This document shows positions 1 to 64,000 of a stretch of 64,000 nt of DNA, piece after piece. Numbering within the stretch: the stretch's first letter is position 1; each line of letters starts with the position of its first letter. The notes under the pieces were generated by a model. It was not told the origin of the DNA and did no database searches. It saw only the letters and a list, made by a program, of their open reading frames with translations. The position numbers were made by a program, and so were the translations under genes. The stretch comes from Lachnospiraceae bacterium (GTDB lineage: Bacteria; Bacillota; Clostridia; Lachnospirales; Lachnospiraceae), in assembly GCA_021771755.1 (NCBI GenBank), contig JAETOL010000003.1:124001-188000 (forward strand), in the 5' to 3' direction.

Positions 1-1
1 C

Positions 2-418
2 GGTCCCCTTAGAGTGGTGCGGTTTAGAAACTATGTAAATAATGAATATCTGAATTCTTATAATGCAGATGGGATCATTATTTCCACCCCCACAGGCTCT
101 ACAGGCTACAGCCTTTCCTGTGGAGGTCCGGTGATCTCACCGAATGCATCTATGACGCTGATGACACCGGTTGCACCCCATACTATGAATACCAGAAGTA
201 TTATTTTTCCGGCAGAAGATGTGATCACTGTAGAGCTTGGAGAAGGAAGAAGACAGGATCAGGAGAAGGGACTGGCCTCCTTTGATGGGGATACCGTGAT
301 ACCGATGGTCACAGGTGACAGGATTACGATCAGAAAAGCAGCAGTCAGCTGCCGGATACTGAAATTGAATCATTTGAGCTTTGTAGAGGTGCTCAGGCAG
401 AAAATGCGAGATAATTAA
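2..418 (+). CDS. nadK: NAD kinase, C-terminal part (5' end outside window)
   Basis: NAD kinase phosphorylates NAD to NADP in the cytoplasm. The frame is open from base 2 with no start, so the N-terminal half lies outside the window; the GTG at 14 is internal. Visible are the family block RNYVNNEYLNSYNADG, the STPTGSTGYSLSCGGP nucleotide-binding loop and the later PVAPHTMNTRSIIFP stretch, in the family's order. The gene is followed after 21 bp by argR and then recN, the usual Firmicute nadK-argR-recN order, so one operon is likely. Identification is firm from the motifs and the synteny. Confidence 0.95.
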   Translation, partial: GPLRVVRFRNYVNNEYLNSYNADGIIISTPTGSTGYSLSCGGPVISPNASMTLMTPVAPHTMNTRSIIFPAEDVITVELGEGRRQDQEKGLASFDGDTVIPMVTGDRITIRKAAVSCRILKLNHLSFVEVLRQKMRDN

Positions 419-439
419 GCACCGGACGGAGGTTTTATT

Positions 440-892
440 GTGAAGGTAGCAAGACATGAAAAAATAAAGGAACTGATTCGGCAGTACGATATTGATACGC
501 AGGAGGAACTGGCAGCACGGCTGAATGAAGCCGGATTTAAGGTAACTCAGGCAACGGTATCCAGAGATATCCGTGCACTGAAAATGACAAAGGTAGCCGA
601 TGGTGAGGGAAGATCCCGCTATGCCATCCTTCAGGAAATACCCTCCGGATTAGGTGATAAATATACCAGAGTGCTCCATGACGCACTTCTTACGATTGAT
701 CAAGGACAGAACCTTGTAGTAATAAGGACTGTCCCGGGTATGGCCATGGGAGTGGCGGCAGCGCTGGACGCCCTGGAATGGGAAGAAATCCTGGGATGTA
801 TTGCCGGTGACGATACGGTAATGTGTGTGGCGCGGACAACGGAAGAAGCCTCCGGCGTGGTAAAACGTCTGAAGAGCATTCTGCAGAGATAG
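440..892 (+). CDS. argR: Arginine repressor ArgR
   Basis: 150 aa, full length for ArgR. This hexameric, arginine-sensing DNA-binding protein represses arginine biosynthesis and activates catabolism. The N-terminal winged helix is visible in the DIDTQEELAARLNEAGF and QATVSRDIRAL segments. The C-terminal oligomerisation/arginine domain carries the IAGDDTVMCVART block, whose GDDT is the ligand-binding signature. The start is GTG at 440 behind an ACGGAGG ribosome site. It sits between nadK and recN with short gaps, as in other Firmicutes. Whether it is the only ArgR of the genome cannot be told. Confidence 0.96.
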   Translation: MKVARHEKIKELIRQYDIDTQEELAARLNEAGFKVTQATVSRDIRALKMTKVADGEGRSRYAILQEIPSGLGDKYTRVLHDALLTIDQGQNLVVIRTVPGMAMGVAAALDALEWEEILGCIAGDDTVMCVARTTEEASGVVKRLKSILQR

Positions 893-907
893 TAGAAAGG
901 CGATAAA

Positions 908-2593
908 ATGTTAGTTCATCTGCATGTAAAAAATCTTGCACTGATCCAGGACATCGAAGTAGAATTTGGACCGGGGCTGAATATCCTTACAGGAGAGACC
1001 GGAGCGGGAAAATCAATTCTTCTTGGCTCCATGCAGTTGATCCTGGGAGGAAGGATCGCAAAAGATATGATACGGGCAGGGGCACCTTATGCATTGGTAG
1101 AACTTCTTTTTCAGGTAGAAAACCGGAAAGCGGAGGATTCTTTAAAACATCTGGGGATTGAACTGGAGGACGGACAGATCCTTCTTTCACGAAAGATCAC
1201 AGATGGAAGAAGCATCAACAAAATCAATGGGGAAACCTGCACAGTAAGCCAGATGAAGGCCGCAGCATCCTGTCTTCTGGACATCCATGGACAGCACGAG
1301 CATCAGTCTCTTCTGTATCAGGATAAACAGCTGGAAATCCTGGATGCATACGGTAAAGAAAAAATACAGCCTGCAAAAGATCAGGTAAAGGAAATCTATG
1401 ATTCTTATCGCAGATGTGTCCAGCGGCTGAAAGAACTGGATACAGACGAAGAACAGCGAAACAGAGAAAAAGCTTTTCTGGAATTCGAAATAGAAGAGAT
1501 TGAAAAAGCGCATCTGGTATCCGGAGAGGATGAAGAACTGGAAACTTTATACCGCAAGCTGAATAATGGAAAGCTGATACTTGAAACACTTCAGGCGGTT
1601 CATGGGCTGACCGGATATGATCAGGGTGCGGGGGATGCAGTTGGTACTGCCGCAAGAGAATTGTCCAAGGTGACAGAATATGATCCTCAATTGGAAACCA
1701 TGTCACAGTCCCTTCAGGAAATCGATGCCTTGCTGAATGATTTTAACAGAGAACTTTCTTCCTATGTGGAAGATCTGAGTTTTGATGATGAAACATTCTA
1801 TGAGACAGAAAGGCGCCTGGATCTGATCAATGGACTGAAGGCAAAATATGGACGCACGATAGAAGATATCCTTGCTTATCAGGAGAGGCAGCAGAAAAAA
1901 CTGGAAGATCTTTCAAAATATGAAGAAAATTTCCTGAAAGCAAAAGAGGAACTGAAAAAAACAGAGCATCAGCTTGAAAAAGCATCGCATGTTTTGTCAG
2001 AAATCAGGAAAGAATATAGCAAAGCACTGACAGAAAAAATCATAGAAGGTCTTCGCGACATGAATTTCCTGGATGTGAAATTCCGTATTGATTTTCAGAG
2101 AAAAAAAGAATTTTCTGATAATGGAACAGATGACATAGAATATGAAATTTCTACCAATCCAGGAGAGGATGTAAAACCATTGGGAAGGATTGTTTCCGGA
2201 GGTGAGCTGTCCAGGATCATGCTGGCGATTAAGGCAATCCTTGCTGACCGGGATCAGATTGAGACGTTGATCTTTGATGAGATCGACACGGGTATCAGTG
2301 GAAGGACTGCGCAGAAGGTATCAGAAAAAATGGCTGTGATCGGAGCCTGCCATCAGGTTTTGTGTATCACGCATCTTCCGCAGATCGCGGCAATGGCAGA
2401 TACACATTTTGAGATTGAAAAGCATCAAAAAGGAACGGAAACGATCACGGAAATCCATCCATTAGAAGGAGATGCAGCCATCCGTGAGCTTGCAAGGCTT
2501 CTCGGCGGAGCAGAGATTACAGAGGCTGTATTCCATAATGCAAAAGAAATGAAAGAATTGGCACAGGTACATAAAAATACAAGACTGAAATAA
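908..2593 (+). CDS. recN: DNA repair protein RecN
   Basis: 561 aa, normal RecN length. RecN is an SMC-like ATPase that gathers broken DNA ends during double-strand-break repair. Walker A GETGAGKS lies near residue 35, a long acidic coiled coil occupies about residues 150-370, and the signature SGGELSR and Walker B FDEIDTGISG lie near 425-465. The start is ATG 908, 15 bp after argR, behind AGAAAGGCG. A strong hairpin directly follows the stop, so nadK-argR-recN probably ends here as a transcription unit. Confidence 0.96.
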   Translation: MLVHLHVKNLALIQDIEVEFGPGLNILTGETGAGKSILLGSMQLILGGRIAKDMIRAGAPYALVELLFQVENRKAEDSLKHLGIELEDGQILLSRKITDGRSINKINGETCTVSQMKAAASCLLDIHGQHEHQSLLYQDKQLEILDAYGKEKIQPAKDQVKEIYDSYRRCVQRLKELDTDEEQRNREKAFLEFEIEEIEKAHLVSGEDEELETLYRKLNNGKLILETLQAVHGLTGYDQGAGDAVGTAARELSKVTEYDPQLETMSQSLQEIDALLNDFNRELSSYVEDLSFDDETFYETERRLDLINGLKAKYGRTIEDILAYQERQQKKLEDLSKYEENFLKAKEELKKTEHQLEKASHVLSEIRKEYSKALTEKIIEGLRDMNFLDVKFRIDFQRKKEFSDNGTDDIEYEISTNPGEDVKPLGRIVSGGELSRIMLAIKAILADRDQIETLIFDEIDTGISGRTAQKVSEKMAVIGACHQVLCITHLPQIAAMADTHFEIEKHQKGTETITEIHPLEGDAAIRELARLLGGAEITEAVFHNAKEMKELAQVHKNTRLK

Positions 2594-2602
2594 AATGTTT
2601 TA

Positions 2603-2656
2603 CCGCATAATAAGAGAGGATAACAGGAGACGTTATCCTCTCTTTTATATTATGCG
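2603..2656 (+). terminator. Intrinsic terminator after recN
   Basis: AAGAGAGGATAAC (2612-2624) pairs perfectly with GTTATCCTCTCTT (2632-2644) around a 7-nt loop. Outer arms CCGCATAAT and ATTATGCGG lengthen the palindrome to 2603-2656. A short T-rich stretch follows the inner stem. It ends just before the spoIVB ribosome site, so it separates recN from spoIVB or attenuates read-through. Confidence 0.85.
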
Positions 2657-2672
2657 GAAAGGATGTGACAGA

Positions 2673-3869
2673 ATGAACAGAAGAACATACAGAAGATTTC
2701 TTCTGTGGTGTCTGGGACTGGATATCCTTGCCATGGGATGGCTGGGATATTGTTATATGGACCGAAAGATTCCTGATGAGATACAGGTGTCAGAAGGAGA
2801 AAACCAGAAGGTAACACAGCTTCTGGAGCATCCTCTTTTGAAATTTGAGGATGCAATAGAGGTATCGGGAGAAGGCAGTTATCTTCTTCCATGTAAGCTG
2901 CTGGGATTTCTTCCTTTCAAAAATATAAAGGTAACTCCGGCAGAAAGCGGATATGTATATGTAAGTGGGAATACAGTGGGAATTTATATGGAGACAGAAG
3001 GCGTCCTGATCATTGATACAGGAGAGATTCTGACAGAACAGGGGGTATCTCAGGATCCTGCAAAAAATATTGTAAAGGCAGGAGATTATATAGTGGCTTT
3101 TAATGAACAAAAGATCACAAGCAAACAGGAACTGATCAATGACATTTCACTTTTAAATGGCGAGGATGTGACCCTTGAGATACGAAGAGAAGGACAGGAG
3201 ATTCCGGTTTCGCTGACACCAGTGAAAGATACAAATGGAGATTATAAGCTTGGAATTTGGGTAAGAGATAATACGCAGGGAATCGGTACATTGACTTTTG
3301 TAGACGGACAGGGAAATTATGGGGCGCTGGGACACGGGATCAGTGATGTAGATACAGGAGAACTGCTTCATATCAGTAATGGAACGCTTTATCAGGCAGA
3401 GGTTCTGGGAATACAAAAAGGAGAAAGCGGAAGTCCGGGAGAACTTTCTGGTATGATTCGCTATGAGCCGGGAAAAATTCTTGGAAATATTGGTATAAAC
3501 AGTAAAAATGGAATTTATGGACAAATATCTGCAGAAAAAGGCGGAATATTCCTGAAAAAAATGCCTGTGGCATATAAACAGGAGCTGAAAACAGGTCCGG
3601 CCTCTCTTTTATGCTGCATAAATGGAACCGTGCAGGAATACCAGGCAGAGATCACCAGAATCGACATGAATCATGAGGATACAAATAAAAGTTTTGTGAT
3701 ACATGTAACAGATTCGGAGCTTTTGTCGGAAACAGGCGGTATTGTTCAGGGAATGTCAGGTTCGCCTATCCTTCAGGATGGAAAGATCGTGGGGGCAGTG
3801 ACACATGTGCTGGTCAATGATCCGACAAGAGGATATGGGATTTTTATTGAAAATATGCTGGAGCATTGA
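2673..3869 (+). CDS. spoIVB: SpoIVB serine peptidase (sporulation checkpoint)
   Basis: 398 aa. SpoIVB is secreted from the forespore and cleaves SpoIVFA to release the SigK-processing protease SpoIVFB. An N-terminal membrane anchor covers about residues 9-29, followed by a PDZ domain around 130-200 and an S55 peptidase domain. The catalytic histidine is in GALGHGISD and the serine in GMSGSPI. The ATG at 2673, behind GGAAAGG, is chosen over the in-frame ATG at 2595, because the longer form would translate through the recN terminator. The usual downstream neighbour spo0A is displaced to 15997. Confidence 0.95.
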   Translation: MNRRTYRRFLLWCLGLDILAMGWLGYCYMDRKIPDEIQVSEGENQKVTQLLEHPLLKFEDAIEVSGEGSYLLPCKLLGFLPFKNIKVTPAESGYVYVSGNTVGIYMETEGVLIIDTGEILTEQGVSQDPAKNIVKAGDYIVAFNEQKITSKQELINDISLLNGEDVTLEIRREGQEIPVSLTPVKDTNGDYKLGIWVRDNTQGIGTLTFVDGQGNYGALGHGISDVDTGELLHISNGTLYQAEVLGIQKGESGSPGELSGMIRYEPGKILGNIGINSKNGIYGQISAEKGGIFLKKMPVAYKQELKTGPASLLCCINGTVQEYQAEITRIDMNHEDTNKSFVIHVTDSELLSETGGIVQGMSGSPILQDGKIVGAVTHVLVNDPTRGYGIFIENMLEH

Positions 3870-3887
3870 GTCCAAGCTGTACAGGAG

Positions 3888-3932
3888 CAATCAGGAGACG
3901 CTGCAAGCTTTCTTGTAAGTGTCTCCTGATTG
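3888..3932 (+). terminator. Hairpin downstream of spoIVB
   Basis: CAATCAGGAGAC (3888-3899) is exactly complementary to GTCTCCTGATTG (3921-3932), a 12-bp perfect stem with a 21-nt loop. There is no T-run after it, so it may act as an mRNA 3' stabiliser or as a weak bidirectional terminator. The remaining bases to 4103 show no convincing gene. Confidence 0.55.
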
Positions 3933-4103
3933 CGAGTGGACAATTTGGCGAAAGCCAAATACCGAGGAATCCTGCGAAATCAACAGGAGGCTTTGTTTGT
4001 AGACCGCCAATAGAAAATAGAAGATGCAACTTCATAGTGCTTATGCTAAAATGAGATTAGAAAAATTTGAATGACAGGCATCAGGGAATTGCGAGGAAGG
4101 GAA

Positions 4104-4976
4104 ATGATGGAAAAGAAGAGCCATGATAAAAGATTTCTGGCATATGGTATGTACATACTGGCATTATTGATTTTTGGCACAAATGGTATTTTTGTCTCAC
4201 ATATATCGTTAACCGGCAGTCAGATTGTGCTGCTGCGTACATTCATTGGCGGTATCATGCTGACTTGTCTGGTCTTGTTTTGCGGAGGATTTGACAAAGA
4301 CAGTGTGAAAAAAGAGCGTATGCCTCTTTTGCTGGGCGGAGCTGCACTTGGTCTGAATTGGGTCACACTTTTTGAGGCCTACAGGGCTTTGAATGTCAGT
4401 CTTGCAACCTTGATTTATTATGTGGGACCAATTCTTGTGCTTTTGTTTTCGCCAGTTTTTTTTCGTGAAAAGCTTACGAAGAGAAAGCTGCTTTCTGTTA
4501 TGATTGTAGCGATTGGTTTTATCTGCATAAGCGGAAGTATTGTAGTGACCGGAATGAATTCATTGGGATTGCTGTCAGCAGCGGTTTCGGCACTTTTTTA
4601 TGCTGCATTGATTGTTATAAACAAACAGATTTCTCATACAGGCGGGATGCAGACCGCAGCCATTGAATTGGATACAGCGTTCGTTGTTGTACTGATATAC
4701 AATCTATGTACTTCCGGTATTCCGCATTTGACAGGAAATGACCTGCCTTATATTGCAGCAATCGGTTTTCTTAATACGGGGCTTGCATATTTGCTGTATT
4801 TTTCTGGTTTACAGAAGCTGTCTGGTCAGTCTGTTGCCCTGCTCAGCTATCTTGATCCGGTGTCGGCGCTTCTATTTTCGGCATTTCTGCTGCATGAGGT
4901 AATGACGCCTGTACAGATTGTTGGCGCTATGCTGATTATTGGAGGAGCGATGTTTGGTGAAATTAAAAAAAAATGA
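4104..4976 (+). CDS. EamA/DMT-family exporter
   Basis: About 290 aa with ten hydrophobic helices, the usual 5+5 EamA repeat layout. This is an inner-membrane drug/metabolite exporter; the substrate cannot be read from sequence. Family-like stretches include FGTNGIFVSHI in helix 1 and the LGLNWVTLFEAYR and ALLSYLDPVSALLFS segments. ATG 4104 (or 4107) behind GAGGAAGGG is preferred to the ATG at 4071, which lacks a ribosome site. Its 3' end overlaps the next gene by about 20 bp, so the two are translationally coupled. It is the first gene of the accessory block splitting spoIVB from spo0A. Confidence 0.88.
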   Translation: MMEKKSHDKRFLAYGMYILALLIFGTNGIFVSHISLTGSQIVLLRTFIGGIMLTCLVLFCGGFDKDSVKKERMPLLLGGAALGLNWVTLFEAYRALNVSLATLIYYVGPILVLLFSPVFFREKLTKRKLLSVMIVAIGFICISGSIVVTGMNSLGLLSAAVSALFYAALIVINKQISHTGGMQTAAIELDTAFVVVLIYNLCTSGIPHLTGNDLPYIAAIGFLNTGLAYLLYFSGLQKLSGQSVALLSYLDPVSALLFSAFLLHEVMTPVQIVGAMLIIGGAMFGEIKKK

Positions 4977-5880
4977 ACAGAAAATAAATACTGCATATTA
5001 CCACCTTCCCGGATTGTTTGAGTTTTATGAATTGTATCGCGTGTTTCTGCCATTATTCCGGGAGCACAGAGAATATTTTTATGACTGGTGTGAGATTGGT
5101 TCGATATACGGCGCTCCGGCAGAATGTATCTGGGGTGGAGGACGCGTGGAATATGGAGAGGCAAATCCGGAGGAAGTTCTGGCTCTGATGGAAGAGTATG
5201 GGATTTCTGCCAGGCTGACATTCAGCAATTCTCTGCTTAGAGAGGAACATCTTGAGGACCGGAAGTGCAATGAGCTGTGTATATTGTTTGAAAAAAGCGA
5301 AAAAAAACAAAATGGCGTCATTATTGCTTCAGAGTTATTGTTAGAGCATCTCAAAATCAAGGCTCCGGGACTGTATTTTGTTTCTTCCACCACAAAAGTG
5401 CTGACGGAATTTACTCAGTTTATGGAAGAACTCAGGAGAGAGGATTTTCGGTATGTGGTTCCGGATTTCCGGCTGAATAAGATGTTTGACAAATGGAAAA
5501 AACTGCCCATGACTCAGAAAGAAAAAGTAGAATTTCTGTGCAACGAATGCTGCTGGTTTGGCTGCAGGGACAGAAAACACTGCTACGAAGCAGTCAGCCG
5601 TAAAAATCTGGGCGAAGACGGATCGGAGCATCATTGTGCGGCACCGGATGCCGGGCATGGATATCAGTTTTCAAAAGCAATGACAAATCCTGGCTTTATC
5701 AGCATAGAGGATATTAAAAACACCTATCTGCCAATGGGATTTACTAATTTTAAGATTGAAGGCAGGGGGCTTGGCAGTGCGTTGGTTCTGGAGTTTTTAC
5801 TTTATTATATGACAAAACCGGAGTATCATATTCATGTCAGAGAAAAAATATATCTGGATAATATGTTAGACCTGTTCTGA
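4957..5880 (+). CDS. U32-peptidase/UbiU-like TIM-barrel protein (putative)
   Basis: 307 aa, no signal peptide. The first part reads like a U32/UbiU-type barrel: an IGSIYGAPAECIWGGGR segment, then GVIIASELLLEHLKIKAPG and FVSSTTKVLTEF. A cysteine-rich patch follows near residues 195-225 (CNECCWFGCRDRKHC, later HHC), a plausible Fe-S or metal site as in UbiU/UbiV. The start is GTG 4957 (alternative TTG 4954) behind GGAGGA inside the end of the EamA gene. The coupling suggests a joint function. The family call is by eye and uncertain; a plain hypothetical protein with a Cys cluster is the safe reading. Confidence 0.5.
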   Translation: MKLKKNEQKINTAYYHLPGLFEFYELYRVFLPLFREHREYFYDWCEIGSIYGAPAECIWGGGRVEYGEANPEEVLALMEEYGISARLTFSNSLLREEHLEDRKCNELCILFEKSEKKQNGVIIASELLLEHLKIKAPGLYFVSSTTKVLTEFTQFMEELRREDFRYVVPDFRLNKMFDKWKKLPMTQKEKVEFLCNECCWFGCRDRKHCYEAVSRKNLGEDGSEHHCAAPDAGHGYQFSKAMTNPGFISIEDIKNTYLPMGFTNFKIEGRGLGSALVLEFLLYYMTKPEYHIHVREKIYLDNMLDLF

Positions 5881-5908
5881 GCCTTGCCGGAGATACTTTT
5901 TCGGAATC

Positions 5909-5937
5909 TTGACAGGTGTATTTTTGCTCCCTATAAT
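5909..5937 (+). promoter_or_regulatory. Consensus SigA promoter for the MATE gene
   Basis: TTGACA (5909-5914), a 17-bp spacer and TATAAT (5932-5937) match the vegetative consensus exactly. It lies 80 bp upstream of the MATE start at 6017, so the exporter has its own strong promoter. Confidence 0.85.
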
Positions 5938-6016
5938 TATCTTATCAGAAAACAGGACAGGAGGTTTTTCCAAACACATGGGAAGTACCCCGCTGAAAAA
6001 CAACAGGAGGAAGGTC

Positions 6017-7372
6017 ATGGACGAGCAACAGAAGAATCCACTTGGGACAGAACCCATAGGAACCCTGCTTGCCAGATTTGCGATTCCCAGTATCATCGCA
6101 ATGCTGGTGAGCTCTTTATATAATATTGTAGACCAGTTTTTTATTGGAAGAAGCGTTGGAATGTTGGGAAATGCAGCAACGAACGTAGCATTTCCTCTTA
6201 CGATCACCTGCACGGCAATTTCGCTTTTGTGCGGAATTGGAGGAGCTGCGAATTTTAATCTTTCCATGGGAAGGAAGCAGAGAGAAAAAGCAGTAAAATT
6301 TGCCGGCGGCGCCATTGGAATGATGCTGACGCTTGGCGTTGTGCTCTGTATTCTGGCAGAGATTTTTCTGGAGCCGATGGTCAGAGCATTTGGCGCTACG
6401 GATCAGATTCTGGAATATACGCTGATTTATACCGGAATTACGGTTTTGGGATTTCCTTTTTTGATCGTAACAACAGGTGGAAGTAATCTGATCCGTGCAG
6501 ATGGAAGTCCGAAATTCTCTATGATCTGCACATTGGTGGGAGCAGTTATCAATACGATACTGGATCCGCTGTTTATTTTTGGGCTGGACATGGGGATCGC
6601 AGGCGCCGCATGGGCGACGATCATCGGACAGGTGGTTTCGGGTGTGATGGTGCTTGGATATTTATCCAGATTTAAGACCGTACATATTCCGTTAAAAAGC
6701 CTGATTCCCTCCAGGGCTGCATGGCTGCCTGTGATTTCTCTGGGAATCGCTCCGTTTTTTAACCAGTTTGCGATGATGATCGTACAGATCGTTATGAATA
6801 ATACGCTGACCTATTACGGAGCACAGTCTTCTTACGGAAGTGACATTCCTCTGGCATGTGCTGGTATCATTTCAAAAGTAGGAATGATCTTTTTTGCGAT
6901 CGTGATCGGTATTTCTCAGGGAATCCAGCCGATCATCAGCTATAATTACGGCGCCGAGAATTATGACCGTGTGAAACAGACTTATAAAAAAGCAGTGACG
7001 GCAGCGGTTGGGATCTCGATTGTTGCATTTCTGCTGTTCCAGCTGTTTCCAAGACAGATCATCGGTATTTTTGGTTCAGGAAGTGAAGAATATTTCCTTT
7101 TTGCCGAAAAATTTTTCCGTATTTATATGTTTTTTACCTTTATCAATGGAATCCAGCCGATTACAGCAAATACTTTTACCTCCATCGGAAAGGCTGGATA
7201 TGGTGTGTTTTTATCCCTTACCAGACAGATCATCTTCTTACTTCCACTATTGCTGATTCTTCCCCTGTTTATGGGAATTGAAGGGGTAATGTTCTCAGCG
7301 CCTGTGGCAGATGGGATCGCAGCGGTACTTTGTATTTTCTTTATCGTTAGAGAATTCAGACGCATGGGATGA
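6017..7372 (+). CDS. MATE-family multidrug/cation exporter
   Basis: 451 aa with about twelve membrane helices in two halves, the MATE layout. These antiporters export organic cations using Na+ or H+. Typical motifs are GTLLARFAIPSIIAMLVSSLYNIVDQFFIGR at the N-terminus (quoted in two overlapping parts: GTLLARFAIPSIIAML and SSLYNIVDQFFIGR), and PIISYNYGAENYDRV after the central loop. ATG 6017 is taken because CAGGAGGAAGG precedes it; the upstream in-frame start at 5909 lies inside the promoter. The gene is followed by an Rrf2 regulator. It resembles the MepA/NorM-type branch, but the substrate is unknown. Confidence 0.93.
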   Translation: MDEQQKNPLGTEPIGTLLARFAIPSIIAMLVSSLYNIVDQFFIGRSVGMLGNAATNVAFPLTITCTAISLLCGIGGAANFNLSMGRKQREKAVKFAGGAIGMMLTLGVVLCILAEIFLEPMVRAFGATDQILEYTLIYTGITVLGFPFLIVTTGGSNLIRADGSPKFSMICTLVGAVINTILDPLFIFGLDMGIAGAAWATIIGQVVSGVMVLGYLSRFKTVHIPLKSLIPSRAAWLPVISLGIAPFFNQFAMMIVQIVMNNTLTYYGAQSSYGSDIPLACAGIISKVGMIFFAIVIGISQGIQPIISYNYGAENYDRVKQTYKKAVTAAVGISIVAFLLFQLFPRQIIGIFGSGSEEYFLFAEKFFRIYMFFTFINGIQPITANTFTSIGKAGYGVFLSLTRQIIFLLPLLLILPLFMGIEGVMFSAPVADGIAAVLCIFFIVREFRRMG

Positions 7373-7435
7373 TACATGAGCGAATAGAAAACGCTATGAA
7401 AAACCAGGCAGAATATGTTTGATTGAGAAAAAGAA

Positions 7436-7472
7436 TGTAACCATTGAAACTACACCAGGTTTCTGATATTCT
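7436..7472 (+). promoter_or_regulatory. Rrf2 gene promoter with overlapping operator
   Basis: TTGAAA (7444-7449), a 17-bp spacer and TATTCT (7467-7472) form the promoter. The dyad TGTAA-N9-CTACA (7436-7454) wraps the -35 box in the same register as the operator upstream of the gene at 8102. This suggests autorepression by the Rrf2 protein. Confidence 0.7.
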
Positions 7473-7496
7473 TATTGCTGAAGAGAGGTGCTTATA

Positions 7497-7931
7497 ATGC
7501 AGATTTCCAGCAGATTTACGATGGCAATTCATATGTTTGCCTGTATAGATACATTTTCAGATCAAAAGATGACGAGTGATTTTATGGCAGCAAGTATCGG
7601 AACCAATCCTGTTATTGTCCGAAAAATACTACAGCAGCTGAAGGCTGCAGGACTGATTGAAGTCGCAAGAGGAACAGGCGGTGTTACGATTACCAGACCG
7701 CTTGACCGGATCACGTTTCTTGATGTGTATAAAGCAGTGGAATGTGCACCGGATGAAGAACTGTTCCATTTTCATGAGAAGCCAAATCAGAGATGCCCGG
7801 TGGGAAAGAATATTCATCATGTCCTTGACAAGAGATTGTTAGAAGTACAAAGGGCAATGGAGGCAAAGCTTTCTGAAATGACATTGGCTGATGTGAAAAA
7901 AGAAATTGCTGTATATATAGAAAAAGAGTAG
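7497..7931 (+). CDS. Rrf2-family transcriptional regulator
   Basis: 144 aa, typical for Rrf2. The winged helix spans about residues 1-75, with the MQISSRFTMAIHMF start and VIVRKILQQLKAAGLIEVARGTGG as recognition helix and wing. The three-cysteine Fe-S cluster of IscR/NsrR types is absent (only one Cys, in RCPVGK), so it is closer to the YwnA/CymR-like, non-cluster members. ATG 7497 is chosen for its spacing from GAGAGG. Matching dyads lie before it and twice before the next gene, so it likely represses both. Confidence 0.9.
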   Translation: MQISSRFTMAIHMFACIDTFSDQKMTSDFMAASIGTNPVIVRKILQQLKAAGLIEVARGTGGVTITRPLDRITFLDVYKAVECAPDEELFHFHEKPNQRCPVGKNIHHVLDKRLLEVQRAMEAKLSEMTLADVKKEIAVYIEKE

Positions 7932-7938
7932 CTGACAG

Positions 7939-7968
7939 GGCTTCGGGTGTGATTCCGGAGCCTTTTTA
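7939..7968 (+). terminator. Terminator after the Rrf2 gene
   Basis: GGCTTCGG (7939-7946) pairs with CCGGAGCC (7955-7962), with one internal mismatch, followed directly by TTTTTATTTT. It separates the regulator from its presumed target gene. Confidence 0.85.
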
Positions 7969-8010
7969 TTTTATTTATAAGGAAAGCAGCCGGATAAACA
8001 AAAATTTTGA

Positions 8011-8078
8011 TGTAACTATTGACATTACATCAATTGGGTGCTATAGTACAAGTGCAAGATGTAATAATAAAAGTTACA
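8011..8078 (+). promoter_or_regulatory. Promoter with two TGTAA-N9-TTACA operators
   Basis: TTGACA (8019-8024), 17 bp and TATAGT (8042-8047) form the promoter of the gene at 8102. Perfect dyads TGTAA-N9-TTACA lie at 8011-8029 (over the -35 box) and 8060-8078 (in the early transcribed region). The first matches the dyad before the Rrf2 gene in sequence and position, so both promoters are probably controlled by that regulator. Confidence 0.8.
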
Positions 8079-8101
8079 ACAAATTCAAGGAGGTACTTTA
8101 C

Positions 8102-8497
8102 ATGCAGAAAGTAGTAGAGTTTTTACAGAAAAACCCGGTTCAGTATTTAGCAACAGTTGGAAGAGATGGAAAGGCTAAATGCCGTCCATTTATGTTCTGC
8201 TTCGAGCAGGAGGGAAAGCTCTGGTTCTGTACGAACAACACAAAGGAAGTTTACAAAGATATGTTAGAAAATCCGGAGGTAGAAGTTTCCGTTTCTTCTC
8301 CGGAATATGCGTGGATTCGCCTTCATGGCAAGGCAGTATTTGAGAACAACATGAGCGTAAAGGAAGGCTGCATGAATAATCCTATCGTTAAGGGACAGTA
8401 TCAGACAGCAGATAATCCTGTTTTTGAGGTGTTCTATCTTGATAATCCTCATGGAGCGATTGCTGATTTTTCAGAAAATCCACCGTATGAGTTCTAA
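8102..8497 (+). CDS. Pyridoxamine 5'-phosphate oxidase-fold protein
   Basis: 131 aa, one split-barrel flavin-binding domain. Family features are VEFLQKNPVQYLATVGRDG, then AKCRPFMFCFEQEGKLWFCT and a GKAVFEN strand. Members bind FMN or related cofactors and reduce small molecules; the exact substrate is unknown. ATG 8102 follows AAGGAGG at the ideal distance; the longer frame from 7949 crosses the promoter. It is under an Rrf2-type operator pair, which suggests redox or electrophile-stress control. A ferredoxin-like fragment follows after its terminator. Confidence 0.88.
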   Translation: MQKVVEFLQKNPVQYLATVGRDGKAKCRPFMFCFEQEGKLWFCTNNTKEVYKDMLENPEVEVSVSSPEYAWIRLHGKAVFENNMSVKEGCMNNPIVKGQYQTADNPVFEVFYLDNPHGAIADFSENPPYEF

Positions 8498-8526
8498 TTA
8501 CAGATGATACATATGATAAAACAAGT

Positions 8527-8558
8527 CCCGCAGGAAATCCCATCCTGTGGGCTGTTTT
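8527..8558 (+). terminator. Terminator after the flavin-fold gene
   Basis: CCCGCAGG (8527-8534) pairs with CCTGTGGG (8544-8551) with one G-U, then CTGTTTT. It ends the transcript of the gene at 8102. Confidence 0.75.
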
Positions 8559-8560
8559 AA

Positions 8561-8767
8561 ATTCGGACATATCTCGCAAAAGGAGATTTACCAAAAAACA
8601 AAGAAGATGGTTTCGATATCAGTAATCTCTCCAATATTGTGAGGGATACCATCAAAATCGGTGATGCAGAGATTATCCAGATGGGGTATTATGTTGGTAA
8701 GGAATGTATTGGATGCAAATTATGTCTTTCTGCATGTCCACAGAAGTGTATTGAGAAAAGAGGGTAA
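8561..8767 (+). pseudogene. Ferredoxin-type 4Fe-4S domain remnant
   Basis: An open frame without a usable start codon reads to TAA at 8765. Its end carries a CxxCxxCxxxC cluster motif, CIGCKLCLSACPQKCI. The preceding part (EIIQMGYYVGKECIG) resembles the linker to a C-terminal ferredoxin domain in flavin-fold proteins. With no ATG, no ribosome site and a terminator just upstream, it looks like the tail of a gene whose front was lost. It abuts the sirtuin gene by 2 bp, so its transcript, if any, would lead into that gene. Confidence 0.6.
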
Positions 8768-8769
8768 GT

Positions 8770-9714
8770 ATGCTTTTTAAAAAAATCAGAAAAGGTCATG
8801 CTGACTGGCGAGACTTTTTATGTGATACTCCGGCAAGGGATTATGTGTTTCAAAAGGATGCATATGAAGATCAGATTAACAGATCAGCAGAATTTATAAA
8901 AGATGCGGATTCCGTAATCATAGGAGCAGGTGCCGGTATATCGACAGCAGCAGGAATACAGTATGGCGGTAAAAGGTTTACAGATAATTTTGTAGAATTT
9001 ATAGAAAAATACGGCGGACAGTATATGACAGATATGTATGCGGCCGGTTTTTATCCATATCCATCAGAAGAGGCAAAGTGGGGATACTGGTCAAAGCATG
9101 CATTAATGAATCGGTTTGACCCACCGGCGCTGCCGCTTTACAGAGAACTTCATGATATTGTAAAGGACAAAGAATATTTTGTACTGACAACCAATGTAGA
9201 CCATCAGTTTTATAAAGCAGGATTTGAACCTGAGAGGATATTTGCAACCCAGGGAGATTATGGAGAGATTCAGTGTCAGAGAGGATGTCATCAAAAGGTA
9301 TATGCTTCGGAAGCGTTATTCAAAAAGATGGATGAGGCAAGAAAAGACTGTCTGATTCCATCTGAGCTCGTGCCAAAATGCCCGGTATGCGGCGGCAGGA
9401 TGGCTATGCACCTTCGCTGCGATAATTATTTTGTGGAAGACGGAGCATGGCATGAGGCAGCGGACAGATATGCAGATTTTCTGGAGCAGAATAAAGGCAA
9501 AAATGTTGTGCTTCTTGAACTGGGAGTTGGATTTAATACTCCGATTATCATACGTTTTCCTTTTGAAAAGATGGTGCGTGAAAATAATTCTTACGTTTTG
9601 ATCCGTCTCAATATGGATGAAGCAGTGGTTCCTGAAAGCTTTGGAAATCGGGCAATAGGAATCAGCGGCGATATGGCAGGGGCAATTACAGATATAAGGA
9701 GGGAGATTTCATGA
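8770..9714 (+). CDS. Class M sirtuin (SirTM), protein ADP-ribosyltransferase
   Basis: 314 aa. NAD-binding GAGAGIS lies at residues 52-58, TTNVD at 140-144, and a four-cysteine zinc site at C169, C173, C204 and C207. The catalytic histidine of deacetylase sirtuins is replaced: the HG position reads ATQGDYG (Q161). By family knowledge this marks SirTMs, which ADP-ribosylate lipoylated GcvH-L-type proteins rather than deacetylate. The gene overlaps the macrodomain gene by 4 bp (ATGA), giving a coupled writer-eraser pair. No GcvH-L or lipoate ligase is next to it here, so its target is open. ATG 8770 follows GAGGGTAAG. Confidence 0.92.
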   Translation: MLFKKIRKGHADWRDFLCDTPARDYVFQKDAYEDQINRSAEFIKDADSVIIGAGAGISTAAGIQYGGKRFTDNFVEFIEKYGGQYMTDMYAAGFYPYPSEEAKWGYWSKHALMNRFDPPALPLYRELHDIVKDKEYFVLTTNVDHQFYKAGFEPERIFATQGDYGEIQCQRGCHQKVYASEALFKKMDEARKDCLIPSELVPKCPVCGGRMAMHLRCDNYFVEDGAWHEAADRYADFLEQNKGKNVVLLELGVGFNTPIIIRFPFEKMVRENNSYVLIRLNMDEAVVPESFGNRAIGISGDMAGAITDIRREIS

Positions 9715-10487
9715 CACAGGACGATCGAAGAGTGTATCTGATCAAGTATCTTTTAAAAGAAAAAATCTGGTCTGGCAGACAGACGATTCCGGCAGATAAG
9801 CAGGAACAGCAAAATCTGCTTCGTTCACTTATGAATGTCAGACAACCGGGACCGGTCAGTGAAGAGTTCCTGAAAATTCAGGACGAATATCTCACGGAAA
9901 GAAATAAGGAGCGTGGTATTACAGATATTAAGGATCTTACCCCTGTAAAATCGGATTCGAGATTATATATCTGGCAGGGCGATATCACAACGCTGAAATG
10001 TGATGCCATTGTAAATGCCTGCAACTCGCAGATGCTTGGATGCTTTTCACCAATGCATGCCTGTATTGATAATTTTATTCATACTTATGCAGGAGTGGAG
10101 CTTCGTCTGAAAATGTATGAGATTATGACAAAGCAGGAACATGAAGAAGAGACAGGAAAGGCCAAGATTACTCTTGGACATAATCTTCCGGCAAAATATA
10201 TTCTCCATACGGTAGGACCTGTTATACAATGGGACGTTACAAAAGAAGATGAAGAACTGCTTGCAAGCTGTTATAGAGAGTGTCTGAAACTTGCTGCTGA
10301 TACAGGTGTGGAATCTATTGCATTTTGTTGTCTGTCTACAGGTGTATTTCGTTTCCCACAGCAAAGAGCTGCTGAAATTGCTTCAGAAACAGTAAAGCAA
10401 TTTATCAATAAAGATAACAGAATCAAAAAAGTGGTTTTCAATGTATTTAAGGATGAGGATTTTGAAATATATAGTGGTTTGTTATAA
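9711..10487 (+). CDS. Zinc-dependent macrodomain ADP-ribosyl hydrolase
   Basis: 258 aa. An N-terminal helical extension of about 80 residues precedes a macrodomain. Visible are GDIT at 90-93, the VNACNSQMLG loop, and a C111/H116/C118 metal motif in CFSPMHACID, which is the mark of the zinc-macrodomains paired with SirTMs. The LSTGVFRFP loop is near 205. Family knowledge: it removes the ADP-ribose added by the neighbouring sirtuin. The start ATG overlaps the sirtuin stop by 4 bp. It is the last gene of this pair before a promoter at 10570. Confidence 0.92.
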   Translation: MTQDDRRVYLIKYLLKEKIWSGRQTIPADKQEQQNLLRSLMNVRQPGPVSEEFLKIQDEYLTERNKERGITDIKDLTPVKSDSRLYIWQGDITTLKCDAIVNACNSQMLGCFSPMHACIDNFIHTYAGVELRLKMYEIMTKQEHEEETGKAKITLGHNLPAKYILHTVGPVIQWDVTKEDEELLASCYRECLKLAADTGVESIAFCCLSTGVFRFPQQRAAEIASETVKQFINKDNRIKKVVFNVFKDEDFEIYSGLL

Positions 10488-10569
10488 GCATTTGCCGGAA
10501 TATTCGACATATCATAATAGAGGAAAAAGGGGCGGAGAGAAATCTTTGCCTCATTTTATTTTATAGTGA

Positions 10570-10626
10570 TTGACAAAATCTATTGTGAAATTTATAATCA
10601 ATTTATATAAATGATTTATATAAAAT
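10570..10626 (+). promoter_or_regulatory. TetR gene promoter with tandem palindromes
   Basis: TTGACA (10570-10575), 17 bp and TATAAT (10593-10598) form a consensus promoter. Just downstream the palindrome ATTTATATAAAT (10601-10612) is followed by a near repeat, ATTTATATAAAAT (10614-10626). Placed over the transcription start, they are likely operators for the TetR protein. Confidence 0.75.
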
Positions 10627-10645
10627 GGTTATAAGGAGGAACACA

Positions 10646-11209
10646 ATGCCAAAACAAAGAATCACAAAGGAAATGGTTGTGGATGCCGCTTTTGAAATTG
10701 CAAGAAACAGTGGTATGGAACAGGTTCTGGTAAAAAATATTGCAGATAAAATAGGATGTTCCGTACAACCGATTTACAGCTATTGCAAAAATATGGACGG
10801 TTTACGACAAGATGTAATCGAGCAAGTCAATCGTTTTATACAAGAGTATGTCGCGAGTCATATCAGTAAGGATGATCTGTTTCGCAGTACGGGCAGATCT
10901 TATATTCAATTCGCACAAGAGGAACCTCATTTATTCAGGATTTTTATTTTACATCAGCGTAAGGGAATTTCTTCGCTGAATGATTTATATCAGTCAGAAA
11001 CTAATCCACATACTGCTGAAGCGATTGCCAGGAATTTAAACATTAGTGTAGAGCGGGCGAAACAGTTGCATTTAAATATGCTGATTTATACGATTGGCAT
11101 TGGTACTGTTTTTTCAGTAACAACACCGGGAATTTCAACAGAGGAAATATATACACAACAGGAAATTGCTTATGAAGCATTTTTGAAACAGGCATTGGAG
11201 CTGCTGTGA
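10646..11209 (+). CDS. TetR-family regulator
   Basis: 187 aa. The helix-turn-helix occupies about residues 10-55, with VVDAAFEIARNSGMEQVLVK and KIGCSVQPIYSYCKN. The C-terminal part is the variable ligand/dimer domain (TetR_C WHG-like). ATG 10646 follows AAGGAGG; an in-frame start at 10625 has no ribosome site. It is transcribed with the flavodoxin and reductase genes downstream and probably regulates them and itself through the palindromes at 10601-10626. Confidence 0.88.
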   Translation: MPKQRITKEMVVDAAFEIARNSGMEQVLVKNIADKIGCSVQPIYSYCKNMDGLRQDVIEQVNRFIQEYVASHISKDDLFRSTGRSYIQFAQEEPHLFRIFILHQRKGISSLNDLYQSETNPHTAEAIARNLNISVERAKQLHLNMLIYTIGIGTVFSVTTPGISTEEIYTQQEIAYEAFLKQALELL

Positions 11210-11259
11210 ACAGTAACTGTACTATAAAAATATAAGTTTTACCCGGAAAGGAAAACATT

Positions 11260-11781
11260 ATGGCAAAAGGAATTATTGTTTATCAGTCGAAATATGGGGC
11301 AACAAAAAAATATGCAGAGTGGCTTCAGGCAATGACGGGTTATCATTGTGTAGAAATAGCTAAAACAACGGTAAATGAAGCAGCACGGTACGAAACAATC
11401 ATATTGTGCGGTGGCATATATGCTTCTGGAATAGCAGGATTATCGTTTTTGAAAAGGAATATGGATAAGCTGAAAAGCAAAAAGCTGGCGATATTCTGTG
11501 TAGGTGCTTCTCCTTATGATGAGGGCGCATTTGCAACAATTAAAGAGCATAACCTGACAGGTGATTTAAGAGATATTCCACTTTTTTATGGGCGAGGTGC
11601 ATGGAACGAAAGTAAAATGAAATTTATGGATAGAACTTTATGTAAAATGTTACAAAAATCCGTAGCAAAAAAAGACCCAAATACATACGAACCATGGATG
11701 AAAGCTCTTATGTGTGCGGCAGGGCAAGATTGCGACTGGACAGATAAAAAGTATTTAATTCCATTAATGGAGTTTTTATGA
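11260..11781 (+). CDS. Flavodoxin-domain protein
   Basis: 173 aa. The FMN phosphate loop is visible at the start (YQSKYGATKKYAEWL, the SxYGxT pattern), followed by alternating strands and ILCGGIYASGIAG. It resembles the HemG/Flavodoxin_5 group and acts as a cytosolic electron carrier or quinone-type reductase; the partner is unknown. RBS GGAAAGG and ATG 11260, 50 bp after the TetR gene, suggest one operon. Confidence 0.85.
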   Translation: MAKGIIVYQSKYGATKKYAEWLQAMTGYHCVEIAKTTVNEAARYETIILCGGIYASGIAGLSFLKRNMDKLKSKKLAIFCVGASPYDEGAFATIKEHNLTGDLRDIPLFYGRGAWNESKMKFMDRTLCKMLQKSVAKKDPNTYEPWMKALMCAAGQDCDWTDKKYLIPLMEFL

Positions 11782-11797
11782 AAAAAGGGGGGATTTT

Positions 11798-12343
11798 GTG
11801 AAAAAAATCAGCTTGTTTATAGCAATGAGTCTTGATGGTTATATTGCAGATAGGAAAGGCAGTGTTGACTGGCTGGGCGGACAGGGCAATGACGAGGATA
11901 ATAAGGATGTATATTCTGAATTCGTGAAAGATATGGATACTGTGATCATGGGGTGGAATACGTATCATCAGATCGTTACAGAGCTTTCACCAGATGAGTG
12001 GGTTTATAACAATTTTACAACCTATGTTATAACACATCAGCCGAAACCATCTTCTGATAAGATTCGATTTACCAGTGAAAGTCCTGCTGTTCTGTTAAAA
12101 AGATTACGAGAAGAAAATGGAAAAGGTATTTGGATATGTGGAGGGGCTGCTCTGATCCAGCAATTGGTCAGGGAAGATATAATTGACTGTTATTATATTA
12201 CAGTGATTCCGACGATTCTGGGATCAGGTATTCGTCTTTTTGAAAAGACTGATCATGAAATTAAGCTGAGGCTGCTCAAAACACAGTCCTACAATGGTAT
12301 GACGGATTTGGTTTATACAAAAAAGAAAAAATATAATTTTTGA
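11798..12343 (+). CDS. RibD C-terminal/dihydrofolate-reductase-fold reductase
   Basis: 181 aa. The fold signature SLFIAMSLDGYIADRKGSVDWL opens the protein (first half SLFIAMSLDGYIA), with VIMGWNTY, GKGIWICGGAALIQQ for the NADPH site and TVIPTILGSGIRLFE near the end. Members reduce pterin- or pyrimidine-like substrates with NADPH; this one is outside any riboflavin cluster, so its substrate is unknown. GTG 11798 follows AAAAGGGGGG, 16 bp after the flavodoxin gene. Confidence 0.87.
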   Translation: MKKISLFIAMSLDGYIADRKGSVDWLGGQGNDEDNKDVYSEFVKDMDTVIMGWNTYHQIVTELSPDEWVYNNFTTYVITHQPKPSSDKIRFTSESPAVLLKRLREENGKGIWICGGAALIQQLVREDIIDCYYITVIPTILGSGIRLFEKTDHEIKLRLLKTQSYNGMTDLVYTKKKKYNF

Positions 12344-12344
12344 A

Positions 12345-12783
12345 AGTACATTAAATACCCGTCCAATATTAAAAAATAGTATAAAATATATTCGCAGTGA
12401 TGTTCCAACCAAGATTTCGGAGAATGAAAAGAATTGGATGTTATTGAATCATATAACTACCGTCATTGATCTTAGGACGGAGAAAGAACATCAGAAAAAG
12501 CAATGTTCATTAATAGACGATAGTCGTTTTTCTTATTATATTTATCCTGTTGCAGGCGGAGATCAGGTGCCGTTCAAGATGGATGATGTATCCAAGTCGT
12601 ATATGAATATGGTTGATGAAGAATTTGATGATCTGATTGATTTTTTGCTGACAGCTGATTCCAATGTCCTTTATTTCTGCAATGCAGGAAAGGACAGAAC
12701 AAAATCCGGCAGTCGATATCGAAGTCATTACACCACACAAACGATATATCAGGGAATTTCTTGAATGGTATATTGCCAGATGA
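12345..12783 (+). pseudogene. Tyrosine phosphatase (Y_phosphatase3-like), internally deleted
   Basis: The upstream frame reads NTRPILKN, TTVIDLRTEKEHQ and the P-loop CNAGKDRT, all typical of this phosphatase family. It then jumps, in another frame, to AVDIEVITPHKRYIREFLEW, which resembles the family's C-terminus, ending at TGA 12781. The segment expected between P-loop and tail is missing, and the join shifts frame. There is also no start codon or ribosome site before the conserved N-terminus; the first ATG is at 12438. It is therefore a decayed gene. Confidence 0.72.
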
Positions 12784-12809
12784 AGATATATAAATCTTTT
12801 CTCAAGGTC

Positions 12810-12840
12810 AATCCAAAGTGTCAGAGCGACACTTTGGATT
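12810..12840. terminator. Hairpin between convergent genes
   Basis: AATCCAAAGTGTC (12810-12822) pairs perfectly with GACACTTTGGATT (12828-12840), a 13-bp stem with a 5-nt loop. There is no clear T-run on either side; its position between convergent units suggests a transcription barrier. Confidence 0.6.
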
Positions 12841-12853
12841 GGGCAGAGTATAT

Positions 12854-13987
12854 TTAAAATTCTGACATTTGATTTTTCCGGTTATAATATTCTCTGCTGA
12901 GTTTATAAAGAGTTGCAGCTATCGTCGGGGTGGAATTCATAAAAGCGGGAACGACCCGGTAGTCCTTATATGTTTCAAACCAACTGACAGCTGCCTGTCT
13001 CTGCTCTTCTTCTGCTGCATCAGCAGATACATCAATGCCCTGCATGCCAAAGGTGATAGGAGCATCCTTATATTTTTCGGCAAGCATTTTTACATCGTTG
13101 ATAACCTGTGGACACCAGAGATCTACTCCAGCTGCAATATAGGCAGGAACTAAAGTTTCATTTTTGCCGCAGCTGTGCAGTTCAAAGTACATACCCAGCT
13201 TGTGAACGGCATCTGTAACACGTTTTAGGTAAGGAACAAACATTTCCATTGCAGTATCCAGCGAGAAAAAAGCCCCATTTTGGTGTCCCCAGTCATCATG
13301 AATCAGGACACCGTCAATATCGCATATTTTTTTCATACGGGTAATATAATCAATGAGAAAATCGGCATACTGATCAAAAAAGCGATGAAGACCTTCGGAC
13401 TGATCTTCATCAATCAGAGCAACAGCTGCCCCTTCTACGTCCATAAGGGACATTAATCTTTCCCAAAAGCCGCTCAGAATACCAAGCTGATTGTGCTGAG
13501 GGGTATCCAGATAATCTTTATTGTTGTTTTCACATCTATCCCAGTCCAGAGCATCAAGATCTGGCATGGAAATATATTTTTCCCATTCACTCATATCTTC
13601 AATTTTGGGTTTGCCGGGAGCGACAGTAGACCCGCCTGCCACAGGAACATACACCCAGTTCAGATCAAAAAAACCTGGCATTTGATTAGTGGTATATTCA
13701 TATAAAGGCTCTCCATCAAAAATAAGATGACAGGCTACATTATCGGGATGTATTCTTGGGCGAAAAACATTTACATCACACATTACCCAGCCAACAGTGG
13801 GGAGATAACAGGGCTGTTTACGGTCAAACCATAGTTTTAAATTTTCTTTTTCAGGAACAGGTCTTTGAAAAATAGGTTCCATTTCAGGAAAATCGGAAAT
13901 TCCCATGGCTCTCATCATCTCAAGCCCGCCGCATTTGTGCATTTTTTTAATGTTCAACTCTGATTCATGAAAAGGTATAACTGACAT
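12854..13987 (-). CDS. Uroporphyrinogen-decarboxylase-like methyltransferase
   Basis: 377 aa. It belongs to the UroD/MtaA/CmuA barrel superfamily. In anaerobes, members outside heme clusters usually transfer methyl groups between corrinoid proteins and thiols or act on methoxylated compounds. Barrel stretches seen include IDGVLIHDDWGHQNG and FELHSCGKNETLVPAYIAAG, where the HSCG motif is typical of the superfamily. The start is ATG at 13987, behind AGGAGGAACC; the longer frame from 14047 enters the intergenic operator region. A divergent PucR-type regulator next door probably controls it. Substrate unknown; no corrinoid protein gene is adjacent. Confidence 0.83.
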   Translation of the reverse strand: MSVIPFHESELNIKKMHKCGGLEMMRAMGISDFPEMEPIFQRPVPEKENLKLWFDRKQPCYLPTVGWVMCDVNVFRPRIHPDNVACHLIFDGEPLYEYTTNQMPGFFDLNWVYVPVAGGSTVAPGKPKIEDMSEWEKYISMPDLDALDWDRCENNNKDYLDTPQHNQLGILSGFWERLMSLMDVEGAAVALIDEDQSEGLHRFFDQYADFLIDYITRMKKICDIDGVLIHDDWGHQNGAFFSLDTAMEMFVPYLKRVTDAVHKLGMYFELHSCGKNETLVPAYIAAGVDLWCPQVINDVKMLAEKYKDAPITFGMQGIDVSADAAEEEQRQAAVSWFETYKDYRVVPAFMNSTPTIAATLYKLSREYYNRKNQMSEF

Positions 13988-14025
13988 AACGGTTCCTCCT
14001 ATATATGTATGACTGATTGTTGAAC

Positions 14026-14096
14026 TGATTTTATCATGTAAAATCAAATGATTCTATGCTTATATGGTTGACAGATATGAAAAGGATTGCTACTAT
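14026..14096. promoter_or_regulatory. Divergent control region: operator dyad and promoter
   Basis: The dyad TGATTTTA (14026-14033), 5-nt centre, TAAAATCA (14039-14046) is perfect. On the + strand TTGACA (14068-14073), 17 bp and TACTAT (14091-14096) give the promoter of the regulator at 14120. The dyad lies between the two divergent genes and is a candidate operator for both. Confidence 0.7.
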
Positions 14097-14119
14097 ATGT
14101 AGCAAATAGGAGGGGGGCT

Positions 14120-15661
14120 ATGAAGCTTACGTGGGATATATTTGATTATCTTTTGAAACGCAGATATGAGGCGGAACATTTTGGAAACTGGCATGGAGAA
14201 AGGGTTATAAGAAGAATATATAGAGGCAAACCAACCACTGAGGAGACGGATGTCCTGTATGTGGATATCTGCCGGGATCTGAATACGCTGGAAGCATGGA
14301 CTGGAAATGAAACATATCTGAGAATTGTACCGGAAACACTGCGAGAGAAATTAAACGGGAAAAAGGGATACTTTATTTTTTGTAAGAAAGAGGAACTGGA
14401 TCATACAGAAAATGCTGTCTTGAATTTGTATCTTGAGTATAGAGAATGGGTTTATGAAATGGATAACGCGGCTTTTTATGAGTATTCAATCGAGCGAGTC
14501 TTGAACTCTGCTGCACATTTTTTGAATGTGAGTTTGTCGCTGGTCAACAGGGTGTATCAGGTAGAGTATCAGGTGCTTTCTGATATTTCTGCTTCCTGGA
14601 ACGAGGTACTGAATGAACAGGGAGAAATGACGGTACCTTCTATTCAGAACTTATATATAGAAAATCCTGCTTTTGACGAAACATTTGACGAAAACGGACT
14701 GATTTTTTACCCCTATATGGACAGACCGGGAGTTAGAACATATTATTACAATATTTTTTATTGTCATACATATTTGTGCAGACTTTTGATAGAAGTAGAG
14801 GAAACAGAAAAGCCGCTGCCGCTTCAGCAGCTTTTGGAATATTTATGTGTTTGTCTGAAACGATGTTATATCCATAATTATAAAGAGTCTTTGAAGAATC
14901 CCAATGAATCTATTTTTCGGAGCTTTTGGTCGGATGCAGCAGCAGGAAAGCCATATACACGGGCAGAAGCGGCAAAAGCTTTAAAGGGAATTGGATGGGA
15001 CTCTCGTGATGCATTTCTGGTAGTGAAACTACAGCCTAACGGTTATGGAAATTCATCTCAGACGTTAAAGTTTTTCTGTACACAATTTGAAAATACGTTT
15101 CCAAATACCTATGCGGCAGAAAATGGTAAAGCAATCTATGCGCTTTGGAATTTGTCAATGCAGGAAAATAAAGATATTCATAGAACAAACATATCCGTGT
15201 TTTTACGGGAAAACCTGTTAATTGCTGGAATCAGTTGTCCCTTTTCCGATTTTTTTGATCTGGATTTTTACATAAGAGAAGCAGAGATAGCGTTAAAGCT
15301 GGGGCAAAAGAAAAATCCAAGTTTTTGGATCTATGAATTTGGAGATTATCGTCTGGAATATATGGTCGGTAAGCTGACGGAGGAATTACCGGTTCATGAT
15401 CTATGTCATCAGGCATTAGTGATCTTAAAAGAATATGATCGGAGCCATCCGGATTCACATTTGGTCCTGACCCTTTATGAATATATCAAATGCCGGTTTA
15501 ATGCAGCTGAGGCAGCAGAAAAGCTTCATATTCACAGAACTACATTCTTTTATCGATTAAGGAGAATACAGGAATTGACAGACATTCATTTGGAAGACTG
15601 GAAGGAATGGGTACTCCTGGTATTTTCTTTTATTATGGAAGAGAAAAGATTCGCCAGATGA
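14120..15661 (+). CDS. PucR/CdaR-type transcriptional regulator
   Basis: 513 aa, cytosolic. The N-terminal two thirds form a sensory region of unknown ligand. The C-terminus is the PucR helix-turn-helix (HTH_30): CRFNAAEAAEKLHIHRTTFF and YRLRRIQELT. ATG 14120 follows AGGAGGGGGG; the TTG at 14087 overlaps the -10 box. It is divergent from the UroD-like gene with a perfect dyad between them, so it is most likely the local activator. It is the last gene of the accessory block. Confidence 0.85.
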   Translation: MKLTWDIFDYLLKRRYEAEHFGNWHGERVIRRIYRGKPTTEETDVLYVDICRDLNTLEAWTGNETYLRIVPETLREKLNGKKGYFIFCKKEELDHTENAVLNLYLEYREWVYEMDNAAFYEYSIERVLNSAAHFLNVSLSLVNRVYQVEYQVLSDISASWNEVLNEQGEMTVPSIQNLYIENPAFDETFDENGLIFYPYMDRPGVRTYYYNIFYCHTYLCRLLIEVEETEKPLPLQQLLEYLCVCLKRCYIHNYKESLKNPNESIFRSFWSDAAAGKPYTRAEAAKALKGIGWDSRDAFLVVKLQPNGYGNSSQTLKFFCTQFENTFPNTYAAENGKAIYALWNLSMQENKDIHRTNISVFLRENLLIAGISCPFSDFFDLDFYIREAEIALKLGQKKNPSFWIYEFGDYRLEYMVGKLTEELPVHDLCHQALVILKEYDRSHPDSHLVLTLYEYIKCRFNAAEAAEKLHIHRTTFFYRLRRIQELTDIHLEDWKEWVLLVFSFIMEEKRFAR

Positions 15662-15996
15662 TAATTGAATGGTTTTCAGGAGGATCTGGTTTTGTAGAAT
15701 GGCTTTGTATGGAGTGATCCGGATGGATATGTAGAAAAAAGTAAAAAAAGCGGGAACAGCGTAAAACCGCATAAAACTGCAGGATATCCCGTTTTGGCAG
15801 AAATCATTTCCGCGATTTATTGGGATAAATGTCTGTAAAACTCGAAATAAAGCGAAAGAAAAACAGATATTTCAGCCTCTTTCGGCTTGATTTCGCGCAG
15901 GTGCTTCCTCTATAATATCTGTGACATATGAGTAAATGAAATTTCAACACAGCTTTTTGCAGGCAGGCTGTCAAAAATGAGGAGGAAACTGGTCTG
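15662..15996 (+). promoter_or_regulatory. spo0A upstream region
   Basis: 335 bp without a gene. TTGATT (15887-15892), 18 bp and TATAAT (15911-15916) form a likely vegetative promoter for spo0A. A TGTCAAAAATGA stretch at about 15968 resembles a Spo0A box (TGTCGAA), which would allow autoregulation, but the match is loose. The first 200 bp show only short G+C-rich inverted repeats. Confidence 0.55.
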
Positions 15997-16809
15997 ATGG
16001 AAAAATTAAATGTAGCAGTTGCAGATGATAACGAGAAGATGGTAGAAATACTGGGGCGGATGATTGAAGAAGACAAGGATCTGACACTGGTCGGCAAAGC
16101 ACATAATGGAGAGGAAATCTGTAATATTATCAAAGAAAAACAGCCGGATGTGGTGATTCTGGATATCATTATGCCGAAAATGGACGGGCTGTCAGTTATG
16201 GAACACTGCAGTCATGATATGGCAGTAAAGAAACAGCCTTCTTTTATTGTTGTTTCTGCGGTGGGGCAGGAAAGAATCACAGAAGATGCCTTCAGCCTGG
16301 GAGCTGATTATTATATGCTGAAACCATTTGACAATCAGGTGCTTTTGAACCGAATCAAGCATCTGAGGAGATCTGGAGATCGAAAAAACAGGGAACCTAT
16401 GCTGCGTCCGGCTGGTGTTCAGGAACAGAAAGCAGAGTATGGCGCACGGGATCTGGAATCTGATGTGACAAATATCATCCATGAAATCGGAGTACCTGCA
16501 CATATTAAAGGATATCAGTATTTAAGAGACGCTATTATTCTGGCAGTCAACGATATCGAGATGCTGAACTCCATTACCAAGGTGCTTTATCCTACCATAG
16601 CCAAAAAGCACCAGACAACACCCAGCCGTGTGGAAAGAGCCATCCGTCATGCCATAGAGGTGGCATGGAGCAGAGGCAAGATGGACACCATTGATGAGCT
16701 TTTTGGATATACGGTCAGCACAGGAAAGGGAAAACCTACAAATTCAGAATTTATTGCGCTGATTGCGGATAAGATTCGCCTGGAATACAAAAAACACTCT
16801 TTCCAATAG
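15997..16809 (+). CDS. spo0A: Sporulation master regulator Spo0A
   Basis: 270 aa. The receiver domain (about 1-125) has the acidic pair in VADDNEKM, the phospho-acceptor in [13 protein letters not shown] (D near 55) and the K of MLKPF. The C-terminal Spo0A effector domain holds [17 protein letters not shown] and the [18 protein letters not shown] recognition helix. Phosphorylated Spo0A switches cells into sporulation. ATG 15997 follows GAGGAGG. It is usually next to spoIVB; here about 12 kb lies between. Confidence 0.97.
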
Positions 16810-16868
16810 AGGTTATTTGGAGTATAATAAAAATATCTTTAAGCCACACTAAGGAGGGGTATTTACAG

Positions 16869-18314
16869 ATGAAAAGGATTTTATTTGCAACATCAGAAGC
16901 AGTGCCGTTTATCAAGACAGGAGGATTGGCAGACGTAGCCGGAGCGCTTCCGAAATATTTCGATAAACGTTATTTTGATATCCGTGTTATCCTCCCAAAA
17001 TATGCCTGCATGAAACAGGAATGGAAAGATAAAATGGAGTATGTGACCCATTTTTATATGGATCTTGGGTACAAAAACTGCTATGTAGGCATCATGCAGA
17101 TGCAGTATGAAGGAATTCAGTTTTATTTTATTGACAATGAATATTATTTCAGCGGTCCGAAGCCTTATGACAGCGCACCATGGGACCTGGAAAAATTTGC
17201 ATTTTTCTCCAAGGCAGTGCTTTCCGTACTTCCGGTGATCGGTTTCCGCCCAGATGTGATCCACTGTCATGACTGGCAGACCGGTCTTGTTCCTGTATAT
17301 CTTCATGATTCCTTCCAGCAGAATGATTTCTTCTGGGGTATCAAGACAGTTATGACTATCCATAATCTGAAATTCCAGGGTGTATGGGATGTAAAAACAG
17401 TAAAAGAAATCACAGGACTGTCTGATTATTACTTTGCACCGGATAAGCTTGAGGCTTATAAGGACGCCAACTTCCTGAAGGGCGGTATCGTATTTGCCGA
17501 CGCGGTTACCACTGTAAGTAATACATATGCAGAAGAGATCAAGACTCCGTTCTACGGAGAAAAGCTGGATGGTCTGATGTGTGCCCGCTCCAACAGTCTC
17601 CGCGGAATCGTAAACGGAATCGATTATGATGTATTTAATCCGGAAACGGATCCGTTTATTACACAGAATTATAATGCAAAGACCTTCCGTAAAGAAAAAG
17701 TAAAAAATAAACTTCAGCTCCAGAAGGATCTGGGTCTTGAAGTTGATCCGAAGGCTATGATGATCGGTATCGTATCCCGCCTGACTGACCAGAAAGGTTT
17801 TGATCTGATCGCTTATGTGATGGATGAAATGTGCCAGGATGCGGTTCAGTTTGTAATCCTGGGAACCGGTGATGAACGTTATGAGAATATGTTCCGTCAC
17901 TTTGACTGGAAATATCATGGCAAGGTTTCTGCCCAGATTTATTATGATGAGCCGATGTCTCACAGAATCTATGCAGCTTCAGATGCATTCCTGATGCCGT
18001 CTCTCTTTGAGCCGTGCGGACTGAGCCAGCTGATGAGCCTTCGCTATGGAACCCTTCCGATCGTTCGTGAGACAGGCGGTCTGAAGGATACTGTACAGCC
18101 TTATAACGAGTTTGAAGGAACCGGAACAGGCTTTAGCTTTACCAATTACAATGCACACGAGATGATGGCTACGGTACGGAATGCAGAGCGTGTATTCTAC
18201 GACAACAAGCGCGAGTGGAACAAGATGGTAGACCGTGCCATGGCAGCTGATTTCTCCTGGGGAAATTCTGCAAGACAGTACGAAGAAATGTACAACTGGC
18301 TGATCGGTGAATAA
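16869..18314 (+). CDS. glgA: Glycogen synthase
   Basis: 481 aa, full length GT5. It adds glucose from ADP-glucose to alpha-1,4-glucan. ADP-glucose-binding KTGGLADVAGALPK starts at residue 15; the C-terminal GT-B half has SRLTDQKGFDL and SLFEPCGLSQLMSLRYGT with the catalytic E. ATG 16869 follows AAGGAGGGG. It follows spo0A by 59 bp with its own TATAAT at about 16824. No other glycogen genes are in the window. Confidence 0.95.
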   Translation: MKRILFATSEAVPFIKTGGLADVAGALPKYFDKRYFDIRVILPKYACMKQEWKDKMEYVTHFYMDLGYKNCYVGIMQMQYEGIQFYFIDNEYYFSGPKPYDSAPWDLEKFAFFSKAVLSVLPVIGFRPDVIHCHDWQTGLVPVYLHDSFQQNDFFWGIKTVMTIHNLKFQGVWDVKTVKEITGLSDYYFAPDKLEAYKDANFLKGGIVFADAVTTVSNTYAEEIKTPFYGEKLDGLMCARSNSLRGIVNGIDYDVFNPETDPFITQNYNAKTFRKEKVKNKLQLQKDLGLEVDPKAMMIGIVSRLTDQKGFDLIAYVMDEMCQDAVQFVILGTGDERYENMFRHFDWKYHGKVSAQIYYDEPMSHRIYAASDAFLMPSLFEPCGLSQLMSLRYGTLPIVRETGGLKDTVQPYNEFEGTGTGFSFTNYNAHEMMATVRNAERVFYDNKREWNKMVDRAMAADFSWGNSARQYEEMYNWLIGE

Positions 18315-18331
18315 AAAATCTGTTTTCTGAC

Positions 18332-18369
18332 ATACTACCTTTTGTAAAATATCATTGAGGAGGTAGTAT
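18332..18369 (+). promoter_or_regulatory. Hairpin masking the ribosome site of the next gene
   Basis: ATACTACCT (18332-18340) is exactly complementary to AGGTAGTAT (18361-18369). The 3' arm begins inside GAGGAGG, the ribosome site of the gene at 18371. The stem ends right before its ATG, so folding would hinder initiation. Confidence 0.55.
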
Positions 18370-18370
18370 C

Positions 18371-18556
18371 ATGACAGAGATTTCAGAACTTGATCTTCAG
18401 AACCTGCGCCATCTGATCGGCGGCTTTGACACCACACACTGTAAGATGCAGGACTATGCACAAAAGACAGAGGATATGGAAGTAAAGCAGTTTTTCCAGA
18501 AATCCGCCCAGTCCGCACAGCAGACTAAACAGCAGCTGATGCAGTTTTTACAGTAG
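18371..18556 (+). CDS. Small helical protein, probable spore coat partner
   Basis: 61 aa, rich in Gln (KQFFQKSAQSAQQTKQQLM). Helical, without a signal or membrane segment. It is followed 12 bp later by a CotF-like coat gene and preceded by GAGGAGG. The pair arrangement and composition match small coat-associated proteins of Clostridia, but no specific family is recognised. Confidence 0.7.
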   Translation: MTEISELDLQNLRHLIGGFDTTHCKMQDYAQKTEDMEVKQFFQKSAQSAQQTKQQLMQFLQ

Positions 18557-18568
18557 GAGGTGCCGAAG

Positions 18569-18817
18569 ATGAATGAAAAGACAATGGTAGCAGACACACT
18601 GGCAGGTATTAACGGTGAGCTTGTGCGTTATGGAGAGATGATCCCCCAGACAGAAAATGCACAGCTGAAACAGACTCTGAAACAGATTCGCAATCAGTGT
18701 GAAATGTCTCAGGAAGAAATTTACCGTATTGCCCGGGCAAGAGGATATTATGTTCCGGCAGCAAAAGCCACTAGAGAGGAAGTTGATCATGTCCGCTCTG
18801 TACTGAGTCAGGGCTGA
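18569..18817 (+). CDS. CotF-like spore coat protein
   Basis: 82 aa. The pattern of a four-helix CotF-type domain is visible: an ADTLAGINGELVRYGEM start, then LKQIRNQCEMSQEEIYRIAR and a GYYVPA turn. Family members are coat components deposited on the spore. ATG 18569 is preferred to GTG 18560 because TAGGAGG lies 8 bp before it. A terminator follows. Confidence 0.78.
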   Translation: MNEKTMVADTLAGINGELVRYGEMIPQTENAQLKQTLKQIRNQCEMSQEEIYRIARARGYYVPAAKATREEVDHVRSVLSQG

Positions 18818-18830
18818 TAAAGCAAAAATA

Positions 18831-18879
18831 AAAGCTTTCGCAGGAAACAGAGAAATCTGTGGAATGCGAAAGCTTTTTT
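18831..18879 (+). terminator. Terminator after the coat genes
   Basis: AAAGCTTTCGCA (18831-18842) pairs perfectly with TGCGAAAGCTTT (18865-18876), followed by a T-run to 18879. Confidence 0.9.
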
Positions 18880-18941
18880 TGACAGGAATCAGAGACAGCG
18901 GGAAAGCATAGGCTGATAAAAAATGAAATTATGGTGAGGCC

Positions 18942-20723
18942 ATGCTGGAAAAAGAAGATTATGAACCGGGGCTGGAAAGTTTTATAAAAAAAGAAGCAGA
19001 AGTCACGGTCAGTCAGGAAGGAACGGACGAAGATCAGATCCTTCCGGCTCAGGATGAAAATTTCCGTAATTATATTGTCCGATATAATCAAAGTGTAAAC
19101 GGTACAGCCAGACATGAATCCAACAGATATTTTCAGATCATTGATGAACTCTTTGGGGTGATTTATGTGCCTCCGTCACAGATCCCGGAACCACTGATCA
19201 GCAGCTATTCTTATTTTTCTGTGCCAAAATGCTATACCTACATGGACCAGGGAAGCCTTGGGGCATCTGGGATCACAAGGCTCCATGACCATCCTTATCT
19301 GAAGCTTCGGGGAGTCGGGAATCTTATTGCAGTGATCGATTCGGGAATAGACTGGAGACATGAGGCGTTCCGAAACGGAAACCGTACAAAAATCCTCTGC
19401 ATCTGGGATCAGAATGCTTCCGGCACACCGTCGGAAGGAGTTCCGTATGGGCGAGTCTTTACCAGAGAGGAAATCAACCGTGCCCTGACATCTCCGGATG
19501 ATGTGGAAGAACTTCCGCCTCTGGATGAAAATGGCCATGGAACAATGCTGGCAGGAACCGCAGCAGGAAATATGATTCCGGAGCAGGGATTTTCCGGTGC
19601 TGCACCGGAAGCAGAGCTGGTGGTGGTAAAATTAAAGCAGGCAAAAAAATACCTCAGGGAACTTTACCTGATTCCTCCTTCCGCAGAGGTGTTTCAGGAG
19701 GATGATATAATGCTGGCGATCTCTTATGTGGTAAAGACGGCGTTCCGATATCAGAAACCTCTGTCTGTGTGCATTGGACTGGGAAGCAGCCTGGGAGCCC
19801 ACAGAGGGGAAGGACCTCTCAGCCAGTATGTGGGCAGTGTTGCCAATTTTACTCAGAATGCAGTAGCAGTTGCCGCAGGTAATGAAGGACTTGCCAGACA
19901 TCACTATATGGGAATGATAAATGAGACCAATCCCCGGGATATCCTGGAACTGAGGGTAGGGAAGCCGGAATCCTTATATGGATTTTCTATGGAGTTTTGG
20001 GGAGAATCTCCGGATTTTTATAACGTTGTCATTCAGTCGCCCACCGGAGAGCGGCTGCCGGTAAGCTCTGCTCTGAAAAACAGTACGCAGGAGCTTTCCT
20101 TTGTGTTTGTGGAAACAAAGGTGCTGGTAAATTATATTCCCATAGAGAGGCGATCGGGAAATACACTGATCTTTTTCCGCTTTCTTCATCCGGCGGAAGG
20201 AATCTGGAAGCTGGAGACAGAAAGCCGGCTTAACAGTCCGGCCATGTTTCATGTCTGGCTTCCGGTGCAGGGAATGATATCAGAGGAAACATATTTTCTG
20301 GAAGCTTCTCCGGATTATACCATTACGGCACCGGGGGATGCCCCCAATGGTATGACAGCTACTGCGTATCAGTATCGGGACAACAGCCTCTACATACGGG
20401 CCAGCAGAGGATATAATACGGATAATCTGGTCAAACCGGATTTTGCTGCTCCGGGAGTGGATATAAAAGTGCCGCTGGCAGGCCCTTTGGGCGGTTATGG
20501 AACAGCATCCGGAACAAGTCTTGCGGCAGCACAGACCGCAGGGGCTGCGGCGCTTCTGTTTGAATGGGCAAATATCCGGGGAAACGAGCCGTTCTTTTTT
20601 GGAAACAGCGTAAAGAACTATCTGAGGAGAGGGGCTGTCAGAGAGGAAAATATGACATATCCAAATAAAGAATGGGGGTATGGAAGGATCAATCTTTATC
20701 ATACGTTTGAATTGCTCACATAA
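18942..20723 (+). CDS. Subtilisin-like S8 peptidase (Csp-type)
   Basis: 593 aa. The catalytic triad is present: D133 in IAVIDSGID, H199 in ENGHGTMLAG and S526 in GTASGTSLAAA. A large insert between H and S (about 330-460) and the absence of a signal peptide match the Csp family, which in Clostridia processes the germination hydrolase SleC. An N-terminal prodomain of about 90 residues precedes the core. All three catalytic residues are intact, so it should be an active enzyme. A spore germination role is inferred from the family and nearby coat genes. Confidence 0.87.
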   Translation: MLEKEDYEPGLESFIKKEAEVTVSQEGTDEDQILPAQDENFRNYIVRYNQSVNGTARHESNRYFQIIDELFGVIYVPPSQIPEPLISSYSYFSVPKCYTYMDQGSLGASGITRLHDHPYLKLRGVGNLIAVIDSGIDWRHEAFRNGNRTKILCIWDQNASGTPSEGVPYGRVFTREEINRALTSPDDVEELPPLDENGHGTMLAGTAAGNMIPEQGFSGAAPEAELVVVKLKQAKKYLRELYLIPPSAEVFQEDDIMLAISYVVKTAFRYQKPLSVCIGLGSSLGAHRGEGPLSQYVGSVANFTQNAVAVAAGNEGLARHHYMGMINETNPRDILELRVGKPESLYGFSMEFWGESPDFYNVVIQSPTGERLPVSSALKNSTQELSFVFVETKVLVNYIPIERRSGNTLIFFRFLHPAEGIWKLETESRLNSPAMFHVWLPVQGMISEETYFLEASPDYTITAPGDAPNGMTATAYQYRDNSLYIRASRGYNTDNLVKPDFAAPGVDIKVPLAGPLGGYGTASGTSLAAAQTAGAAALLFEWANIRGNEPFFFGNSVKNYLRRGAVREENMTYPNKEWGYGRINLYHTFELLT

Positions 20724-20787
20724 AAGTCCACAAAAAAGAACATAATTTTTTGTGTAATATTTATACAAAAATTTTTAGGTAGGCTAA

Positions 20788-20816
20788 TTGTTTTTATGCA
20801 TTTTGTTTGGTATAAT
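20788..20816 (+). promoter_or_regulatory. Promoter of the NCS2 permease gene
   Basis: TTGTTT (20788-20793), 17 bp and TATAAT (20811-20816). It lies 52 bp before ATG 20868. No purine-riboswitch core was recognised in the short leader. Confidence 0.7.
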
Positions 20817-20867
20817 AAAACCTGGCAGAAAAAGCATAAGCAGAAACAAAAGAAAAGGGAGGGTATT

Positions 20868-22259
20868 ATGAAACGAGGAAGTATTTTTGAGTTGGACGGC
20901 ATTCCGCGTCTGCGGGAAGCTGCTCCGCTTGCTCTTCAGCATGTAGTGGCAATGATCGTTGGCTGCGTAACGCCTGCAATTATTGTTGCAGGCGCGGTGG
21001 GCGATGGTGGATTAAAACCAGAGGATCGGGTTATTCTGATTCAGGCATCTCTGGTGATGTCTGCTCTTGCCACTTTGATCCAGCTGTTTCCGATAGGAAA
21101 AAAAGCTGGCTTTGCCATTGGCTCTGGTCTTCCTATGATCATGGGTGTCAGCTTTGCCTATGTGCCAAGTATGCAGGCAATTGCAGAAGGCTATGGTGTG
21201 GCGGCTATTTTTGGCGCTCAGATCGTAGGCGGTATTGTAGCCCTTGTAATGGGGCTTCTGGTCCGGCAGATCCGGGTGTTCTTTCCACCTTTGATCACAG
21301 GTACGGTTGTATTTACTATCGGTCTTTCTCTCTATCCCACAGCTATTAACTATATGGCTGGAGGTGTGGGAAGTGAGAACTATGGTGCCTGGCAGAACTG
21401 GCTGGTAGCCTTTTTCACCCTGGGTGTGGTAACTGCCCTGAACCATTTCGGAAAGGGAATCTGTAAACTGGCTTCCATCCTGATTGGAATTATTGCAGGA
21501 TATATTGTGTCCATACCTTTTGGAATGGTGGATCTTTCCAGCGTAGGGGAAGCAGGTGTGTTTCAGCTTCCGCAGTTTATGCATTTTGGTGTAGAGTTTG
21601 AAATCTCTTCCTGTGTGGCCATTGGTATTCTGTTTGCCATCAATTCTGTACAGGCTATTGGAGATTATTCAGCTACCACTATCGGCTCCATGAACCGTAC
21701 ACCAAAAGACAGAGAGCTTCAGAACGGTATCGTGGCTTATGGTCTCAGCAATGTGGTCAGCGCTATGTTCGGCTGTCTTCCAACCGCTACATACAGCCAG
21801 AACGTAGGTATTGTGACCACTACAAAGGTTATTAACCGATGCGTACTGGGACTGGCTGCTGTGATTCTGGCAGTAGCAGGAATCGTACCGAAGTTTTCTG
21901 CATTGCTGACAACCATTCCTCAGTGTGTACTGGGAGGAGCAACGGTTTCTGTTTTTGCATCTATTGCAATGACAGGTATGAAGCTTGTTGCTTCTGCAGA
22001 GATGGATTATCGCAATTCTTCTATTGTAGGTCTGGCGGCAGCACTGGGAATGGGTGTGTCTCAGGCAACTGCAGCGCTTGCAACTTTCCCGGCATGGGTT
22101 ACTACTATTTTTGGAAAATCCCCTGTAGTTCTTGCTACGATAATTGCGGTGCTTTTGAATATCATTCTGCCCAAAAGCCGTGATGAAAAAAAAGAGGAAG
22201 ATATCAAAAAAAAACAGGTTGAGGAACAACTGAAGAAAGACCGGGAAGAATTTCAGTAA
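20868..22259 (+). CDS. Uracil/xanthine permease (NCS2 family)
   Basis: 463 aa with about fourcteen membrane segments. The family start LREAAPLALQHVVAMIVG and the mid-protein NSVQAIGDYSATTIGSM are typical of NCS2 nucleobase:cation symporters. The QAIGDYSA segment in the substrate region suggests a purine/xanthine rather than uracil preference, but this is an inference. ATG 20868 follows AAAGGGAGGG; the in-frame ATG at 20796 lies within the promoter. A highly charged C-terminal tail closes it. Confidence 0.92.
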   Translation: MKRGSIFELDGIPRLREAAPLALQHVVAMIVGCVTPAIIVAGAVGDGGLKPEDRVILIQASLVMSALATLIQLFPIGKKAGFAIGSGLPMIMGVSFAYVPSMQAIAEGYGVAAIFGAQIVGGIVALVMGLLVRQIRVFFPPLITGTVVFTIGLSLYPTAINYMAGGVGSENYGAWQNWLVAFFTLGVVTALNHFGKGICKLASILIGIIAGYIVSIPFGMVDLSSVGEAGVFQLPQFMHFGVEFEISSCVAIGILFAINSVQAIGDYSATTIGSMNRTPKDRELQNGIVAYGLSNVVSAMFGCLPTATYSQNVGIVTTTKVINRCVLGLAAVILAVAGIVPKFSALLTTIPQCVLGGATVSVFASIAMTGMKLVASAEMDYRNSSIVGLAAALGMGVSQATAALATFPAWVTTIFGKSPVVLATIIAVLLNIILPKSRDEKKEEDIKKKQVEEQLKKDREEFQ

Positions 22260-22264
22260 AAAAA

Positions 22265-22297
22265 ATGGCGCAGACTTTCGTCTGCGCCATTTTTTTA
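22265..22297. terminator. Bidirectional terminator (permease / pfp)
   Basis: ATGGCGCAGAC (22265-22275) pairs perfectly with GTCTGCGCCAT (22280-22290), with an A-run before and a T-run after. It serves both convergent genes. Confidence 0.93.
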
Positions 22298-22303
22298 CAC
22301 GGT

Positions 22304-23536
22304 TTATTTTCTGTAGACAAAAACAGGCAGTCCATCGTCGCCTGCAGGAACAGAGATATTTCCCTGTACCAGAGGTGTCACATATTTTATGAAATCTTCG
22401 GATACATCGGATCCGTTTTCGGTGATCCACTGAGTGGGAACTCCCTTTTCTTCATTGCAGATGAGATTGACATCTTCCAGACCACATTCCATCAGATAAG
22501 AACCGTCTTCGCTTTCTCGGCGGATAAAGGAAACCATTTTTCCGGTTTCTCCATTCAGAGCAGCCTGAACACCGAATCGTCCGGCAGCCACTGCCTCAGA
22601 CTGGTCTGTTTTGGAAATCAGAGAAGCGCTGCAGCGCTGGCTGACGTTCAGCTCTACAGAGCGGGCTTTTACTCCAAGACGGCTTCTTACCAGATTCTCC
22701 AGATATTTTCCACAGCCGGCAAGCATTTTGTGACCAAAGTTGTCAGTTCCTACAGAACTGTCATATTCGCAGATAAAGGTTCCCTCTGCATCATGAATTC
22801 CTTCGGATACACAGACAACGACATTGCAGTTTTTCTCAAAGGCTTTTTCTACGTCAGAGAGGAACTGTTCTGTGTCAAAGCTGCTTTCCGGAAGATAGAT
22901 GAAGAGAGGATTGTCTCCTTTATATTTGCGGGCAAGAGCGCCGGCTGCAGTAAGCCAGCCTGCATGGCGTCCCATGATCTCAATGATGGTCACAGATTTT
23001 TTTTCATAAACACTGGCATCCAGAGTGATCTCGCGAACGGTAGATGCCACATATTTGGCGGCGCTTCCGTAACCGGGGGTATGATCCGTATGCACCAGGT
23101 CATTGTCAATGGTCTTAGGTTCTCCGATCACACGGATGGAACTTCCGATCCGGGCTGCGTAGCGGGAAAGCTTGCTTACAGTATCCATGGAATCATTGCC
23201 GCCGATATAGAAGAACCAGCCGATATTCAGTTCTTCAAATTTACGGAAAAGAAGAGGATAGATCGGATCTTCCAGAGATTCCGGAAGCTTGTAGCGGCAG
23301 GAGCCAAGATATGCGCCCGGTGTATGCTTCAGGTACTCCAGCCTTTCTCCCGGAAGAGCTTCCCGGAAATTCAGGATCCGGTTATCCAGAAAACCTTCGA
23401 TACCGTTTACCATTCCATAAACTTCACCGATCTCCTGATCATGTGCGATTCCCTCTGCCACAACTCCATAAAGGCTGCTGTTGATCACTGCTGTAGGTCC
23501 GCCGGACTGTCCGACGATCAGATTTTTCTTTGCCAT
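22304..23536 (-). CDS. pfp: Pyrophosphate-type 6-phosphofructokinase
   Basis: 410 aa. It phosphorylates fructose-6-phosphate in glycolysis. The start MAKKNLIVGQSGGPTAVINSS holds the phosphoryl-donor loop; GGNDSMDTVSKL replaces the GGDGS of ATP enzymes, and PKTIDNDL follows. Asp in GGNDS and Lys in PKTIDND are the determinants for pyrophosphate use by family knowledge. Start 23536 is behind CGGAGG; a longer frame to 23611 has no ribosome site. Monocistronic, ended by the shared terminator at 22265. Confidence 0.92.
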   Translation of the reverse strand: MAKKNLIVGQSGGPTAVINSSLYGVVAEGIAHDQEIGEVYGMVNGIEGFLDNRILNFREALPGERLEYLKHTPGAYLGSCRYKLPESLEDPIYPLLFRKFEELNIGWFFYIGGNDSMDTVSKLSRYAARIGSSIRVIGEPKTIDNDLVHTDHTPGYGSAAKYVASTVREITLDASVYEKKSVTIIEIMGRHAGWLTAAGALARKYKGDNPLFIYLPESSFDTEQFLSDVEKAFEKNCNVVVCVSEGIHDAEGTFICEYDSSVGTDNFGHKMLAGCGKYLENLVRSRLGVKARSVELNVSQRCSASLISKTDQSEAVAAGRFGVQAALNGETGKMVSFIRRESEDGSYLMECGLEDVNLICNEEKGVPTQWITENGSDVSEDFIKYVTPLVQGNISVPAGDDGLPVFVYRK

Positions 23537-23708
23537 TTTGTACCTCCGATTGGGATATTGATAGGATAAATTTCTGATTACCAGTATACCATAAGGAAAG
23601 GGGAATGACAAACGTTACTGTTTCCCACATTGTTTTTTCATATCTTCTATATTATAATGAAGACACGGAAAAATTCCTTTGGGAATAAGAATAGAACAGG
23701 AGCAGATT

Positions 23709-24926
23709 ATGAGAGCATACGAACGTTTATTAAATTATGTAAAGATTCATACGACCAGTGATGAAAACAGCAATACAACACCTACCACGGCCCGTCAGTT
23801 TGATCTGGCAGAGCTTTTGGTAAAGGAAATGAAGGAACTGGGAGTCAAAAATGCCAGGGTAGATGAAAACTGTTATGTGTATGGTGAGATTCCTGCCACC
23901 CCGGGATACGAGGACAGACCGGCAATCGGGCTGATTGCGCATCTGGACACCGCGCCGGATTTCTGCGGGGAAAATGTGAATCCGCAGATCCATGAAAATT
24001 ACAATGGAGAAGATCTTCCTTTGGGAGACAGCGGAAAGATTCTTTCTGTCAAAAAGTTCCCACATCTGAAAGATCTGAAGGGAAGAACACTGATCACTAC
24101 AGATGGAACCACTCTTTTGGGTGCGGATGACAAAGCCGGTGTTGCGGAAATTATGACGGTTGCGGAAGAACTTCTTAAAGGAACCATGGCTCATGGAAAA
24201 GTGTGCCTTGCCTTTACACCGGATGAGGAAGTGGGAAGCGGAGCCGGCAAGCTGGATATTCCGGGACTGAGTGCTCAGTATGCCTATACAGCAGACGGCG
24301 GACGTGAAAATGAGATCGTATACGAAAACTTTAATGCCAGTGAGGCTATCCTTGAGATCCGGGGCTTTAACATCCATCCGGGAGAAGCAAAAAATACCAT
24401 GGTCAATGCGGCTCTGGTGGCAATGGAGATCAACAGCATGCTGCCGTCTCTGGAAACTCCGGCTCATACAGAATTATATGAGGGCTTTTTCCATCTTTGC
24501 GAGATGCAGGGAACGGTAGAACAGGCAAGACTTGTGTACATCATCCGGGATCACAGTGCAGCCTGCTTTGAGGCAAGAGAGAAAACCCTGGAACACATTA
24601 CAAAGCTTATGAATGAGAAATACGGAGAGGGGACAGTCAGCCTGGAGATCACAGAGCAGTACCGGAATATGATCGAAAAAATAGAACCGTGCATGCATCT
24701 GGTAGATCATGCCAAGGACGCGATCCGTGAACTGGGAATGGAGCCGGATACCGATCCGATCCGTGGCGGTACAGACGGATCCCAGCTCAGCTTCCGGGGT
24801 CTGCCCTGTCCGAATCTGGGAACAGGCGGTTATGCTTTCCATGGTCCTTATGAGCACATTACCGCAGAGGGAATGGATATGGCTGTTCAGGTCATGCTGG
24901 GGATTTTGAAGCGCTATGCAAAATAA
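23709..24926 (+). CDS. pepT: Peptidase T (tripeptidase)
   Basis: 405 aa, M20B metallopeptidase releasing N-terminal residues from tripeptides in the cytosol. Metal-binding residues are seen in IAHLDTAPD, GADDKAGVAEI and TPDEEVGSGA, with YTADGG and the C-terminal GTGGYAFHGPYEH also matching. ATG 23709 follows AACAGGAG; the frame upstream to 23679 has no ribosome site. A long hairpin follows at 24954. Confidence 0.95.
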   Translation: MRAYERLLNYVKIHTTSDENSNTTPTTARQFDLAELLVKEMKELGVKNARVDENCYVYGEIPATPGYEDRPAIGLIAHLDTAPDFCGENVNPQIHENYNGEDLPLGDSGKILSVKKFPHLKDLKGRTLITTDGTTLLGADDKAGVAEIMTVAEELLKGTMAHGKVCLAFTPDEEVGSGAGKLDIPGLSAQYAYTADGGRENEIVYENFNASEAILEIRGFNIHPGEAKNTMVNAALVAMEINSMLPSLETPAHTELYEGFFHLCEMQGTVEQARLVYIIRDHSAACFEAREKTLEHITKLMNEKYGEGTVSLEITEQYRNMIEKIEPCMHLVDHAKDAIRELGMEPDTDPIRGGTDGSQLSFRGLPCPNLGTGGYAFHGPYEHITAEGMDMAVQVMLGILKRYAK

Positions 24927-24953
24927 AATAAAAAATTTTAAATAATATGCGAT

Positions 24954-24998
24954 AAAAAACACTTCTTTTGCATTGTACATGTAAAGGAGGTGTTTTTT
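24954..24998 (+). promoter_or_regulatory. Terminator-like hairpin containing a Shine-Dalgarno site
   Basis: The arm 24954-24969 (AAAAAACACTTCTTTT) pairs with 24983-24998 (AAAGGAGGTGTTTTTT) over about 15 positions with G-U pairs, and ends in a T-run. It could terminate pepT, yet its 3' arm carries AAAGGAGG, the ribosome site of the gene starting at 25000. Confidence 0.7.
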
Positions 24999-24999
24999 T

Positions 25000-25869
25000 A
25001 TGATAAAGAAAAACAAAATAACAGCGGCAATGATCCTTCTGGGGCTGACGGGAGGTATTTTGACCGGAGCTGGAGGCTGCATCGTGAAGGGAGCAGCAGA
25101 GACAGAGCCTTTGAAGGTGACTCTTTTGAAGGTAGGAAAGGCAGATGCCATTGCCATACAGACAGAAAAAAATACCATGGTGATCGATACCGGGGAAGAG
25201 GAGGACGGAGAGGAACTGGTATTTTATCTGAAAAATCAGGGAATCACGCAGGTGGATACGCTTCTGATCACACATTTTGACCAGGATCATGTAGGCGGGG
25301 CAGATACACTGATCGAATCCATGGATGTAGAAAGAGTACTGGTTCCGGATTATGAAGGAACGTCCACAGAATATCAGGATTTTATGATCACACTGGAAGA
25401 AAAGGGAATGACGGCAGAACGTCTGAAAAAAGCAGAAGAGTTTGAACTGGGCAGTGCGAAAGTTCTTGTAGAGCCGCCTGTTTCCTGCGAGATCAAAAAC
25501 GGAGAAGCGGAAGTAGATAATAATTTTTCGATCATTACGACAGTGACTCATGGAAAAAACAGGCTTCTGTTTACCGGAGATGCAGAAAAACAGAGGATCA
25601 GACAGTGGATGAAAGAGGGGAACGTATCTCCCTGTGATTTTTTGAAGGTTCCTCATCACGGTGTTTATAATACGGCACTGCAGGAACTGTTTGAAACGGT
25701 GGCGCCGGAGTATGCAGTAATTTGCTCCTCAAATAAAAATCCCGCAGATCCCCAGACGATTGAATTATTAAAAAAATATAACACGCATGTGTTTCAGACA
25801 AAGGATGGAAATATCACCGTGATCAGTGATGGAACATCTCTGGAAATGAAACAGGATCTGGAACACTAG
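25000..25869 (+). CDS. Exported metallo-beta-lactamase-fold hydrolase (ComEC-like)
   Basis: 289 aa. The N-terminal hydrophobic signal (about 6-27) ends in GAGGC, possibly a lipoprotein site although the lipobox is not canonical. The metal site THFDQDHVGG, then LFTGDAEKQ and PHHGVYNT match the ComEC/Rec2 C-terminal hydrolase group. This suggests a surface phosphodiesterase or nuclease-type enzyme. It overlaps no neighbour and is followed 12 bp later by the VTC gene. Expression may be limited by the hairpin over its ribosome site. Confidence 0.88.
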   Translation: MIKKNKITAAMILLGLTGGILTGAGGCIVKGAAETEPLKVTLLKVGKADAIAIQTEKNTMVIDTGEEEDGEELVFYLKNQGITQVDTLLITHFDQDHVGGADTLIESMDVERVLVPDYEGTSTEYQDFMITLEEKGMTAERLKKAEEFELGSAKVLVEPPVSCEIKNGEAEVDNNFSIITTVTHGKNRLLFTGDAEKQRIRQWMKEGNVSPCDFLKVPHHGVYNTALQELFETVAPEYAVICSSNKNPADPQTIELLKKYNTHVFQTKDGNITVISDGTSLEMKQDLEH

Positions 25870-25881
25870 GAAGGAGAACGT

Positions 25882-26700
25882 ATGGCACAGTCAGTTTTTA
25901 ACCGTTATGAAAAAAATTATCTGATGCCGGAGCCGGTATATCTGGAGCTGAGAAAACGGCTGACACCTTATATGCAGGAAGACGAATATGGGCTTCACAC
26001 GATATGCAATATTTATTATGACACCAGGGATTCTTATCTGATACGCCGGTCCATTGAACATCCGGTTTACAAGGAAAAACTCAGGCTGAGAAGCTATGGG
26101 ATTCCTGCACTGGATTCCAAAGTATTCCTGGAGATCAAGAAAAAATACCGGAAGGTAGTCAATAAACGGAGAATTCAGCTTACTTTGAAGGAAGCTTATG
26201 ATTACATAGAGCGGGGAATACGTCCGGAGCAGGACAGCCAGATCCTTCACGAGATCGATTTTTTTCTGCAGCGCTATCCGCTGGTAAAAGGCTTGTACCT
26301 GGCATACGACCGGATCGCACTGTTCGGAAAACAGGATGCGTCTTTTCGAGTGACATTTGATCAGAATATACGAAGCCGTCATGTGGCAATGGGGCTGGAA
26401 AACGGAGATGCCGGAGAAAAGCTCCTGCCGGAAGGCTATTATCTGATGGAAAGTAAGATTATGGGTGCGGCTCCTCTCTGGTTTACAGAGATTTTATCGG
26501 ATCTGTCCATTTACCCGGTTTCTTTTTCAAAATATGGAAACATTTACAAAAAAGAGCACAATTCTTTTGATGTGGAACAGTTAATGGTTCACAGAATGGA
26601 AAACTGGAATGGAAGCTGGAGGGATTATTATGAAAAATGTAACAGAGTCTTATCTGAAGGAGCACCTGAAAAGTGCAGTAGAGCAGCTTTTACCGGATAA
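25882..26700 (+). CDS. VTC-domain polyphosphate polymerase-like protein
   Basis: 272 aa, one VTC catalytic tunnel domain. Basic and acidic tunnel residues are visible in FNRYEKNYLM, ICNIYYDTRD, EKLRLRSYG and KVFLEIKKKYRKVVNKRR, and the late YLMESKIMG carries the conserved E. In yeast Vtc4 this fold makes polyphosphate from ATP. No membrane anchor is present. It sits with an RsgI-like membrane protein (72-bp overlap downstream) and near a PPK2-type phosphotransferase (28759), which supports a polyphosphate role. Confidence 0.85.
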   Translation: MAQSVFNRYEKNYLMPEPVYLELRKRLTPYMQEDEYGLHTICNIYYDTRDSYLIRRSIEHPVYKEKLRLRSYGIPALDSKVFLEIKKKYRKVVNKRRIQLTLKEAYDYIERGIRPEQDSQILHEIDFFLQRYPLVKGLYLAYDRIALFGKQDASFRVTFDQNIRSRHVAMGLENGDAGEKLLPEGYYLMESKIMGAAPLWFTEILSDLSIYPVSFSKYGNIYKKEHNSFDVEQLMVHRMENWNGSWRDYYEKCNRVLSEGAPEKCSRAAFTG

Positions 26701-27682
26701 GGCAGAGGAAATATGGGCTCAGCCGGTGAAAAAGGCTTCTGGTGACGAATGGTTTCTGGATGGTCTGGACAGACATCTTCACACTGCCGCAAAGGTCATA
26801 AAGATCGTGTCTGCAGCAGCTGCCTGTCTGGTGGTTGGGATGTTTTCTTATTATATGATCGTGCTTCATTCGCAGGCAACGGTGTATCTGGATGTAAACC
26901 CCAGTATCCAGTTTGAACTGAACAGCAGAGAAGCGGTGATCTCTGCGGAAGCAGCCAATCAGGATGGAGAAACCATCCTCGAAGATATGGATCTGAAGCA
27001 TACAGATCTGGATGTTGCAGTAAATGCAATTCTCGGCTCTATGGTCAAGCATGGATATCTGAGCCAGGCAGAAGATATGGTACTGCTTTCTGTGGACAGC
27101 AGTGATCGGAGCAAAAGTGAAAAACTTCGTACAGAGATCTCTGAAGAAATCAGCAGCTGTCTGGATTCCATGGTGGGATCAGCTTCTGTTTTTGATCAGG
27201 ATGTGTATGTGGATGACGAGTTAAAAGCTATGGCAGAACAGTATGAGATCACACCAGGTAAGGCGGAGCTGATACGGAAACTGACCTCAGAAAATCCAAA
27301 GCTGAACTATGCAGAACTGGCAGTCCTGCCGATCAAAGATCTGGTGGCAAGGCTGAACCAGGAAGGGATAGATTTAAGAGAATATGCCAACTATACCGGA
27401 AACGGGTATAATCTGGAACCGGAAGAGGAAGACGATGATTCCGAAGATGACAGGAGTCAGGGAAGGATTCCTGCGAATGGTTCTTCAGAGAGAAATGAAA
27501 CCTCGGTATCTCCGGTAAGGAGACCGGAAGCAGAAGAACCGGAATACGAAGCTCCAGAGCCGGAAGAACCGGAGTATGAGGCACCGGAACCGGAATATGA
27601 AGCCCCGGAGCCGGAGTATGAGGCGCCGGAACCGGAATATGAAGCTCCGGAAGCAGAGGACGATGAGGAGGAGGATGACTGA
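26630..27682 (+). CDS. RsgI-like membrane protein with acidic repeat tail
   Basis: 350 aa. A cytosolic N-terminus of about 55 residues, one membrane segment (about 57-79), then an RsgI-type extracellular domain beginning ATVYLDVNPSIQFELN. The C-terminus (from about residue 265) is acidic and ends in five EYEAPEP-type repeats. The domain is known from anti-sigma factors for SigI. The canonical RsgI N-terminal SigI-binding domain is not evident, and no sigI lies beside it. ATG 26630 follows GGAGGG inside the VTC gene, an overlap of about 71 bp. Role: probably surface signalling, unproven. Confidence 0.75.
   Translation: MKNVTESYLKEHLKSAVEQLLPDKAEEIWAQPVKKASGDEWFLDGLDRHLHTAAKVIKIVSAAAACLVVGMFSYYMIVLHSQATVYLDVNPSIQFELNSREAVISAEAANQDGETILEDMDLKHTDLDVAVNAILGSMVKHGYLSQAEDMVLLSVDSSDRSKSEKLRTEISEEISSCLDSMVGSASVFDQDVYVDDELKAMAEQYEITPGKAELIRKLTSENPKLNYAELAVLPIKDLVARLNQEGIDLREYANYTGNGYNLEPEEEDDDSEDDRSQGRIPANGSSERNETSVSPVRRPEAEEPEYEAPEPEEPEYEAPEPEYEAPEPEYEAPEPEYEAPEAEDDEEEDD
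27541..27654 (+). repeat. Tandem 21-bp coding repeats
   Basis: Five 21-bp units (27541-27561, 27571-27591, 27592-27612, 27613-27633, 27634-27654) encode EYEAPEP-like heptads; a 9-bp insert splits unit 1 from 2. Neighbouring units alternate synonymous codons (GAG TAT GAG then GAA TAT GAA), giving a 42-bp higher-order repeat, consistent with duplication in pairs. Confidence 0.85.
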
Positions 27683-27805
27683 GAAACATCTTTTTTGCAG
27701 CTGTTTTTTATAAAAAATGCCAGTTTACAATCCAAAAAATCTAAAATATAATGGGAAGGATGAGAACGATTCCACAATGGATAGATTTTTGGAGGATACT
27801 AGAAG

Positions 27806-28633
27806 ATGCGTAAAAAAATTATTTTTCTTGACATAGACGGAACACTGACAGAGCCGGGGAGCAATGTGCCCCCGGCTTCTGCTCTGGAAGCAGTAAAAAA
27901 GGCACAGGAAGCAGGAAATCTGGTATTTTTGTGCAGTGGAAGAAACTATGGGATGCTTACCTCTCTTCTGAAGTATGGATTTGACGGTGCGGTAGCCAGT
28001 GCAGGCGGTTATATCGTATGTGGAGATCAGGTGATCTATGACTGTCCTATGACAGACATCCAGAAAGAAAAAGTCATGGAAACTCTGAAAGAAAATGGAG
28101 TGTACCGTACGGCAGAATGTGTAGAAGGAGCTTATGCCGATGAAGGTCTTGAGGATTTTCTGAAAGATAGTTTTGGAAAAAATGGAAGCAGCGAACTGCT
28201 GCGCTGGAGAGAAATGATAAAAAAATCCTTTCATATTCAGCCTATGGAAGAATATGCAGGGCAGCCGGTATACAAATTCGTAGTAATGAGTCCTTCTATG
28301 GAAAATCTGAACCAGTCCAAAACAGTTTTGGATAAGGAATTTCAGTTCTGTATTCAGGACGATTCCAAAGGATTTGTAAACTGTGAGATCATTAACCGGA
28401 AATTCAATAAGGGTACGGGCGTGCAGCGTGTCTGTGAACATTATCAGATTCCGATCAGCGATTCGGTAGGGTTTGGTGACAGTATGAACGATAAGGAGAT
28501 GCTGGAGACAGTCGGTCTTAGCATCTGTATGGAAAACGGAAGCGAAGCAGTAAAAAAAATCGCAGATGAGATCTGTCCGCCAGTGACAGAGGACGGTCTC
28601 TGGAAATCCTTTCAGGAGCATCATCTGATGTAA
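27806..28633 (+). CDS. HAD-superfamily (Cof-type) phosphatase
   Basis: 275 aa. HAD motif I is FLDIDGTLTE at the N-terminus, motif II LCSGRN, and the last motif GFGDSMNDKEML. The C2B cap in between marks the Cof subfamily, which dephosphorylates sugar phosphates or cofactors in the cytosol. ATG 27806 lies behind TGGAGGATAC. The exact substrate cannot be inferred. Confidence 0.9.
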   Translation: MRKKIIFLDIDGTLTEPGSNVPPASALEAVKKAQEAGNLVFLCSGRNYGMLTSLLKYGFDGAVASAGGYIVCGDQVIYDCPMTDIQKEKVMETLKENGVYRTAECVEGAYADEGLEDFLKDSFGKNGSSELLRWREMIKKSFHIQPMEEYAGQPVYKFVVMSPSMENLNQSKTVLDKEFQFCIQDDSKGFVNCEIINRKFNKGTGVQRVCEHYQIPISDSVGFGDSMNDKEMLETVGLSICMENGSEAVKKIADEICPPVTEDGLWKSFQEHHLM

Positions 28634-28758
28634 AAAAGAATCCTTTTTTTTCTGATATTTCTCTGTTTTTTTTGTAAAATATAATAAAAACCGTGGTATA
28701 ATAAGGTTACTTAACTGATTTAAAGTGCGACATAAAAAGACAGAAAAGGGGTGAAATT

Positions 28759-30231
28759 ATGCTGAAAGAATGGACACCGGCGGAGATTCCGGAAAAAGAA
28801 GAACTGGAAATGCAGCTTGACCGGGACAGGGATAAGCTTTATGAACTTCAGATGAAGATCAAGGAATACAAGGTTCCGGTACTGGTGCTGTTTGAAGGAT
28901 GGGCAGCGGCAGGAAAGGGAAGTACCATTGGAAAGGTGATTAAAAACATCGATCCCAGATTTTTTAAGGTGGCGACCATGTCTGCACCGTCGGAAGAGGA
29001 GCTGAGAAAACCGTTTCTTTACCGCTATATGAAACAGATTCCGGAAGAGGGGAAATTTACCTTTCTGGATTCCGGCTGGATGGAGCAGATTACAGGCGAA
29101 ATCCTGAAAAAAGAGATCTCGGATTCAGAGTATGAGAAACGGATTGAGAGTATCCGTCGATTTGAGCGGCAGCTGACAGATAACGGATACCTGGTGCTGA
29201 AGTTTTTTATGCATATTGAAAAAGAAGAGCAGGATACCCGTCTGAAAAAACTGCTGGAAGAGGAAGATACCAGCTGGAGAGTGACAAAATTTGATCGCTG
29301 GCAGAATGAGCACTACGGCAAATGCCGGAAAGTTTTTGACCGTTATATGAAGGATACAAATCTTCCTTCTGCTCCCTGGTATATCATAGACGCCCGGAAT
29401 CGGAAATGGGCGGAGCTTCAGATCATGGATATCCTGATCAGCAGCATTGAGGTTGCCATGCAGAACCGGAAACATTCTTCTCCTATTCTTCAGAATGTTT
29501 TTCCTCTGGTAAAAATGCCCAAACTGGCAGAGGTGGAGCTTCAGGATAAGGAGATCAGTGATGAGGAGTACAGAAGTGAGCTGAAGAGTCTTCAGAAACG
29601 TCTGGGAGAACTGCATAACCGCCTTTACCGGAAGAGGGTTCCGGTGATCATTACCTATGAAGGCTGGGATGCAGCAGGAAAGGGTGGAAATATTAAAAGG
29701 ATCACAGGTGCATTAGATCCAAGAGGCTATGAGGTTCATCCCATCGCCAGTCCGGAGCCCCACGAAAAGTCCCGCCATTACCTTTGGAGATTCTGGACAA
29801 GGCTTCCAAAAGACGGGCATATTGCTGTTTTTGACCGCACCTGGTATGGCCGTGTCATGGTAGAGAGGCTGGAAGGCTTCTGTACAGAAAACGACTGGAA
29901 ACGCGCCTATAATGAGATCAATGAGTTTGAAAAAGAACTTTCTGACTGGGGTGCTGTGATCATTAAATTCTGGGTACAGATCGACAAGGATACGCAGCTT
30001 GCCCGGTTTACAGAACGGCAGAACAATCCGGAAAAGCAGTGGAAGATTACAGATGAGGACTGGCGTAACCGGGAAAAATGGGATCTTTATGAGGACGCTG
30101 TGAACGAAATGCTGAAAAAGACAAGTACAACGTTTGCTCCCTGGCATATTCTGGAATCTGTAGACAAAAAATATGCCCGGATCAAAGCTCTGAAAATTGT
30201 AATAAAAGAATTGGAAAAGGCCCTGGATTAA
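28759..30231 (+). CDS. pap: Polyphosphate:AMP phosphotransferase (double PPK2)
   Basis: 490 aa with two PPK2 domains. Domain 1 (about 30-230) has FEGWAAAGKGSTIGK but lacks the DRSWY lid motif (it reads DSGWMEQ), so it is probably structural. Domain 2 (about 275-490) has YEGWDAAGKGGNIKR, ASPEPHEKSRHYLWRFW and FDRTWYGRVMVERLEGF, all active-site features. It makes ADP from AMP with polyphosphate. ATG 28759 follows AAAAGGGG. With the VTC-like protein at 25882 it completes a make-and-use pair for polyphosphate. Confidence 0.92.
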   Translation: MLKEWTPAEIPEKEELEMQLDRDRDKLYELQMKIKEYKVPVLVLFEGWAAAGKGSTIGKVIKNIDPRFFKVATMSAPSEEELRKPFLYRYMKQIPEEGKFTFLDSGWMEQITGEILKKEISDSEYEKRIESIRRFERQLTDNGYLVLKFFMHIEKEEQDTRLKKLLEEEDTSWRVTKFDRWQNEHYGKCRKVFDRYMKDTNLPSAPWYIIDARNRKWAELQIMDILISSIEVAMQNRKHSSPILQNVFPLVKMPKLAEVELQDKEISDEEYRSELKSLQKRLGELHNRLYRKRVPVIITYEGWDAAGKGGNIKRITGALDPRGYEVHPIASPEPHEKSRHYLWRFWTRLPKDGHIAVFDRTWYGRVMVERLEGFCTENDWKRAYNEINEFEKELSDWGAVIIKFWVQIDKDTQLARFTERQNNPEKQWKITDEDWRNREKWDLYEDAVNEMLKKTSTTFAPWHILESVDKKYARIKALKIVIKELEKALD

Positions 30232-30240
30232 GGGCCTTTT
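30215..30240. terminator. Bidirectional terminator (pap / nrdR)
   Basis: AAAAGGCCCT (30215-30224) and AGGGCCTTTT (30231-30240) form a 10-bp stem with a 6-nt loop that includes the pap stop codon. A-run and T-run flanks serve both strands. Confidence 0.9.
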
Positions 30241-30242
30241 GT

Positions 30243-30695
30243 TTACGGCTCCATAAATTTTTTCAGTTCTTCCATAAAGGTGCTGACATCTTTAAATTCT
30301 CTGTAAACGGAGGCGAAGCGAACATAAGCAACCGCATCCAGAGACTGGAGATGCTCCATGACGATCTCTCCGATCTGACTGCTGGAAATCTCACGGTCTG
30401 CCCGGTCAAAAATCTCGCCTTCTATGGAATCCATAACTTCTTCGATTTTTTCTACAGGGATCGGGCGTTTATAGCAGGCGCGGAGAATCCCATCCTGAAC
30501 CTTGCTGCGACTGTATGGTTCACGGTTTTGATCTTTTTTTATGACGCTTAAAGGAATGGTCTCTACTTTTTCGTAGGTGGTGAATCGTTTTCCACAGGAT
30601 TCACACATCCGTCTCCTTCTGATGGAATTGGTATCTTCCACAGGACGTGAATCTACGACTCTGGTATTATCCTCTCCGCAAAACGGACATTTCAT
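30243..30695 (-). CDS. nrdR: Ribonucleotide reductase repressor NrdR
   Basis: 150 aa, standard length. The zinc ribbon (CPFCGEDNTRVVDSRP then RRRMCESCGKRFTTYE) binds NrdR boxes, and the ATP-cone follows (VIKKDQNREPYSRSKVQDGI). It represses ribonucleotide reductase genes when dATP is high. Start at 30695, behind GAAAGGGGA. Its promoter is at 30730-30759. Confidence 0.96.
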   Translation of the reverse strand: MKCPFCGEDNTRVVDSRPVEDTNSIRRRRMCESCGKRFTTYEKVETIPLSVIKKDQNREPYSRSKVQDGILRACYKRPIPVEKIEEVMDSIEGEIFDRADREISSSQIGEIVMEHLQSLDAVAYVRFASVYREFKDVSTFMEELKKFMEP

Positions 30696-30729
30696 GGTAT
30701 TTTCCCCTTTCTCCCATATTTATGTGCAC

Positions 30730-30759
30730 ATTATACTATAATTATACTTTTTATGTCAA
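30730..30759 (-). promoter_or_regulatory. nrdR promoter
   Basis: On the minus strand TTGACA (complement of 30754-30759), 18 bp and TATAAT (complement of 30730-30735). It lies about 35 bp upstream of the nrdR start. Confidence 0.75.
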
Positions 30760-30820
30760 CAAATGGAAAAGCATATTCAATGTTTTTTTTACATATAATT
30801 ATGAAAAAACAGGTGTGATC

Positions 30821-31084
30821 ATGCGGTTATGTGAACTGAAACAAAAGGAGATCATCAATACCTGTACCTGTCGCTGCCTGGGTTCTCCTATGGATGTAGA
30901 ATTTGACTGTGCTACAGGAAGGATTACGGCGCTGATTGTTCCCGGACCAGGCAGATTCTGCAGTTTTTTTGGCAGAGAAAGTGAATATGTGATTCCCTGG
31001 AACTGTATCTGCCAGATCGGAGATGATATTATTCTGGTTGAGATAAAAGAAGAAAAATGTCTTCGCAAAGACCGGCAGGGCTGA
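30821..31084 (+). CDS. ylmC: YlmC/YmxH-type PRC-barrel sporulation protein
   Basis: 87 aa. The pattern MRLCELKQKEIINTCTCRCLG, then VEFDCATGRITALIVPG and YVIPWNCICQIGDDIILVE (each a short part) is that of the YlmC/YmxH family, a small PRC-barrel protein conserved in spore formers next to sigE/sigG. Its biochemical role is unknown. ATG 30821 is chosen; upstream frame has no ribosome site, and the AGGTGTG before 30821 is weak. sigG follows after about 100 bp. Confidence 0.87.
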   Translation: MRLCELKQKEIINTCTCRCLGSPMDVEFDCATGRITALIVPGPGRFCSFFGRESEYVIPWNCICQIGDDIILVEIKEEKCLRKDRQG

Positions 31085-31188
31085 ACTGTCAAGGGCTTAT
31101 ATTTTTTATATTTTTCTGAAAAAAGTATATTTATCCTTCTCTTTGAGAAAGCTTTTTAGTGAGCAAAAGAGAGAAGGAGGATGTTTCG

Positions 31189-31968
31189 ATGGCGCTTAAT
31201 AAGGTTGAGATCTGCGGAGTTAATACTTCGGAGCTTCCGGTTTTAAAGTCGGAGGAAAAGGAAGAATTGTTTCTGAGGATCAAGGAAGGGGATAAAGAGG
31301 CAAGAGAACGTTACATCAAAGGAAATCTAAGGCTTGTATTAAGTGTTATCAGGCGCTTTCAGAACAGTAATGAAAATGCGGACGATCTGTTCCAGATCGG
31401 CTGCATAGGACTGATGAAGGCAATCGATAATTTTGATACTACGCTCCAGGTGAAATTTTCCACTTATGCAGTGCCAATGATCATCGGTGAGATCCGCAGA
31501 TATCTTCGGGATAATAACAGCATCCGTGTCAGCCGGTCTCTGAAAGATATTGCATACAAGGCCATTTATGCCAGAGAAAATTATACAAAAGAGCATTTAA
31601 GGGAGCCGACCATTGCAGAAATCGCAGAGGAAACGGGTATCGATAAAGAGATGATCGTCTATGCCATGGATGCCATACAGAATCCGGTCAGCCTTTTTGA
31701 ACCGGTATACACAGAAGGAGGAGATACACTTTATGTGATGGATCAGATCAGTGATAAAAAGAACCGGGAGGAAAGATGGATAGAAAATCTATCTCTTCGA
31801 GAGGCCATGCAGAGGCTTTCCAGCAGGGAACGTCACATTATAGAAATGCGTTTTTATGAGGGAAAAACCCAGATGGAGGTGGCGGAGGAGGTAGGAATCT
31901 CCCAGGCGCAGGTCAGCCGTCTGGAGAAAACAGCTTTGAAAAGTATGAAAAATTTTCTGAGTTCATAA
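31189..31968 (+). CDS. sigG: Sporulation sigma factor SigG
   Basis: 259 aa. The opening KVEICGVNTSELPVL is specific to SigG. Region 2 (DLFQIGCIGLMKAIDNFD and FSTYAVPMIIGEIRRYLRD) and region 4 (EVAEEVGISQAQVSRLEK) are complete. SigG drives late forespore transcription. ATG 31189 lies behind AGAAGGAGG; the ATG/GTG at 31159 has no ribosome site. A GTATA plus GAGAAAGC pair upstream (31125-31155) loosely resembles a SigF/SigG promoter, which would fit known control, but is weak evidence. Confidence 0.96.
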   Translation: MALNKVEICGVNTSELPVLKSEEKEELFLRIKEGDKEARERYIKGNLRLVLSVIRRFQNSNENADDLFQIGCIGLMKAIDNFDTTLQVKFSTYAVPMIIGEIRRYLRDNNSIRVSRSLKDIAYKAIYARENYTKEHLREPTIAEIAEETGIDKEMIVYAMDAIQNPVSLFEPVYTEGGDTLYVMDQISDKKNREERWIENLSLREAMQRLSSRERHIIEMRFYEGKTQMEVAEEVGISQAQVSRLEKTALKSMKNFLSS

Positions 31969-31983
31969 TCTGCAAAAAAAGAT

Positions 31984-32024
31984 GACGCTGTGAAAGTGGG
32001 ATATACTTTCACAGCGTCGTTTTT
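31984..32024. terminator. Bidirectional terminator (sigG / gdhA)
   Basis: GACGCTGTGAAAGT (31984-31997) pairs perfectly with ACTTTCACAGCGTC (32005-32018), a 14-bp stem, followed by GTTTTT on + and preceded by an A-run for the minus strand. Confidence 0.93.
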
Positions 32025-32049
32025 CAGAATTTATTTTCTGTCAGGAGGA

Positions 32050-33725
<1,676 letters not shown>

Positions 33726-35087
33726 ATGACAGGATTTAACATGAAGGTAACACCGGAGATTGAGAATCTGACAGAACTGTGCAAAGAGAATACCAGCATT
33801 GATCTGTCTCTCTATGGGAAATATGACGTAAAGCGTGGTCTTCGTGATATCAATGGTAAGGGCGTGCTTGCGGGTCTGACTCAGGTGTCTAACGTTCAGG
33901 CAGTGAAGGTAGTGGATGGAAAAGAAGTTCCCTGTGCAGGAAGTCTGTACTACAGAGGGTATAATATCAAGGATCTGACAGCCGGTTTTGTAAAGGATAA
34001 CCGTTTTGGTTTTGAGGAGACTACATATCTTCTTCTGTTTGGCAGACTGCCGGATCAGAAACAGCTGGAAGACTTCAGACAGCTTCTTGCCAATCAGCGT
34101 TCACTTCCACGGAATTTTGTGCGCGATGTTGTGATGAAAGCGCCGGGAAGAGATATTATGAACGCGCTTTCCAGAAGTGTGCTGACACTTTATTCTTACG
34201 ACAATAACCCGGATGATATTTCTCTTCCGAATGTTCTTCGTCAATGTTTAAATCTTATCAGTGTATTTCCGCTTTTATCCGTATACGGATATCAGGCATA
34301 TAACCATTATATCAGAGGAAAAAGCCTTTATATCCATAATCCGAAAAAAGAGCTTTCCACAGCAGAAAACATCCTCCGGATCCTGAGACCGGATAAGAAG
34401 TATACAGATCTGGAAGCAAAAATCCTGGATCTTGCCCTGATCCTCCATATGGAGCATGGTGGTGGTAATAACTCCACATTTACGACCCATGTAGTATCTT
34501 CTTCCGGAACAGATACGTATTCAGCTATTGCAGCGGCTCTTGGTTCTCTGAAAGGACCGAAGCACGGCGGTGCGAATATTAAGGTAATCCGGATGTTTGA
34601 GGATATGAAAAAAGAAGTCCATGACTGGGAGGACGAAGATGAGGTACGTAAGTATCTGAAACGTCTTCTTCATAAGGAAGCCTTTGACAGAAGAGGACTG
34701 ATCTATGGTATGGGACATGCGATCTATTCTGTATCAGACCCGAGAGCAGAGGTTCTGAAAGGCTTTGTGGAAAGTCTTGCAAAGGAAAAAGGGCGCATGA
34801 AGGATTACAATCTGTACTCCATGGTAGAAAAAATGGCTCCGGAAGTCATTGCAGAAGAAAGAAGAATCTACAAAGGTGTCAGCGCCAATGTGGACTTCTA
34901 TAGTGGATTTGTGTACAGTATGCTGGATCTTCCTCTGGAACTTTATACACCGATGTTTGCAGTTGCACGTATTGTCGGATGGAGCGCTCACCGTATGGAA
35001 GAGCTGATCAATACAGACAAGATCATCCGTCCCGCATACAAAAATGTGCTGGCACCGGCAGAGTATGTTCCCCTTGATCAGCGCTGA
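33726..35087 (+). CDS. gltA: Citrate synthase
   Basis: 453 aa. It condenses oxaloacetate and acetyl-CoA. Catalytic blocks are seen: LILHMEHGGGNNSTFTTHV (first His), GPKHGGANIKV and GMGHAIYSVSDPRAE (second His) and a late SANVDFYSGFVYSMLDLP (Asp). The longer length and MEHGGGNNS rather than DHELNAST-type motif fit the anaerobe/Lachnospiraceae branch. ATG 33726 follows AAAGGAG. With gdhA next door it suggests a partial TCA path to glutamate. Confidence 0.95.
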   Translation: MTGFNMKVTPEIENLTELCKENTSIDLSLYGKYDVKRGLRDINGKGVLAGLTQVSNVQAVKVVDGKEVPCAGSLYYRGYNIKDLTAGFVKDNRFGFEETTYLLLFGRLPDQKQLEDFRQLLANQRSLPRNFVRDVVMKAPGRDIMNALSRSVLTLYSYDNNPDDISLPNVLRQCLNLISVFPLLSVYGYQAYNHYIRGKSLYIHNPKKELSTAENILRILRPDKKYTDLEAKILDLALILHMEHGGGNNSTFTTHVVSSSGTDTYSAIAAALGSLKGPKHGGANIKVIRMFEDMKKEVHDWEDEDEVRKYLKRLLHKEAFDRRGLIYGMGHAIYSVSDPRAEVLKGFVESLAKEKGRMKDYNLYSMVEKMAPEVIAEERRIYKGVSANVDFYSGFVYSMLDLPLELYTPMFAVARIVGWSAHRMEELINTDKIIRPAYKNVLAPAEYVPLDQR

Positions 35088-35111
35088 AAATATTAGTTGC
35101 AGGAGAGAAAA

Positions 35112-35615
35112 ATGTTTCGATGTTTTTTTCCGGATGAGTATCTGGAATCTGCGTATGCAGTAGATTACGAAAAGTTATATCAGGAAGGCTACAGAGGTCT
35201 TCTGTTCGATATCGATAATACGCTGGTGCCTCACGGGGCACCGGCGGATGAACGGGCAGCTGCGCTTTTTGAACGCCTTCGCAGGATTGGATTTAAGAGC
35301 TGCTTTTTATCAAATAACCAGATCCAGAGAGTTGCTTCCTTTAATGAAAAGATCGGGGAGCAATTTATAGAAAATGCACATAAGCCGGCAGTGGGAAATT
35401 ACAAAAAAGCCATGGAACTGCTGGGTACTGACTGTTCTAACACAGTTTTTATCGGAGATCAGCTTTTTACAGATATTTATGGGGCCAAAAGAACCGGCAT
35501 CCGTAATATCCTTGTGAAGCCGATTCATCCGAAAGAAGAGATTCAGATCGTTTTGAAACGATATCTGGAGAGAATCGTACTTTATTTTTACAGGAAAGAG
35601 GAGGGAACTTTATGA
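35112..35615 (+). CDS. yqeG: YqeG-family HAD phosphatase
   Basis: 167 aa, HAD IIIA type. Motif I LLFDIDNTLVPHG, motif II SCFLSNNQ, and VFIGDQLFTDIYGAKRTG with the metal-binding Asp. Family members are phosphatidylglycerophosphatase-like; an exact role in Firmicutes is not settled. ATG 35112 follows GCAGGAGAG rather than TTG 35097. It overlaps the next gene by 4 bp (ATGA). In Firmicutes yqeG usually precedes aroE/aroK-type or yqeH genes, as here. Confidence 0.9.
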   Translation: MFRCFFPDEYLESAYAVDYEKLYQEGYRGLLFDIDNTLVPHGAPADERAAALFERLRRIGFKSCFLSNNQIQRVASFNEKIGEQFIENAHKPAVGNYKKAMELLGTDCSNTVFIGDQLFTDIYGAKRTGIRNILVKPIHPKEEIQIVLKRYLERIVLYFYRKEEGTL

Positions 35616-36136
35616 ACCATGTGGTGATCATCGGGTTTATGGGTTCAGGTAAGACGAGAGTAGGCAAACAGCTTTCCAGAGATTTGGGACTGCCTTTTGT
35701 GGATCTTGAAAAATTAATTGTAAAAAAAATGAATCTGTCTGTCAGAGAGATATTTGAAAAATTCGGAGAGCCTTTTTTCCGTGCTCTGGAAACAATGGCA
35801 CTGAAAGAACTGATCAATGATAAAGAAAAAAAGGTGCTCTCTTTGGGATCCGGACTGCCTCTTCAGGAACAGAACCAGAAATACCTGAAGGAACTTGGTA
35901 CAGTAGTATATCTGAAAGGCTCTCTGGAAACTCTGAAAAAGAGACTGGAGGGTTCCAGAAAAGATCCGCTGCTGGATGGAGATGACAGAGATGAAAAGAT
36001 CAAGAAGCTTCTGAAGCAGAGAGACCCGGTATATCAGAAGTTTGCAGATATCCAGGTGATAACCGGAGAGAAGCCATTTGAGGAACTTGTAAAAGAAATT
36101 GAGGAAAAATTGGCAGCTTACGAAAAAAACAGTTGA
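35612..36136 (+). CDS. Shikimate-kinase homologue, divergent
   Basis: 174 aa. P-loop GFMGSGKTRVG, then PFVDLEKLIVKK, the arginine of EPFFRALE and the lid RDPVYQKFADI. It would phosphorylate shikimate in the chorismate pathway. Two usual shikimate contacts deviate: the DxD pair reads DLE, and the GGG loop reads SLGSGLP. So it may be a true but divergent AroK or a related kinase. The start overlaps yqeG by ATGA, behind GAGGAGGG, so the two are coupled; efp follows. Confidence 0.72.
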   Translation: MNHVVIIGFMGSGKTRVGKQLSRDLGLPFVDLEKLIVKKMNLSVREIFEKFGEPFFRALETMALKELINDKEKKVLSLGSGLPLQEQNQKYLKELGTVVYLKGSLETLKKRLEGSRKDPLLDGDDRDEKIKKLLKQRDPVYQKFADIQVITGEKPFEELVKEIEEKLAAYEKNS

Positions 36137-36198
36137 AAAAACTGTTATGGTATTATAGAATGTTGAGTAGTGAAGATTACTAGAAGGAGGATTTAACT

Positions 36199-36756
36199 AT
36201 GATTTCAGCAGGTGATTTCAAAAACGGTATCACACTTGAAATTGAGGGAAATGTATGTCAGATTGTTGAATTTCAGCATGTAAAACCTGGAAAGGGCGCT
36301 GCATTTGTCAGAACAAAATATAAAAACGTTATTACAGGAGCTGTACTGGAGAAATCTTTCCGCCCGACAGAGAAGTTCCCGCAGGCACGTATTGAGCGTG
36401 TGGATATGAGCTATCTGTACAATGATGGAGAGCTTTACAACTTCATGAACGTAGAAACCTACGATCAGATCGCTCTTACCGCAGATCAGGTTGGAGATTC
36501 CCTGAAATTCGTTAAGGAAAACGAGATCGTTAAGATCTGTTCCCATAACGGAAACGTATTTGCAATTGAGCCGCCTCTCTTTGTAGAGCTGGAGGTTACA
36601 GAAACAGAACCGGGATTTGCAGGAAATACAGCACAGGGTGCTACAAAACCGGCAATCGTTGAAACTGGTGCACAGGTTCAGGTTCCGCTGTTTGTAAACC
36701 AGGGAGACAAATTAAAAATCGATACAAGAACAGGTGAATATCTGTCCAGAGTCTGA
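36199..36756 (+). CDS. efp: Elongation factor P
   Basis: 185 aa, three OB-like domains. EF-P relieves ribosome stalling at polyproline. Domain I has the loop [17 protein letters not shown] with the modification-site Lys; later are [13 protein letters not shown] and the C-terminal [19 protein letters not shown] 36199 follows AGAAGGAGG. A terminator at 36773 ends it. Confidence 0.97.
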
Positions 36757-36772
36757 TTTTATTCAGAGTTTT

Positions 36773-36802
36773 ATACCGTCGGTATCTGCCGGCGGTATTC
36801 TT
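36773..36802 (+). terminator. Terminator after efp
   Basis: ATACCGTCGG (36773-36782) pairs with CCGGCGGTAT (36789-36798) with one G-U and is followed by TCTTTG. A moderate T-run. Confidence 0.8.
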
Positions 36803-36842
36803 TGTATAGTGGCAGAAAAATGAAAAGAGAAGGGGAATTTAT

Positions 36843-37850
36843 ATGGAATACAGAAAATTAGGCAAAACAGGACTTACCATTTCCCGGATGGGATTTGGCG
36901 GGATCCCGATTCAGAGGATCGACGCAGAAGGAACCAGAAAGCTCCTGCATGAAATGGCAGAAAGAGGCATCAACTATATTGACACAGCCAGAGGATACAC
37001 AGTCAGTGAAGAATATCTCGGCTATGCAATGGAAGGAATCCGTGACAGATTTGTGGTAGCCACGAAATCCATGGCAAGGACAAAAGCGGCTATGGCAGGA
37101 GATATTGAGACCAGTCTTTGCAATCTCCGGACAGATTACATTGATCTTTACCAGGTACATAACCCCAGCATGGAACAGTTGGAACAGGTAACTGGAAAGG
37201 ATGGCGCTCTGGAGGCTCTTATGGAGGCAAGAGAAGCTGGAAAAATCGGTCATATAGGGCTGACCTGCCATTCGGTTCATGTGTTTGAAAAAGCTCTGGA
37301 ACTGGACTGGGTGGAAACGATTATGTTTCCTTATAACATTGTTGAAAATCAGGGTGAGGAACTGATTCGAAAATGTACAGAGAAAAATATCGGATTTATT
37401 GATATGAAGCCTCTTGCAGGAGGAGCCATTGAGGATGCCTCTCTTGCACTTCGTTATATCTGCGCAAATAAGGATGTTACGGTCGTAATTCCGGGAATGG
37501 CAGAACCGGAGGAACTGGATCAGAACATCAGAGCCTGCGAGGATGAGACACCTCTTACAGCCGAAGAACAGCAGAAGATTGAAGAGGTGAAAAAACAGCT
37601 GGGAACTGATTTCTGCCGTCGCTGCAACTACTGCGCGCCATGTACAGTCGGCATCAATATCCCAAGTGTGTTTTTGTTTGCCGGATATCTTCAGAGATAC
37701 AATCTGGCTGACTGGGCAAAAGACCGCTACAGTTCCCTTGCGGTTAAGGCATCTGCCTGCATTGGCTGCGGAGAATGTGAAAAAAGATGTCCTTATCACC
37801 TTCCAATCCGTGAAAAACTGAAAAAATGTGCTGAGGATATGGGCGAATAA
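36843..37850 (+). CDS. Aldo/keto reductase with C-terminal ferredoxin domain
   Basis: 335 aa. The AKR barrel carries the catalytic Asp/Tyr region (YIDTARGYTVSEEYLG), a Lys in VATKSMAR and the strand DLYQVHNP. The C-terminus has an extra cluster-binding part: FCRRCNYCAPCTVGINIP and a full CIGCGECEKRCPYHLP 4Fe-4S motif. Such ferredoxin-fused AKRs are common in Clostridia and may pass electrons from ferredoxin; substrate unknown. ATG 36843 follows AGAAGGGG. Confidence 0.9.
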   Translation: MEYRKLGKTGLTISRMGFGGIPIQRIDAEGTRKLLHEMAERGINYIDTARGYTVSEEYLGYAMEGIRDRFVVATKSMARTKAAMAGDIETSLCNLRTDYIDLYQVHNPSMEQLEQVTGKDGALEALMEAREAGKIGHIGLTCHSVHVFEKALELDWVETIMFPYNIVENQGEELIRKCTEKNIGFIDMKPLAGGAIEDASLALRYICANKDVTVVIPGMAEPEELDQNIRACEDETPLTAEEQQKIEEVKKQLGTDFCRRCNYCAPCTVGINIPSVFLFAGYLQRYNLADWAKDRYSSLAVKASACIGCGECEKRCPYHLPIREKLKKCAEDMGE

Positions 37851-37871
37851 AAAAATTTAAATAAGAAAAAA

Positions 37872-37920
37872 GCTGACAACAGAGATCTTTGATTACAAAA
37901 TTCTGTCGTCAGCCTTTTTT
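37872..37920. terminator. Bidirectional terminator (AKR / nhaC)
   Basis: GCTGACAACAGA (37872-37883) and TCTGTCGTCAGC (37902-37913) pair with one mismatch; A-run before, T-run after, so it serves both convergent genes. Confidence 0.85.
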
Positions 37921-39233
37921 TATTTTGTTTTCTTTTTCGGTGCAAGGAACATATAGAACAGTGCACTGATCAGAAGTATGTATGGATAGTAGAGATTCGG
38001 CATGATGTCAAAAGCAGAAACCTCAAATCCAAGTTCGGCAGCAGTGGAAATGGCAATCAGCATCTGGGCACCGTAAGGAATCACACCCTGGAATACACAG
38101 GAAAAAGTGTCCAGAATAGAAGCTGTTGTCTGAGGTGTTACATCATATTCCTCTGCCATTTCTTTTGCGATCGGGTTTGCCATAACAATTGCAACGGTAT
38201 TGTTTGCAGTGGCAATGTCCATAGCGCCAACCAGAAGTCCCATTCCAAGCTTGCCGCCTTTTTGGGTCTTGAAAATACGGCGGATAAAGTTCAGAAGAGC
38301 TGTAAATCCGTCATATTTCTGGATCAGAGCACAGATTGCAGAAACAAGGATTGCAACCATGGTCGTTTCGTACATGCCGGCAGCACCGGCTCCCATATTT
38401 GCCAGAAGCTCTGTTGCAGGGGTGGCGCCTGTTGCAAGCACGATTATGGAACCGGAAAGGATTCCGATCAGCAGGACTACAAATACGTTGATTCCGATAA
38501 TTCCGCCGATCAGTACAAGAAGATACGGAATAATACGGATCAGGTTATAGTCTTTGATGATGGCAGCACTGTCTGCTCCGCCGGAAGTGCGGACAAAAAT
38601 GATCGCCAGTGTGACCAGAGCAGCCGGAAGGGCAATCTTAAAGTTGGCACGGAATTTGTCTTTCATTGCACAGCCCTGTCCGTTACATGCAGCAATTGTG
38701 GTATCAGAGATAAAGGAAAGATTATCTCCAAACATAGCGCCGCCCATGACTGCACCGATACAAAGAGGTGCGGAAAAGCCGGAGCCGGTAGATACTGCAA
38801 GGGCAATAGGTGTGATCAGGGTAATGGTTCCTACGGAAGTACCCATGGCAAGAGATACAAAACAGCTTACCACAAAAAGTACGATCACTGCAAAACGTGC
38901 CGGAATGATAGACAGCAGGAAGTAAGCAACACTTTCTGCACTTTCTCTTCCAACAACACCTACAAAAATACCGGCAACCATAAAGATGAGGATCATAGTC
39001 ACGATATTTTTGTCACCGACACCCTGAGCCATGACGGCCAGTTTTTCGTCAAAACTCAGTTTGGGATTCTGGATGCATGCAACCAGAAGAGCGGTCAGAA
39101 ATGAAACTACAATGGGGATATTATAAAATCCCATAGGAATCTTCAAAACATATTCGAAGAGGATTCCAAGTCCCAGATACATGACCAGAAACACTGCGAT
39201 TGGAAGGAGCGCCTTCCAGTTTCCTTTTTTCAT
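37920..39233 (-). CDS. NhaC-family Na+/H+ antiporter
   Basis: 437 aa with about 11-12 membrane helices. Family features include GIFVGVVGRES, SLAMGTSVGTITLITPIA and GGAMFGDNLSFISDTTIAA with conserved acidic residues. It exchanges Na+ (or an amino acid such as arginine/ornithine in close relatives) for H+. The start at 39233 has GAGGAAATTAAAT upstream. Monocistronic. Substrate class is by family only. Confidence 0.9.
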   Translation of the reverse strand: MKKGNWKALLPIAVFLVMYLGLGILFEYVLKIPMGFYNIPIVVSFLTALLVACIQNPKLSFDEKLAVMAQGVGDKNIVTMILIFMVAGIFVGVVGRESAESVAYFLLSIIPARFAVIVLFVVSCFVSLAMGTSVGTITLITPIALAVSTGSGFSAPLCIGAVMGGAMFGDNLSFISDTTIAACNGQGCAMKDKFRANFKIALPAALVTLAIIFVRTSGGADSAAIIKDYNLIRIIPYLLVLIGGIIGINVFVVLLIGILSGSIIVLATGATPATELLANMGAGAAGMYETTMVAILVSAICALIQKYDGFTALLNFIRRIFKTQKGGKLGMGLLVGAMDIATANNTVAIVMANPIAKEMAEEYDVTPQTTASILDTFSCVFQGVIPYGAQMLIAISTAAELGFEVSAFDIMPNLYYPYILLISALFYMFLAPKKKTK

Positions 39234-39538
39234 ATTTAATTTCCTCCATAAAGTAACAATACACCTATTGTATCATGGAAACAGTCAGGAAACCATAAAA
39301 AAATGCAAGGAATTCAAAACATTATCCATTAAAAAACTATTTTTTATGTGTGATAATGATTGGTCAGACCGATTTGGACATATTTACAAATTTTAATGAA
39401 GAGAAATCGTTGGATATCAGGCAGTTTTTCTCTTGTATAAAAAAATTGTTCTGTGATATAATGAAAAACGTTATTGCACAGTACAGTATTAAAATCATGC
39501 TGTATTTCAATGGATCAAATGATGTCTGGAGGAAAAAG
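39234..39538 (+). promoter_or_regulatory. nhaC-lrgA divergent intergenic region
   Basis: 305 bp without a gene. For lrgA: TTGTAT (39433-39438), 18 bp and TATAAT (39457-39462), 77 bp before ATG 39539. Nothing else convincing is seen; the stretch is AT-rich. Confidence 0.65.
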
Positions 39539-39907
39539 ATGAAGTATATGAGACAATTCGGAATCATTCTGGGAGTTACCTGCGCAGGAGAACTGATGAA
39601 ATATTTCCTTCCGCTGCCGATTCCGGGAAGTATTTACGGACTTTTGCTGATGTTTGTTTTGCTTCTTGCCAGAGTGATCAAGGTAGAGCATGTAAAAGAG
39701 GTAGGAGAATTTCTGATCGAGATCATGCCTCTGATGTTTATTCCTGCCGGTGTGGGACTGATGGCCTCCTGGGGAGAACTTCAGGAATTTCTTGTTCCAC
39801 TTCTTGTGATCACAGTTACGACAACCTTTATCGTGATGTTTGTGACCGGAAAGGTGACCGATTTTATGATGGATCGTAAGGGGAAAAAAGAGGAGGAAGA
39901 GAACTAA
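39539..39907 (+). CDS. lrgA: LrgA/CidA holin-like protein
   Basis: 122 aa, four membrane helices. The family core LPIPGSIYGLLLMFVLLL is present, with the charged C-terminal tail. LrgA/CidA proteins modulate murein hydrolase export and, with LrgB, pyruvate transport in some Firmicutes. ATG 39539 follows TGGAGGA; the long upstream frame crosses the promoter. lrgB starts 1 bp after its stop. Confidence 0.9.
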   Translation: MKYMRQFGIILGVTCAGELMKYFLPLPIPGSIYGLLLMFVLLLARVIKVEHVKEVGEFLIEIMPLMFIPAGVGLMASWGELQEFLVPLLVITVTTTFIVMFVTGKVTDFMMDRKGKKEEEEN

Positions 39908-39908
39908 A

Positions 39909-40601
39909 ATGGAAAATATAGTACTAAATTCAGCGACGCTGGGATTTGTAATCAGTCTTCTGGCTTATGAAATCGGGCTTGCTGCTCAGAGAAAATGGAA
40001 AAAGGCAATTTTGAATCCACTTTTAATTTCTATCTTGCTGGTGATAGGTGTTCTGGTATTCTTTCATGTGGATTATGACAGTTATAATGCAAGCGCGCAG
40101 TATTTAAGCTATCTTTTAACTCCGGCAACCGTCTGTCTGGCGATTCCGCTGTATATACAGCTGGAAGTTCTCAAAAAGAATGTAGTTGCCATTATGACAG
40201 GAATCCTGTCCGGTGTATTGGCAAGTCTGGGAAGTATTTTTGCCATGGCCATGGCTTTCGGACTCAGTCATAGAGAATATGTGACACTTCTCCCAAAATC
40301 CATTACAACAGCGATCGGTATGGGAGTATCTGAGGAACTGGGAGGATATGTGACCATTTCGGTGGCAACCATTATCATTACCGGTGTGCTTGGAAATATT
40401 GCGGCAGAATCGGTATGTAAATTTTTCCGGATCCGCCATGCGGTATCCAGGGGACTGGCTATTGGAACTGCCGCCCATGCGGTGGGAACCGCCAAAGCAA
40501 TGGAAATGGGCGAGGTAGAAGGCGCTATGAGCAGCCTGGCGATTGTGGTATGCGGCCTTTGTACAGTAGTTGGTGCGTCTGTTTTTGCAAATTTTATGTA
40601 A
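39909..40601 (+). CDS. lrgB: LrgB-family membrane protein
   Basis: 230 aa, about six to seven membrane helices. Diagnostic blocks: YLLTPATVCLAIPLY, LPKSITTAIGMGVSEELGG and GLAIGTAAHAVGTAKAMEMGE. It acts with LrgA in cell-envelope or pyruvate/autolysis physiology. Its ribosome site GAGGAGG lies in the end of lrgA, so the two are coupled. A bidirectional terminator separates it from the tmRNA. Confidence 0.93.
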   Translation: MENIVLNSATLGFVISLLAYEIGLAAQRKWKKAILNPLLISILLVIGVLVFFHVDYDSYNASAQYLSYLLTPATVCLAIPLYIQLEVLKKNVVAIMTGILSGVLASLGSIFAMAMAFGLSHREYVTLLPKSITTAIGMGVSEELGGYVTISVATIIITGVLGNIAAESVCKFFRIRHAVSRGLAIGTAAHAVGTAKAMEMGEVEGAMSSLAIVVCGLCTVVGASVFANFM

Positions 40602-40624
40602 TGAAAGATGTTTGTTTTTATGTT

Positions 40625-40669
40625 AAAAACCCGGTAAACACAGGTGAACCTGTACTTACTGGGTTTTTT
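40625..40669. terminator. Bidirectional terminator (lrgB / tmRNA)
   Basis: AAAAACCCGGTAA (40625-40637) pairs with TTACTGGGTTTTTT (40656-40669); the interior forms a second hairpin CAGGT/ACCTG. It ends lrgB on + and the tmRNA on minus. Confidence 0.88.
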
Positions 40670-40671
40670 AA

Positions 40672-41017
40672 TGGACCTGGCGGGAATTGAACCCGCGTCC
40701 GAAAGCCTATCCCTTGCGGCATCTCCCATCACAGTCGCTGATTTAACATTCCCTTGGCGGCACGCCCACCGACAGGCTTACCGCTTTAGTAGCTTCATGA
40801 TACATCTACCGGGGCAAAGCTTACCCGGCAAGGTTTCTCACATAGTCGACGCCAGATTCCTGATGTGTGAGTGCATCAGGGCTGACGAGCAGCAATTAGG
40901 CTGCTAACGCGTACTGTTCGTTTGCGTTTATATTTAGGTTCCCGGTTGATACGCAGTCCAGGAGTCTGCGGATGGCTTCCTCAACTTCAAAGCCCCCGTC
41001 GAAACCAGTACAAGCCC
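40672..41017 (-). ncRNA. ssrA: tmRNA (transfer-messenger RNA)
   Basis: 346 nt. The tRNA-like 3' end, read on the minus strand, has the T-arm CGCGGGTTCAATTCCCGC and CAGGTCC acceptor strand ending in A at 40672; the CCA is not encoded. The 5' end GGGCTTGTACTGG pairs with it and is followed by TTTCGACGGGGG, the tmRNA hallmark. The tag frame (complement of 40899-40925) is ANEQYALAA then TAA. The 9-codon tag is one shorter than in E. coli. It rescues stalled ribosomes together with SmpB. Confidence 0.97.
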
Positions 41018-41073
41018 TTACATGATAAGATAATGACTGGTATACAGACGAACATAAGCTTTTCTGTCTTTAT

Positions 41074-41102
41074 ATATTAGAAGAAATATCAGCATCTGTC
41101 AA
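41074..41102 (-). promoter_or_regulatory. tmRNA promoter
   Basis: Minus-strand TTGACA (complement of 41097-41102), 17 bp and TAATAT (complement of 41074-41079). The -35 box lies in a hairpin (AGCATCT 41091-41097 / AGATGCT 41108-41114) that probably terminates the permease operon. Confidence 0.8.
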
Positions 41103-41120
41103 GGGGAAGATGCTTTCATT

Positions 41121-41852
41121 TTAGGCTTTTACATCCCGGTGTTTCAGATTCCATATGGCTGCCAGGCAAAAGAATGCCGAAAAAACAGTTACAGACAGAA
41201 GAAATGGAAGGAAATCTTTTAAAATCGATTCATTTGTGCCATTGGAGTTCATTCCCAGAAGCATCAGGCTGTATGGCCAGAAAATGCCGATTCCCTCATT
41301 ATTAAATAATACGCCAAGCACACTTCCGATCAGCCCGATTCCTACCGGAATGGAAAAACTTCGTATTCTCATGGATAGAAATAACTGAAGGCAGCAGATG
41401 GGTATGGCACCCAGAGTCCCTCTTAAAATCCAGATTATAATTTCCGGAGGGAAAATTCCCGGAAGACCGGCAAGCTTACCACTGATCAGATAAAGAATTC
41501 CGGTCCAAAGCTGGGTCAGAAGGGTAATAAGCAGGATCCAGACCAGTTTTCCGAAAAACAGGTCAGAGACCGGAACCGGGGCGGTCATGATCCTGTTCCA
41601 GTTGTTGTGTCTGTGCTCCAGCCTCCAGATATAAGAGCAGTACAGACCGATCAGAGGGGCAAAGAAAAAACTGGCATAAAACAGTGTATGCTGTGTCCAC
41701 AGAGAATACCACTGAGATTTCAGTATTCCAAGATTCTGCATATAGTTGAAGGTTCCCATAACAGCAGGGATTACCGGAATAAAAAGACAGGCAGGAAGGA
41801 TAAGAGAGTGGCGCAGCTTCTGTTTTTCTGCACGAATACATTGGATCAGCAT
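41121..41852 (-). CDS. ABC-2-type permease (bacitracin/lantibiotic export type)
   Basis: 243 aa, six membrane helices. It begins LIQCIRAEKQKLRHSLIL, the short cytosolic start of MutG/SpaG/BcrB-like permeases. With the permease at 41856 and the ATPase at 42478 it makes an immunity or self-protection exporter for antimicrobial peptides or bacitracin-like drugs (family inference). Start at 41852 behind GGAGG; it follows the other permease by 3 bp. A hairpin terminator at 41091-41114 closes the operon. Confidence 0.85.
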   Translation of the reverse strand: MLIQCIRAEKQKLRHSLILPACLFIPVIPAVMGTFNYMQNLGILKSQWYSLWTQHTLFYASFFFAPLIGLYCSYIWRLEHRHNNWNRIMTAPVPVSDLFFGKLVWILLITLLTQLWTGILYLISGKLAGLPGIFPPEIIIWILRGTLGAIPICCLQLFLSMRIRSFSIPVGIGLIGSVLGVLFNNEGIGIFWPYSLMLLGMNSNGTNESILKDFLPFLLSVTVFSAFFCLAAIWNLKHRDVKA

Positions 41853-41855
41853 GAT

Positions 41856-42581
41856 CTATACCTCCTTTTTGCTGAAAACAGTCCGGCACAGCAGGAATAT
41901 TAAAACTCCAAAGGCCAGAAACAGGATAAATTTATGAGTGGGGAAGGGAATTTCATAATAATGGATAATCCTTGTGTCTTTATTCCAGTCCATTCCCACG
42001 GTAGAAAAAGCGGCATAGTATCCCCAGAGGACAAATCTTGCCACAGGGACAGGGAAAAACATGGAAAAAAGTCCAAGAAAACTTCCGGCAATTCCGACTC
42101 CCAGAGGAAAAAGCTGGTTTTCTGAAAGAAGAGACAGGGTCTGTTGAATCACAAGTATCACTGCACTGACGATAAGGACAGTGAGGAGATAAAGGAAATA
42201 ATCTTCTGACCGGAAACCGCCAAATTTTTTTAGGCTGCCGAAAAACAGGATCAGCAGTCCCTGCCCGATGGTGAAAAATACCAGATATCGGAAGCTGTTC
42301 AGGTATTTGCAGTCGAAAAAACTGCCAGGCTTCTGTATGGTATAGAGAAGCTTCAAAGTATCTCCTTTGACTTCCATATCACAGATCCGGCTGGCGATCA
42401 CGGAGATCATCAGGGGAAGAAGGATCGCATTCATGACAGGAAGCTGATAAAACAGCATGGCATATCCGGTCGGGAATTCATCTGGCTTCATGGAACTGAT
42501 CTGCCACATGGTCCACAGAAAGTAAAAGCCCAGAAAACCAAGGGGAACAAGAAGCGCTTTCGTGTGCCAGCGCTGCTGCAT
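41856..42581 (-). CDS. ABC-2-type permease, N-terminus possibly truncated
   Basis: 241 aa, six membrane helices, same family as the next permease (MutE/EpiE type). The expected short cytosolic lead-in (an LxxE-K-rich segment) is absent: the protein starts MQQRWHTKALLVPLG. No proper ribosome site precedes the ATG at 42581, and the start lies 104 bp inside the ATPase gene. This suggests that a deletion fused the end of the ATPase gene to the front of this one. Confidence 0.75.
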   Translation of the reverse strand: MQQRWHTKALLVPLGFLGFYFLWTMWQISSMKPDEFPTGYAMLFYQLPVMNAILLPLMISVIASRICDMEVKGDTLKLLYTIQKPGSFFDCKYLNSFRYLVFFTIGQGLLILFFGSLKKFGGFRSEDYFLYLLTVLIVSAVILVIQQTLSLLSENQLFPLGVGIAGSFLGLFSMFFPVPVARFVLWGYYAAFSTVGMDWNKDTRIIHYYEIPFPTHKFILFLAFGVLIFLLCRTVFSKKEV

Positions 42582-43383
42582 GCATGACCTTACTGTCTTC
42601 CATCAGTTTCAGGCTGAGACGTCCGTCTCTCCATTGAGCAGGAATACCGGAATTTTTCAGCACCAGGAGAGCTGTCTGATCATCTGAGGTGTGCAGGTAA
42701 AGACGCCCCCGGCTGTGTTCGTGCAGGACACTTAAGCTGTCCTGAAAAATCAGCTGTCCCTGATTGATGATTCCTACATGGGTGGCCATCTGATCCATTT
42801 CAGAAAGAAGATGGCTGGAAATCAGTACGGTGATTCCGAAAGCTGCAGGAAGAGAACAGATCAGCTCACGCATTTCCTGAATTCCGGCAGGATCCAGCCC
42901 GTTTGTAGGTTCGTCCAGCAGAAGAAGCTTGGGATTTCCAAGAAGGGCAGCGGCAAGTCCAAGCCGCTGCTTCATGCCAAGGGAATACTGGCTGACTTTT
43001 TTGTTCTGCTGTCCCTCCATACGGACAACATGAAGCACTCTCTGGATTTCCTTTTCCGGTACATTTTTTAAAGTACAGACAATCTGAAGATTCTCTTTTC
43101 CGCTTAAATGTCCATAATAGGCAGGCGCTTCGATCAGTGAGCCTGTTTCGGAAAGGATATTTAAGCGATTTCGGGAATCCAGATCTTTTCCCAGAATCTG
43201 AATGTGTCCTTCGGTAGGTCTGACCAAGCCAAGAAGCATTTTCAGTGTGGTGGATTTTCCGGCGCCGTTAGGACCGAGAAAGCCATAAATACTTCCTCCC
43301 GGTACACGGAGATCAAGCTGATCTACCACGGCTTTTGCTTTATATTTTTTTGTGAGAGAATCTGTAACAATCACAGGTCCCAT
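42478..43383 (-). CDS. ABC transporter ATPase (BcrA type), C-terminus altered
   Basis: 301 aa. Walker A GPNGAGKSTT, signature YSLGMKQRLGLA, Walker B LLLLDEPTNGLD and the H-loop SSHLL are complete, so ATP hydrolysis should work. The last approximately 37 residues (from about 264; HESASCSPWFSG and on) do not look like the normal BcrA tail and are read in a shifted frame relative to the permease coding sequence. Start at 43383 behind GGAGG. Divergent from a response regulator/sensor pair that probably controls it. Confidence 0.85.
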   Translation of the reverse strand: MGPVIVTDSLTKKYKAKAVVDQLDLRVPGGSIYGFLGPNGAGKSTTLKMLLGLVRPTEGHIQILGKDLDSRNRLNILSETGSLIEAPAYYGHLSGKENLQIVCTLKNVPEKEIQRVLHVVRMEGQQNKKVSQYSLGMKQRLGLAAALLGNPKLLLLDEPTNGLDPAGIQEMRELICSLPAAFGITVLISSHLLSEMDQMATHVGIINQGQLIFQDSLSVLHEHSRGRLYLHTSDDQTALLVLKNSGIPAQWRDGRLSLKLMEDSKVMHAAALAHESASCSPWFSGLLLSVDHVADQFHEAR

Positions 43384-43557
43384 ATCAAATACCTCCTTGA
43401 GTTTTTTTCTGATCTGAAACAAGTATAAAAGATCAGGCTTAGGTGAGGCTTAACTGAACCTTATTTTTACCTTAACTTTTTCGGCAGCAGTTGGAATGAG
43501 ATAAAAAATAAATTATAATAGGAAAAGAAATCGGAAACATAAAATCGGGAGGTTTTT

Positions 43558-44280
43558 ATGGAATTATATGAACGTAAGATCCTGTTGGTGGATGATAATC
43601 GGGAATTGGTAGAAATGATCGCAGATATTCTGAAGCAGGGCGGTTATAAAAATATAGTAAAGGCAGGAAGCGTCCATGAAGCGCTGGAAGTGTTTCAGAG
43701 AGAAAAACCGGATATGGCAGTTCTGGATGTGATGCTTCCGGACGGGGACGGATTTCGTTTGTTCCAGAGAATGAGAGAGCAGTCGGATATTCCTATTTTA
43801 TTTCTTTCTGCAAAAGACGAAGACAGGGATCGGCTTTTCGGGCTGGGACTGGGGGCGGACGACTATATTACCAAGCCGTTTCTTCCTCCGGAGCTGGTGC
43901 TGAGAGTGGGTGCCATTTTGAAAAGAAGCTATCGACAGGAAGAGCCGGATAAGAACGAGGAGAACTGTTTATGTCTGGGAAACCATGAGATTCTTTTTGA
44001 TTACGGGATTGTCCGGTACAGGGGAGAAGAGACTCCTTTTACAGCCAAGGAGCTGATCCTTTTGAAAAAACTCAATGAGAACAGAGGCAGGATCGTCACC
44101 TTTGACGCGTTGTGCAATGCCGCCTGGGGAGATGGATATTACGGATATGAGAATACGCTTATGGTTCATATCCGGCATTTAAGAGAAAAAATTGAAGAGG
44201 ATCCCTCCCATCCCCAGTGGCTTCTGACCGCCCGGGGACTGGGGTATCGGCTGGCAGCTGACCGGGGAGGGCGTGTATGA
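43558..44280 (+). CDS. OmpR-family response regulator
   Basis: 240 aa. Receiver with LLVDDNREL, phospho-Asp in MAVLDVMLPDGDG and the YITKPF lysine; the C-terminal winged helix has FTAKELILLKKL and LMVHIRHLREKIE, with a RGLGYRL end. ATG 43558 behind GGGAGG. It overlaps its sensor kinase by 4 bp and lies divergent from the ABC transporter, the usual arrangement for peptide-antibiotic defence. Confidence 0.93.
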   Translation: MELYERKILLVDDNRELVEMIADILKQGGYKNIVKAGSVHEALEVFQREKPDMAVLDVMLPDGDGFRLFQRMREQSDIPILFLSAKDEDRDRLFGLGLGADDYITKPFLPPELVLRVGAILKRSYRQEEPDKNEENCLCLGNHEILFDYGIVRYRGEETPFTAKELILLKKLNENRGRIVTFDALCNAAWGDGYYGYENTLMVHIRHLREKIEEDPSHPQWLLTARGLGYRLAADRGGRV

Positions 44281-45650
44281 GAAGCCTCTTTCGGATCATC
44301 AGACGCTATTCTTTTACAGCAGGAGCCATCATCTGCGTGATCCTGCTCAGTAATATGATTGCTTTTTTTGCCCTGGGATATCAAAAAATGCAGGTGTCCA
44401 GGAGACAGGATTTCCGAAGAAGTACACTGGAAGCGATCAGCGATGCACTTTTTTGGGAAAATGGAGAATGGAAACTGGGAGACAAAGGGATTCAGGAACT
44501 GAATGATTCGGATCTTCAATGGTGTATGGGACTTGATAATAACGGACAGGTAGTCTGGGAGTGGAGACTGCCTGCTCATTTTGACCGTTCCTACAGTAAT
44601 GCAGAGGTGGCAAAATTCAGCAGATGGTATCTCAATGATTATCCTGTAGCAGTGTGGGATACAGGAAAGCTTCTTCTTGTAGTGGGACTGGATCCGGATT
44701 TTTTTGCCAGATACAGCGAAATTTTTCCTTTGAATGATATCGCTGTGATTCCCCAGTACCTGAAAATAATCTTTCTGGTCAATGCTGTGGTGATTCTGTT
44801 TTTTGTCTTCCTTCTTGGATATCGTTTTTATCTGGCATTAAAGCCGCTGGGAACCGGTGTGGAAAAACTGTCCAGACAGGAGCCGGTACGGCTGAAAGAA
44901 AAAGGCATGACCCGTGATCTGGCACTTCAGATCAATCATACATCAGAAATCCTTCAGGAACAGAAACAGCGGCTGAATAAAAGGGATCAGGCCAGAACCG
45001 AATGGATTTCCGGAGTTTCTCACGATATCCGTACTCCTCTGGCTCTGATCGTAGGATATACAGACAGGCTGGCAAAGAGTTCAAATCTGACAGAAGAGGA
45101 AAAAAGAATCACGGATACCATATGCAGGCAAAGCCAGTTGATCAGTCAGCTGGTTTCGGATCTGAATCTTACTTCAAAGCTTGCCTATGATGCGCAGCCG
45201 CTGCATCTTGAAAAGTGTTCTCCGGCGCTGCTGTTAAGAGAATGTACGGCAGATCTTTACAATGAAGAACTGGAAAGCGAAAACGGGCAGACAGAGGTGG
45301 AACTGGATATTTCTCCGGAAATGGAAAAAGCAGTTGTTTTTGCAGATGGAAATCTGGTCAAACGTGCGCTCCGCAATCTGATCGGGAACAGTGTGCGCCA
45401 TAATCCCCAGGGATGTCAGATCAGGATCCGTCTTTATGAAAAGGACGGAATGGCATGCTTTTGTATAACAGATTCCGGAACGGGAATTCCGCAGGTTGTA
45501 GTAGAAAACATGGATACACAGACAGAAAAGATCCATATTATGGGACTTCGGCTTGCACGACAGATTGCACGGGCTCATGGAGGAAATATGGAATTTCTCA
45601 GACGTGAAACAGGAACTTATGATGTGGGGATACGTTTTCCGGCGGAATAG
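44277..45650 (+). CDS. Sensor histidine kinase
   Basis: 457 aa. Two membrane segments (about 10-33 and 160-185) enclose a short extracellular sensor part. The H-box VSHDIRTPLALIVGY (phospho-His near 248), N-box NLIGNSVRHN and G-box DSGTGIP follow. It phosphorylates the regulator at 43558, with which it overlaps (ATGA). The input signal is unknown; the neighbouring transporter suggests a peptide antibiotic or envelope stress. Confidence 0.92.
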   Translation: MRSLFRIIRRYSFTAGAIICVILLSNMIAFFALGYQKMQVSRRQDFRRSTLEAISDALFWENGEWKLGDKGIQELNDSDLQWCMGLDNNGQVVWEWRLPAHFDRSYSNAEVAKFSRWYLNDYPVAVWDTGKLLLVVGLDPDFFARYSEIFPLNDIAVIPQYLKIIFLVNAVVILFFVFLLGYRFYLALKPLGTGVEKLSRQEPVRLKEKGMTRDLALQINHTSEILQEQKQRLNKRDQARTEWISGVSHDIRTPLALIVGYTDRLAKSSNLTEEEKRITDTICRQSQLISQLVSDLNLTSKLAYDAQPLHLEKCSPALLLRECTADLYNEELESENGQTEVELDISPEMEKAVVFADGNLVKRALRNLIGNSVRHNPQGCQIRIRLYEKDGMACFCITDSGTGIPQVVVENMDTQTEKIHIMGLRLARQIARAHGGNMEFLRRETGTYDVGIRFPAE

Positions 45651-45734
45651 AGAGAAAAAGAGCAGTTACAGCATTGTATTTGGGAAAAATAGAGTCTATA
45701 ATAGCAGAGGAATATTGCGAAAGGATGAGAAAGA

Positions 45735-47462
45735 ATGATGTACACGCTGAAAAAATTTATCCGTTATTACGGACCTTATAAGACGGTGTTTTTTCTGGAT
45801 CTTTTTTGCGCGGCAATCATCAGTATGGTGGATCTCGCATTTCCTCAGATCCTGAGAATACTGACAGCAACAATTTTTACGGAAGAACCTTCCAGAATCC
45901 TGAAAGCTCTTCTTCCTATTGGAGCCGCGCTTCTTGCCATGTATCTGATCCAGAGCTTCTGTGTCTACTATGTTGGCTATCAGGGACACATGATGGGAGC
46001 AAAAATGGAACGGGATATGCGCCGGCAGTTGTTTGACCACTATGAAAAGCTGTCCTTTTCCTATTACGATCAGAATAATTCCGGTCAGATGATGAGCAAA
46101 CTGGTATCGGATCTTTTTGATATTTCGGAATTTGCACACCATGGTCCGGAGAATCTTTTTATTTCCCTCATTAAAATCGTGGGATCTTTTGTATTTTTGT
46201 TTCTGATCAACTGGAGACTTGCAATCCCGCTTCTGCTCCTTGTTTTTGTGATGCTGCTGTTTTCCATGAAACAGAATAAAAGAATGCAGGAAACCTTTAT
46301 GGATAACCGCAGGAAGATCGGGGATGTGAATTCCAGTCTGCAGGATACACTGGCAGGAATCCGTGTGGTGCAGTCCTTTGCCAATGAAAATGTAGAGCGT
46401 GAGAAATTTGGAAAAAGCAATCATGCTTTTCTTCGCTCTAAAAATGCAAATTACAGCTGTATGGGTAATTTTATGGGCTGGAACCGATTCTTTCAGGGAA
46501 TGATGTATCTGGTTACTCTGGTATTTGGAGGCTGGCTGATCGCCAGAGGGAAAATGAATGCCGGAGATCTTGCCATGTATGCGCTCTATATCGGAATATT
46601 TGTAAGCCCGATCCAGATACTGGTGGAACTGATCGAGATGATGCAGAAGGGATTTTCCGGTTTCCGCCGTTTCCTCGAAGTAATGGAAACAGAGCCGGAG
46701 ATCGTAAATGCACCGGATGCAGAGCCGTTGAAAAATGTAAAAGGAGAGGTTTCCTACGAAGACGTATCCTTCCATTACAGTGATGACGAGACTCCGGTGC
46801 TGGATCACATTTCCTTTAAGATTCCGGCCGGAAGATCGATTGCATTGGTAGGCCCGTCCGGAAGTGGAAAAACAACAATCTGCTCCCTGCTTCCAAGGTT
46901 TTATGATGCTACAGGAGGCAGGATCACTGTGGATGGTCAGGATGTAAGAAAACTGACACTGGAAAGTCTGAGAAATCAGATCGGTCTTGTACAGCAGGAT
47001 ATTTATCTTTTTGGAGGAAGCATCAAAGAAAACATTGCCTATGGAAAACCTTCCGCCTCTATGGAAGAAATCATTGAAGCCGCAAAAAAAGCAAATATCC
47101 ACGATTTCATCCTGTCTCTTCCGGATGGGTACGATACTTTTGTAGGAGAACGTGGAACCCGTCTTTCCGGCGGACAGAAGCAAAGGATCTCCATTGCCAG
47201 AGTATTTCTGAAAAATCCTCCGATCCTGATCCTGGATGAAGCTACCAGTGCTTTGGATAACGAAAGCGAGCGCTGGATTCAGAAAAGCCTGGAAGAGCTT
47301 TCAAAAAACAGAACGACCATCACCATAGCGCACCGGCTTTCCACCATCCGAAATGCGGATGAGATTCTGGTCGTGGCAGATAACGGGATTGCAGAAAGAG
47401 GAACCCATGAGGAACTCCTTGCCAGAAATGGAATTTATGCCCATTACTATCAGATGTCCTGA
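45735..47462 (+). CDS. ABC exporter (fused permease and ATPase)
   Basis: 575 aa. Six membrane helices (about 15-310), then the ATPase with Walker A GPSGSGKTT, signature LSGGQKQRIS, Walker B ILILDEATSALD and H-loop AHRLSTI. A type IV (MsbA/LmrA-like) half-exporter, probably a homodimer since no partner is adjacent. Start at ATG 45735 or the adjacent ATG 45738 behind GAAAGGATGAG. Substrate unknown (lipid, peptide or drug). Confidence 0.92.
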   Translation: MMYTLKKFIRYYGPYKTVFFLDLFCAAIISMVDLAFPQILRILTATIFTEEPSRILKALLPIGAALLAMYLIQSFCVYYVGYQGHMMGAKMERDMRRQLFDHYEKLSFSYYDQNNSGQMMSKLVSDLFDISEFAHHGPENLFISLIKIVGSFVFLFLINWRLAIPLLLLVFVMLLFSMKQNKRMQETFMDNRRKIGDVNSSLQDTLAGIRVVQSFANENVEREKFGKSNHAFLRSKNANYSCMGNFMGWNRFFQGMMYLVTLVFGGWLIARGKMNAGDLAMYALYIGIFVSPIQILVELIEMMQKGFSGFRRFLEVMETEPEIVNAPDAEPLKNVKGEVSYEDVSFHYSDDETPVLDHISFKIPAGRSIALVGPSGSGKTTICSLLPRFYDATGGRITVDGQDVRKLTLESLRNQIGLVQQDIYLFGGSIKENIAYGKPSASMEEIIEAAKKANIHDFILSLPDGYDTFVGERGTRLSGGQKQRISIARVFLKNPPILILDEATSALDNESERWIQKSLEELSKNRTTITIAHRLSTIRNADEILVVADNGIAERGTHEELLARNGIYAHYYQMS

Positions 47463-47550
47463 TTGTGGGAACTGGTGGATTTTGTTTTTTATTCCCCACA
47501 GACGATGCATATGAAAAAAAGGCAGATCATAGTGCTATGCTGCGTTTCCT

Positions 47551-47643
47551 GGTAAACCTGTGCGCTGATTTGCTGCCATTCGCACGAACTCGCCTGACGG
47601 CTCAGGCAGCGTGCTCGGTGGCAGCAGCTAACACAGGCTTACC
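47551..47643. repeat. Nested hairpin element
   Basis: Outer arms GGTAAACCTGTG (47551-47562) and CACAGGCTTACC (47632-47643) pair with one mismatch. Inside are TGCTGCCA/TGGCAGCA, GCACG/CGTGC and GCCTGA-CGGC-TCAGGC, giving one long imperfect stem. Confidence 0.7.
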
Positions 47644-47733
47644 GACGGAAGCCTTGCAAGGCACCATGATCTGGCTTTTTCTCTTTGCATCTGAATATGG
47701 GCAACAGCCAAACAGAAAACCTTTCGGTAACTT

Positions 47734-47767
47734 CCGGCCTCTGGCCGGTTGCCAGCCGCAGGCTGGC
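47734..47767. repeat. Twin GC-rich hairpins
   Basis: CCGGCC-TCT-GGCCGG (47734-47748) is followed directly by GCCAGCC-GCA-GGCTGGC (47751-47767). Both are perfect and have 3-nt loops. Neither is followed by a T-run. Confidence 0.75.
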
Positions 47768-47847
47768 TAGTTATTCTGCTCTCTGCGATTGCCCTGCCCA
47801 GAAACAAAAAAACTGCAGGAATATCAATTTGCTGTCTGGAAAATACA

Positions 47848-48057
47848 ATGCAGGATCAGAGCAATCTGATTCAGAAACCTTGAGGGATTTGGTCAAAAGT
47901 ACTTGTCTTCTGCGACTTTGCTTTACTTCCCCGGATACTGCTGTCTGAGTCGCAGACGAGTTCGGTATTCGGGGAAGTGTATTTTGCAAAGAAGCAGAAG
48001 CATAGAACTTTCCAAATCCCGAACCAGTTTCTGTGACAGATTTCTCTGATCCTGCAT
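47848..48057. repeat. 210-bp imperfect palindrome (MITE-like)
   Basis: Matching arms, outside to inside: ATGCAGGATCAGAG (47848) with CTCTGATCCTGCAT (48044); CAGAAAC with GTTTCTG; GGGATTTGG with CCAAATCCC; CTTCTGC with GCAGAAG; CTTTGC with GCAAAG; ACTTCCCCGGATAC (47925) with GTATTCGGGGAAGT (47965); GTCTG with CAGAC at the centre. The whole unit could fold into one long stem. Confidence 0.8.
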
Positions 48058-48110
48058 GTCATTTACAGGCAAAAATGAATGTTCCGTCCTTTCCCACAAA
48101 CAAGAATGGT

Positions 48111-49601
48111 TTACTGTTTAAGTACCACGGTCTTATGGTATCTGGCATTTTCATCCAAAAGAGCCTTCCACTCCTCGTTTTCCAGCTCTTCGTTATAGTA
48201 ACGGACCTTCAGGTCATCCATATACTGGATATAATCAACCAGATAAACGTCAATGGAGGATACGTTTCGATCCTGGATGGCATAGTTGTTTACGCTGCCG
48301 TCAGAATCGTTGTAGGGCATCATGTTTCCGTCAGCATCAAGAGCGACAACAAAGCAGTCGGAATCGGAGCCTTCTTTGTAAAGTGGATTGACGGTGAGTT
48401 CATAAGGAGTTTTTACTATGGAAGCCAGTCCGATGCCATCGTCATTTGTTTCGCTGATCTCAATGGTTTCTGTCAGGGAATTATCAACGGTAACAGGAAT
48501 ATCGAAGCTCCAGTCCCCTTCAAACCAGTAATTTTCGTGCTCATTGGGATGCTGGCTGTATTCTGCAGGAATCTGATTCATGACTTCACGGAATTCTTCG
48601 TCAGACATATTTTCCAGTTCTTCTTGGGAATAGCCGCTGTCCCAGTATTCCGGCTCTGCTTTAGTACCGGTAAATTCACTGATAGACAGATGGAGTTCAT
48701 AAACTTCCGGGACGGTGATCGCTTTGATATACTGAGAGGAGAGAGAACCGGCCTGAGCGCTGACTTTGTCGTTAAACTCTTCCAGAAGTGCATAGCCTTC
48801 TTCTGTTTCGTCATTCAGATCTTCGTGGGTAATTCCCATTTCATCCAGAACAGCCTGTGTCATTTCCTCGTGTTTTTTCTGATACTCGGTGGTATCCTCA
48901 AGTTTGGTGTTTAAACGGAGAATACAGGCATAGGTGTGGTCGTCCAGAAATTTTCCTTCCGGATTCATATACTGGGTACCGGGATTCAGTTCTGCCTGAT
49001 CTTCTTCCAGGAAGCTGTAGCTGACATCTGTGATCATGGAGATCACAGGCTGGTCTTCCTGATCCATCATGGTTTCAGGGAATGGCTCTTCACTGACTGC
49101 CTGCATGGAAAGATAAACAGCCTGATCGTTGGCATAAATTTCAGAAAAAGTAATGGTAAGTCCGTCTGCTGTTTTGGTGTAAACTGATTCAGACGGCGCG
49201 GAGTTTTCTTCCGGTGCGGCTGTCTGAGAGTCAGAGGAGTCTGCAGCCTGCTGTGACGGTTCTTCGAGGACAGTGGCTTTATCTGCAAAGTTTCCAAAGA
49301 AGCTTACGTTTTCCTGGAGCTGTTCAAAGAGTCCACCTACCAGGGGAAGCTCTCTTGCCATAACCGGATTGGCGGCACAGAAGACAAATCCCACAGCCAT
49401 TGCGGCAGCCATGCCCCCGGCGATTTTTGCGCCGGTTTTCATCCACCGGTAAGGATCCTTCTGAGGTGTTTTCTGGATAACGGTGTGATCTTCGATCATG
49501 CGGTAGGCACGGTTTATTTTTTCATGGACGATCACAGGGATCTCCACGTCTTTATTCAGTTCTTCTTTTAATTTTTTTTCATTATTATCAAATGTCATCA
49601 T
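48111..49601 (-). CDS. DUF4179-type anti-sigma protein
   Basis: 496 aa. A cytosolic N-terminus of about 55 residues (EIPVIVHEKINRAYRMIED), one membrane segment (about 58-82), then a Ser/Glu-rich linker and a large extracellular domain. The layout matches DUF4179 anti-sigma proteins paired with ECF sigma factors. It overlaps the sigma gene by 4 bp (start at 49601). It probably binds the sigma factor at the membrane until a signal arrives. Confidence 0.83.
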   Translation of the reverse strand: MMTFDNNEKKLKEELNKDVEIPVIVHEKINRAYRMIEDHTVIQKTPQKDPYRWMKTGAKIAGGMAAAMAVGFVFCAANPVMARELPLVGGLFEQLQENVSFFGNFADKATVLEEPSQQAADSSDSQTAAPEENSAPSESVYTKTADGLTITFSEIYANDQAVYLSMQAVSEEPFPETMMDQEDQPVISMITDVSYSFLEEDQAELNPGTQYMNPEGKFLDDHTYACILRLNTKLEDTTEYQKKHEEMTQAVLDEMGITHEDLNDETEEGYALLEEFNDKVSAQAGSLSSQYIKAITVPEVYELHLSISEFTGTKAEPEYWDSGYSQEELENMSDEEFREVMNQIPAEYSQHPNEHENYWFEGDWSFDIPVTVDNSLTETIEISETNDDGIGLASIVKTPYELTVNPLYKEGSDSDCFVVALDADGNMMPYNDSDGSVNNYAIQDRNVSSIDVYLVDYIQYMDDLKVRYYNEELENEEWKALLDENARYHKTVVLKQ

Positions 49602-50116
49602 GCGTGTTCCTCCTTGATATGGTACTGATAAGCCTGGGCAAGTATGCGCCGGCCTCTCTGCAAACGGGTTTTTACGGTGCTTTCTTTCATATTCAGGATC
49701 TGGCTGATATCGGTGGTGTTGAAGCCTTCCATATAATAAAGAAGAAGGATGCTCCGGTATTTTTCATCCAGGGGAGCCAGAAGCTGGTTCCATTCACTGG
49801 TTTCAAAATCTTCTTCATAAAAAGGTGTGTCCGGAAGCTGATCGGTATACAGGGTCAGCTTCTTACGGTGAAGGATATCCTTGCACTTGTTGATCAGGAT
49901 CCTGGTAAGCCAGGTTTTGAAATATTTGTTGTTTTTCAGATTTGGAAGATTTTCATAGCAGGATAAAATAGTATCCTGTATAGCATCTGCAGCGTCTTCG
50001 TCATTTTTCAGATAAGAGCGTGCGATTTTGTACATACTCTGTGTCTGCATATCCATGAGACTGCAGAAGGCATCGGCATCTCCCCTTTTTGCCTTTCGCA
50101 GTAAATGCTCTGTCAT
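49598..50116 (-). CDS. ECF sigma factor
   Basis: 172 aa. Region 2 (IARSYLKNDEDAADAIQDTIL and KTWLTRILINKC, parts) and region 4 (ISQILNMKESTVKTRLQRGR) are clear. ATG at 50116 behind AAGGGAGGAACC; the long frame to 50326 has no ribosome site. It is coupled to the anti-sigma gene. An ECF-type promoter (50195-50222) lies upstream, suggesting autoregulation. Confidence 0.93.
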   Translation of the reverse strand: MTEHLLRKAKRGDADAFCSLMDMQTQSMYKIARSYLKNDEDAADAIQDTILSCYENLPNLKNNKYFKTWLTRILINKCKDILHRKKLTLYTDQLPDTPFYEEDFETSEWNQLLAPLDEKYRSILLLYYMEGFNTTDISQILNMKESTVKTRLQRGRRILAQAYQYHIKEEHA

Positions 50117-50194
50117 ATGGTTCCTCCCTTTGGTAAATGGACCGGTCAATGTCTGGGGTGCTGTAAGCGCCTGTGTTTTTGTGTTTCTATCTAT

Positions 50195-50222
50195 TAGACG
50201 TCTGGAAGGTAGAAAAGGATTC
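50195..50222 (-). promoter_or_regulatory. Candidate ECF-type promoter of the sigma operon
   Basis: On the minus strand GAATCC (complement of 50217-50222), 16 bp and CGTCTA (complement of 50195-50200). The CGTC -10 core is typical of ECF sigma promoters. It would let the sigma factor read its own operon. Confidence 0.5.
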
Positions 50223-50366
50223 AAAAAAATAATTTTTTTTAATTCTTTTTCGTTCACAAATCTAACATAAATTTTTGATACGATAAAAAGGAATATAGAA
50301 AGAAGTATAAGGAGTGCTGTGTGCATTCACTTATCATGATTATATAGAAAAACAGGAGGTATGGAT

Positions 50367-51050
50367 ATGGATGCCCTGAAAATACTTGTCGTAGATGATG
50401 AAAGCCGTATGAGAAAGCTGGTAAAGGACTTCCTGACCAAGAAAAATTTTCAGGTACTGGAAGCGGGAGATGGCGAAGAAGCCATGGATATTTTTTATAA
50501 AGAAAAAGATATTGCACTGATCATTCTGGACGTGATGATGCCAAAAATGGATGGTTGGGAGGTATGCCGTGAAGTTCGCAAAAATTCCAAGGTTCCGATC
50601 ATCATGCTGACAGCAAGAGGCGATGAGAGAGATGAACTTCTGGGATTTGATCTCGGAGTGGATGAATATATTTCCAAGCCTTTCAGCCCGAAGATCCTGG
50701 TTGCCAGAGTGGAGGCGATCTTAAGAAGAACCGGACAGGATGCTGCAGAGAATATTCTTTCTGCAGGAGGCATTGTGATCGATAAAGCGGCTCATCAGGC
50801 TTCTGTAGACGGGGAAACGATGGAATTGAGCTTTAAGGAATTTGAACTGCTTACGTATTTCCTGGAAAATGAAGGAATTGCACTTTCCAGAGAAAAAATC
50901 CTGAATTCTGTATGGAATTATGATTATTTCGGAGATGCCCGGACGATCGACACCCATGTAAAGAAGCTGAGAAGCAAGATGGGAGACAAGGGAGAATATA
51001 TTAAAACGGTATGGGGTATGGGATATAAATTTGAGGTAGAGCCGTCATGA
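50367..51050 (+). CDS. OmpR/PhoB-type response regulator
   Basis: 227 aa. Receiver (LVVDDESRM, phospho-Asp in IILDVMMPKMDG, YISKPFSP) and winged helix (LSFKEFELLTYF and TIDTHVKKLRSKMG, then VWGMGYKFE). ATG 50367 is favoured over 50361, which abuts the ribosome site CAGGAGGT. It overlaps its kinase by 4 bp. Regulon unknown. Confidence 0.94.
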   Translation: MDALKILVVDDESRMRKLVKDFLTKKNFQVLEAGDGEEAMDIFYKEKDIALIILDVMMPKMDGWEVCREVRKNSKVPIIMLTARGDERDELLGFDLGVDEYISKPFSPKILVARVEAILRRTGQDAAENILSAGGIVIDKAAHQASVDGETMELSFKEFELLTYFLENEGIALSREKILNSVWNYDYFGDARTIDTHVKKLRSKMGDKGEYIKTVWGMGYKFEVEPS

Positions 51051-52576
51051 AGCAGCCTTCTTTAAAAAAGAAAGAGAAAAAGAGAAAGTTTCATCCCTTA
51101 AAAAGACAGCTGGAGGTTCTCTTTATAGGGCTGCTGGTGCTTTCCATCTGCTCGATTACTCTTATCAATATGCTGTTTTTGGAACACTACTATATAACGA
51201 AAAAAACGGAAGTTTTAAAAAGTGCGGTGAATAACCTGCAGCAATTGGAGCCGGTCACCGATGAGGAAGGAAACCGGACAGCAGAAATCTCAGATGAATT
51301 AAGAAGAGAGTGCTCGGAGAATAACCTTTCCTGGATGATCATTACGGCTGATGGACAAAAAGTAGCTTCCATAGGCGGAAATGAAGGAATGCTTCAGGCA
51401 AGACTGATCGGATATGCCTATGATCTGGATAAAAAACATATGAAGTGTAAGGTTCTGGAAGAAACAGACAGCTATGTGATCCAGCAGGTTAATGACCGGT
51501 TTGCAGGTATGGATTATCTGGAAAGCTGGGGAAATCTGGATAATGGATATTTCTTTTTGATCCGGACTCCGCTGGAAAGCATCCGCGAAAGCGTTTCGAT
51601 ATCCAACAGCTTTTATTTTGTAGTGGGTATTTTTATTATTACAGTCAGCGCTCTGGTTCTCTGGGTGATCACCCGTCGGATCACAAATCCGATCAGTGAA
51701 CTGACCGTACTTTCCAGAAGGATGAGCAGCCTGGATTTTGAGGCTAAATACAGAAGCCAGGCAGGAAACGAAATCGATGAACTGGGAGAAAATTTCAACC
51801 GTATGTCTGAGGAACTGGAAAAAACAATTTCGGAATTAAAGGCTGCGAATAACCAGCTGCAGAAGGATATTGAAAGTAAGATCCGGATCGATCAGCAGCG
51901 GCAGGAGTTTTTGAATAATGTTTCTCATGAACTGAAAACACCGATCGCTCTTGTACAGGGATACGCAGAGGGACTGAAAGAAAATATATCAGATGACCCG
52001 GAGAGCAGAGAGTTTTACTGTGATGTGATCATGGATGAGGCTGCCAAGATGAATAAGCTGGTGAGAAATCTCCTGACCCTGAACCATCTGGAGGAGGGAA
52101 GGGATGAACTGGCAATGGAACGGTTTGATATAGTCAGTCTGATCCGGGGTGTTCTCCAGTCCATGGATATCATGATTCAGCAAAAAGAAGCAAAGGTTTC
52201 TTTCCAGGCGCCGGAACCGGTATATGTGTGGGCAGACGAATTCAAGATCGAAGAGGTGGTCACCAACTATACCAGTAATGCCCTGAACCATCTGGAGGGA
52301 GAAAAAGAGATTGAGATCTGTGTGATTCCGGAAGGAAACCAGGTAAGGATCACTGTTTTCAATACAGGCGCTCCGATCCCGGAGGCAGACATTCCCAACC
52401 TCTGGAAAAAATTCTATAAGGTGGATAAGGCAAGAACCAGAGAATATGGTGGAAGCGGAATCGGCCTTTCCATTGTGAAAGCGATCATGGAAAGTCATCA
52501 CCAGGAATATGGTGTTTGCAATTATGACAATGGTGTCGAATTCTGGTTTACCCTGGACACAAAGAGTGTGAATTAA
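51047..52576 (+). CDS. Sensor histidine kinase with HAMP domain
   Basis: 509 aa. Membrane segments at about 25-47 and 190-212 flank an extracellular sensor of about 140 residues. HAMP (RRITNPISELTVLSRRM) and a coiled coil lead to the H-box VSHELKTPIALVQGYAEG, N-box, and YGGSGIGLSIVKAI. A 20-residue basic N-terminus precedes the first helix. Paired with the regulator at 50367. A terminator follows, the last chromosomal feature before the mobile element. Confidence 0.93.
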   Translation: MKQPSLKKKEKKRKFHPLKRQLEVLFIGLLVLSICSITLINMLFLEHYYITKKTEVLKSAVNNLQQLEPVTDEEGNRTAEISDELRRECSENNLSWMIITADGQKVASIGGNEGMLQARLIGYAYDLDKKHMKCKVLEETDSYVIQQVNDRFAGMDYLESWGNLDNGYFFLIRTPLESIRESVSISNSFYFVVGIFIITVSALVLWVITRRITNPISELTVLSRRMSSLDFEAKYRSQAGNEIDELGENFNRMSEELEKTISELKAANNQLQKDIESKIRIDQQRQEFLNNVSHELKTPIALVQGYAEGLKENISDDPESREFYCDVIMDEAAKMNKLVRNLLTLNHLEEGRDELAMERFDIVSLIRGVLQSMDIMIQQKEAKVSFQAPEPVYVWADEFKIEEVVTNYTSNALNHLEGEKEIEICVIPEGNQVRITVFNTGAPIPEADIPNLWKKFYKVDKARTREYGGSGIGLSIVKAIMESHHQEYGVCNYDNGVEFWFTLDTKSVN

Positions 52577-52585
52577 GACGAAAAT

Positions 52586-52625
52586 CGGCAGATGTAAAGA
52601 AATCCCTTTGCATCTGCCTTTTTTT
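52586..52625 (+). terminator. Terminator after the kinase gene
   Basis: GGCAGATG pairs with CATCTGCC (inner AAAG/CTTT adds 3-4 pairs), followed by a run of seven T. Confidence 0.92.
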
Positions 52626-52666
52626 GGAGTATAATCGACATATCTTAGGAAAAAAGGGGACAGCAT

Positions 52667-52816
52667 ATGATTGGGATTATAGATTATGATAGCTATCACG
52701 AATTCAGAACCTCAGTAAATACGTCATCTGTAGCGTTATATTTCACAGAATATAAACATTTTACGAATTATTTACGAATTATATTGCCTCGAATGTATCA
52801 TCCTAAAAAAAGATAA
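52667..52816 (+). pseudogene. Chimeric frame: first 8 codons of a hisH-like gene fused to element DNA
   Basis: A TTGCAT/TATAAT promoter (TATAAT near 52629), a ribosome site AAAAGGGG and ATG 52667 lead into MIGIIDYD, the start of HisH-type glutamine amidotransferases (usual continuation AGN). From 52691 the frame reads unrelated residues to TAA at 52814 (49 codons in all). GATAGCTATC, a perfect 10-bp palindrome, spans the junction (52688-52697). This marks the probable edge of the mobile element, or of a rearrangement. Confidence 0.65.
52760..52781. repeat. Tandem direct repeat at the element edge
   Basis: TTTACGAATTA occurs twice head to tail (52760-52770, 52771-52781), about 70 bp inside the junction. 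Such repeats can be recombinase arm sites. Confidence 0.55.
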
Positions 52817-52826
52817 TTAAATTGTG

Positions 52827-52872
52827 AGCATCAGCAGGTTAGACAACCAATAATCTGTTGGTGCTCTTTTTA
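52827..52872 (+). terminator. First terminator of the element
   Basis: GAGCATCAGCAG pairs with CTGTTGGTGCTC (two G-U pairs), followed by TTTTTATTT. It blocks read-through from the chromosomal promoter into the element. Confidence 0.85.
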
Positions 52873-52963
52873 TTTGTAAATAAAAATATATTGATACTGC
52901 ATTTTTTCCTAATATTATCTTGAGTGATGTATAATTACCCTACAGGAAAAGAGGAAATGAAAA

Positions 52964-53281
52964 ATGAATGATGAAAGAGAAGTAATATGTTCAGAATGTG
53001 GAAAACCGTTAAAGTATTATGACAGTGTTCCAAGGCTTGTACGAACTAAAGGGCGACAAACTCAGCAAGTAAAAATTCAGCGTTTTCGTTGTCCTTATTG
53101 TGGCGGCATACATAGAAGTTTACCAGATTATATTTTTCCGTACAAGCAATATGAAGCGGAGATTATTCGAGGTGTGCTAGAAGGTTTCATTACGTGTGAG
53201 ACCATCGGATATGAGGATTACCCCTGTGAGATGACAATGCTCCGCTGGAAATCTTCGCAGGAATTACAAATGCTTTTATGA
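52964..53281 (+). CDS. DUF6431-like zinc-ribbon protein
   Basis: 105 aa. Two zinc knuckles, CSECGKPL near the start and FRCPYCGGIHRSLPDY in the middle, then KQYEAEIIRGVLEG. This matches the DUF6431 pattern, found near mobile DNA. Probably DNA-binding; function unknown. ATG 52964 follows AGAGGAAATG. It is the first gene of the element's visible part. Confidence 0.75.
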   Translation: MNDEREVICSECGKPLKYYDSVPRLVRTKGRQTQQVKIQRFRCPYCGGIHRSLPDYIFPYKQYEAEIIRGVLEGFITCETIGYEDYPCEMTMLRWKSSQELQMLL

Positions 53282-53296
53282 AAGGAGCGTGATAAA

Positions 53297-53386
53297 ATGA
53301 AGATTAAGAAAAGGGTAAAGATCAAGCAATATATTTGGACTTTGATTGGTCGTATTTTATACAGAATTGGATATTTAAAGGATTGA
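53297..53386 (+). CDS. Very small basic protein
   Basis: 29 aa: KIKKRVKIKQ followed by a short hydrophobic helix (YIWTLIGRILYRIGYL). An AAAGGAG ribosome site lies 8 bp before ATG 53297 and a terminator begins at its stop codon. The position and ribosome site support a real gene; basic plus hydrophobic composition suggests a membrane or nucleic-acid-associated peptide. No family recognised. Confidence 0.55.
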   Translation: MKIKKRVKIKQYIWTLIGRILYRIGYLKD

Positions 53387-53409
53387 GCCGGCAACGGCTC
53401 TTTCTTTTT
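53385..53409 (+). terminator. Element-type terminator
   Basis: GAGCCG-GCAA-CGGCTC followed by TTTCTTTTT. It is one of several in the element with the same CGGCTC/GGGCTC-TTTCTTTTT tail. Confidence 0.85.
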
Positions 53410-53485
53410 ACATAAATACCACCGAGGTTGTTTTTACTATTACTTATTTCTAACCTAGAATAGCCAGTGAAAGGAGGGCAAACTT

Positions 53486-53905
53486 ATGGGAACAACAATA
53501 CGCCCGGAATTATCCGAAAAGAATCCTTATTGGCTTGAAAAACATCGGTACTATGAATTAAAGCATTTTTGCCTACAATACCCTATCTGGAGGAAAGCTT
53601 ATTCATCTTTAGATAGTCTTGCTACTCGTCCGGCGGATTTAGCAATGTCTGTAGTAACCAATACATTGAGTGATCCGACTGCTAAATGTGCAATAGCGAA
53701 GGCATTTTACTCAGAGCGAATAAATATGGTTAAAAGAGTTGCTGAGAAAACCGATCCGGTTCTAGCAGATTATATTTTGAATGCTATCGTAGAAGGATGG
53801 TCATACGATATCCTTAAAGCTAGATTAGAAATTCCGTGCTGTAAGGATACCTATTACGAATTGTACAGACGTTTTTTCTGGTTATTGAGTAAGGAGCGAA
53901 AATGA
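53486..53905 (+). CDS. ArpU/RinA-like phage regulator (putative)
   Basis: 139 aa. Begins NPYWLEKHRYYELKHFCLQYP (first part NPYWLEKHRYYELKHF), ends in a helix-turn-helix-like IPCCKDTYYELYRRFFWLL. The length and the C-terminal pattern resemble late-gene regulators ArpU/RinA of Firmicute phages. ATG 53486 follows AAAGGAGGG. It is followed 1 bp later by a zinc-ribbon gene. Family call tentative. Confidence 0.6.
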   Translation: MGTTIRPELSEKNPYWLEKHRYYELKHFCLQYPIWRKAYSSLDSLATRPADLAMSVVTNTLSDPTAKCAIAKAFYSERINMVKRVAEKTDPVLADYILNAIVEGWSYDILKARLEIPCCKDTYYELYRRFFWLLSKERK

Positions 53906-53906
53906 T

Positions 53907-54113
53907 ATGAAGATTGTAGATAGAGCTGTAAAGAAAGTATATCGGTTCAACTGTCCAAATTGTCAGAGCCGGCTTGAAGCGGAGAGCCAGGAACTGGTCG
54001 ATATCGGTGGTAAGGTAAGCAAATTCTTCTGCCCCGTTTGCAGAAGAGATCGTTACATAACATGGTCTGATTTGCGAAAGAAGATTATTTACGAGGGCGA
54101 GAAAACGCAATAA
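53907..54113 (+). CDS. Small zinc-ribbon protein
   Basis: 68 aa. Two CxxC pairs (FNCPNCQSR and FFCPVCRRDRYITW) make one zinc ribbon of about 30 residues between them. No other domain. ATG 53907 is 1 bp after the upstream stop (ATGATATGA arrangement), ribosome site AAGGAGCG. Function unknown; a nucleic-acid-binding role is plausible. Its stop codon lies within a copy of the 25-bp element motif. Confidence 0.72.
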   Translation: MKIVDRAVKKVYRFNCPNCQSRLEAESQELVDIGGKVSKFFCPVCRRDRYITWSDLRKKIIYEGEKTQ

Positions 54114-54130
54114 TTACATCTCCTATTATG
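54106..54130 (+). promoter_or_regulatory. 25-bp element motif, copy 1
   Basis: CGC-N8-CA-N5-TATTATG, 33 bp before ATG 54163. It overlaps the stop codon of the upstream gene. Candidate promoter-like site: TATTAT resembles a -10 box, but no -35 hexamer is at normal distance. Confidence 0.7.
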
Positions 54131-54162
54131 GAAGAAAAACATACTTTGCAGGAGGTAAAATT

Positions 54163-54348
54163 ATGAAAGTAAAATTAAACATTTTGGAGAGAGTTGTAAT
54201 TAAATTCGCTTGGCTGTTAAGTGATTTGTCGTTTAAAATCACCCAGTCAATCCATAAAAAATATGCCCCAGAACATGTTTATAATACGCATACTTATAAT
54301 GGTAAAAGCTGTAGAGAAATGGTCTTTAGCAACGAGAAAGAGTCCTAA
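54163..54348 (+). CDS. Small hypothetical protein, element cassette
   Basis: 61 aa. N-terminal amphipathic/hydrophobic stretch (ILERVVIKFAWLLSDLSF), a basic middle and KEYAPEHVYNTHTYNGK-like polar part; not assigned to a family. GCAGGAGG lies before ATG 54163. Its last two codons and stop (GAG TCC TAA) form the first arm and loop of the terminator at 54340. Confidence 0.65.
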   Translation: MKVKLNILERVVIKFAWLLSDLSFKITQSIHKKYAPEHVYNTHTYNGKSCREMVFSNEKES

Positions 54349-54366
54349 CAAGGGCTCTTTCTTTTT
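54340..54366 (+). terminator. Terminator with embedded stop codon
   Basis: GAGTCC-TAACAA-GGGCTC-TTTCTTTTT; the TAA of the loop is the stop codon of the gene at 54163. Same form at 56224 and 58048. Confidence 0.85.
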
Positions 54367-54476
54367 ATCCTAGATTAGAAATCGTACGGAGGTTACGGAA
54401 AAACATGCTATTTTGATATTTGAAAAATTGCCCGAGAGGGAATTTATGAAAACTTTTTGAAAGGAGAAGGAATAAA

Positions 54477-54698
54477 ATGCAAGCTATTATTTTCTTAGCA
54501 ATCGGGATTGTGGTCGGATGTATCTTATCAAGATTCATTCCAAAGAAGATTGTCGGTACACTTCGGGTCGATAGATCAGATCCGGACAGCGGACCATATT
54601 TGTTTCTGGAGCTTACACATGGTGGTATGGAAACAATAAAAAAGAAAAAATATGTGTTGTTTGAGGTTAATCTGAAAAGTTATATTCCGCATGAATAA
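54477..54698 (+). CDS. Small phage membrane protein
   Basis: 73 aa. One N-terminal membrane helix (IIFLAIGIVVGCILSRF), then GTLRVDRSDPDSGPYLFLEL and a KKKYVLFEVNL end. The LRxDRSDPDxxPYLFLEL motif is a recurrent small protein of Firmicute phages of unknown function. ATG 54477 follows GAAAGGAGAAGG. The preceding 110 bp hold a terminator tail and no gene. Confidence 0.78.
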   Translation: MQAIIFLAIGIVVGCILSRFIPKKIVGTLRVDRSDPDSGPYLFLELTHGGMETIKKKKYVLFEVNLKSYIPHE

Positions 54699-54712
54699 CA
54701 AATCCTTTTATG
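54688..54712 (+). promoter_or_regulatory. 25-bp element motif, copy 2
   Basis: CGC-N8-CA-N5-TTTTATG, starting within the last codons of the gene at 54477 and lying 37 bp before ATG 54749. Confidence 0.65.
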
Positions 54713-54748
54713 GAATCCGAAAATAGATTATTTGAAAGGAGAAACAAA

Positions 54749-55165
54749 ATGGATGAAAACAATATTAAGGAATTGTTGAGTGTAGAGATTGCTGAGGAGA
54801 TTCAGGCTTTATCTACTCTGGCATCCGGAAGTAAAGAAAAATCAACAGCGATTGATGATTTGACGAAGCTGTATAAACTGAGAATCGAGGAAAACAAGAG
54901 CGAATGGGACGCTGATGAAAAGTATAATCGTCGTGTGATGGAAGATGAATCCAACGTACGAGATGATGAAGTGAAGCGTGTCCAGATTGCGGAACAGGTC
55001 AAGGATCGATATTTCAGACTGGGTATAGCTGCGGCAGAACTTATGATACCGTTGATGTTCTACGGCGTATGGATGAAAAAGGGATTTAAGTTTGAGGAAA
55101 CAGGAACGTATACTTCAACAACATTCAGAGGATTGTTCAATCGTTTTAGACCGACAAAAAAGTAA
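54749..55165 (+). CDS. Phage-type hypothetical protein with C-terminal hydrophobic part
   Basis: 138 aa. A charged, helical first two thirds (EELLSVEIAEEIQALSTLASGSKEK, quoted in part as EIAEEIQALSTLASGSKEK) that looks like a coiled coil, then ELMIPLMFYGVWMKKGFKFEE with one short hydrophobic segment. Similar proteins occur next to minor structural genes in Firmicute phages (from memory, tentative). ATG 54749 follows AAAGGAGAAAC. Confidence 0.65.
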   Translation: MDENNIKELLSVEIAEEIQALSTLASGSKEKSTAIDDLTKLYKLRIEENKSEWDADEKYNRRVMEDESNVRDDEVKRVQIAEQVKDRYFRLGIAAAELMIPLMFYGVWMKKGFKFEETGTYTSTTFRGLFNRFRPTKK

Positions 55166-55221
55166 ATATTGAGATTCTGAACGGGAGGCGTGCGAATTGC
55201 ATTGCCTCTTCGTTTTTCTTC

Positions 55222-55246
55222 GCCAATAATACATTGCTTTTTATGA
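55222..55246 (+). promoter_or_regulatory. 25-bp element motif, copy 3
   Basis: CGC-N8-CA-N5-TTTTATG (CGCC at the start). It follows an AGGC/GCCT hairpin and T-run at about 55185-55218 and lies 88 bp before ATG 55335. Confidence 0.6.
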
Positions 55247-55334
55247 GAGAATAAAGCTTTATCTCTTGAACTGAAGTTACCAGTTTGTGTACAATATGTA
55301 TATAAGCTGGACAGTAGAAAGGAGATATTTAGCT

Positions 55335-55562
55335 ATGAGTATTTTTAACGAAGAGCAAATTAAAGCAATGTTCAGTAGAGAGTATATCTGTCGTGAATGC
55401 GGAAGGATTATGGAGTTTGAGGATGAATGGGAAGACGCGTTAGTTTGTCCCCATTGCGGTCATAGTGTAGAGTTAGATAGATATGGCTGTGAAAATGATG
55501 AAGAATATGAGAACTTATATCCTACACGAGAAGAAGTATTGGGAAGTGCTGACGAGGAATAA
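55335..55562 (+). CDS. Acidic zinc-ribbon protein
   Basis: 75 aa. CRECGRIMEFEDEWEDALVCPHCGH has two CxxC knuckles (CRECG and CPHCG), the rest very acidic (ENDEEYENLYPTREEVLG). Likely a small zinc-binding adaptor. ATG 55335 follows GAAAGGAGA; the upstream frame from 55287 lacks a ribosome site. Third zinc-ribbon protein within 2.6 kb. Confidence 0.72.
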   Translation: MSIFNEEQIKAMFSREYICRECGRIMEFEDEWEDALVCPHCGHSVELDRYGCENDEEYENLYPTREEVLGSADEE

Positions 55563-55657
55563 TAAGTTTGCAGAAAGTTAGATAATTAAAAACATAAGCT
55601 AAGGGAAAGGGTCTTGGAGAAATCTGAGGCTCTTTCTTTTTTGTCCAGGAGCAGATT

Positions 55658-56017
55658 ATGAGATACCATTATAAGAAACCGGGAATTTACTTATCGATGT
55701 ACGGCAGAATTTATATTTGTGAGCATCCGGTTTACAATAGCTGTACATTATTTGAAATTGGAGATAAAGGACTGGCTGTTATACAGCAAAGATTTGATGT
55801 GGACACAAAAAGCACCTGGTGGGGAGAGGTGGATCCATGGCTGACCGATGATTTATATTTGCACCCCCAATTTAAGCAATATTTTGATAGGCGTGCCGGA
55901 ACGTGTACGGACGGATTATATCCAACGGTTACAGTCCGGCAAATTATGTGGGCATTGAAAATGAAGCCCATTAAAAGAGAACGATGGGAAACCGTTTTTG
56001 ACAGACGAGATATTTAG
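55658..56017 (+). CDS. Hypothetical phage-like protein
   Basis: 119 aa, cytosolic, rich in aromatic residues (TKSTWWGEVDPWLTDD, FDRRAGTCTDGLYP). No family recognised. ATG 55658 follows CAGGAGCAG. The end overlaps the start of motif copy 4 by nothing but 1-2 bp, showing the tight packing of the element. Confidence 0.6.
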   Translation: MRYHYKKPGIYLSMYGRIYICEHPVYNSCTLFEIGDKGLAVIQQRFDVDTKSTWWGEVDPWLTDDLYLHPQFKQYFDRRAGTCTDGLYPTVTVRQIMWALKMKPIKRERWETVFDRRDI

Positions 56018-56018
56018 A

Positions 56019-56043
56019 CGCAAAATCTACAACTCCTTTTATG
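56019..56043 (+). promoter_or_regulatory. 25-bp element motif, copy 4
   Basis: CGC-N8-CA-N5-TTTTATG, directly after the stop of the gene at 55658 and 34 bp before ATG 56077. Confidence 0.65.
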
Positions 56044-56076
56044 AAAAATATACGTTTTTACGGAAGGAGAAAATTT

Positions 56077-56232
56077 ATGAGTACAACAGAAAGACATTTA
56101 AGCAACAAGATTCGTATGTTTGAGGACATGCTATTGCGTAGCAAAAACAACTATGAAATTGAAACTCTAAGAAACGAATTAACGAAAATGCGTATATCAT
56201 TACAAAAAATGCGATATGTGAAGGAGTCCTAA
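56077..56232 (+). CDS. Very small helical protein
   Basis: 51 aa, mostly one amphipathic helix (NKIRMFEDMLLRSKNNYEIE). ATG 56077 follows GAAGGAGAA. Ends in GAG TCC TAA, which is part of the terminator at 56224. No family recognised. The ATG at 56041 is in frame but belongs to the 25-bp motif. Confidence 0.6.
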   Translation: MSTTERHLSNKIRMFEDMLLRSKNNYEIETLRNELTKMRISLQKMRYVKES

Positions 56233-56250
56233 CGGGGCTCTTTCTTTTTT
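56224..56250 (+). terminator. Terminator with embedded stop codon
   Basis: GAGTCC-TAACG-GGGCTC-TTTCTTTTTT; the TAA is the stop of the gene at 56077. Motif copy 5 begins 4 bp later. Confidence 0.85.
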
Positions 56251-56253
56251 CTT

Positions 56254-56278
56254 CGCATAAATTCCATCGTCTATTATG
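56254..56278 (+). promoter_or_regulatory. 25-bp element motif, copy 5
   Basis: CGC-N8-CA-N5-TATTATG, 34 bp before ATG 56312, right behind the preceding terminator. Confidence 0.7.
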
Positions 56279-56311
56279 AAACCTATATGGATTTGAAAGG
56301 AGCAAAGGAGC

Positions 56312-56530
56312 ATGGACGAAGTGAAAATTGTATCTAAATTCACGAGGAGTGTGATTTCCAAGCTAATAAAGGCGATGCTACATAAAAAGCTTGGGTATAA
56401 TGTTGATATTCAACTGAATGGGGTGAACGTCACTATTATGGACGGAAAAACACATGTTCATCTGGATATAGATGCGGAATTGGATAAGGACGAACTTGTT
56501 AAGATCCTGAAAAACATTGGTTTGAATTAA
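56312..56530 (+). CDS. Small hypothetical protein
   Basis: 72 aa with the pattern of a small alpha/beta fold: SVISKLIKAMLHKKLGYNVDI, then VNVTIMDGKTHVHLDIDAEL. It resembles small phage proteins of unknown role. ATG 56312 follows GGAGCAAAGGAGC. A perfect hairpin terminator starts 6 bp after its stop. Confidence 0.65.
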   Translation: MDEVKIVSKFTRSVISKLIKAMLHKKLGYNVDIQLNGVNVTIMDGKTHVHLDIDAELDKDELVKILKNIGLN

Positions 56531-56536
56531 GAGATT

Positions 56537-56561
56537 GAGCCGACAGCGGCTCTTTCTTTTT
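56537..56561 (+). terminator. Element-type terminator before the tRNA-like gene
   Basis: GAGCCG-ACAG-CGGCTC followed by TTTCTTTTTC. Motif copy 6 begins 4 bp later. Confidence 0.85.
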
Positions 56562-56564
56562 CTT

Positions 56565-56589
56565 CGCAAAAAATACAATGTCTATTATG
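56565..56589 (+). promoter_or_regulatory. 25-bp element motif, copy 6 (before the tRNA-like gene)
   Basis: CGC-N8-CA-N5-TATTATG, identical to copy 8 over all 25 bases. It ends 2 bp before the tRNA-like gene at 56592. Confidence 0.75.
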
Positions 56590-56591
56590 GA

Positions 56592-56662
56592 GAGACAGTT
56601 AGCTCAGTTGGTAGAGCACCGCGCTTCTGTGGAAGTCATCGGTTCGATTCCGATACTGGCTC
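56592..56662 (+). tRNA. tRNA-His-like gene with shortened anticodon arm
   Basis: 71 nt. The D arm GCTC-AGTTGGTA-GAGC and T arm ATCGG-TTCGATT-CCGAT are perfect. The acceptor AGACAGT/ACTGGCT pairs with one A-G mismatch, extended by G(-1):C73, the tRNA-His identity pair. GTG is present in the middle. With the normal variable loop AAGTC, however, the anticodon stem CCGCG/TGTGG closes only a CTTC loop, three bases short of the usual seven. CCA is not encoded. It may be a degenerate tRNA, an unusual active tRNA or a tRNA mimic. Confidence 0.75.
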
Positions 56663-56705
56663 TCTTTTATTTTTATTCAAGTCGAAAGGAGAAAACGAAA
56701 ATGAT

Positions 56706-57023
56706 ATGAGCATTGAGCAATTTGAGTTGATTATGTGCGATATGTATCAGATGGATGCATGGATGCCGAATCCTGTCTTTGATAAGTATGAATTTGCTAA
56801 AAGCAGCTATTCGCAATGGGCGATTAGTGAATTCGGAAATTATCTTGTACGGTCACTCTATCCAAGAACGGAAGGAACAATTGATGAGTTTATTAATATG
56901 GCAGAAAAGTTTATCGGGAAAATGGATTATTATTCTACAATTAACTCTGCCAATAGCAGGATGTTTTCAATAGCACGAAATACAGTTGCTGACATTCAGG
57001 ATATGCTTCGGGCTATGAAATAA
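56706..57023 (+). CDS. Hypothetical protein, paralogue of 58093 gene
   Basis: 105 aa, all-helical, no signal. The stretches SYSQWAISEFGNYL, FINMAEKFIGKMDYY and FSIARNTVADI line up with SWSKENIRKQAYARWTVDE..., ENFIIKIEYLL and FTIAENTAENL of the protein at 58093. So this small family has two members in the element. ATG 56706 follows GTCGAAAGGAG. Function unknown. Confidence 0.65.
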   Translation: MSIEQFELIMCDMYQMDAWMPNPVFDKYEFAKSSYSQWAISEFGNYLVRSLYPRTEGTIDEFINMAEKFIGKMDYYSTINSANSRMFSIARNTVADIQDMLRAMK

Positions 57024-57047
57024 AACGCAAATTGAAAGGGGAAGATC

Positions 57048-57842
57048 ATGAGAAACAAAGATGCAATAATGTTATATCTAAAACGAGGTTCACCGACTAT
57101 TTTGACCTGTATTGGTGCCATCGGTGTTGTTGCCACTTCAGCTATGGCCGTTCATGCTACACCAAAGGCACTTAAGCTGATTCATAAGAATAGCCGGATA
57201 GAACACAATGGAGATCCTTACGCATACACAAAAACTGAAGCTATTCGATCAGCATGGAAATGTTATATTCCGTCTGTCCTAATCGGAACGTCTACAATCG
57301 TATGTATATTTGGGGCGAATGTTCTAAAACATCATCAACAGGCAGCACTGACAAGCGCATATGCGTTGGTTAATAATGCCTATCAGGAATATCGCAGCAA
57401 GGTAAAAGAATTATACGGCGAAGAAACACATCAAAGAATTGTAGATTCTATTGCGAAAGACAGGTGTAAGGATGTCTATATTTCCTCACCGGGGATTTTC
57501 AATAGTAGTTCTTTGGATTTTGATGATCATGATCCAGAAGATAACCGATTATTTTACGATTCATTTTCAAAAAGATATTTTGAAAGCTCCATTATTCGAG
57601 TTATTGAAGCAGAATACCACCTGAATCGTAATTGGTGGTTAGGAGCTGGGATTTGCCTTAATGATTTTTATGAATTACTCGGTCTGGACGGCATTGATGG
57701 GGGCGATGAACTTAGCTGGTTTCCGGAAGATGGAATTAATTGGGTAGATTTCAATCATCATAAAACAGTATTGGATGACGGTCTTGAGATATATGTGATC
57801 GAATTTGTTTTTACTCCGAGGCTGGCAACCGAGTTTGATTGA
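57048..57842 (+). CDS. DUF6353-like membrane protein 1
   Basis: 264 aa. Two hydrophobic helices: TCIGAIGVVATSAMAVHATPK (about 19-39) and IPSVLIGTSTIVCIFGANVL (about 78-97), then a cytosolic ALTSAYALVNNAYQEYRSKVKE helix and an acidic domain. The same layout and motifs recur at 60215 and 62522. By memory this is the DUF6353 phage family; function unknown. ATG 57048 follows GAAAGGGGAAG. It is the most diverged of the three, lacking the HSPEIL lead-in. Confidence 0.78.
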   Translation: MRNKDAIMLYLKRGSPTILTCIGAIGVVATSAMAVHATPKALKLIHKNSRIEHNGDPYAYTKTEAIRSAWKCYIPSVLIGTSTIVCIFGANVLKHHQQAALTSAYALVNNAYQEYRSKVKELYGEETHQRIVDSIAKDRCKDVYISSPGIFNSSSLDFDDHDPEDNRLFYDSFSKRYFESSIIRVIEAEYHLNRNWWLGAGICLNDFYELLGLDGIDGGDELSWFPEDGINWVDFNHHKTVLDDGLEIYVIEFVFTPRLATEFD

Positions 57843-57844
57843 TT

Positions 57845-57869
57845 CGCAAAATTCACAAACGCTATTATG
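57845..57869 (+). promoter_or_regulatory. 25-bp element motif, copy 7
   Basis: CGC-N8-CA-N5-TATTATG, 2 bp after the stop of the gene at 57048 and 20 bp before ATG 57889. Confidence 0.7.
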
Positions 57870-57888
57870 AAAGGAGGCTATATGCTTT

Positions 57889-58056
57889 ATGAATGGAAAG
57901 ATTATTAAAGTCATTGGATTAATTGCAACGATAGCCGGTGTGGGAGCAAATCTTATTACCGACTGGGTGAGTGAAAAGAAGATGGATGAGAAAATTGAGG
58001 AAAAGATCAATGAAGCATTGGCTGTCAGAGACAGAAAAGATGGGGAGGAGTCCTAA
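57889..58056 (+). CDS. Small single-helix membrane protein
   Basis: 55 aa. One N-terminal membrane helix (IIKVIGLIATIAGVGANLI) and a charged cytosolic tail with KKMDEKIEEKINEAL coiled-coil pattern. AAGGAGG lies 11 bp before ATG 57889. Ends GAG GAG TCC TAA inside the terminator at 58048. Small proteins of this form occur in phages as holin-like or tail-chaperone proteins; no family claimed. Confidence 0.65.
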   Translation: MNGKIIKVIGLIATIAGVGANLITDWVSEKKMDEKIEEKINEALAVRDRKDGEES

Positions 58057-58074
58057 CAAGGGCTCTTTCTTTTT
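58048..58074 (+). terminator. Terminator with embedded stop codon
   Basis: GAGTCC-TAACAA-GGGCTC-TTTCTTTTT; TAA (58054-58056) is the stop codon of the gene at 57889. Identical in stem and loop to the one at 54340. Confidence 0.88.
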
Positions 58075-58092
58075 ACTTTTGAGGACAAGCCT

Positions 58093-58383
58093 ATGAACGA
58101 AGACGCAATCCAAAAAATTCTGAATTATGAAAAAGAGTTTTTGTTTGAACCTTACTCGTGTTGGTCAAAAGAAAACATTCGGAAACAAGCTTATGCGAGA
58201 TGGACCGTTGATGAGATACTAATATCTATCATGGATCATCCTTTTACAGAACCGGAACTGATTGTAGAAAACTTTATTATCAAAATCGAATATTTACTAC
58301 ATATTTCAGAAAATGCGACAGCAAATACTATATTCACAATTGCTGAAAATACGGCCGAGAATCTTCTCGGTCTTATTTTATAA
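58093..58383 (+). CDS. Hypothetical protein, paralogue of 56706 gene
   Basis: 96 aa, helical. It aligns with the protein at 56706 over its whole length by eye (YARWTVDE, TEPELIVENFIIKIEYL, IFTIAENTAENL). Ribosome site GAGGACAAG before ATG 58093. The gene is followed after 35 bp by the first DGR-type variable protein. Function unknown. Confidence 0.62.
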   Translation: MNEDAIQKILNYEKEFLFEPYSCWSKENIRKQAYARWTVDEILISIMDHPFTEPELIVENFIIKIEYLLHISENATANTIFTIAENTAENLLGLIL

Positions 58384-58418
58384 CCACAAAACTTTAATTT
58401 GAAAGGAGAAACAAGAAT

Positions 58419-59285
58419 ATGGAAAGAAAATTTAACAACTACAGAGGATTGGAAACAACAGCGGTTTGTAATCTCATGAAACAGATGATTAAACGTGGGG
58501 CGACTGATGAGGAATTGCTTAAAGTTGTCACTTATTTTGAAGCAGCAATTGATTTTGATGCCGCAAACATTCGACTTAATGATGCTGCGCAGAAAAACGA
58601 CGTTAAAGCATTGGCAGAAAAGTATAATTCGTTCGATTGGACGGATGACATTGTGAGGTATTGCGAAGCCGATGTTGAGGCAACACAAGAAGCTATCAAC
58701 CAGCTTTTTGGTATTCCTAATGGTGTCACCGTTTCCAGAAGGCAGAAAACAAGAATTCCGATTTCCAATATCAAAGTTGGGGATCAAATCGCTATTCCGT
58801 TAAAAGGATTCGGAACGTTTCTGGCTACAGCGCACAAAGTGACCAATAATGGTGCGATGTTCATTTTTGACGGATACGTTGCGAAAAGACCAATGAATGA
58901 GAAAAACACCAACAATGGAGGATTTGAAGAGTCCGATTTGAAGCGATGGATGGACACAGAACTTCTTGCTTCTTTTCCGGATTGGATCAAATCAAGAATT
59001 TATGGTCTGACAATTCCTACAGTAGGAGAAGTTATTGGCTGGAATGATGATTGGAATAGAGAACATTTTGAAAAGGATTTTGATCAGCAGCTTCCGTTAA
59101 TGAAAGAGTGCAAAAACAGGAGTGCCTATTTTAAGAATGAGTTAGAGTGGGGATGGCTTAGAAATGCAATGAAACAGGAATATTCTTCGGCTTCCTTCGC
59201 CATTGTGTACGGCATTGGCGGTGCGAGCTGCCTCGACGCTTCGAGCTCTTGTGGGGTTCGTCCGGAATTCTGGTTGGTTAGGTGA
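58419..59285 (+). CDS. DGR-type variable protein 1 (DUF6273 domain)
   Basis: 288 aa. N-terminal helical region (about 1-95) has ATDEELLKVVTYFEAAIDFD and DDIVRYCEADVEATQEAI. From about 105 a C-type-lectin-like DUF6273 domain: GDQIAIPLKGFGTFLATA, PMNEKNTNNGGFEESDLKRW, LTIPTVGEVIG, and a C-terminal variable stretch ending CGVRPEFWLVR. No signal or membrane segment, so it is cytosolic or carried on a virion. ATG 58419 follows GAAAGGAG. Its end is a variable region (59202-59252) that differs from protein 2 in the adenine-mutagenesis pattern. Confidence 0.85.
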   Translation: MERKFNNYRGLETTAVCNLMKQMIKRGATDEELLKVVTYFEAAIDFDAANIRLNDAAQKNDVKALAEKYNSFDWTDDIVRYCEADVEATQEAINQLFGIPNGVTVSRRQKTRIPISNIKVGDQIAIPLKGFGTFLATAHKVTNNGAMFIFDGYVAKRPMNEKNTNNGGFEESDLKRWMDTELLASFPDWIKSRIYGLTIPTVGEVIGWNDDWNREHFEKDFDQQLPLMKECKNRSAYFKNELEWGWLRNAMKQEYSSASFAIVYGIGGASCLDASSSCGVRPEFWLVR

Positions 59286-59306
59286 GATCATGGGGCCTTG
59301 TGCCCC
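59202..59306 (+). other. Variable region 1 with downstream hairpin
   Basis: Codons ATT, TAC, GGC, ATT, GGT, AGC, TGC, CTC, GAC, AGC, TGT (59202-59252) differ from variable region 2 only at codon bases 1-2; the codons between (GTG, GGC, GCG, GCT TCG, TCT, GGG GTT CGT CCG) are identical and contain no A. GGGGC-CTTGT-GCCCC (59292-59306) follows 27 bp after CCG. This is the design of a DGR variable repeat with initiation-of-homing region and hairpin. Confidence 0.85.
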
Positions 59307-59351
59307 TGTTTATATTTATTAAAATTTTTTAAGTCGAAAGGAGAAAATACT

Positions 59352-60215
59352 ATGTTGAACATAACGAGAAAAGCTACTTATGATGATGTTGCAGAATCTA
59401 ACATTCGGATTGGTGATCAGATTAAGATTCCGGTTAAGGGATTTGGCGTATTTATGGCTACTGCCGAGAAGGTAACAAACGATTCTGTTTTGTTCATCTT
59501 TGATGATATTGTTGCCAGAAAGCCGATGAACGAGACTAATACCAACGAGGGTGGGTTCAAAGAATCCCAACTTTACAAGTGGTTGCAGAATACTTTGTTG
59601 CCGGCATTTCCCGAACACTTGCGCTCTATGATTTCTGAACTGACAATTCCGACTGTCGGTCAGATTGTTGGACACAGTGACGAATGGGATAACGAACATT
59701 TTGAAGGAGACAGAGATGAACAGCTTCCGCTTATGAAAGATCGAAAACATCGTATAGCGTTGTTTGAGGATGATTTCTCATGGTACTGGGTACAGAATGC
59801 TACCAAGAAAGATTGGTCTTCGGCTTGCTTCGCCTGTGTGTCCTCCTATGGCGATGCGTACTACGACAGCGCTTCGAACTCTGTTGGGGTTCGTCCGGCT
59901 TTCTGGCTGGTTAAGGATAAATCCAGGGGCCCTGTGCCCCGTAAGTCCGATCGTTTTCCGTGGGGTTTTGATTTCGGTATGGAGGACATTTTGCGTTATT
60001 GTCAGAACGATGTAAAAATTACAGAAGAATCAGTGTTAAGGATGGAAATTCTGAAGAAAGAGATCGAAAAGTTGGAGAAATATAAGCAGTACGATGAAGC
60101 AACAGCAGAAACCAAAGTGATTATGGATAGCTTTGTTCGTGCTGGTTTTTCCGATGACCAGGCATTTGATATGGTTAAATCGATGCTTATTACAGTGCTT
60201 GGAGGAATGCGATAA
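59352..60215 (+). CDS. DGR-type variable protein 2 (DUF6273 domain)
   Basis: 287 aa. The DUF6273 domain comes first (about 10-195; GDQIKIPVKGFGVFMATA, PMNETNTNEGGFKESQLYKW, variable stretch, VGVRPAFWLV), followed by a C-terminal tail with MEDILRYCQNDVKITEESV and RAGFSDDQAFDMVKSML. The tail resembles the N-terminal part of protein 1, so the two domains are in opposite order. ATG 59352 follows GTCGAAAGGAG. Its stop overlaps the next start (TAATG). No signal peptide. About half of the shared domain is identical by eye. Confidence 0.85.
   Translation: MLNITRKATYDDVAESNIRIGDQIKIPVKGFGVFMATAEKVTNDSVLFIFDDIVARKPMNETNTNEGGFKESQLYKWLQNTLLPAFPEHLRSMISELTIPTVGQIVGHSDEWDNEHFEGDRDEQLPLMKDRKHRIALFEDDFSWYWVQNATKKDWSSACFACVSSYGDAYYDSASNSVGVRPAFWLVKDKSRGPVPRKSDRFPWGFDFGMEDILRYCQNDVKITEESVLRMEILKKEIEKLEKYKQYDEATAETKVIMDSFVRAGFSDDQAFDMVKSMLITVLGGMR
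59835..59940 (+). other. Variable region 2 with downstream hairpin
   Basis: Codons TGT, TCC, TCC, TAT, GAT, TAC, TAC, GAC, AGC, AAC, GTT (59835-59885) are the counterparts of those in region 1. GGGGC-CCTGT-GCCCC (59926-59940) follows 28 bp after CCG, here inside the coding frame. An expected template would have AAY at each variable codon. Confidence 0.85.
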
Positions 60216-61036
60216 TGAAGAAATCAAACATATCAAAAGCGTTGTCATCAATTCGGACATCCGTGGCAAAACACAGTCCTGAAATCCTAACAGGCATCGG
60301 TATTGCCGGAATGATTGTGACAACCGTGATGGCTGTTCAGGCTACCCCCAAAGCGTTAATTCTGATTGATAATGAAAAAAAGAGAATCAATCAACGGTTT
60401 TTTGATGAGGCAAAAGCAGAGGGTTATGAAGAGTTTGCCAGGGTAGATCGTTTAAAACCCGTTGAAATTATAAAAACGACGTGGATATGTTACCTTCCTG
60501 CGGTAATAACAGGCGGTGTGTCGATTGCTTGCTTGATTGGTGCCAATTCTGTAAATGCTCGAAGAAATGCGGCGCTTGCCACCGCATACACATTATCCGA
60601 ATCCGCGCTTAAAGAATATCAGGAGAAAGTCGTCGAAACAATTGGTGAAAAGAAAGAACAGTCGGTGCGAGATGCTATTGCGAAAGATAAGCTGGAGCAG
60701 AATCCTGTAATGAGCCGTGAGGTTATCATTACGGACAAGGGCGATACTCTCTGCTTTGATGCAGTATCCGGACGGTATTTTAAGTCTGACATTGAAAAAT
60801 TAAAAAAAGCCGTGAACGAGCTTAACCGTCAGATGCGGGATGAGATGTATATTTCACTGAACGAGTTCTATTATGAAATTGGTCTGAGCGGTATCGGTAT
60901 TGGTGATGATCTTGGTTGGAACATTGACAATGGTTATATTGAGCCGCATTTCAGTTCTCAACTGGCGGAGGATGGTAAACCTTGTCTGGTTATCAGCTAT
61001 CTTGTCGGTCCAAGATACGATTATCGTAATGGTTAA
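60215..61036 (+). CDS. DUF6353-like membrane protein 2
   Basis: 273 aa. The lead-in KHSPEILTGIGIAGMIVTTVM and VQATPKALILI, a second helix IKTTWICYLPAVITGGVSIACL, then NARRNAALATAYTLSESALKEY and a soluble acidic domain ending in YLVGPRYD. Same family as 57048 and 62522. Its ATG overlaps the variable protein stop (TAATG), so the two are co-translated. That coupling links the DGR target to a membrane partner. Confidence 0.82.
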   Translation: MKKSNISKALSSIRTSVAKHSPEILTGIGIAGMIVTTVMAVQATPKALILIDNEKKRINQRFFDEAKAEGYEEFARVDRLKPVEIIKTTWICYLPAVITGGVSIACLIGANSVNARRNAALATAYTLSESALKEYQEKVVETIGEKKEQSVRDAIAKDKLEQNPVMSREVIITDKGDTLCFDAVSGRYFKSDIEKLKKAVNELNRQMRDEMYISLNEFYYEIGLSGIGIGDDLGWNIDNGYIEPHFSSQLAEDGKPCLVISYLVGPRYDYRNG

Positions 61037-61041
61037 TGGTT

Positions 61042-61066
61042 CGCAAAAAATACAATGTCTATTATG
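61042..61066 (+). promoter_or_regulatory. 25-bp element motif, copy 8
   Basis: CGC-N8-CA-N5-TATTATG, identical to copy 6. It lies 39 bp before ATG 61105 and 6 bp after the stop of the gene at 60215. Confidence 0.75.
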
Positions 61067-61104
61067 GAAAGATTACCTATTTTATTCTGAAAGGAGAAAG
61101 CAAA

Positions 61105-61380
61105 ATGGAAACTAACGAAATTATGAACAACGAGGAAGTTATCGAGGAAACAACTGAGGAAATCGTGAAAGCGACTTCTCGTAGCGGTTTGAAAACAGCG
61201 ACAACGATTGGGTTAGCTATGATTGCCGGCGGACTGGCTTGCAAATTCGTAGTGGAGCCTGCGTTGGAAAGGTTTAAAACCTGGAGAGCGAGTCGCAAAG
61301 TAACAATTTGTTCTCAGGCAGATTCGGAATGTGACTCTGACGAAGATTTCGAGGAAGAAGAGAAAGACTCCGAAGAATAG
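61105..61380 (+). CDS. Small membrane protein with acidic tail
   Basis: 91 aa. An acidic N-terminus (NNEEVIEETTEEIVKATS), one membrane helix (TTIGLAMIAGGLACKFVV) and a strongly acidic C-terminus (DSDEDFEEEEKDSEE). ATG 61105 follows GAAAGGAGAA; upstream in-frame starts overlap the motif. No family recognised. It is one of several single-helix proteins in the element. Confidence 0.68.
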   Translation: METNEIMNNEEVIEETTEEIVKATSRSGLKTATTIGLAMIAGGLACKFVVEPALERFKTWRASRKVTICSQADSECDSDEDFEEEEKDSEE

Positions 61381-61399
61381 GCAGTAAAAAATTTAGACA

Positions 61400-61437
61400 A
61401 GGGAGGGCATCTGTGACAAGGTGCTTTCCCTTTTTCT
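61400..61437 (+). terminator. Terminator
   Basis: AGGGAGGGCATC pairs with GGTGCTTTCCCT (several G-U pairs), then TTTTTCTTTT. Confidence 0.78.
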
Positions 61438-61458
61438 TTTGATGTATGGAGGGATATT

Positions 61459-61662
61459 ATGAACCAGTATGCATATGACGGACCTGTTATGGAATTTGGT
61501 ACCTGCGTTGCGACAAGATGGAAAGCTTCCACATATGCAGTATCTGAAAATAAGGCAAGAAGCAATCTCACATATCAGTTTAAAAAAAGGCACAACAGAG
61601 TTCCCGGGACAAAAATCACGCTTCCAGGGAAGGTTATTATGATAAATGAAGGGAGGTCGTGA
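61459..61662 (+). CDS. Small hypothetical phage-like protein
   Basis: 67 aa, basic, cytosolic (CVATRWKASTYAVSENKARSN then LTYQFKKRHNRVPGTKITLPG). The pattern is recurrent in Firmicute phages and conjugative elements, of unknown role. ATG 61459 follows GGAGGG. It ends at 61662 and the next gene begins 2 bp later with its own ribosome site GGGAGG. Confidence 0.68.
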   Translation: MNQYAYDGPVMEFGTCVATRWKASTYAVSENKARSNLTYQFKKRHNRVPGTKITLPGKVIMINEGRS

Positions 61663-61663
61663 G

Positions 61664-62254
61664 ATGGAGGATTACAAACCTAATTCTCACAAATTAAAAG
61701 AAGAACGCGAGGCATCTCTGCCAGAAAAGAAGGTGGAGAAGATAGTCAGCGGTTCCGTTAAATCGAAAAAGAAAAATGGAATTCAGAAAATAACAGATGT
61801 GTTTATCCCCGAAGATGTGGATAACGTGAAAACATATGTCTTTGAAGATGTTATTGTTCCTGCGGTAAAAGATATTATTTTGGATACGGTCAGAGCTTTT
61901 CTCGGTATTGATAAAAAATCGGGAAGAAATTCAAATGCGTCTAAAGTGGCATATAGAAGCTATTACGATAAAGATAACAGAAGAGATTCTAATGCGACGA
62001 GAATCCGGACGGGTTATGATTTTGACGATATTATTTTGGATAACCGTGGGGAAGCGGAGGATGTTCTGGCAAGAATGGACGAGTTGATTGATACCTATGG
62101 TTTGGTCAGCGTGGCAGATTTTTATGATCTTGTTGGTGTCAGCGGAAATTACACAGATAATAAATACGGATGGTCGAATATTCGAAGTGCTTCCGTAATT
62201 CGGGTCAGAGATGGCTATATGATTAAACTTCCGAAGGCTTTACCGCTGAATTAG
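61664..62254 (+). CDS. Hypothetical phage protein
   Basis: 196 aa. Basic disordered N-terminus, then FEDVIVPAVKDIILDTVRAF, a Ser/Arg/Asn-rich middle (SNASKVAYRSYYDKDNRR) and a C-terminal VLARMDELIDTYGLVSVADFYDLVGVSG domain (quoted in part: RMDELIDTYGLVSVADF). This C-terminal block is frequent in Firmicute phages beside DUF3310 genes, as here. Function unknown. ATG 61664 follows AAGGGAGG. Confidence 0.7.
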   Translation: MEDYKPNSHKLKEEREASLPEKKVEKIVSGSVKSKKKNGIQKITDVFIPEDVDNVKTYVFEDVIVPAVKDIILDTVRAFLGIDKKSGRNSNASKVAYRSYYDKDNRRDSNATRIRTGYDFDDIILDNRGEAEDVLARMDELIDTYGLVSVADFYDLVGVSGNYTDNKYGWSNIRSASVIRVRDGYMIKLPKALPLN

Positions 62255-62267
62255 ATGGGGGATAACA

Positions 62268-62519
62268 ATGTACGAATCAAAAGATAAATTAGTATCGCAT
62301 CCGGCTCATTATCAGTCAGAAACCGGGTTAGAAGTTATCGATGTCATCGAAGCGTTTACGTTCGATTTAAAAGGTATTGAGGCGACGGATACCGGAAACA
62401 TCATTAAGTATGCCTGCCGTTGGAAGAACAAAAACGGTATACAGGATTTAGAGAAGATTATGTGGTATACACAGCATCTGATTGATCATTTGAGAAAACT
62501 TGAAAAGGAGAATAATTGA
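62268..62519 (+). CDS. DUF3310-family phage protein
   Basis: 83 aa. VSHPAHYQSETGLEVIDVIE, then GNIIKYACRWKNKNGIQDLEK and YTQHLIDHL: the family hallmark (SHPxHY and KY.xRxxxKxGxxDLxK). It is related to nucleotide-handling phage proteins; the precise role is not known. ATG 62268 behind GGGGGATAAC. Strongest single indicator that the element is phage-derived. Confidence 0.88.
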   Translation: MYESKDKLVSHPAHYQSETGLEVIDVIEAFTFDLKGIEATDTGNIIKYACRWKNKNGIQDLEKIMWYTQHLIDHLRKLEKENN

Positions 62520-62521
62520 TT

Positions 62522-63481
62522 ATGAAAAAAACAGAGATTATGAAAAAGGTAAGCACGACCTTTGGTAAGGTTGGTTTTCAGATGAAAAAACACAGCCCGG
62601 AGATTCTTATTGTGGCTGGCGTCATCGGTACAGTGGCGAGTGCGGTAATGGCTTGTAAAGCTACAACCAAAGTAGGAGAAATCGTAGAAAAGACGAAGGA
62701 TGACTTAGACGAGATCCACAAAGCGGCCGAGGCCGGTGTCACCAATGCCGGCGAAACGTATAACGAGGATGATTCAAAAAAAGATTTGGCTATTGTATAT
62801 GCTCGTACCGGCTTTGAATTTGTAAAGCTTTATGCACCGTCTGTTATTATGGGTACGCTTTCACTTACGAGTATTATTGCGTCAGATAATATTCTCCGTA
62901 AAAGAAATGCCGCACTGGCAGCAGCATATGCGACTGTAGACAAAGGTTTTAAGGATTATCGGGGACGAGTGATTGAACGCTTTGGCGAGGGCGTTGACCG
63001 GGAATTGAAAAACGGTGTGAAAGCAAAAAAGGTTGATGCGATTGAAACTGATCCGGAAACCGGAAAAGAGAAAAAAGTTAAAAAACAGAAATTAGTAGCG
63101 AATCCGTCTGATATCAGCGGATATGCCCGTTTCTTTGAGCAGTACACAACCGACGAAGATGGGACAACCATTTTAAATCGGAACTGGGAAAGCAACAATG
63201 ATTACAATCTGATGTTTCTTAAAGCTCAGGAAAAATTTGCCAACGATCTTTTGATAGCTAAAAAACGTGTATTTCTGAATGAGGTTTATGAAGCACTTGG
63301 CTTCCCTCGTACGAAAGCAGGACAGATTGTCGGTTGGGTATATGACGAAGAAAATCCAATCGGGGACAATTATATTGATTTTGGTCTTCATGAGGATAAT
63401 CCGGTATATTCCGATACTGAAGATAATTCCGCGATTTTGCTTGACTTCAACGTTGACGGAAACATCTGGGATCTGATGTAG
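62522..63481 (+). CDS. DUF6353-like membrane protein 3
   Basis: 319 aa, the longest of the three. KKHSPEILIVAGVIGTVASAV and a second helix VIMGTLSLTSIIASDNIL, then KRNAALAAAYATVDKGFKDY. The C-terminal half adds a long soluble domain with a lysine-rich loop (TGKEKKVKKQK) and ends in a VYDEENPIGDNYIDFGLHED acidic part. The ATG at 62522 is taken over TTG 62516; AAAAGGAG precedes it. Function unknown; all three likely sit in the same membrane complex. Confidence 0.82.
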   Translation: MKKTEIMKKVSTTFGKVGFQMKKHSPEILIVAGVIGTVASAVMACKATTKVGEIVEKTKDDLDEIHKAAEAGVTNAGETYNEDDSKKDLAIVYARTGFEFVKLYAPSVIMGTLSLTSIIASDNILRKRNAALAAAYATVDKGFKDYRGRVIERFGEGVDRELKNGVKAKKVDAIETDPETGKEKKVKKQKLVANPSDISGYARFFEQYTTDEDGTTILNRNWESNNDYNLMFLKAQEKFANDLLIAKKRVFLNEVYEALGFPRTKAGQIVGWVYDEENPIGDNYIDFGLHEDNPVYSDTEDNSAILLDFNVDGNIWDLM

Positions 63482-63512
63482 TTGTAAAATTTGGAACAGG
63501 AGGATTTACATT

Positions 63513-63614
63513 ATGAATAGTATTTTATCATTTGTATCTTATACGTTAGCGGCTATGGCTGGGATCTGTTTTGTAGGTGGCATCGCCGTGTTATCGGGTG
63601 GGAAGGAGAATTGA
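63513..63614 (+). CDS. Mini membrane protein
   Basis: 33 aa, one membrane helix (LAAMAGICFVGGIAVL). CAGGAGG lies before ATG 63513. The next gene starts 3 bp after its stop. Small enough to be missed; the ribosome site and packing support it. Confidence 0.6.
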   Translation: MNSILSFVSYTLAAMAGICFVGGIAVLSGGKEN

Positions 63615-63617
63615 GCT

Positions 63618-63779
63618 ATGGATGGAATCGGAAACCTTATATCCATGCTTGATTATGTGCTGGATACAAAACGGAAAAGGCATATCACGGGGGGTATTCT
63701 TTTGAGTGCCTCTCTTCTTTTTGGTGGGTTGGCGCTCACGGTTATGACAATAAACGACGAGGAGGAAGAGGATGAATAA
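63618..63779 (+). CDS. Mini membrane protein
   Basis: 53 aa. A basic segment (YVLDTKRKRH) before one membrane helix (ILLSASLLFGGLALTVMTI) and an acidic tail (NDEEEEDE). Overlaps the next gene by 8 bp. Ribosome site GGAAGGAG inside the previous gene's end. Confidence 0.62.
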   Translation: MDGIGNLISMLDYVLDTKRKRHITGGILLSASLLFGGLALTVMTINDEEEEDE

Positions 63780-64000
63780 TAAAGCAGTAACTTTTCTGGC
63801 ATTTGTTCTTGGTGCAGCCGCCGGTTCATTCATAACCTGGCGTCATGTCAAAGATATTTATGAACAGATTGCGCAGGAAGAAATCGATTCTGTAAAAGAA
63901 GTGTTTTTGAAACGGGAAGCGGAAATGAATCCAAAAACAGATGATGAACCGAGCTTATATCCTAAGATTGCAGCTTGTTACGAAAATGGTGAAAGTAAAA
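63772..64000 (+). CDS. Small membrane protein, cut by the window end
   Basis: At least 76 aa. One membrane helix (VTFLAFVLGAAAGSFITW) and a charged tail (EQIAQEEIDSVKEVFLKRE). GAGGAGGAAGAG precedes ATG 63772. The frame is open to base 64000, so the 3' end is outside. The single-helix layout resembles its neighbours. Confidence 0.65.
   Translation, partial: MNNKAVTFLAFVLGAAAGSFITWRHVKDIYEQIAQEEIDSVKEVFLKREAEMNPKTDDEPSLYPKIAACYENGESK

Follow-up and report, generated by a model that had tools for sequence, protein, structure and literature searches.

The window, i.e., the whole 64,000-nt stretch of DNA analysed (C24:124001-188000 of a 3.70-Mb draft genome in 164 contigs), harbors the left end of a prophage of 60.8 kb bracketed by 20-nt direct repeats, which likely represent the attachment core. 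At this end, two genes encoding DUF6273 proteins, each with an 80-nt variable repeat (VR1 and VR2), reside among genes for DUF6353 paralogues (Table 1). The opposite end of the prophage, beyond the window, carries the parts of a diversity-generating retroelement (DGR). All of them read rightwards and follow in the order: gene with a third repeat (VR3), Avd-like frame, template, and gene of the reverse transcriptase (RT), the latter starting 192 nt past the template start. The Avd-like frame was recognized by its PHROG match, while Pfam returned solely sub-threshold unrelated matches for it. A terminase-like gene is situated between the prophage ends; its product shares up to 81% identity with phage sequences, and several other matches carry a terminase annotation. 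The phage roles of the long frames in this part (tail, tape measure) were assigned by position only, and ARAGORN detected 0 genes at positions 50000-64000 of the window.

Table 1. Features of the prophage and of its retroelement (window positions, or contig positions where prefixed with C24)
Feature	Position	Strand or direction	Remarks
20-nt direct repeat, left copy	52762..52781 (C24:176762-176781)	+	putative attachment core
DUF6353 paralogue a, putative membrane protein	57048..57842	+	upstream of targets; Pfam PF19880 E 4.4e-71; maximum 19-residue hydropathy 1.99
30-nt motif copy	57843..57872	+	0 mismatches; between DUF6353a and target genes
Remote target 1, DUF6273 protein, 288 aa	58419..59285	+	Pfam PF19789 E 1.9e-9; PHROG 21980 E 1e-87
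VR1, 80-nt variable repeat	59184..59263	+	3' end of first DUF6273 gene; 17/23 template A changed, 0/57 others
DNA hairpin GGGGC-CTTGT-GCCCC after VR1	59292..59306	+	just past stop codon
Remote target 2, DUF6273 protein, 287 aa	59352..60215	+	Pfam PF19789 E 8.9e-12
VR2, 80-nt variable repeat	59817..59896	+	inside second DUF6273 gene; 15/23 template A changed, 0/57 others
DNA hairpin GGGGC-CCTGT-GCCCC after VR2	59926..59940	+	in frame, translated RGPVPR
DUF6353 paralogue b, putative membrane protein	60215..61036	+	directly downstream of target 2; Pfam PF19880 E 1.9e-86; hydropathy 1.95
DUF6353 paralogue c	62516..63481	+	PHROG 2152 E 1.6e-86
VR3, third repeat	C24:232989	rightward	tail-side gene, product 274 aa; 15/23 template A changed, 0/57 others
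Avd-like frame, 161 aa	C24:233654-234139	rightward	PHROG 3206 'Avd protein of DGR' E 1.2e-5
Template repeat	C24:234157	rightward	AAC/AAT at nearly every variable codon; 23 A in 80 nt
RT gene	C24:234349-235185	rightward	PHROG 1423 E 2.9e-43; product 278 aa
20-nt direct repeat, right copy	C24:237586-237605 (beyond window)		just after integrase gene

The reading frames of both remote target genes are uninterrupted, and their assignment to DUF6273, already made in the initial annotation, is supported by the Pfam matches. The first product is hallmarked by an N-terminal extension of ~105 residues and the second by a C-terminal extension of ~100 residues beyond the repeat, such an extension being common to seven genome loci (L123-L128 and L161). 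The description of the repeats in the same annotation also holds: VR1 and VR2 differ at 12 codons, every one of the NNC or NNT type with the third base in common, and the codons shared by both (TCG GCT TTC GCC GTG GGC GCG GCT TCG TCT GGG GTT CGT CCG) are all free of A. The variable stretch proposed there is real, but its limits are slightly wider, comprising the two 80-nt repeats.

A template reading AAY at the variable codons, predicted from this pattern, does exist 50 kb downstream in the same prophage. Of its anticipated beginning, GGC AAT GCG followed by four AAC, the first three codons were found as predicted; the next four read AAC TAC AAC AAC, one of them being TAC instead. In the comparison of the three repeats with the template (80 nt each), 47/69 adenines were changed vs. 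0/171 other bases (Fisher p 2.6e-33). When a 24-nt pattern was searched for with up to 3 mismatches in the whole 3.7-Mb genome, it was encountered in 5 places, the four exact ones being VR1, VR2, VR3 and the template (the reversed pattern, serving as the control, occurred in 10 places with mismatches allowed). A second, 27-nt pattern at up to 2 mismatches again hit these four places exactly, along with a further place at 2 mismatches (3 places for its control). The distance to the template comprises 51.0 kb for VR1 and 50.3 kb for VR2, both situated at the left prophage end. As the prophage itself contains a template along with genes for an RT and an Avd-like protein, and its relatives contain comparable machinery, the earlier proposal that both genes are targets of one DGR is borne out. 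The system is almost certainly a phage-borne DGR in which a single template corresponds to three targets, including two remote ones. A scan also paired contig C10 with the window (19 A, 3 non-A), but this match was dismissed as spurious.

A hairpin of the form GGGGC-5 nt-GCCCC is also present after VR3, and none was found in the template region. Among the first 11 elements compared (this prophage included), 19 of 21 repeats are followed by a hairpin, those without a perfect one being the remote repeats of G013 and G049; in the curated set of 20 genomes, it follows 47 of 49 repeats (26/27 remote and 21/22 near ones) as detected by a finder that required the 5-nt C..GT loop. These two counts are not independent samples, since some of the virus records duplicate genomes from the other set (e.g., G042 and the L136 prophage have identical remote repeats). 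The stem varies on both sides at once (GGGGC, GGGGGC, CGGGGC, CCGCCC, GACCC, GGGCGGG, CCCGGCCC and their complements), and the loops (CTTGT, CCTGT, CTCGT, CTAGT) keep C..GT. As in the second target here, the hairpin is translated in some relatives, reading SRGPVPR in L123-L128 and SGGRVPH in L161.

The same set of parts (RT, Avd, template, adenine-only change, and a hairpin downstream of the target repeat) is described for the DGR of the Bordetella phage BPP-1 (PMC3240598, PMC12875486). Its hairpin is reported to matter strongly but not absolutely (PMC3240598, PMC12875486): the structure of the stem, not its sequence, is important, and the effect of the loop is sequence dependent (PMC3240598); the stem-loop is termed important, not strictly required (PMC12875486). 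The present hairpin differs from it in possessing a 5-bp stem (5-8 bp in relatives) and a 5-nt C..GT loop, as compared with the 7-10 bp and the 4-nt GRNA loop described for BPP-1. Unlike BPP-1, there are three targets here, two of them 50 kb off, and the RT core is missing in this copy (see below). In the presumed mechanism, mutagenic retrohoming, RT together with Avd would copy the template RNA, introducing errors at A, and the resulting cDNA would take the place of the repeat in each of the three genes, presumably guided by the shared GGGGTTCGTCCG end together with the hairpin.

The combination of near and remote repeats is widespread in related elements. The scan of GTDB species genomes with the target profile yielded 39 loci, of which 22 (by genome) were taken into the RT search and 23 into the comparison of gene order. 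The search with the intact RT gave a match in 21 of the 22 genomes, and in 20 of them the RT locus holds a template for both near and remote repeats. The pair was not shown in G113, with a distant RT only (28% identity, E 1.8e-8), and in G121, which gave no RT match despite the two DUF6273 genes in its locus L161. In the 20 genomes, template adenines were changed at 323/493 positions and other bases at 7/827 in 22 near repeats; the corresponding figures for 27 remote repeats were 400/612 and 4/1008.

These curated tallies were obtained with template windows restricted to positions 1150-1420 of the RT-oriented locus (1-2000 in G101). Pairs were dropped if they showed more than 4 non-A differences or were antiparallel, and so were near pairs located downstream of the template. 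The RT loci L182, L185, L186 and L187 were left out, and G113 and G121 were not scanned; the near pair of G113 (in L182) was disregarded, since the RT there is but a distant relative. The unfiltered tallies, which include double counts and spurious rows, were 473/730 vs. 24/1250 for the remote and 349/554 vs. 17/1006 for the near repeats. A match between L187 and L158 (27/33 A, 10/27 non-A) was dismissed as spurious. The distance from the remote repeat to the template, available for 15 genomes, amounted to 48.5-51.8 kb in 11 of them and to 24 kb in two, the remaining two having 58 and 112 kb; the identity of the contigs was verified by length for all of these but G112 and G117. The named hosts of the relatives include Hungatella hathewayi, [Clostridium] citroniae, [Ruminococcus] torques, and Cuneatibacter caecimuris.

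The comparison of strains, suggested earlier as a check, revealed near-identical relatives differing almost solely at the positions of template adenines. Thus, L125 and L128, both with the C-terminal extension of the VR2 type, display 0/809 differences outside the repeat, 13/26 at template A, and 0/60 elsewhere within it; all six pairs among L123, L124, L125 and L128 have 0-19 differences outside, 12-18/26 at A, and 0/60 elsewhere. Likewise, the virus contigs L023, L024, L026 and L027 differ at 0-1/526 positions outside, 11-20/25 at template A, and 0/58 elsewhere. For the virus contigs, 12 loci were aligned and the pairs less than 12% different outside the repeat are given (L021 equals L022 throughout); the A positions were taken from one template each, that of G042 for the virus contigs and that of G100 for the L123/L124/L125/L128 group. 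Overall, these comparisons show, at the level of sequence, a recent adenine-specific change in the remote genes of the relatives.

The neighbors of the remote targets are DUF6353 genes and small frames. The order DUF6353a-DUF6273-DUF6353b-DUF6353c is conserved in 21 of the 23 genome loci examined, the exceptions being the distant L158 and L160, and the virus contigs reaching far enough feature the same DUF6353/DUF6273 order. Two DUF6273 genes are accommodated within this order in L139 and L161, and an extra DUF6273 gene is located ahead of DUF6353a in L129, L132, L134, L136 and L146. Judging by hydropathy only, the DUF6353 proteins of the window are putative membrane proteins (maximum 19-residue mean 1.95-2.1 vs. 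0.6-1.1 in the VR1, VR2 and VR3 proteins). A DUF6353 model searched with Foldseek against PDB gave 238 matches at E<=10 and none at E<=0.001. In the open-licence full text of PubMed Central, DUF6353 occurs in no paper, and no description of the DUF6353-DUF6273 arrangement was found in this literature. At the same time, the remote DUF6273 genes of the phages Fontainebleau and Shimadzu and of the G119/G120 loci have no DUF6353 match nearby, so the idea of a DUF6353 partner is not general.

The same region is marked by a 30-nt motif, TTCGCAAAAATTACA-N4-CTATTATGRAA, present in 8 copies (<=4 mismatches) at positions 52700-64000 of the window, with 0 copies in the rest of the prophage (49.6 kb), 0 in 52 kb of the host flank, and 0.00 copies at <=3 mismatches in shuffled windows. 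In relatives, 4-11 copies, in sense orientation only, were found in 19 of 21 loci; the motif is absent from L158 and L160, and none was found in Fontainebleau. Since its TATTAT part resembles a -10 box, the motif may represent a promoter or an operator, and the left prophage end would, from its position, constitute the 'early' region.

The fold models obtained were of low confidence (pLDDT 58 and 64.5, the former being that of the DUF6273 target). With this weak target model, Foldseek retrieved viral models named DUF6273 (best E 2.9e-5) and a solved IgA peptidase (E 0.018), the N-terminal domain of which is referred to as DUF6273 in its description (PMC12402451); when PDB sequences were searched with the target profile, a single match was obtained (E 0.088). 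Given the weakness of the models, the lectin fold rests on the literature: in the proteins called tentaclins, DUF6273 is described as similar to the C-type lectin domain, the repeat being carried by a hairpin at the surface (PMC10743442).

The remote targets are situated outside the structural genes, so their products are, from position only, likely non-structural. The remote DUF6273 proteins may quite possibly be early-expressed variable binders operating inside the cell or at the membrane together with DUF6353, e.g., against host defence or rival phages; of the putative roles, counter-defence or superinfection exclusion by such binders seems to fit best. An unlikely, if still not negligible, option is that they are minor parts of the virion (a head decoration or a secondary adhesin) encoded in an unusual place, all three targets then serving adsorption. 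DUF6273 does occur in phage DGR targets already described, some of which were regarded as fibre proteins (PMC10743442, PMC11792537), and target 2 displays a very weak match (E 0.031) to a PHROG of Hoc-like head decoration. However, the remote genes are found at the opposite prophage end, beside DUF6353 genes and a motif missing from the late region; moreover, the remote gene of Fontainebleau is flanked by genes for DNA polymerase I and, downstream, for a helicase, and that of Shimadzu by genes for a methyltransferase and a recombinase.

By descent, the cassette is a member of the DGR family, as judged from its sequence: the closest relatives of its RT are full RTs possessing the SQ and YMDD or YSDD motifs and, where scanned, a template of their own. 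The RT frames of the alignable relatives (L033, L034, L035, L037) encode 396-436 aa. The RT of this copy lacks about 119 residues corresponding to residues 188-306 of an intact relative, including the DQLSQ (SQ) and YMDD/YSDD motif blocks. Because the catalytic block is gone in the assembly, the present-day activity of the copy is doubtful, and it is probably unable to diversify now, its three repeats being frozen.

An internal deletion that is a mere artefact of assembly or binning, with the retroelement still active in the strain, is less probable but deserves consideration. The sequence is a draft, the target frames are intact, and the stretch in question is kept by the relatives, where full-length matches to the intact RT (residues 1 to 394-396, no stops) were found in 19 places in 17 of the 22 genomes. 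On the other hand, with the RT of an intact relative as the query, the two parts recovered from the genome, residues 1-187 at 84% identity and 307-396 at 88%, adjoin each other in a single frame; no counterpart of the missing block was found elsewhere in the assembly, the RTs of contigs C10 and C55 being 29-36% identical. Broken RTs also recur in relatives, as split frames in L025 and L028, as stop-containing frames in G047, and as a match to residues 233-395 only in G101, though these could be sequencing faults, too.

It is also very unlikely that one of these other RTs of the same cell works on the template in trans and the repeats are still changing: C10 does harbor an uninterrupted RT frame of 367 aa, and C55 a split RT with a segment that appears Avd-like by eye, but both are only distantly similar to the intact RT of this family, and no credible template/repeat pair was found near them or between them and the prophage. 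Finally, the notion that no retroelement is involved, VR1 and VR2 having diverged in the ordinary way or by gene conversion, is refuted by the confinement of all 47 changes to template adenines and by genes identical outside the repeat yet different within it.

Distal DGR targets have been described before. In phages of Quimbyviridae, one tail-side target is accompanied by a distal, apparently non-structural one, and a disrupted RT frame is reported as well (PMC8008677); these are other phages, with Bacteroidetes hosts, whose distal gene is described as residing on the opposite strand, in the vicinity of genes for nuclease, methyltransferase and tRNA ligase (PMC8008677), unlike the distal gene here, which lies between DUF6353 genes. 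In gut prophages of four species, a second repeat is distal from the RT cassette and close to counter-defence genes, e.g., that of a DNA methyltransferase (PMC12629997); compared by description only, these prophages feature no DUF6353 neighborhood in the account given of them (PMC12629997).

The Faecalibacterium phages Lelie and CP11 and the Roseburia phage Shimadzu are likewise described as having two target genes (PMC11792537), with DUF6273 in both targets of Lelie and CP11 (PMC11792537). The template scan located the template of Shimadzu at 19639 and its repeats at 18992 and 33503; in Lelie (first 50000 of 53400 bases), the template was at 24519 and the repeats at 26548 and 40481. Lelie and Shimadzu differ from the present prophage in their RTs (about 31% identity across a portion of the length), in having one distal repeat each, and in the lack of a DUF6353 match. 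In the Acutalibacter phage Fontainebleau, the template was found at 35109 and the repeats at 34394 and, distally, at 9804, so the near-plus-distal layout occurs in all three scanned phages.

Tentaclins are similar in bearing the repeat away from the protein C-terminus; they differ in being longer (569-579 aa), in possessing Ig-like domains, and in being encoded within the DGR cassette itself, as far as described (PMC10743442). The main targets of phage DGRs are described as receptor-binding tail proteins (PMC10743442), and a large metagenomic survey states that remote targets would be missed by it (PMC8144416).

Taken together, these observations are compatible with a broader scenario, speculative and on balance rather unlikely to hold in all its parts, for prophages mainly of the Lachnospiraceae type. 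One DGR would diversify both an adsorption protein and an early intracellular protein of the lectin fold, the latter forming a module with paired DUF6353 membrane proteins, i.e., a variable recognition complex operating in the lysogen against host defences or rival phages; the loss of the RT core in single copies would then freeze a selected specificity.

DGRs, DUF6273 targets, and distal non-structural targets have already been published, and the present system represents a well-conserved new variant. The distal targets retrieved from the literature are scattered cases, whereas here the distal target is the rule, being present in 20 of 22 genomes and located at about 50 kb in 11 of the 15 measured; it also comes with a preserved gene neighborhood and with evidence of recent change. 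The function of a second DGR target thereby becomes testable in cultured hosts, and the translated hairpin and the RT-deleted copy constitute natural variants for studying the recognition of targets and the fixing of a variant.

Reverse transcriptase (RT) genes also occur in the same draft genome (G000) outside the prophage, on two other contigs. In C55 (L011), the RT is broken into two frames, and an Avd-like segment, judged by eye, shares its frame with a phage-like protein; no template was found there by the template and repeat scan, and the locus perhaps represents a second diversity-generating retroelement (DGR), now decayed. In C10 (L010), a 367-aa RT with GNLTSQ and YMDD is encoded along with an integrase-like frame and, as discerned by eye, a lysin-like one; the same scan revealed no credible template. 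Split, stop-containing, or partial RT frames were encountered among the related elements L025, L028, L030-L032, and G101, where sequencing faults may lie behind the breakage. In Acutalibacter phage Fontainebleau, the second DGR target is annotated solely as a hypothetical protein.

Coordinates of features in the window and in other sequences
Feature	Sequence	Position	Remarks
Second DGR target	ON453893 (L122)	9330-9899	Fontainebleau, replication region
Candidate second, decayed DGR	G000:C55 (L011)	1008-3500	Avd-like segment and split RT
tRNA	window	56593-56662	Rfam, 48.3 bits
30-nt motif copies	window	53254, 54104, 54686, 56017, 56252, 56563, 57843, 61040	Sense only; -10-like TATTAT inside

To the eye, the two remote DUF6273 targets resemble each other in their extensions, N-terminal in target 1 (58419-58740) and C-terminal in target 2 (59925-60215). 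Each seems to carry a D-I-x-x-YC-x-x-DV motif along with a helical segment (RGAT/RAGF), which looks as though a single module had been attached at opposite protein ends.

The 30-nt motif is confined to the left end of the prophage, presumed early from its position, and 132 distinct copies were gathered from the window and the loci of 19 relatives. Immediately 3' of one copy begins the tRNA predicted by Rfam, for which ARAGORN made no call; its anticodon, judged by eye, resembles GTG (His). In this phage group the motif, with its -10-like hexamer, may act as a promoter or an operator of early genes.
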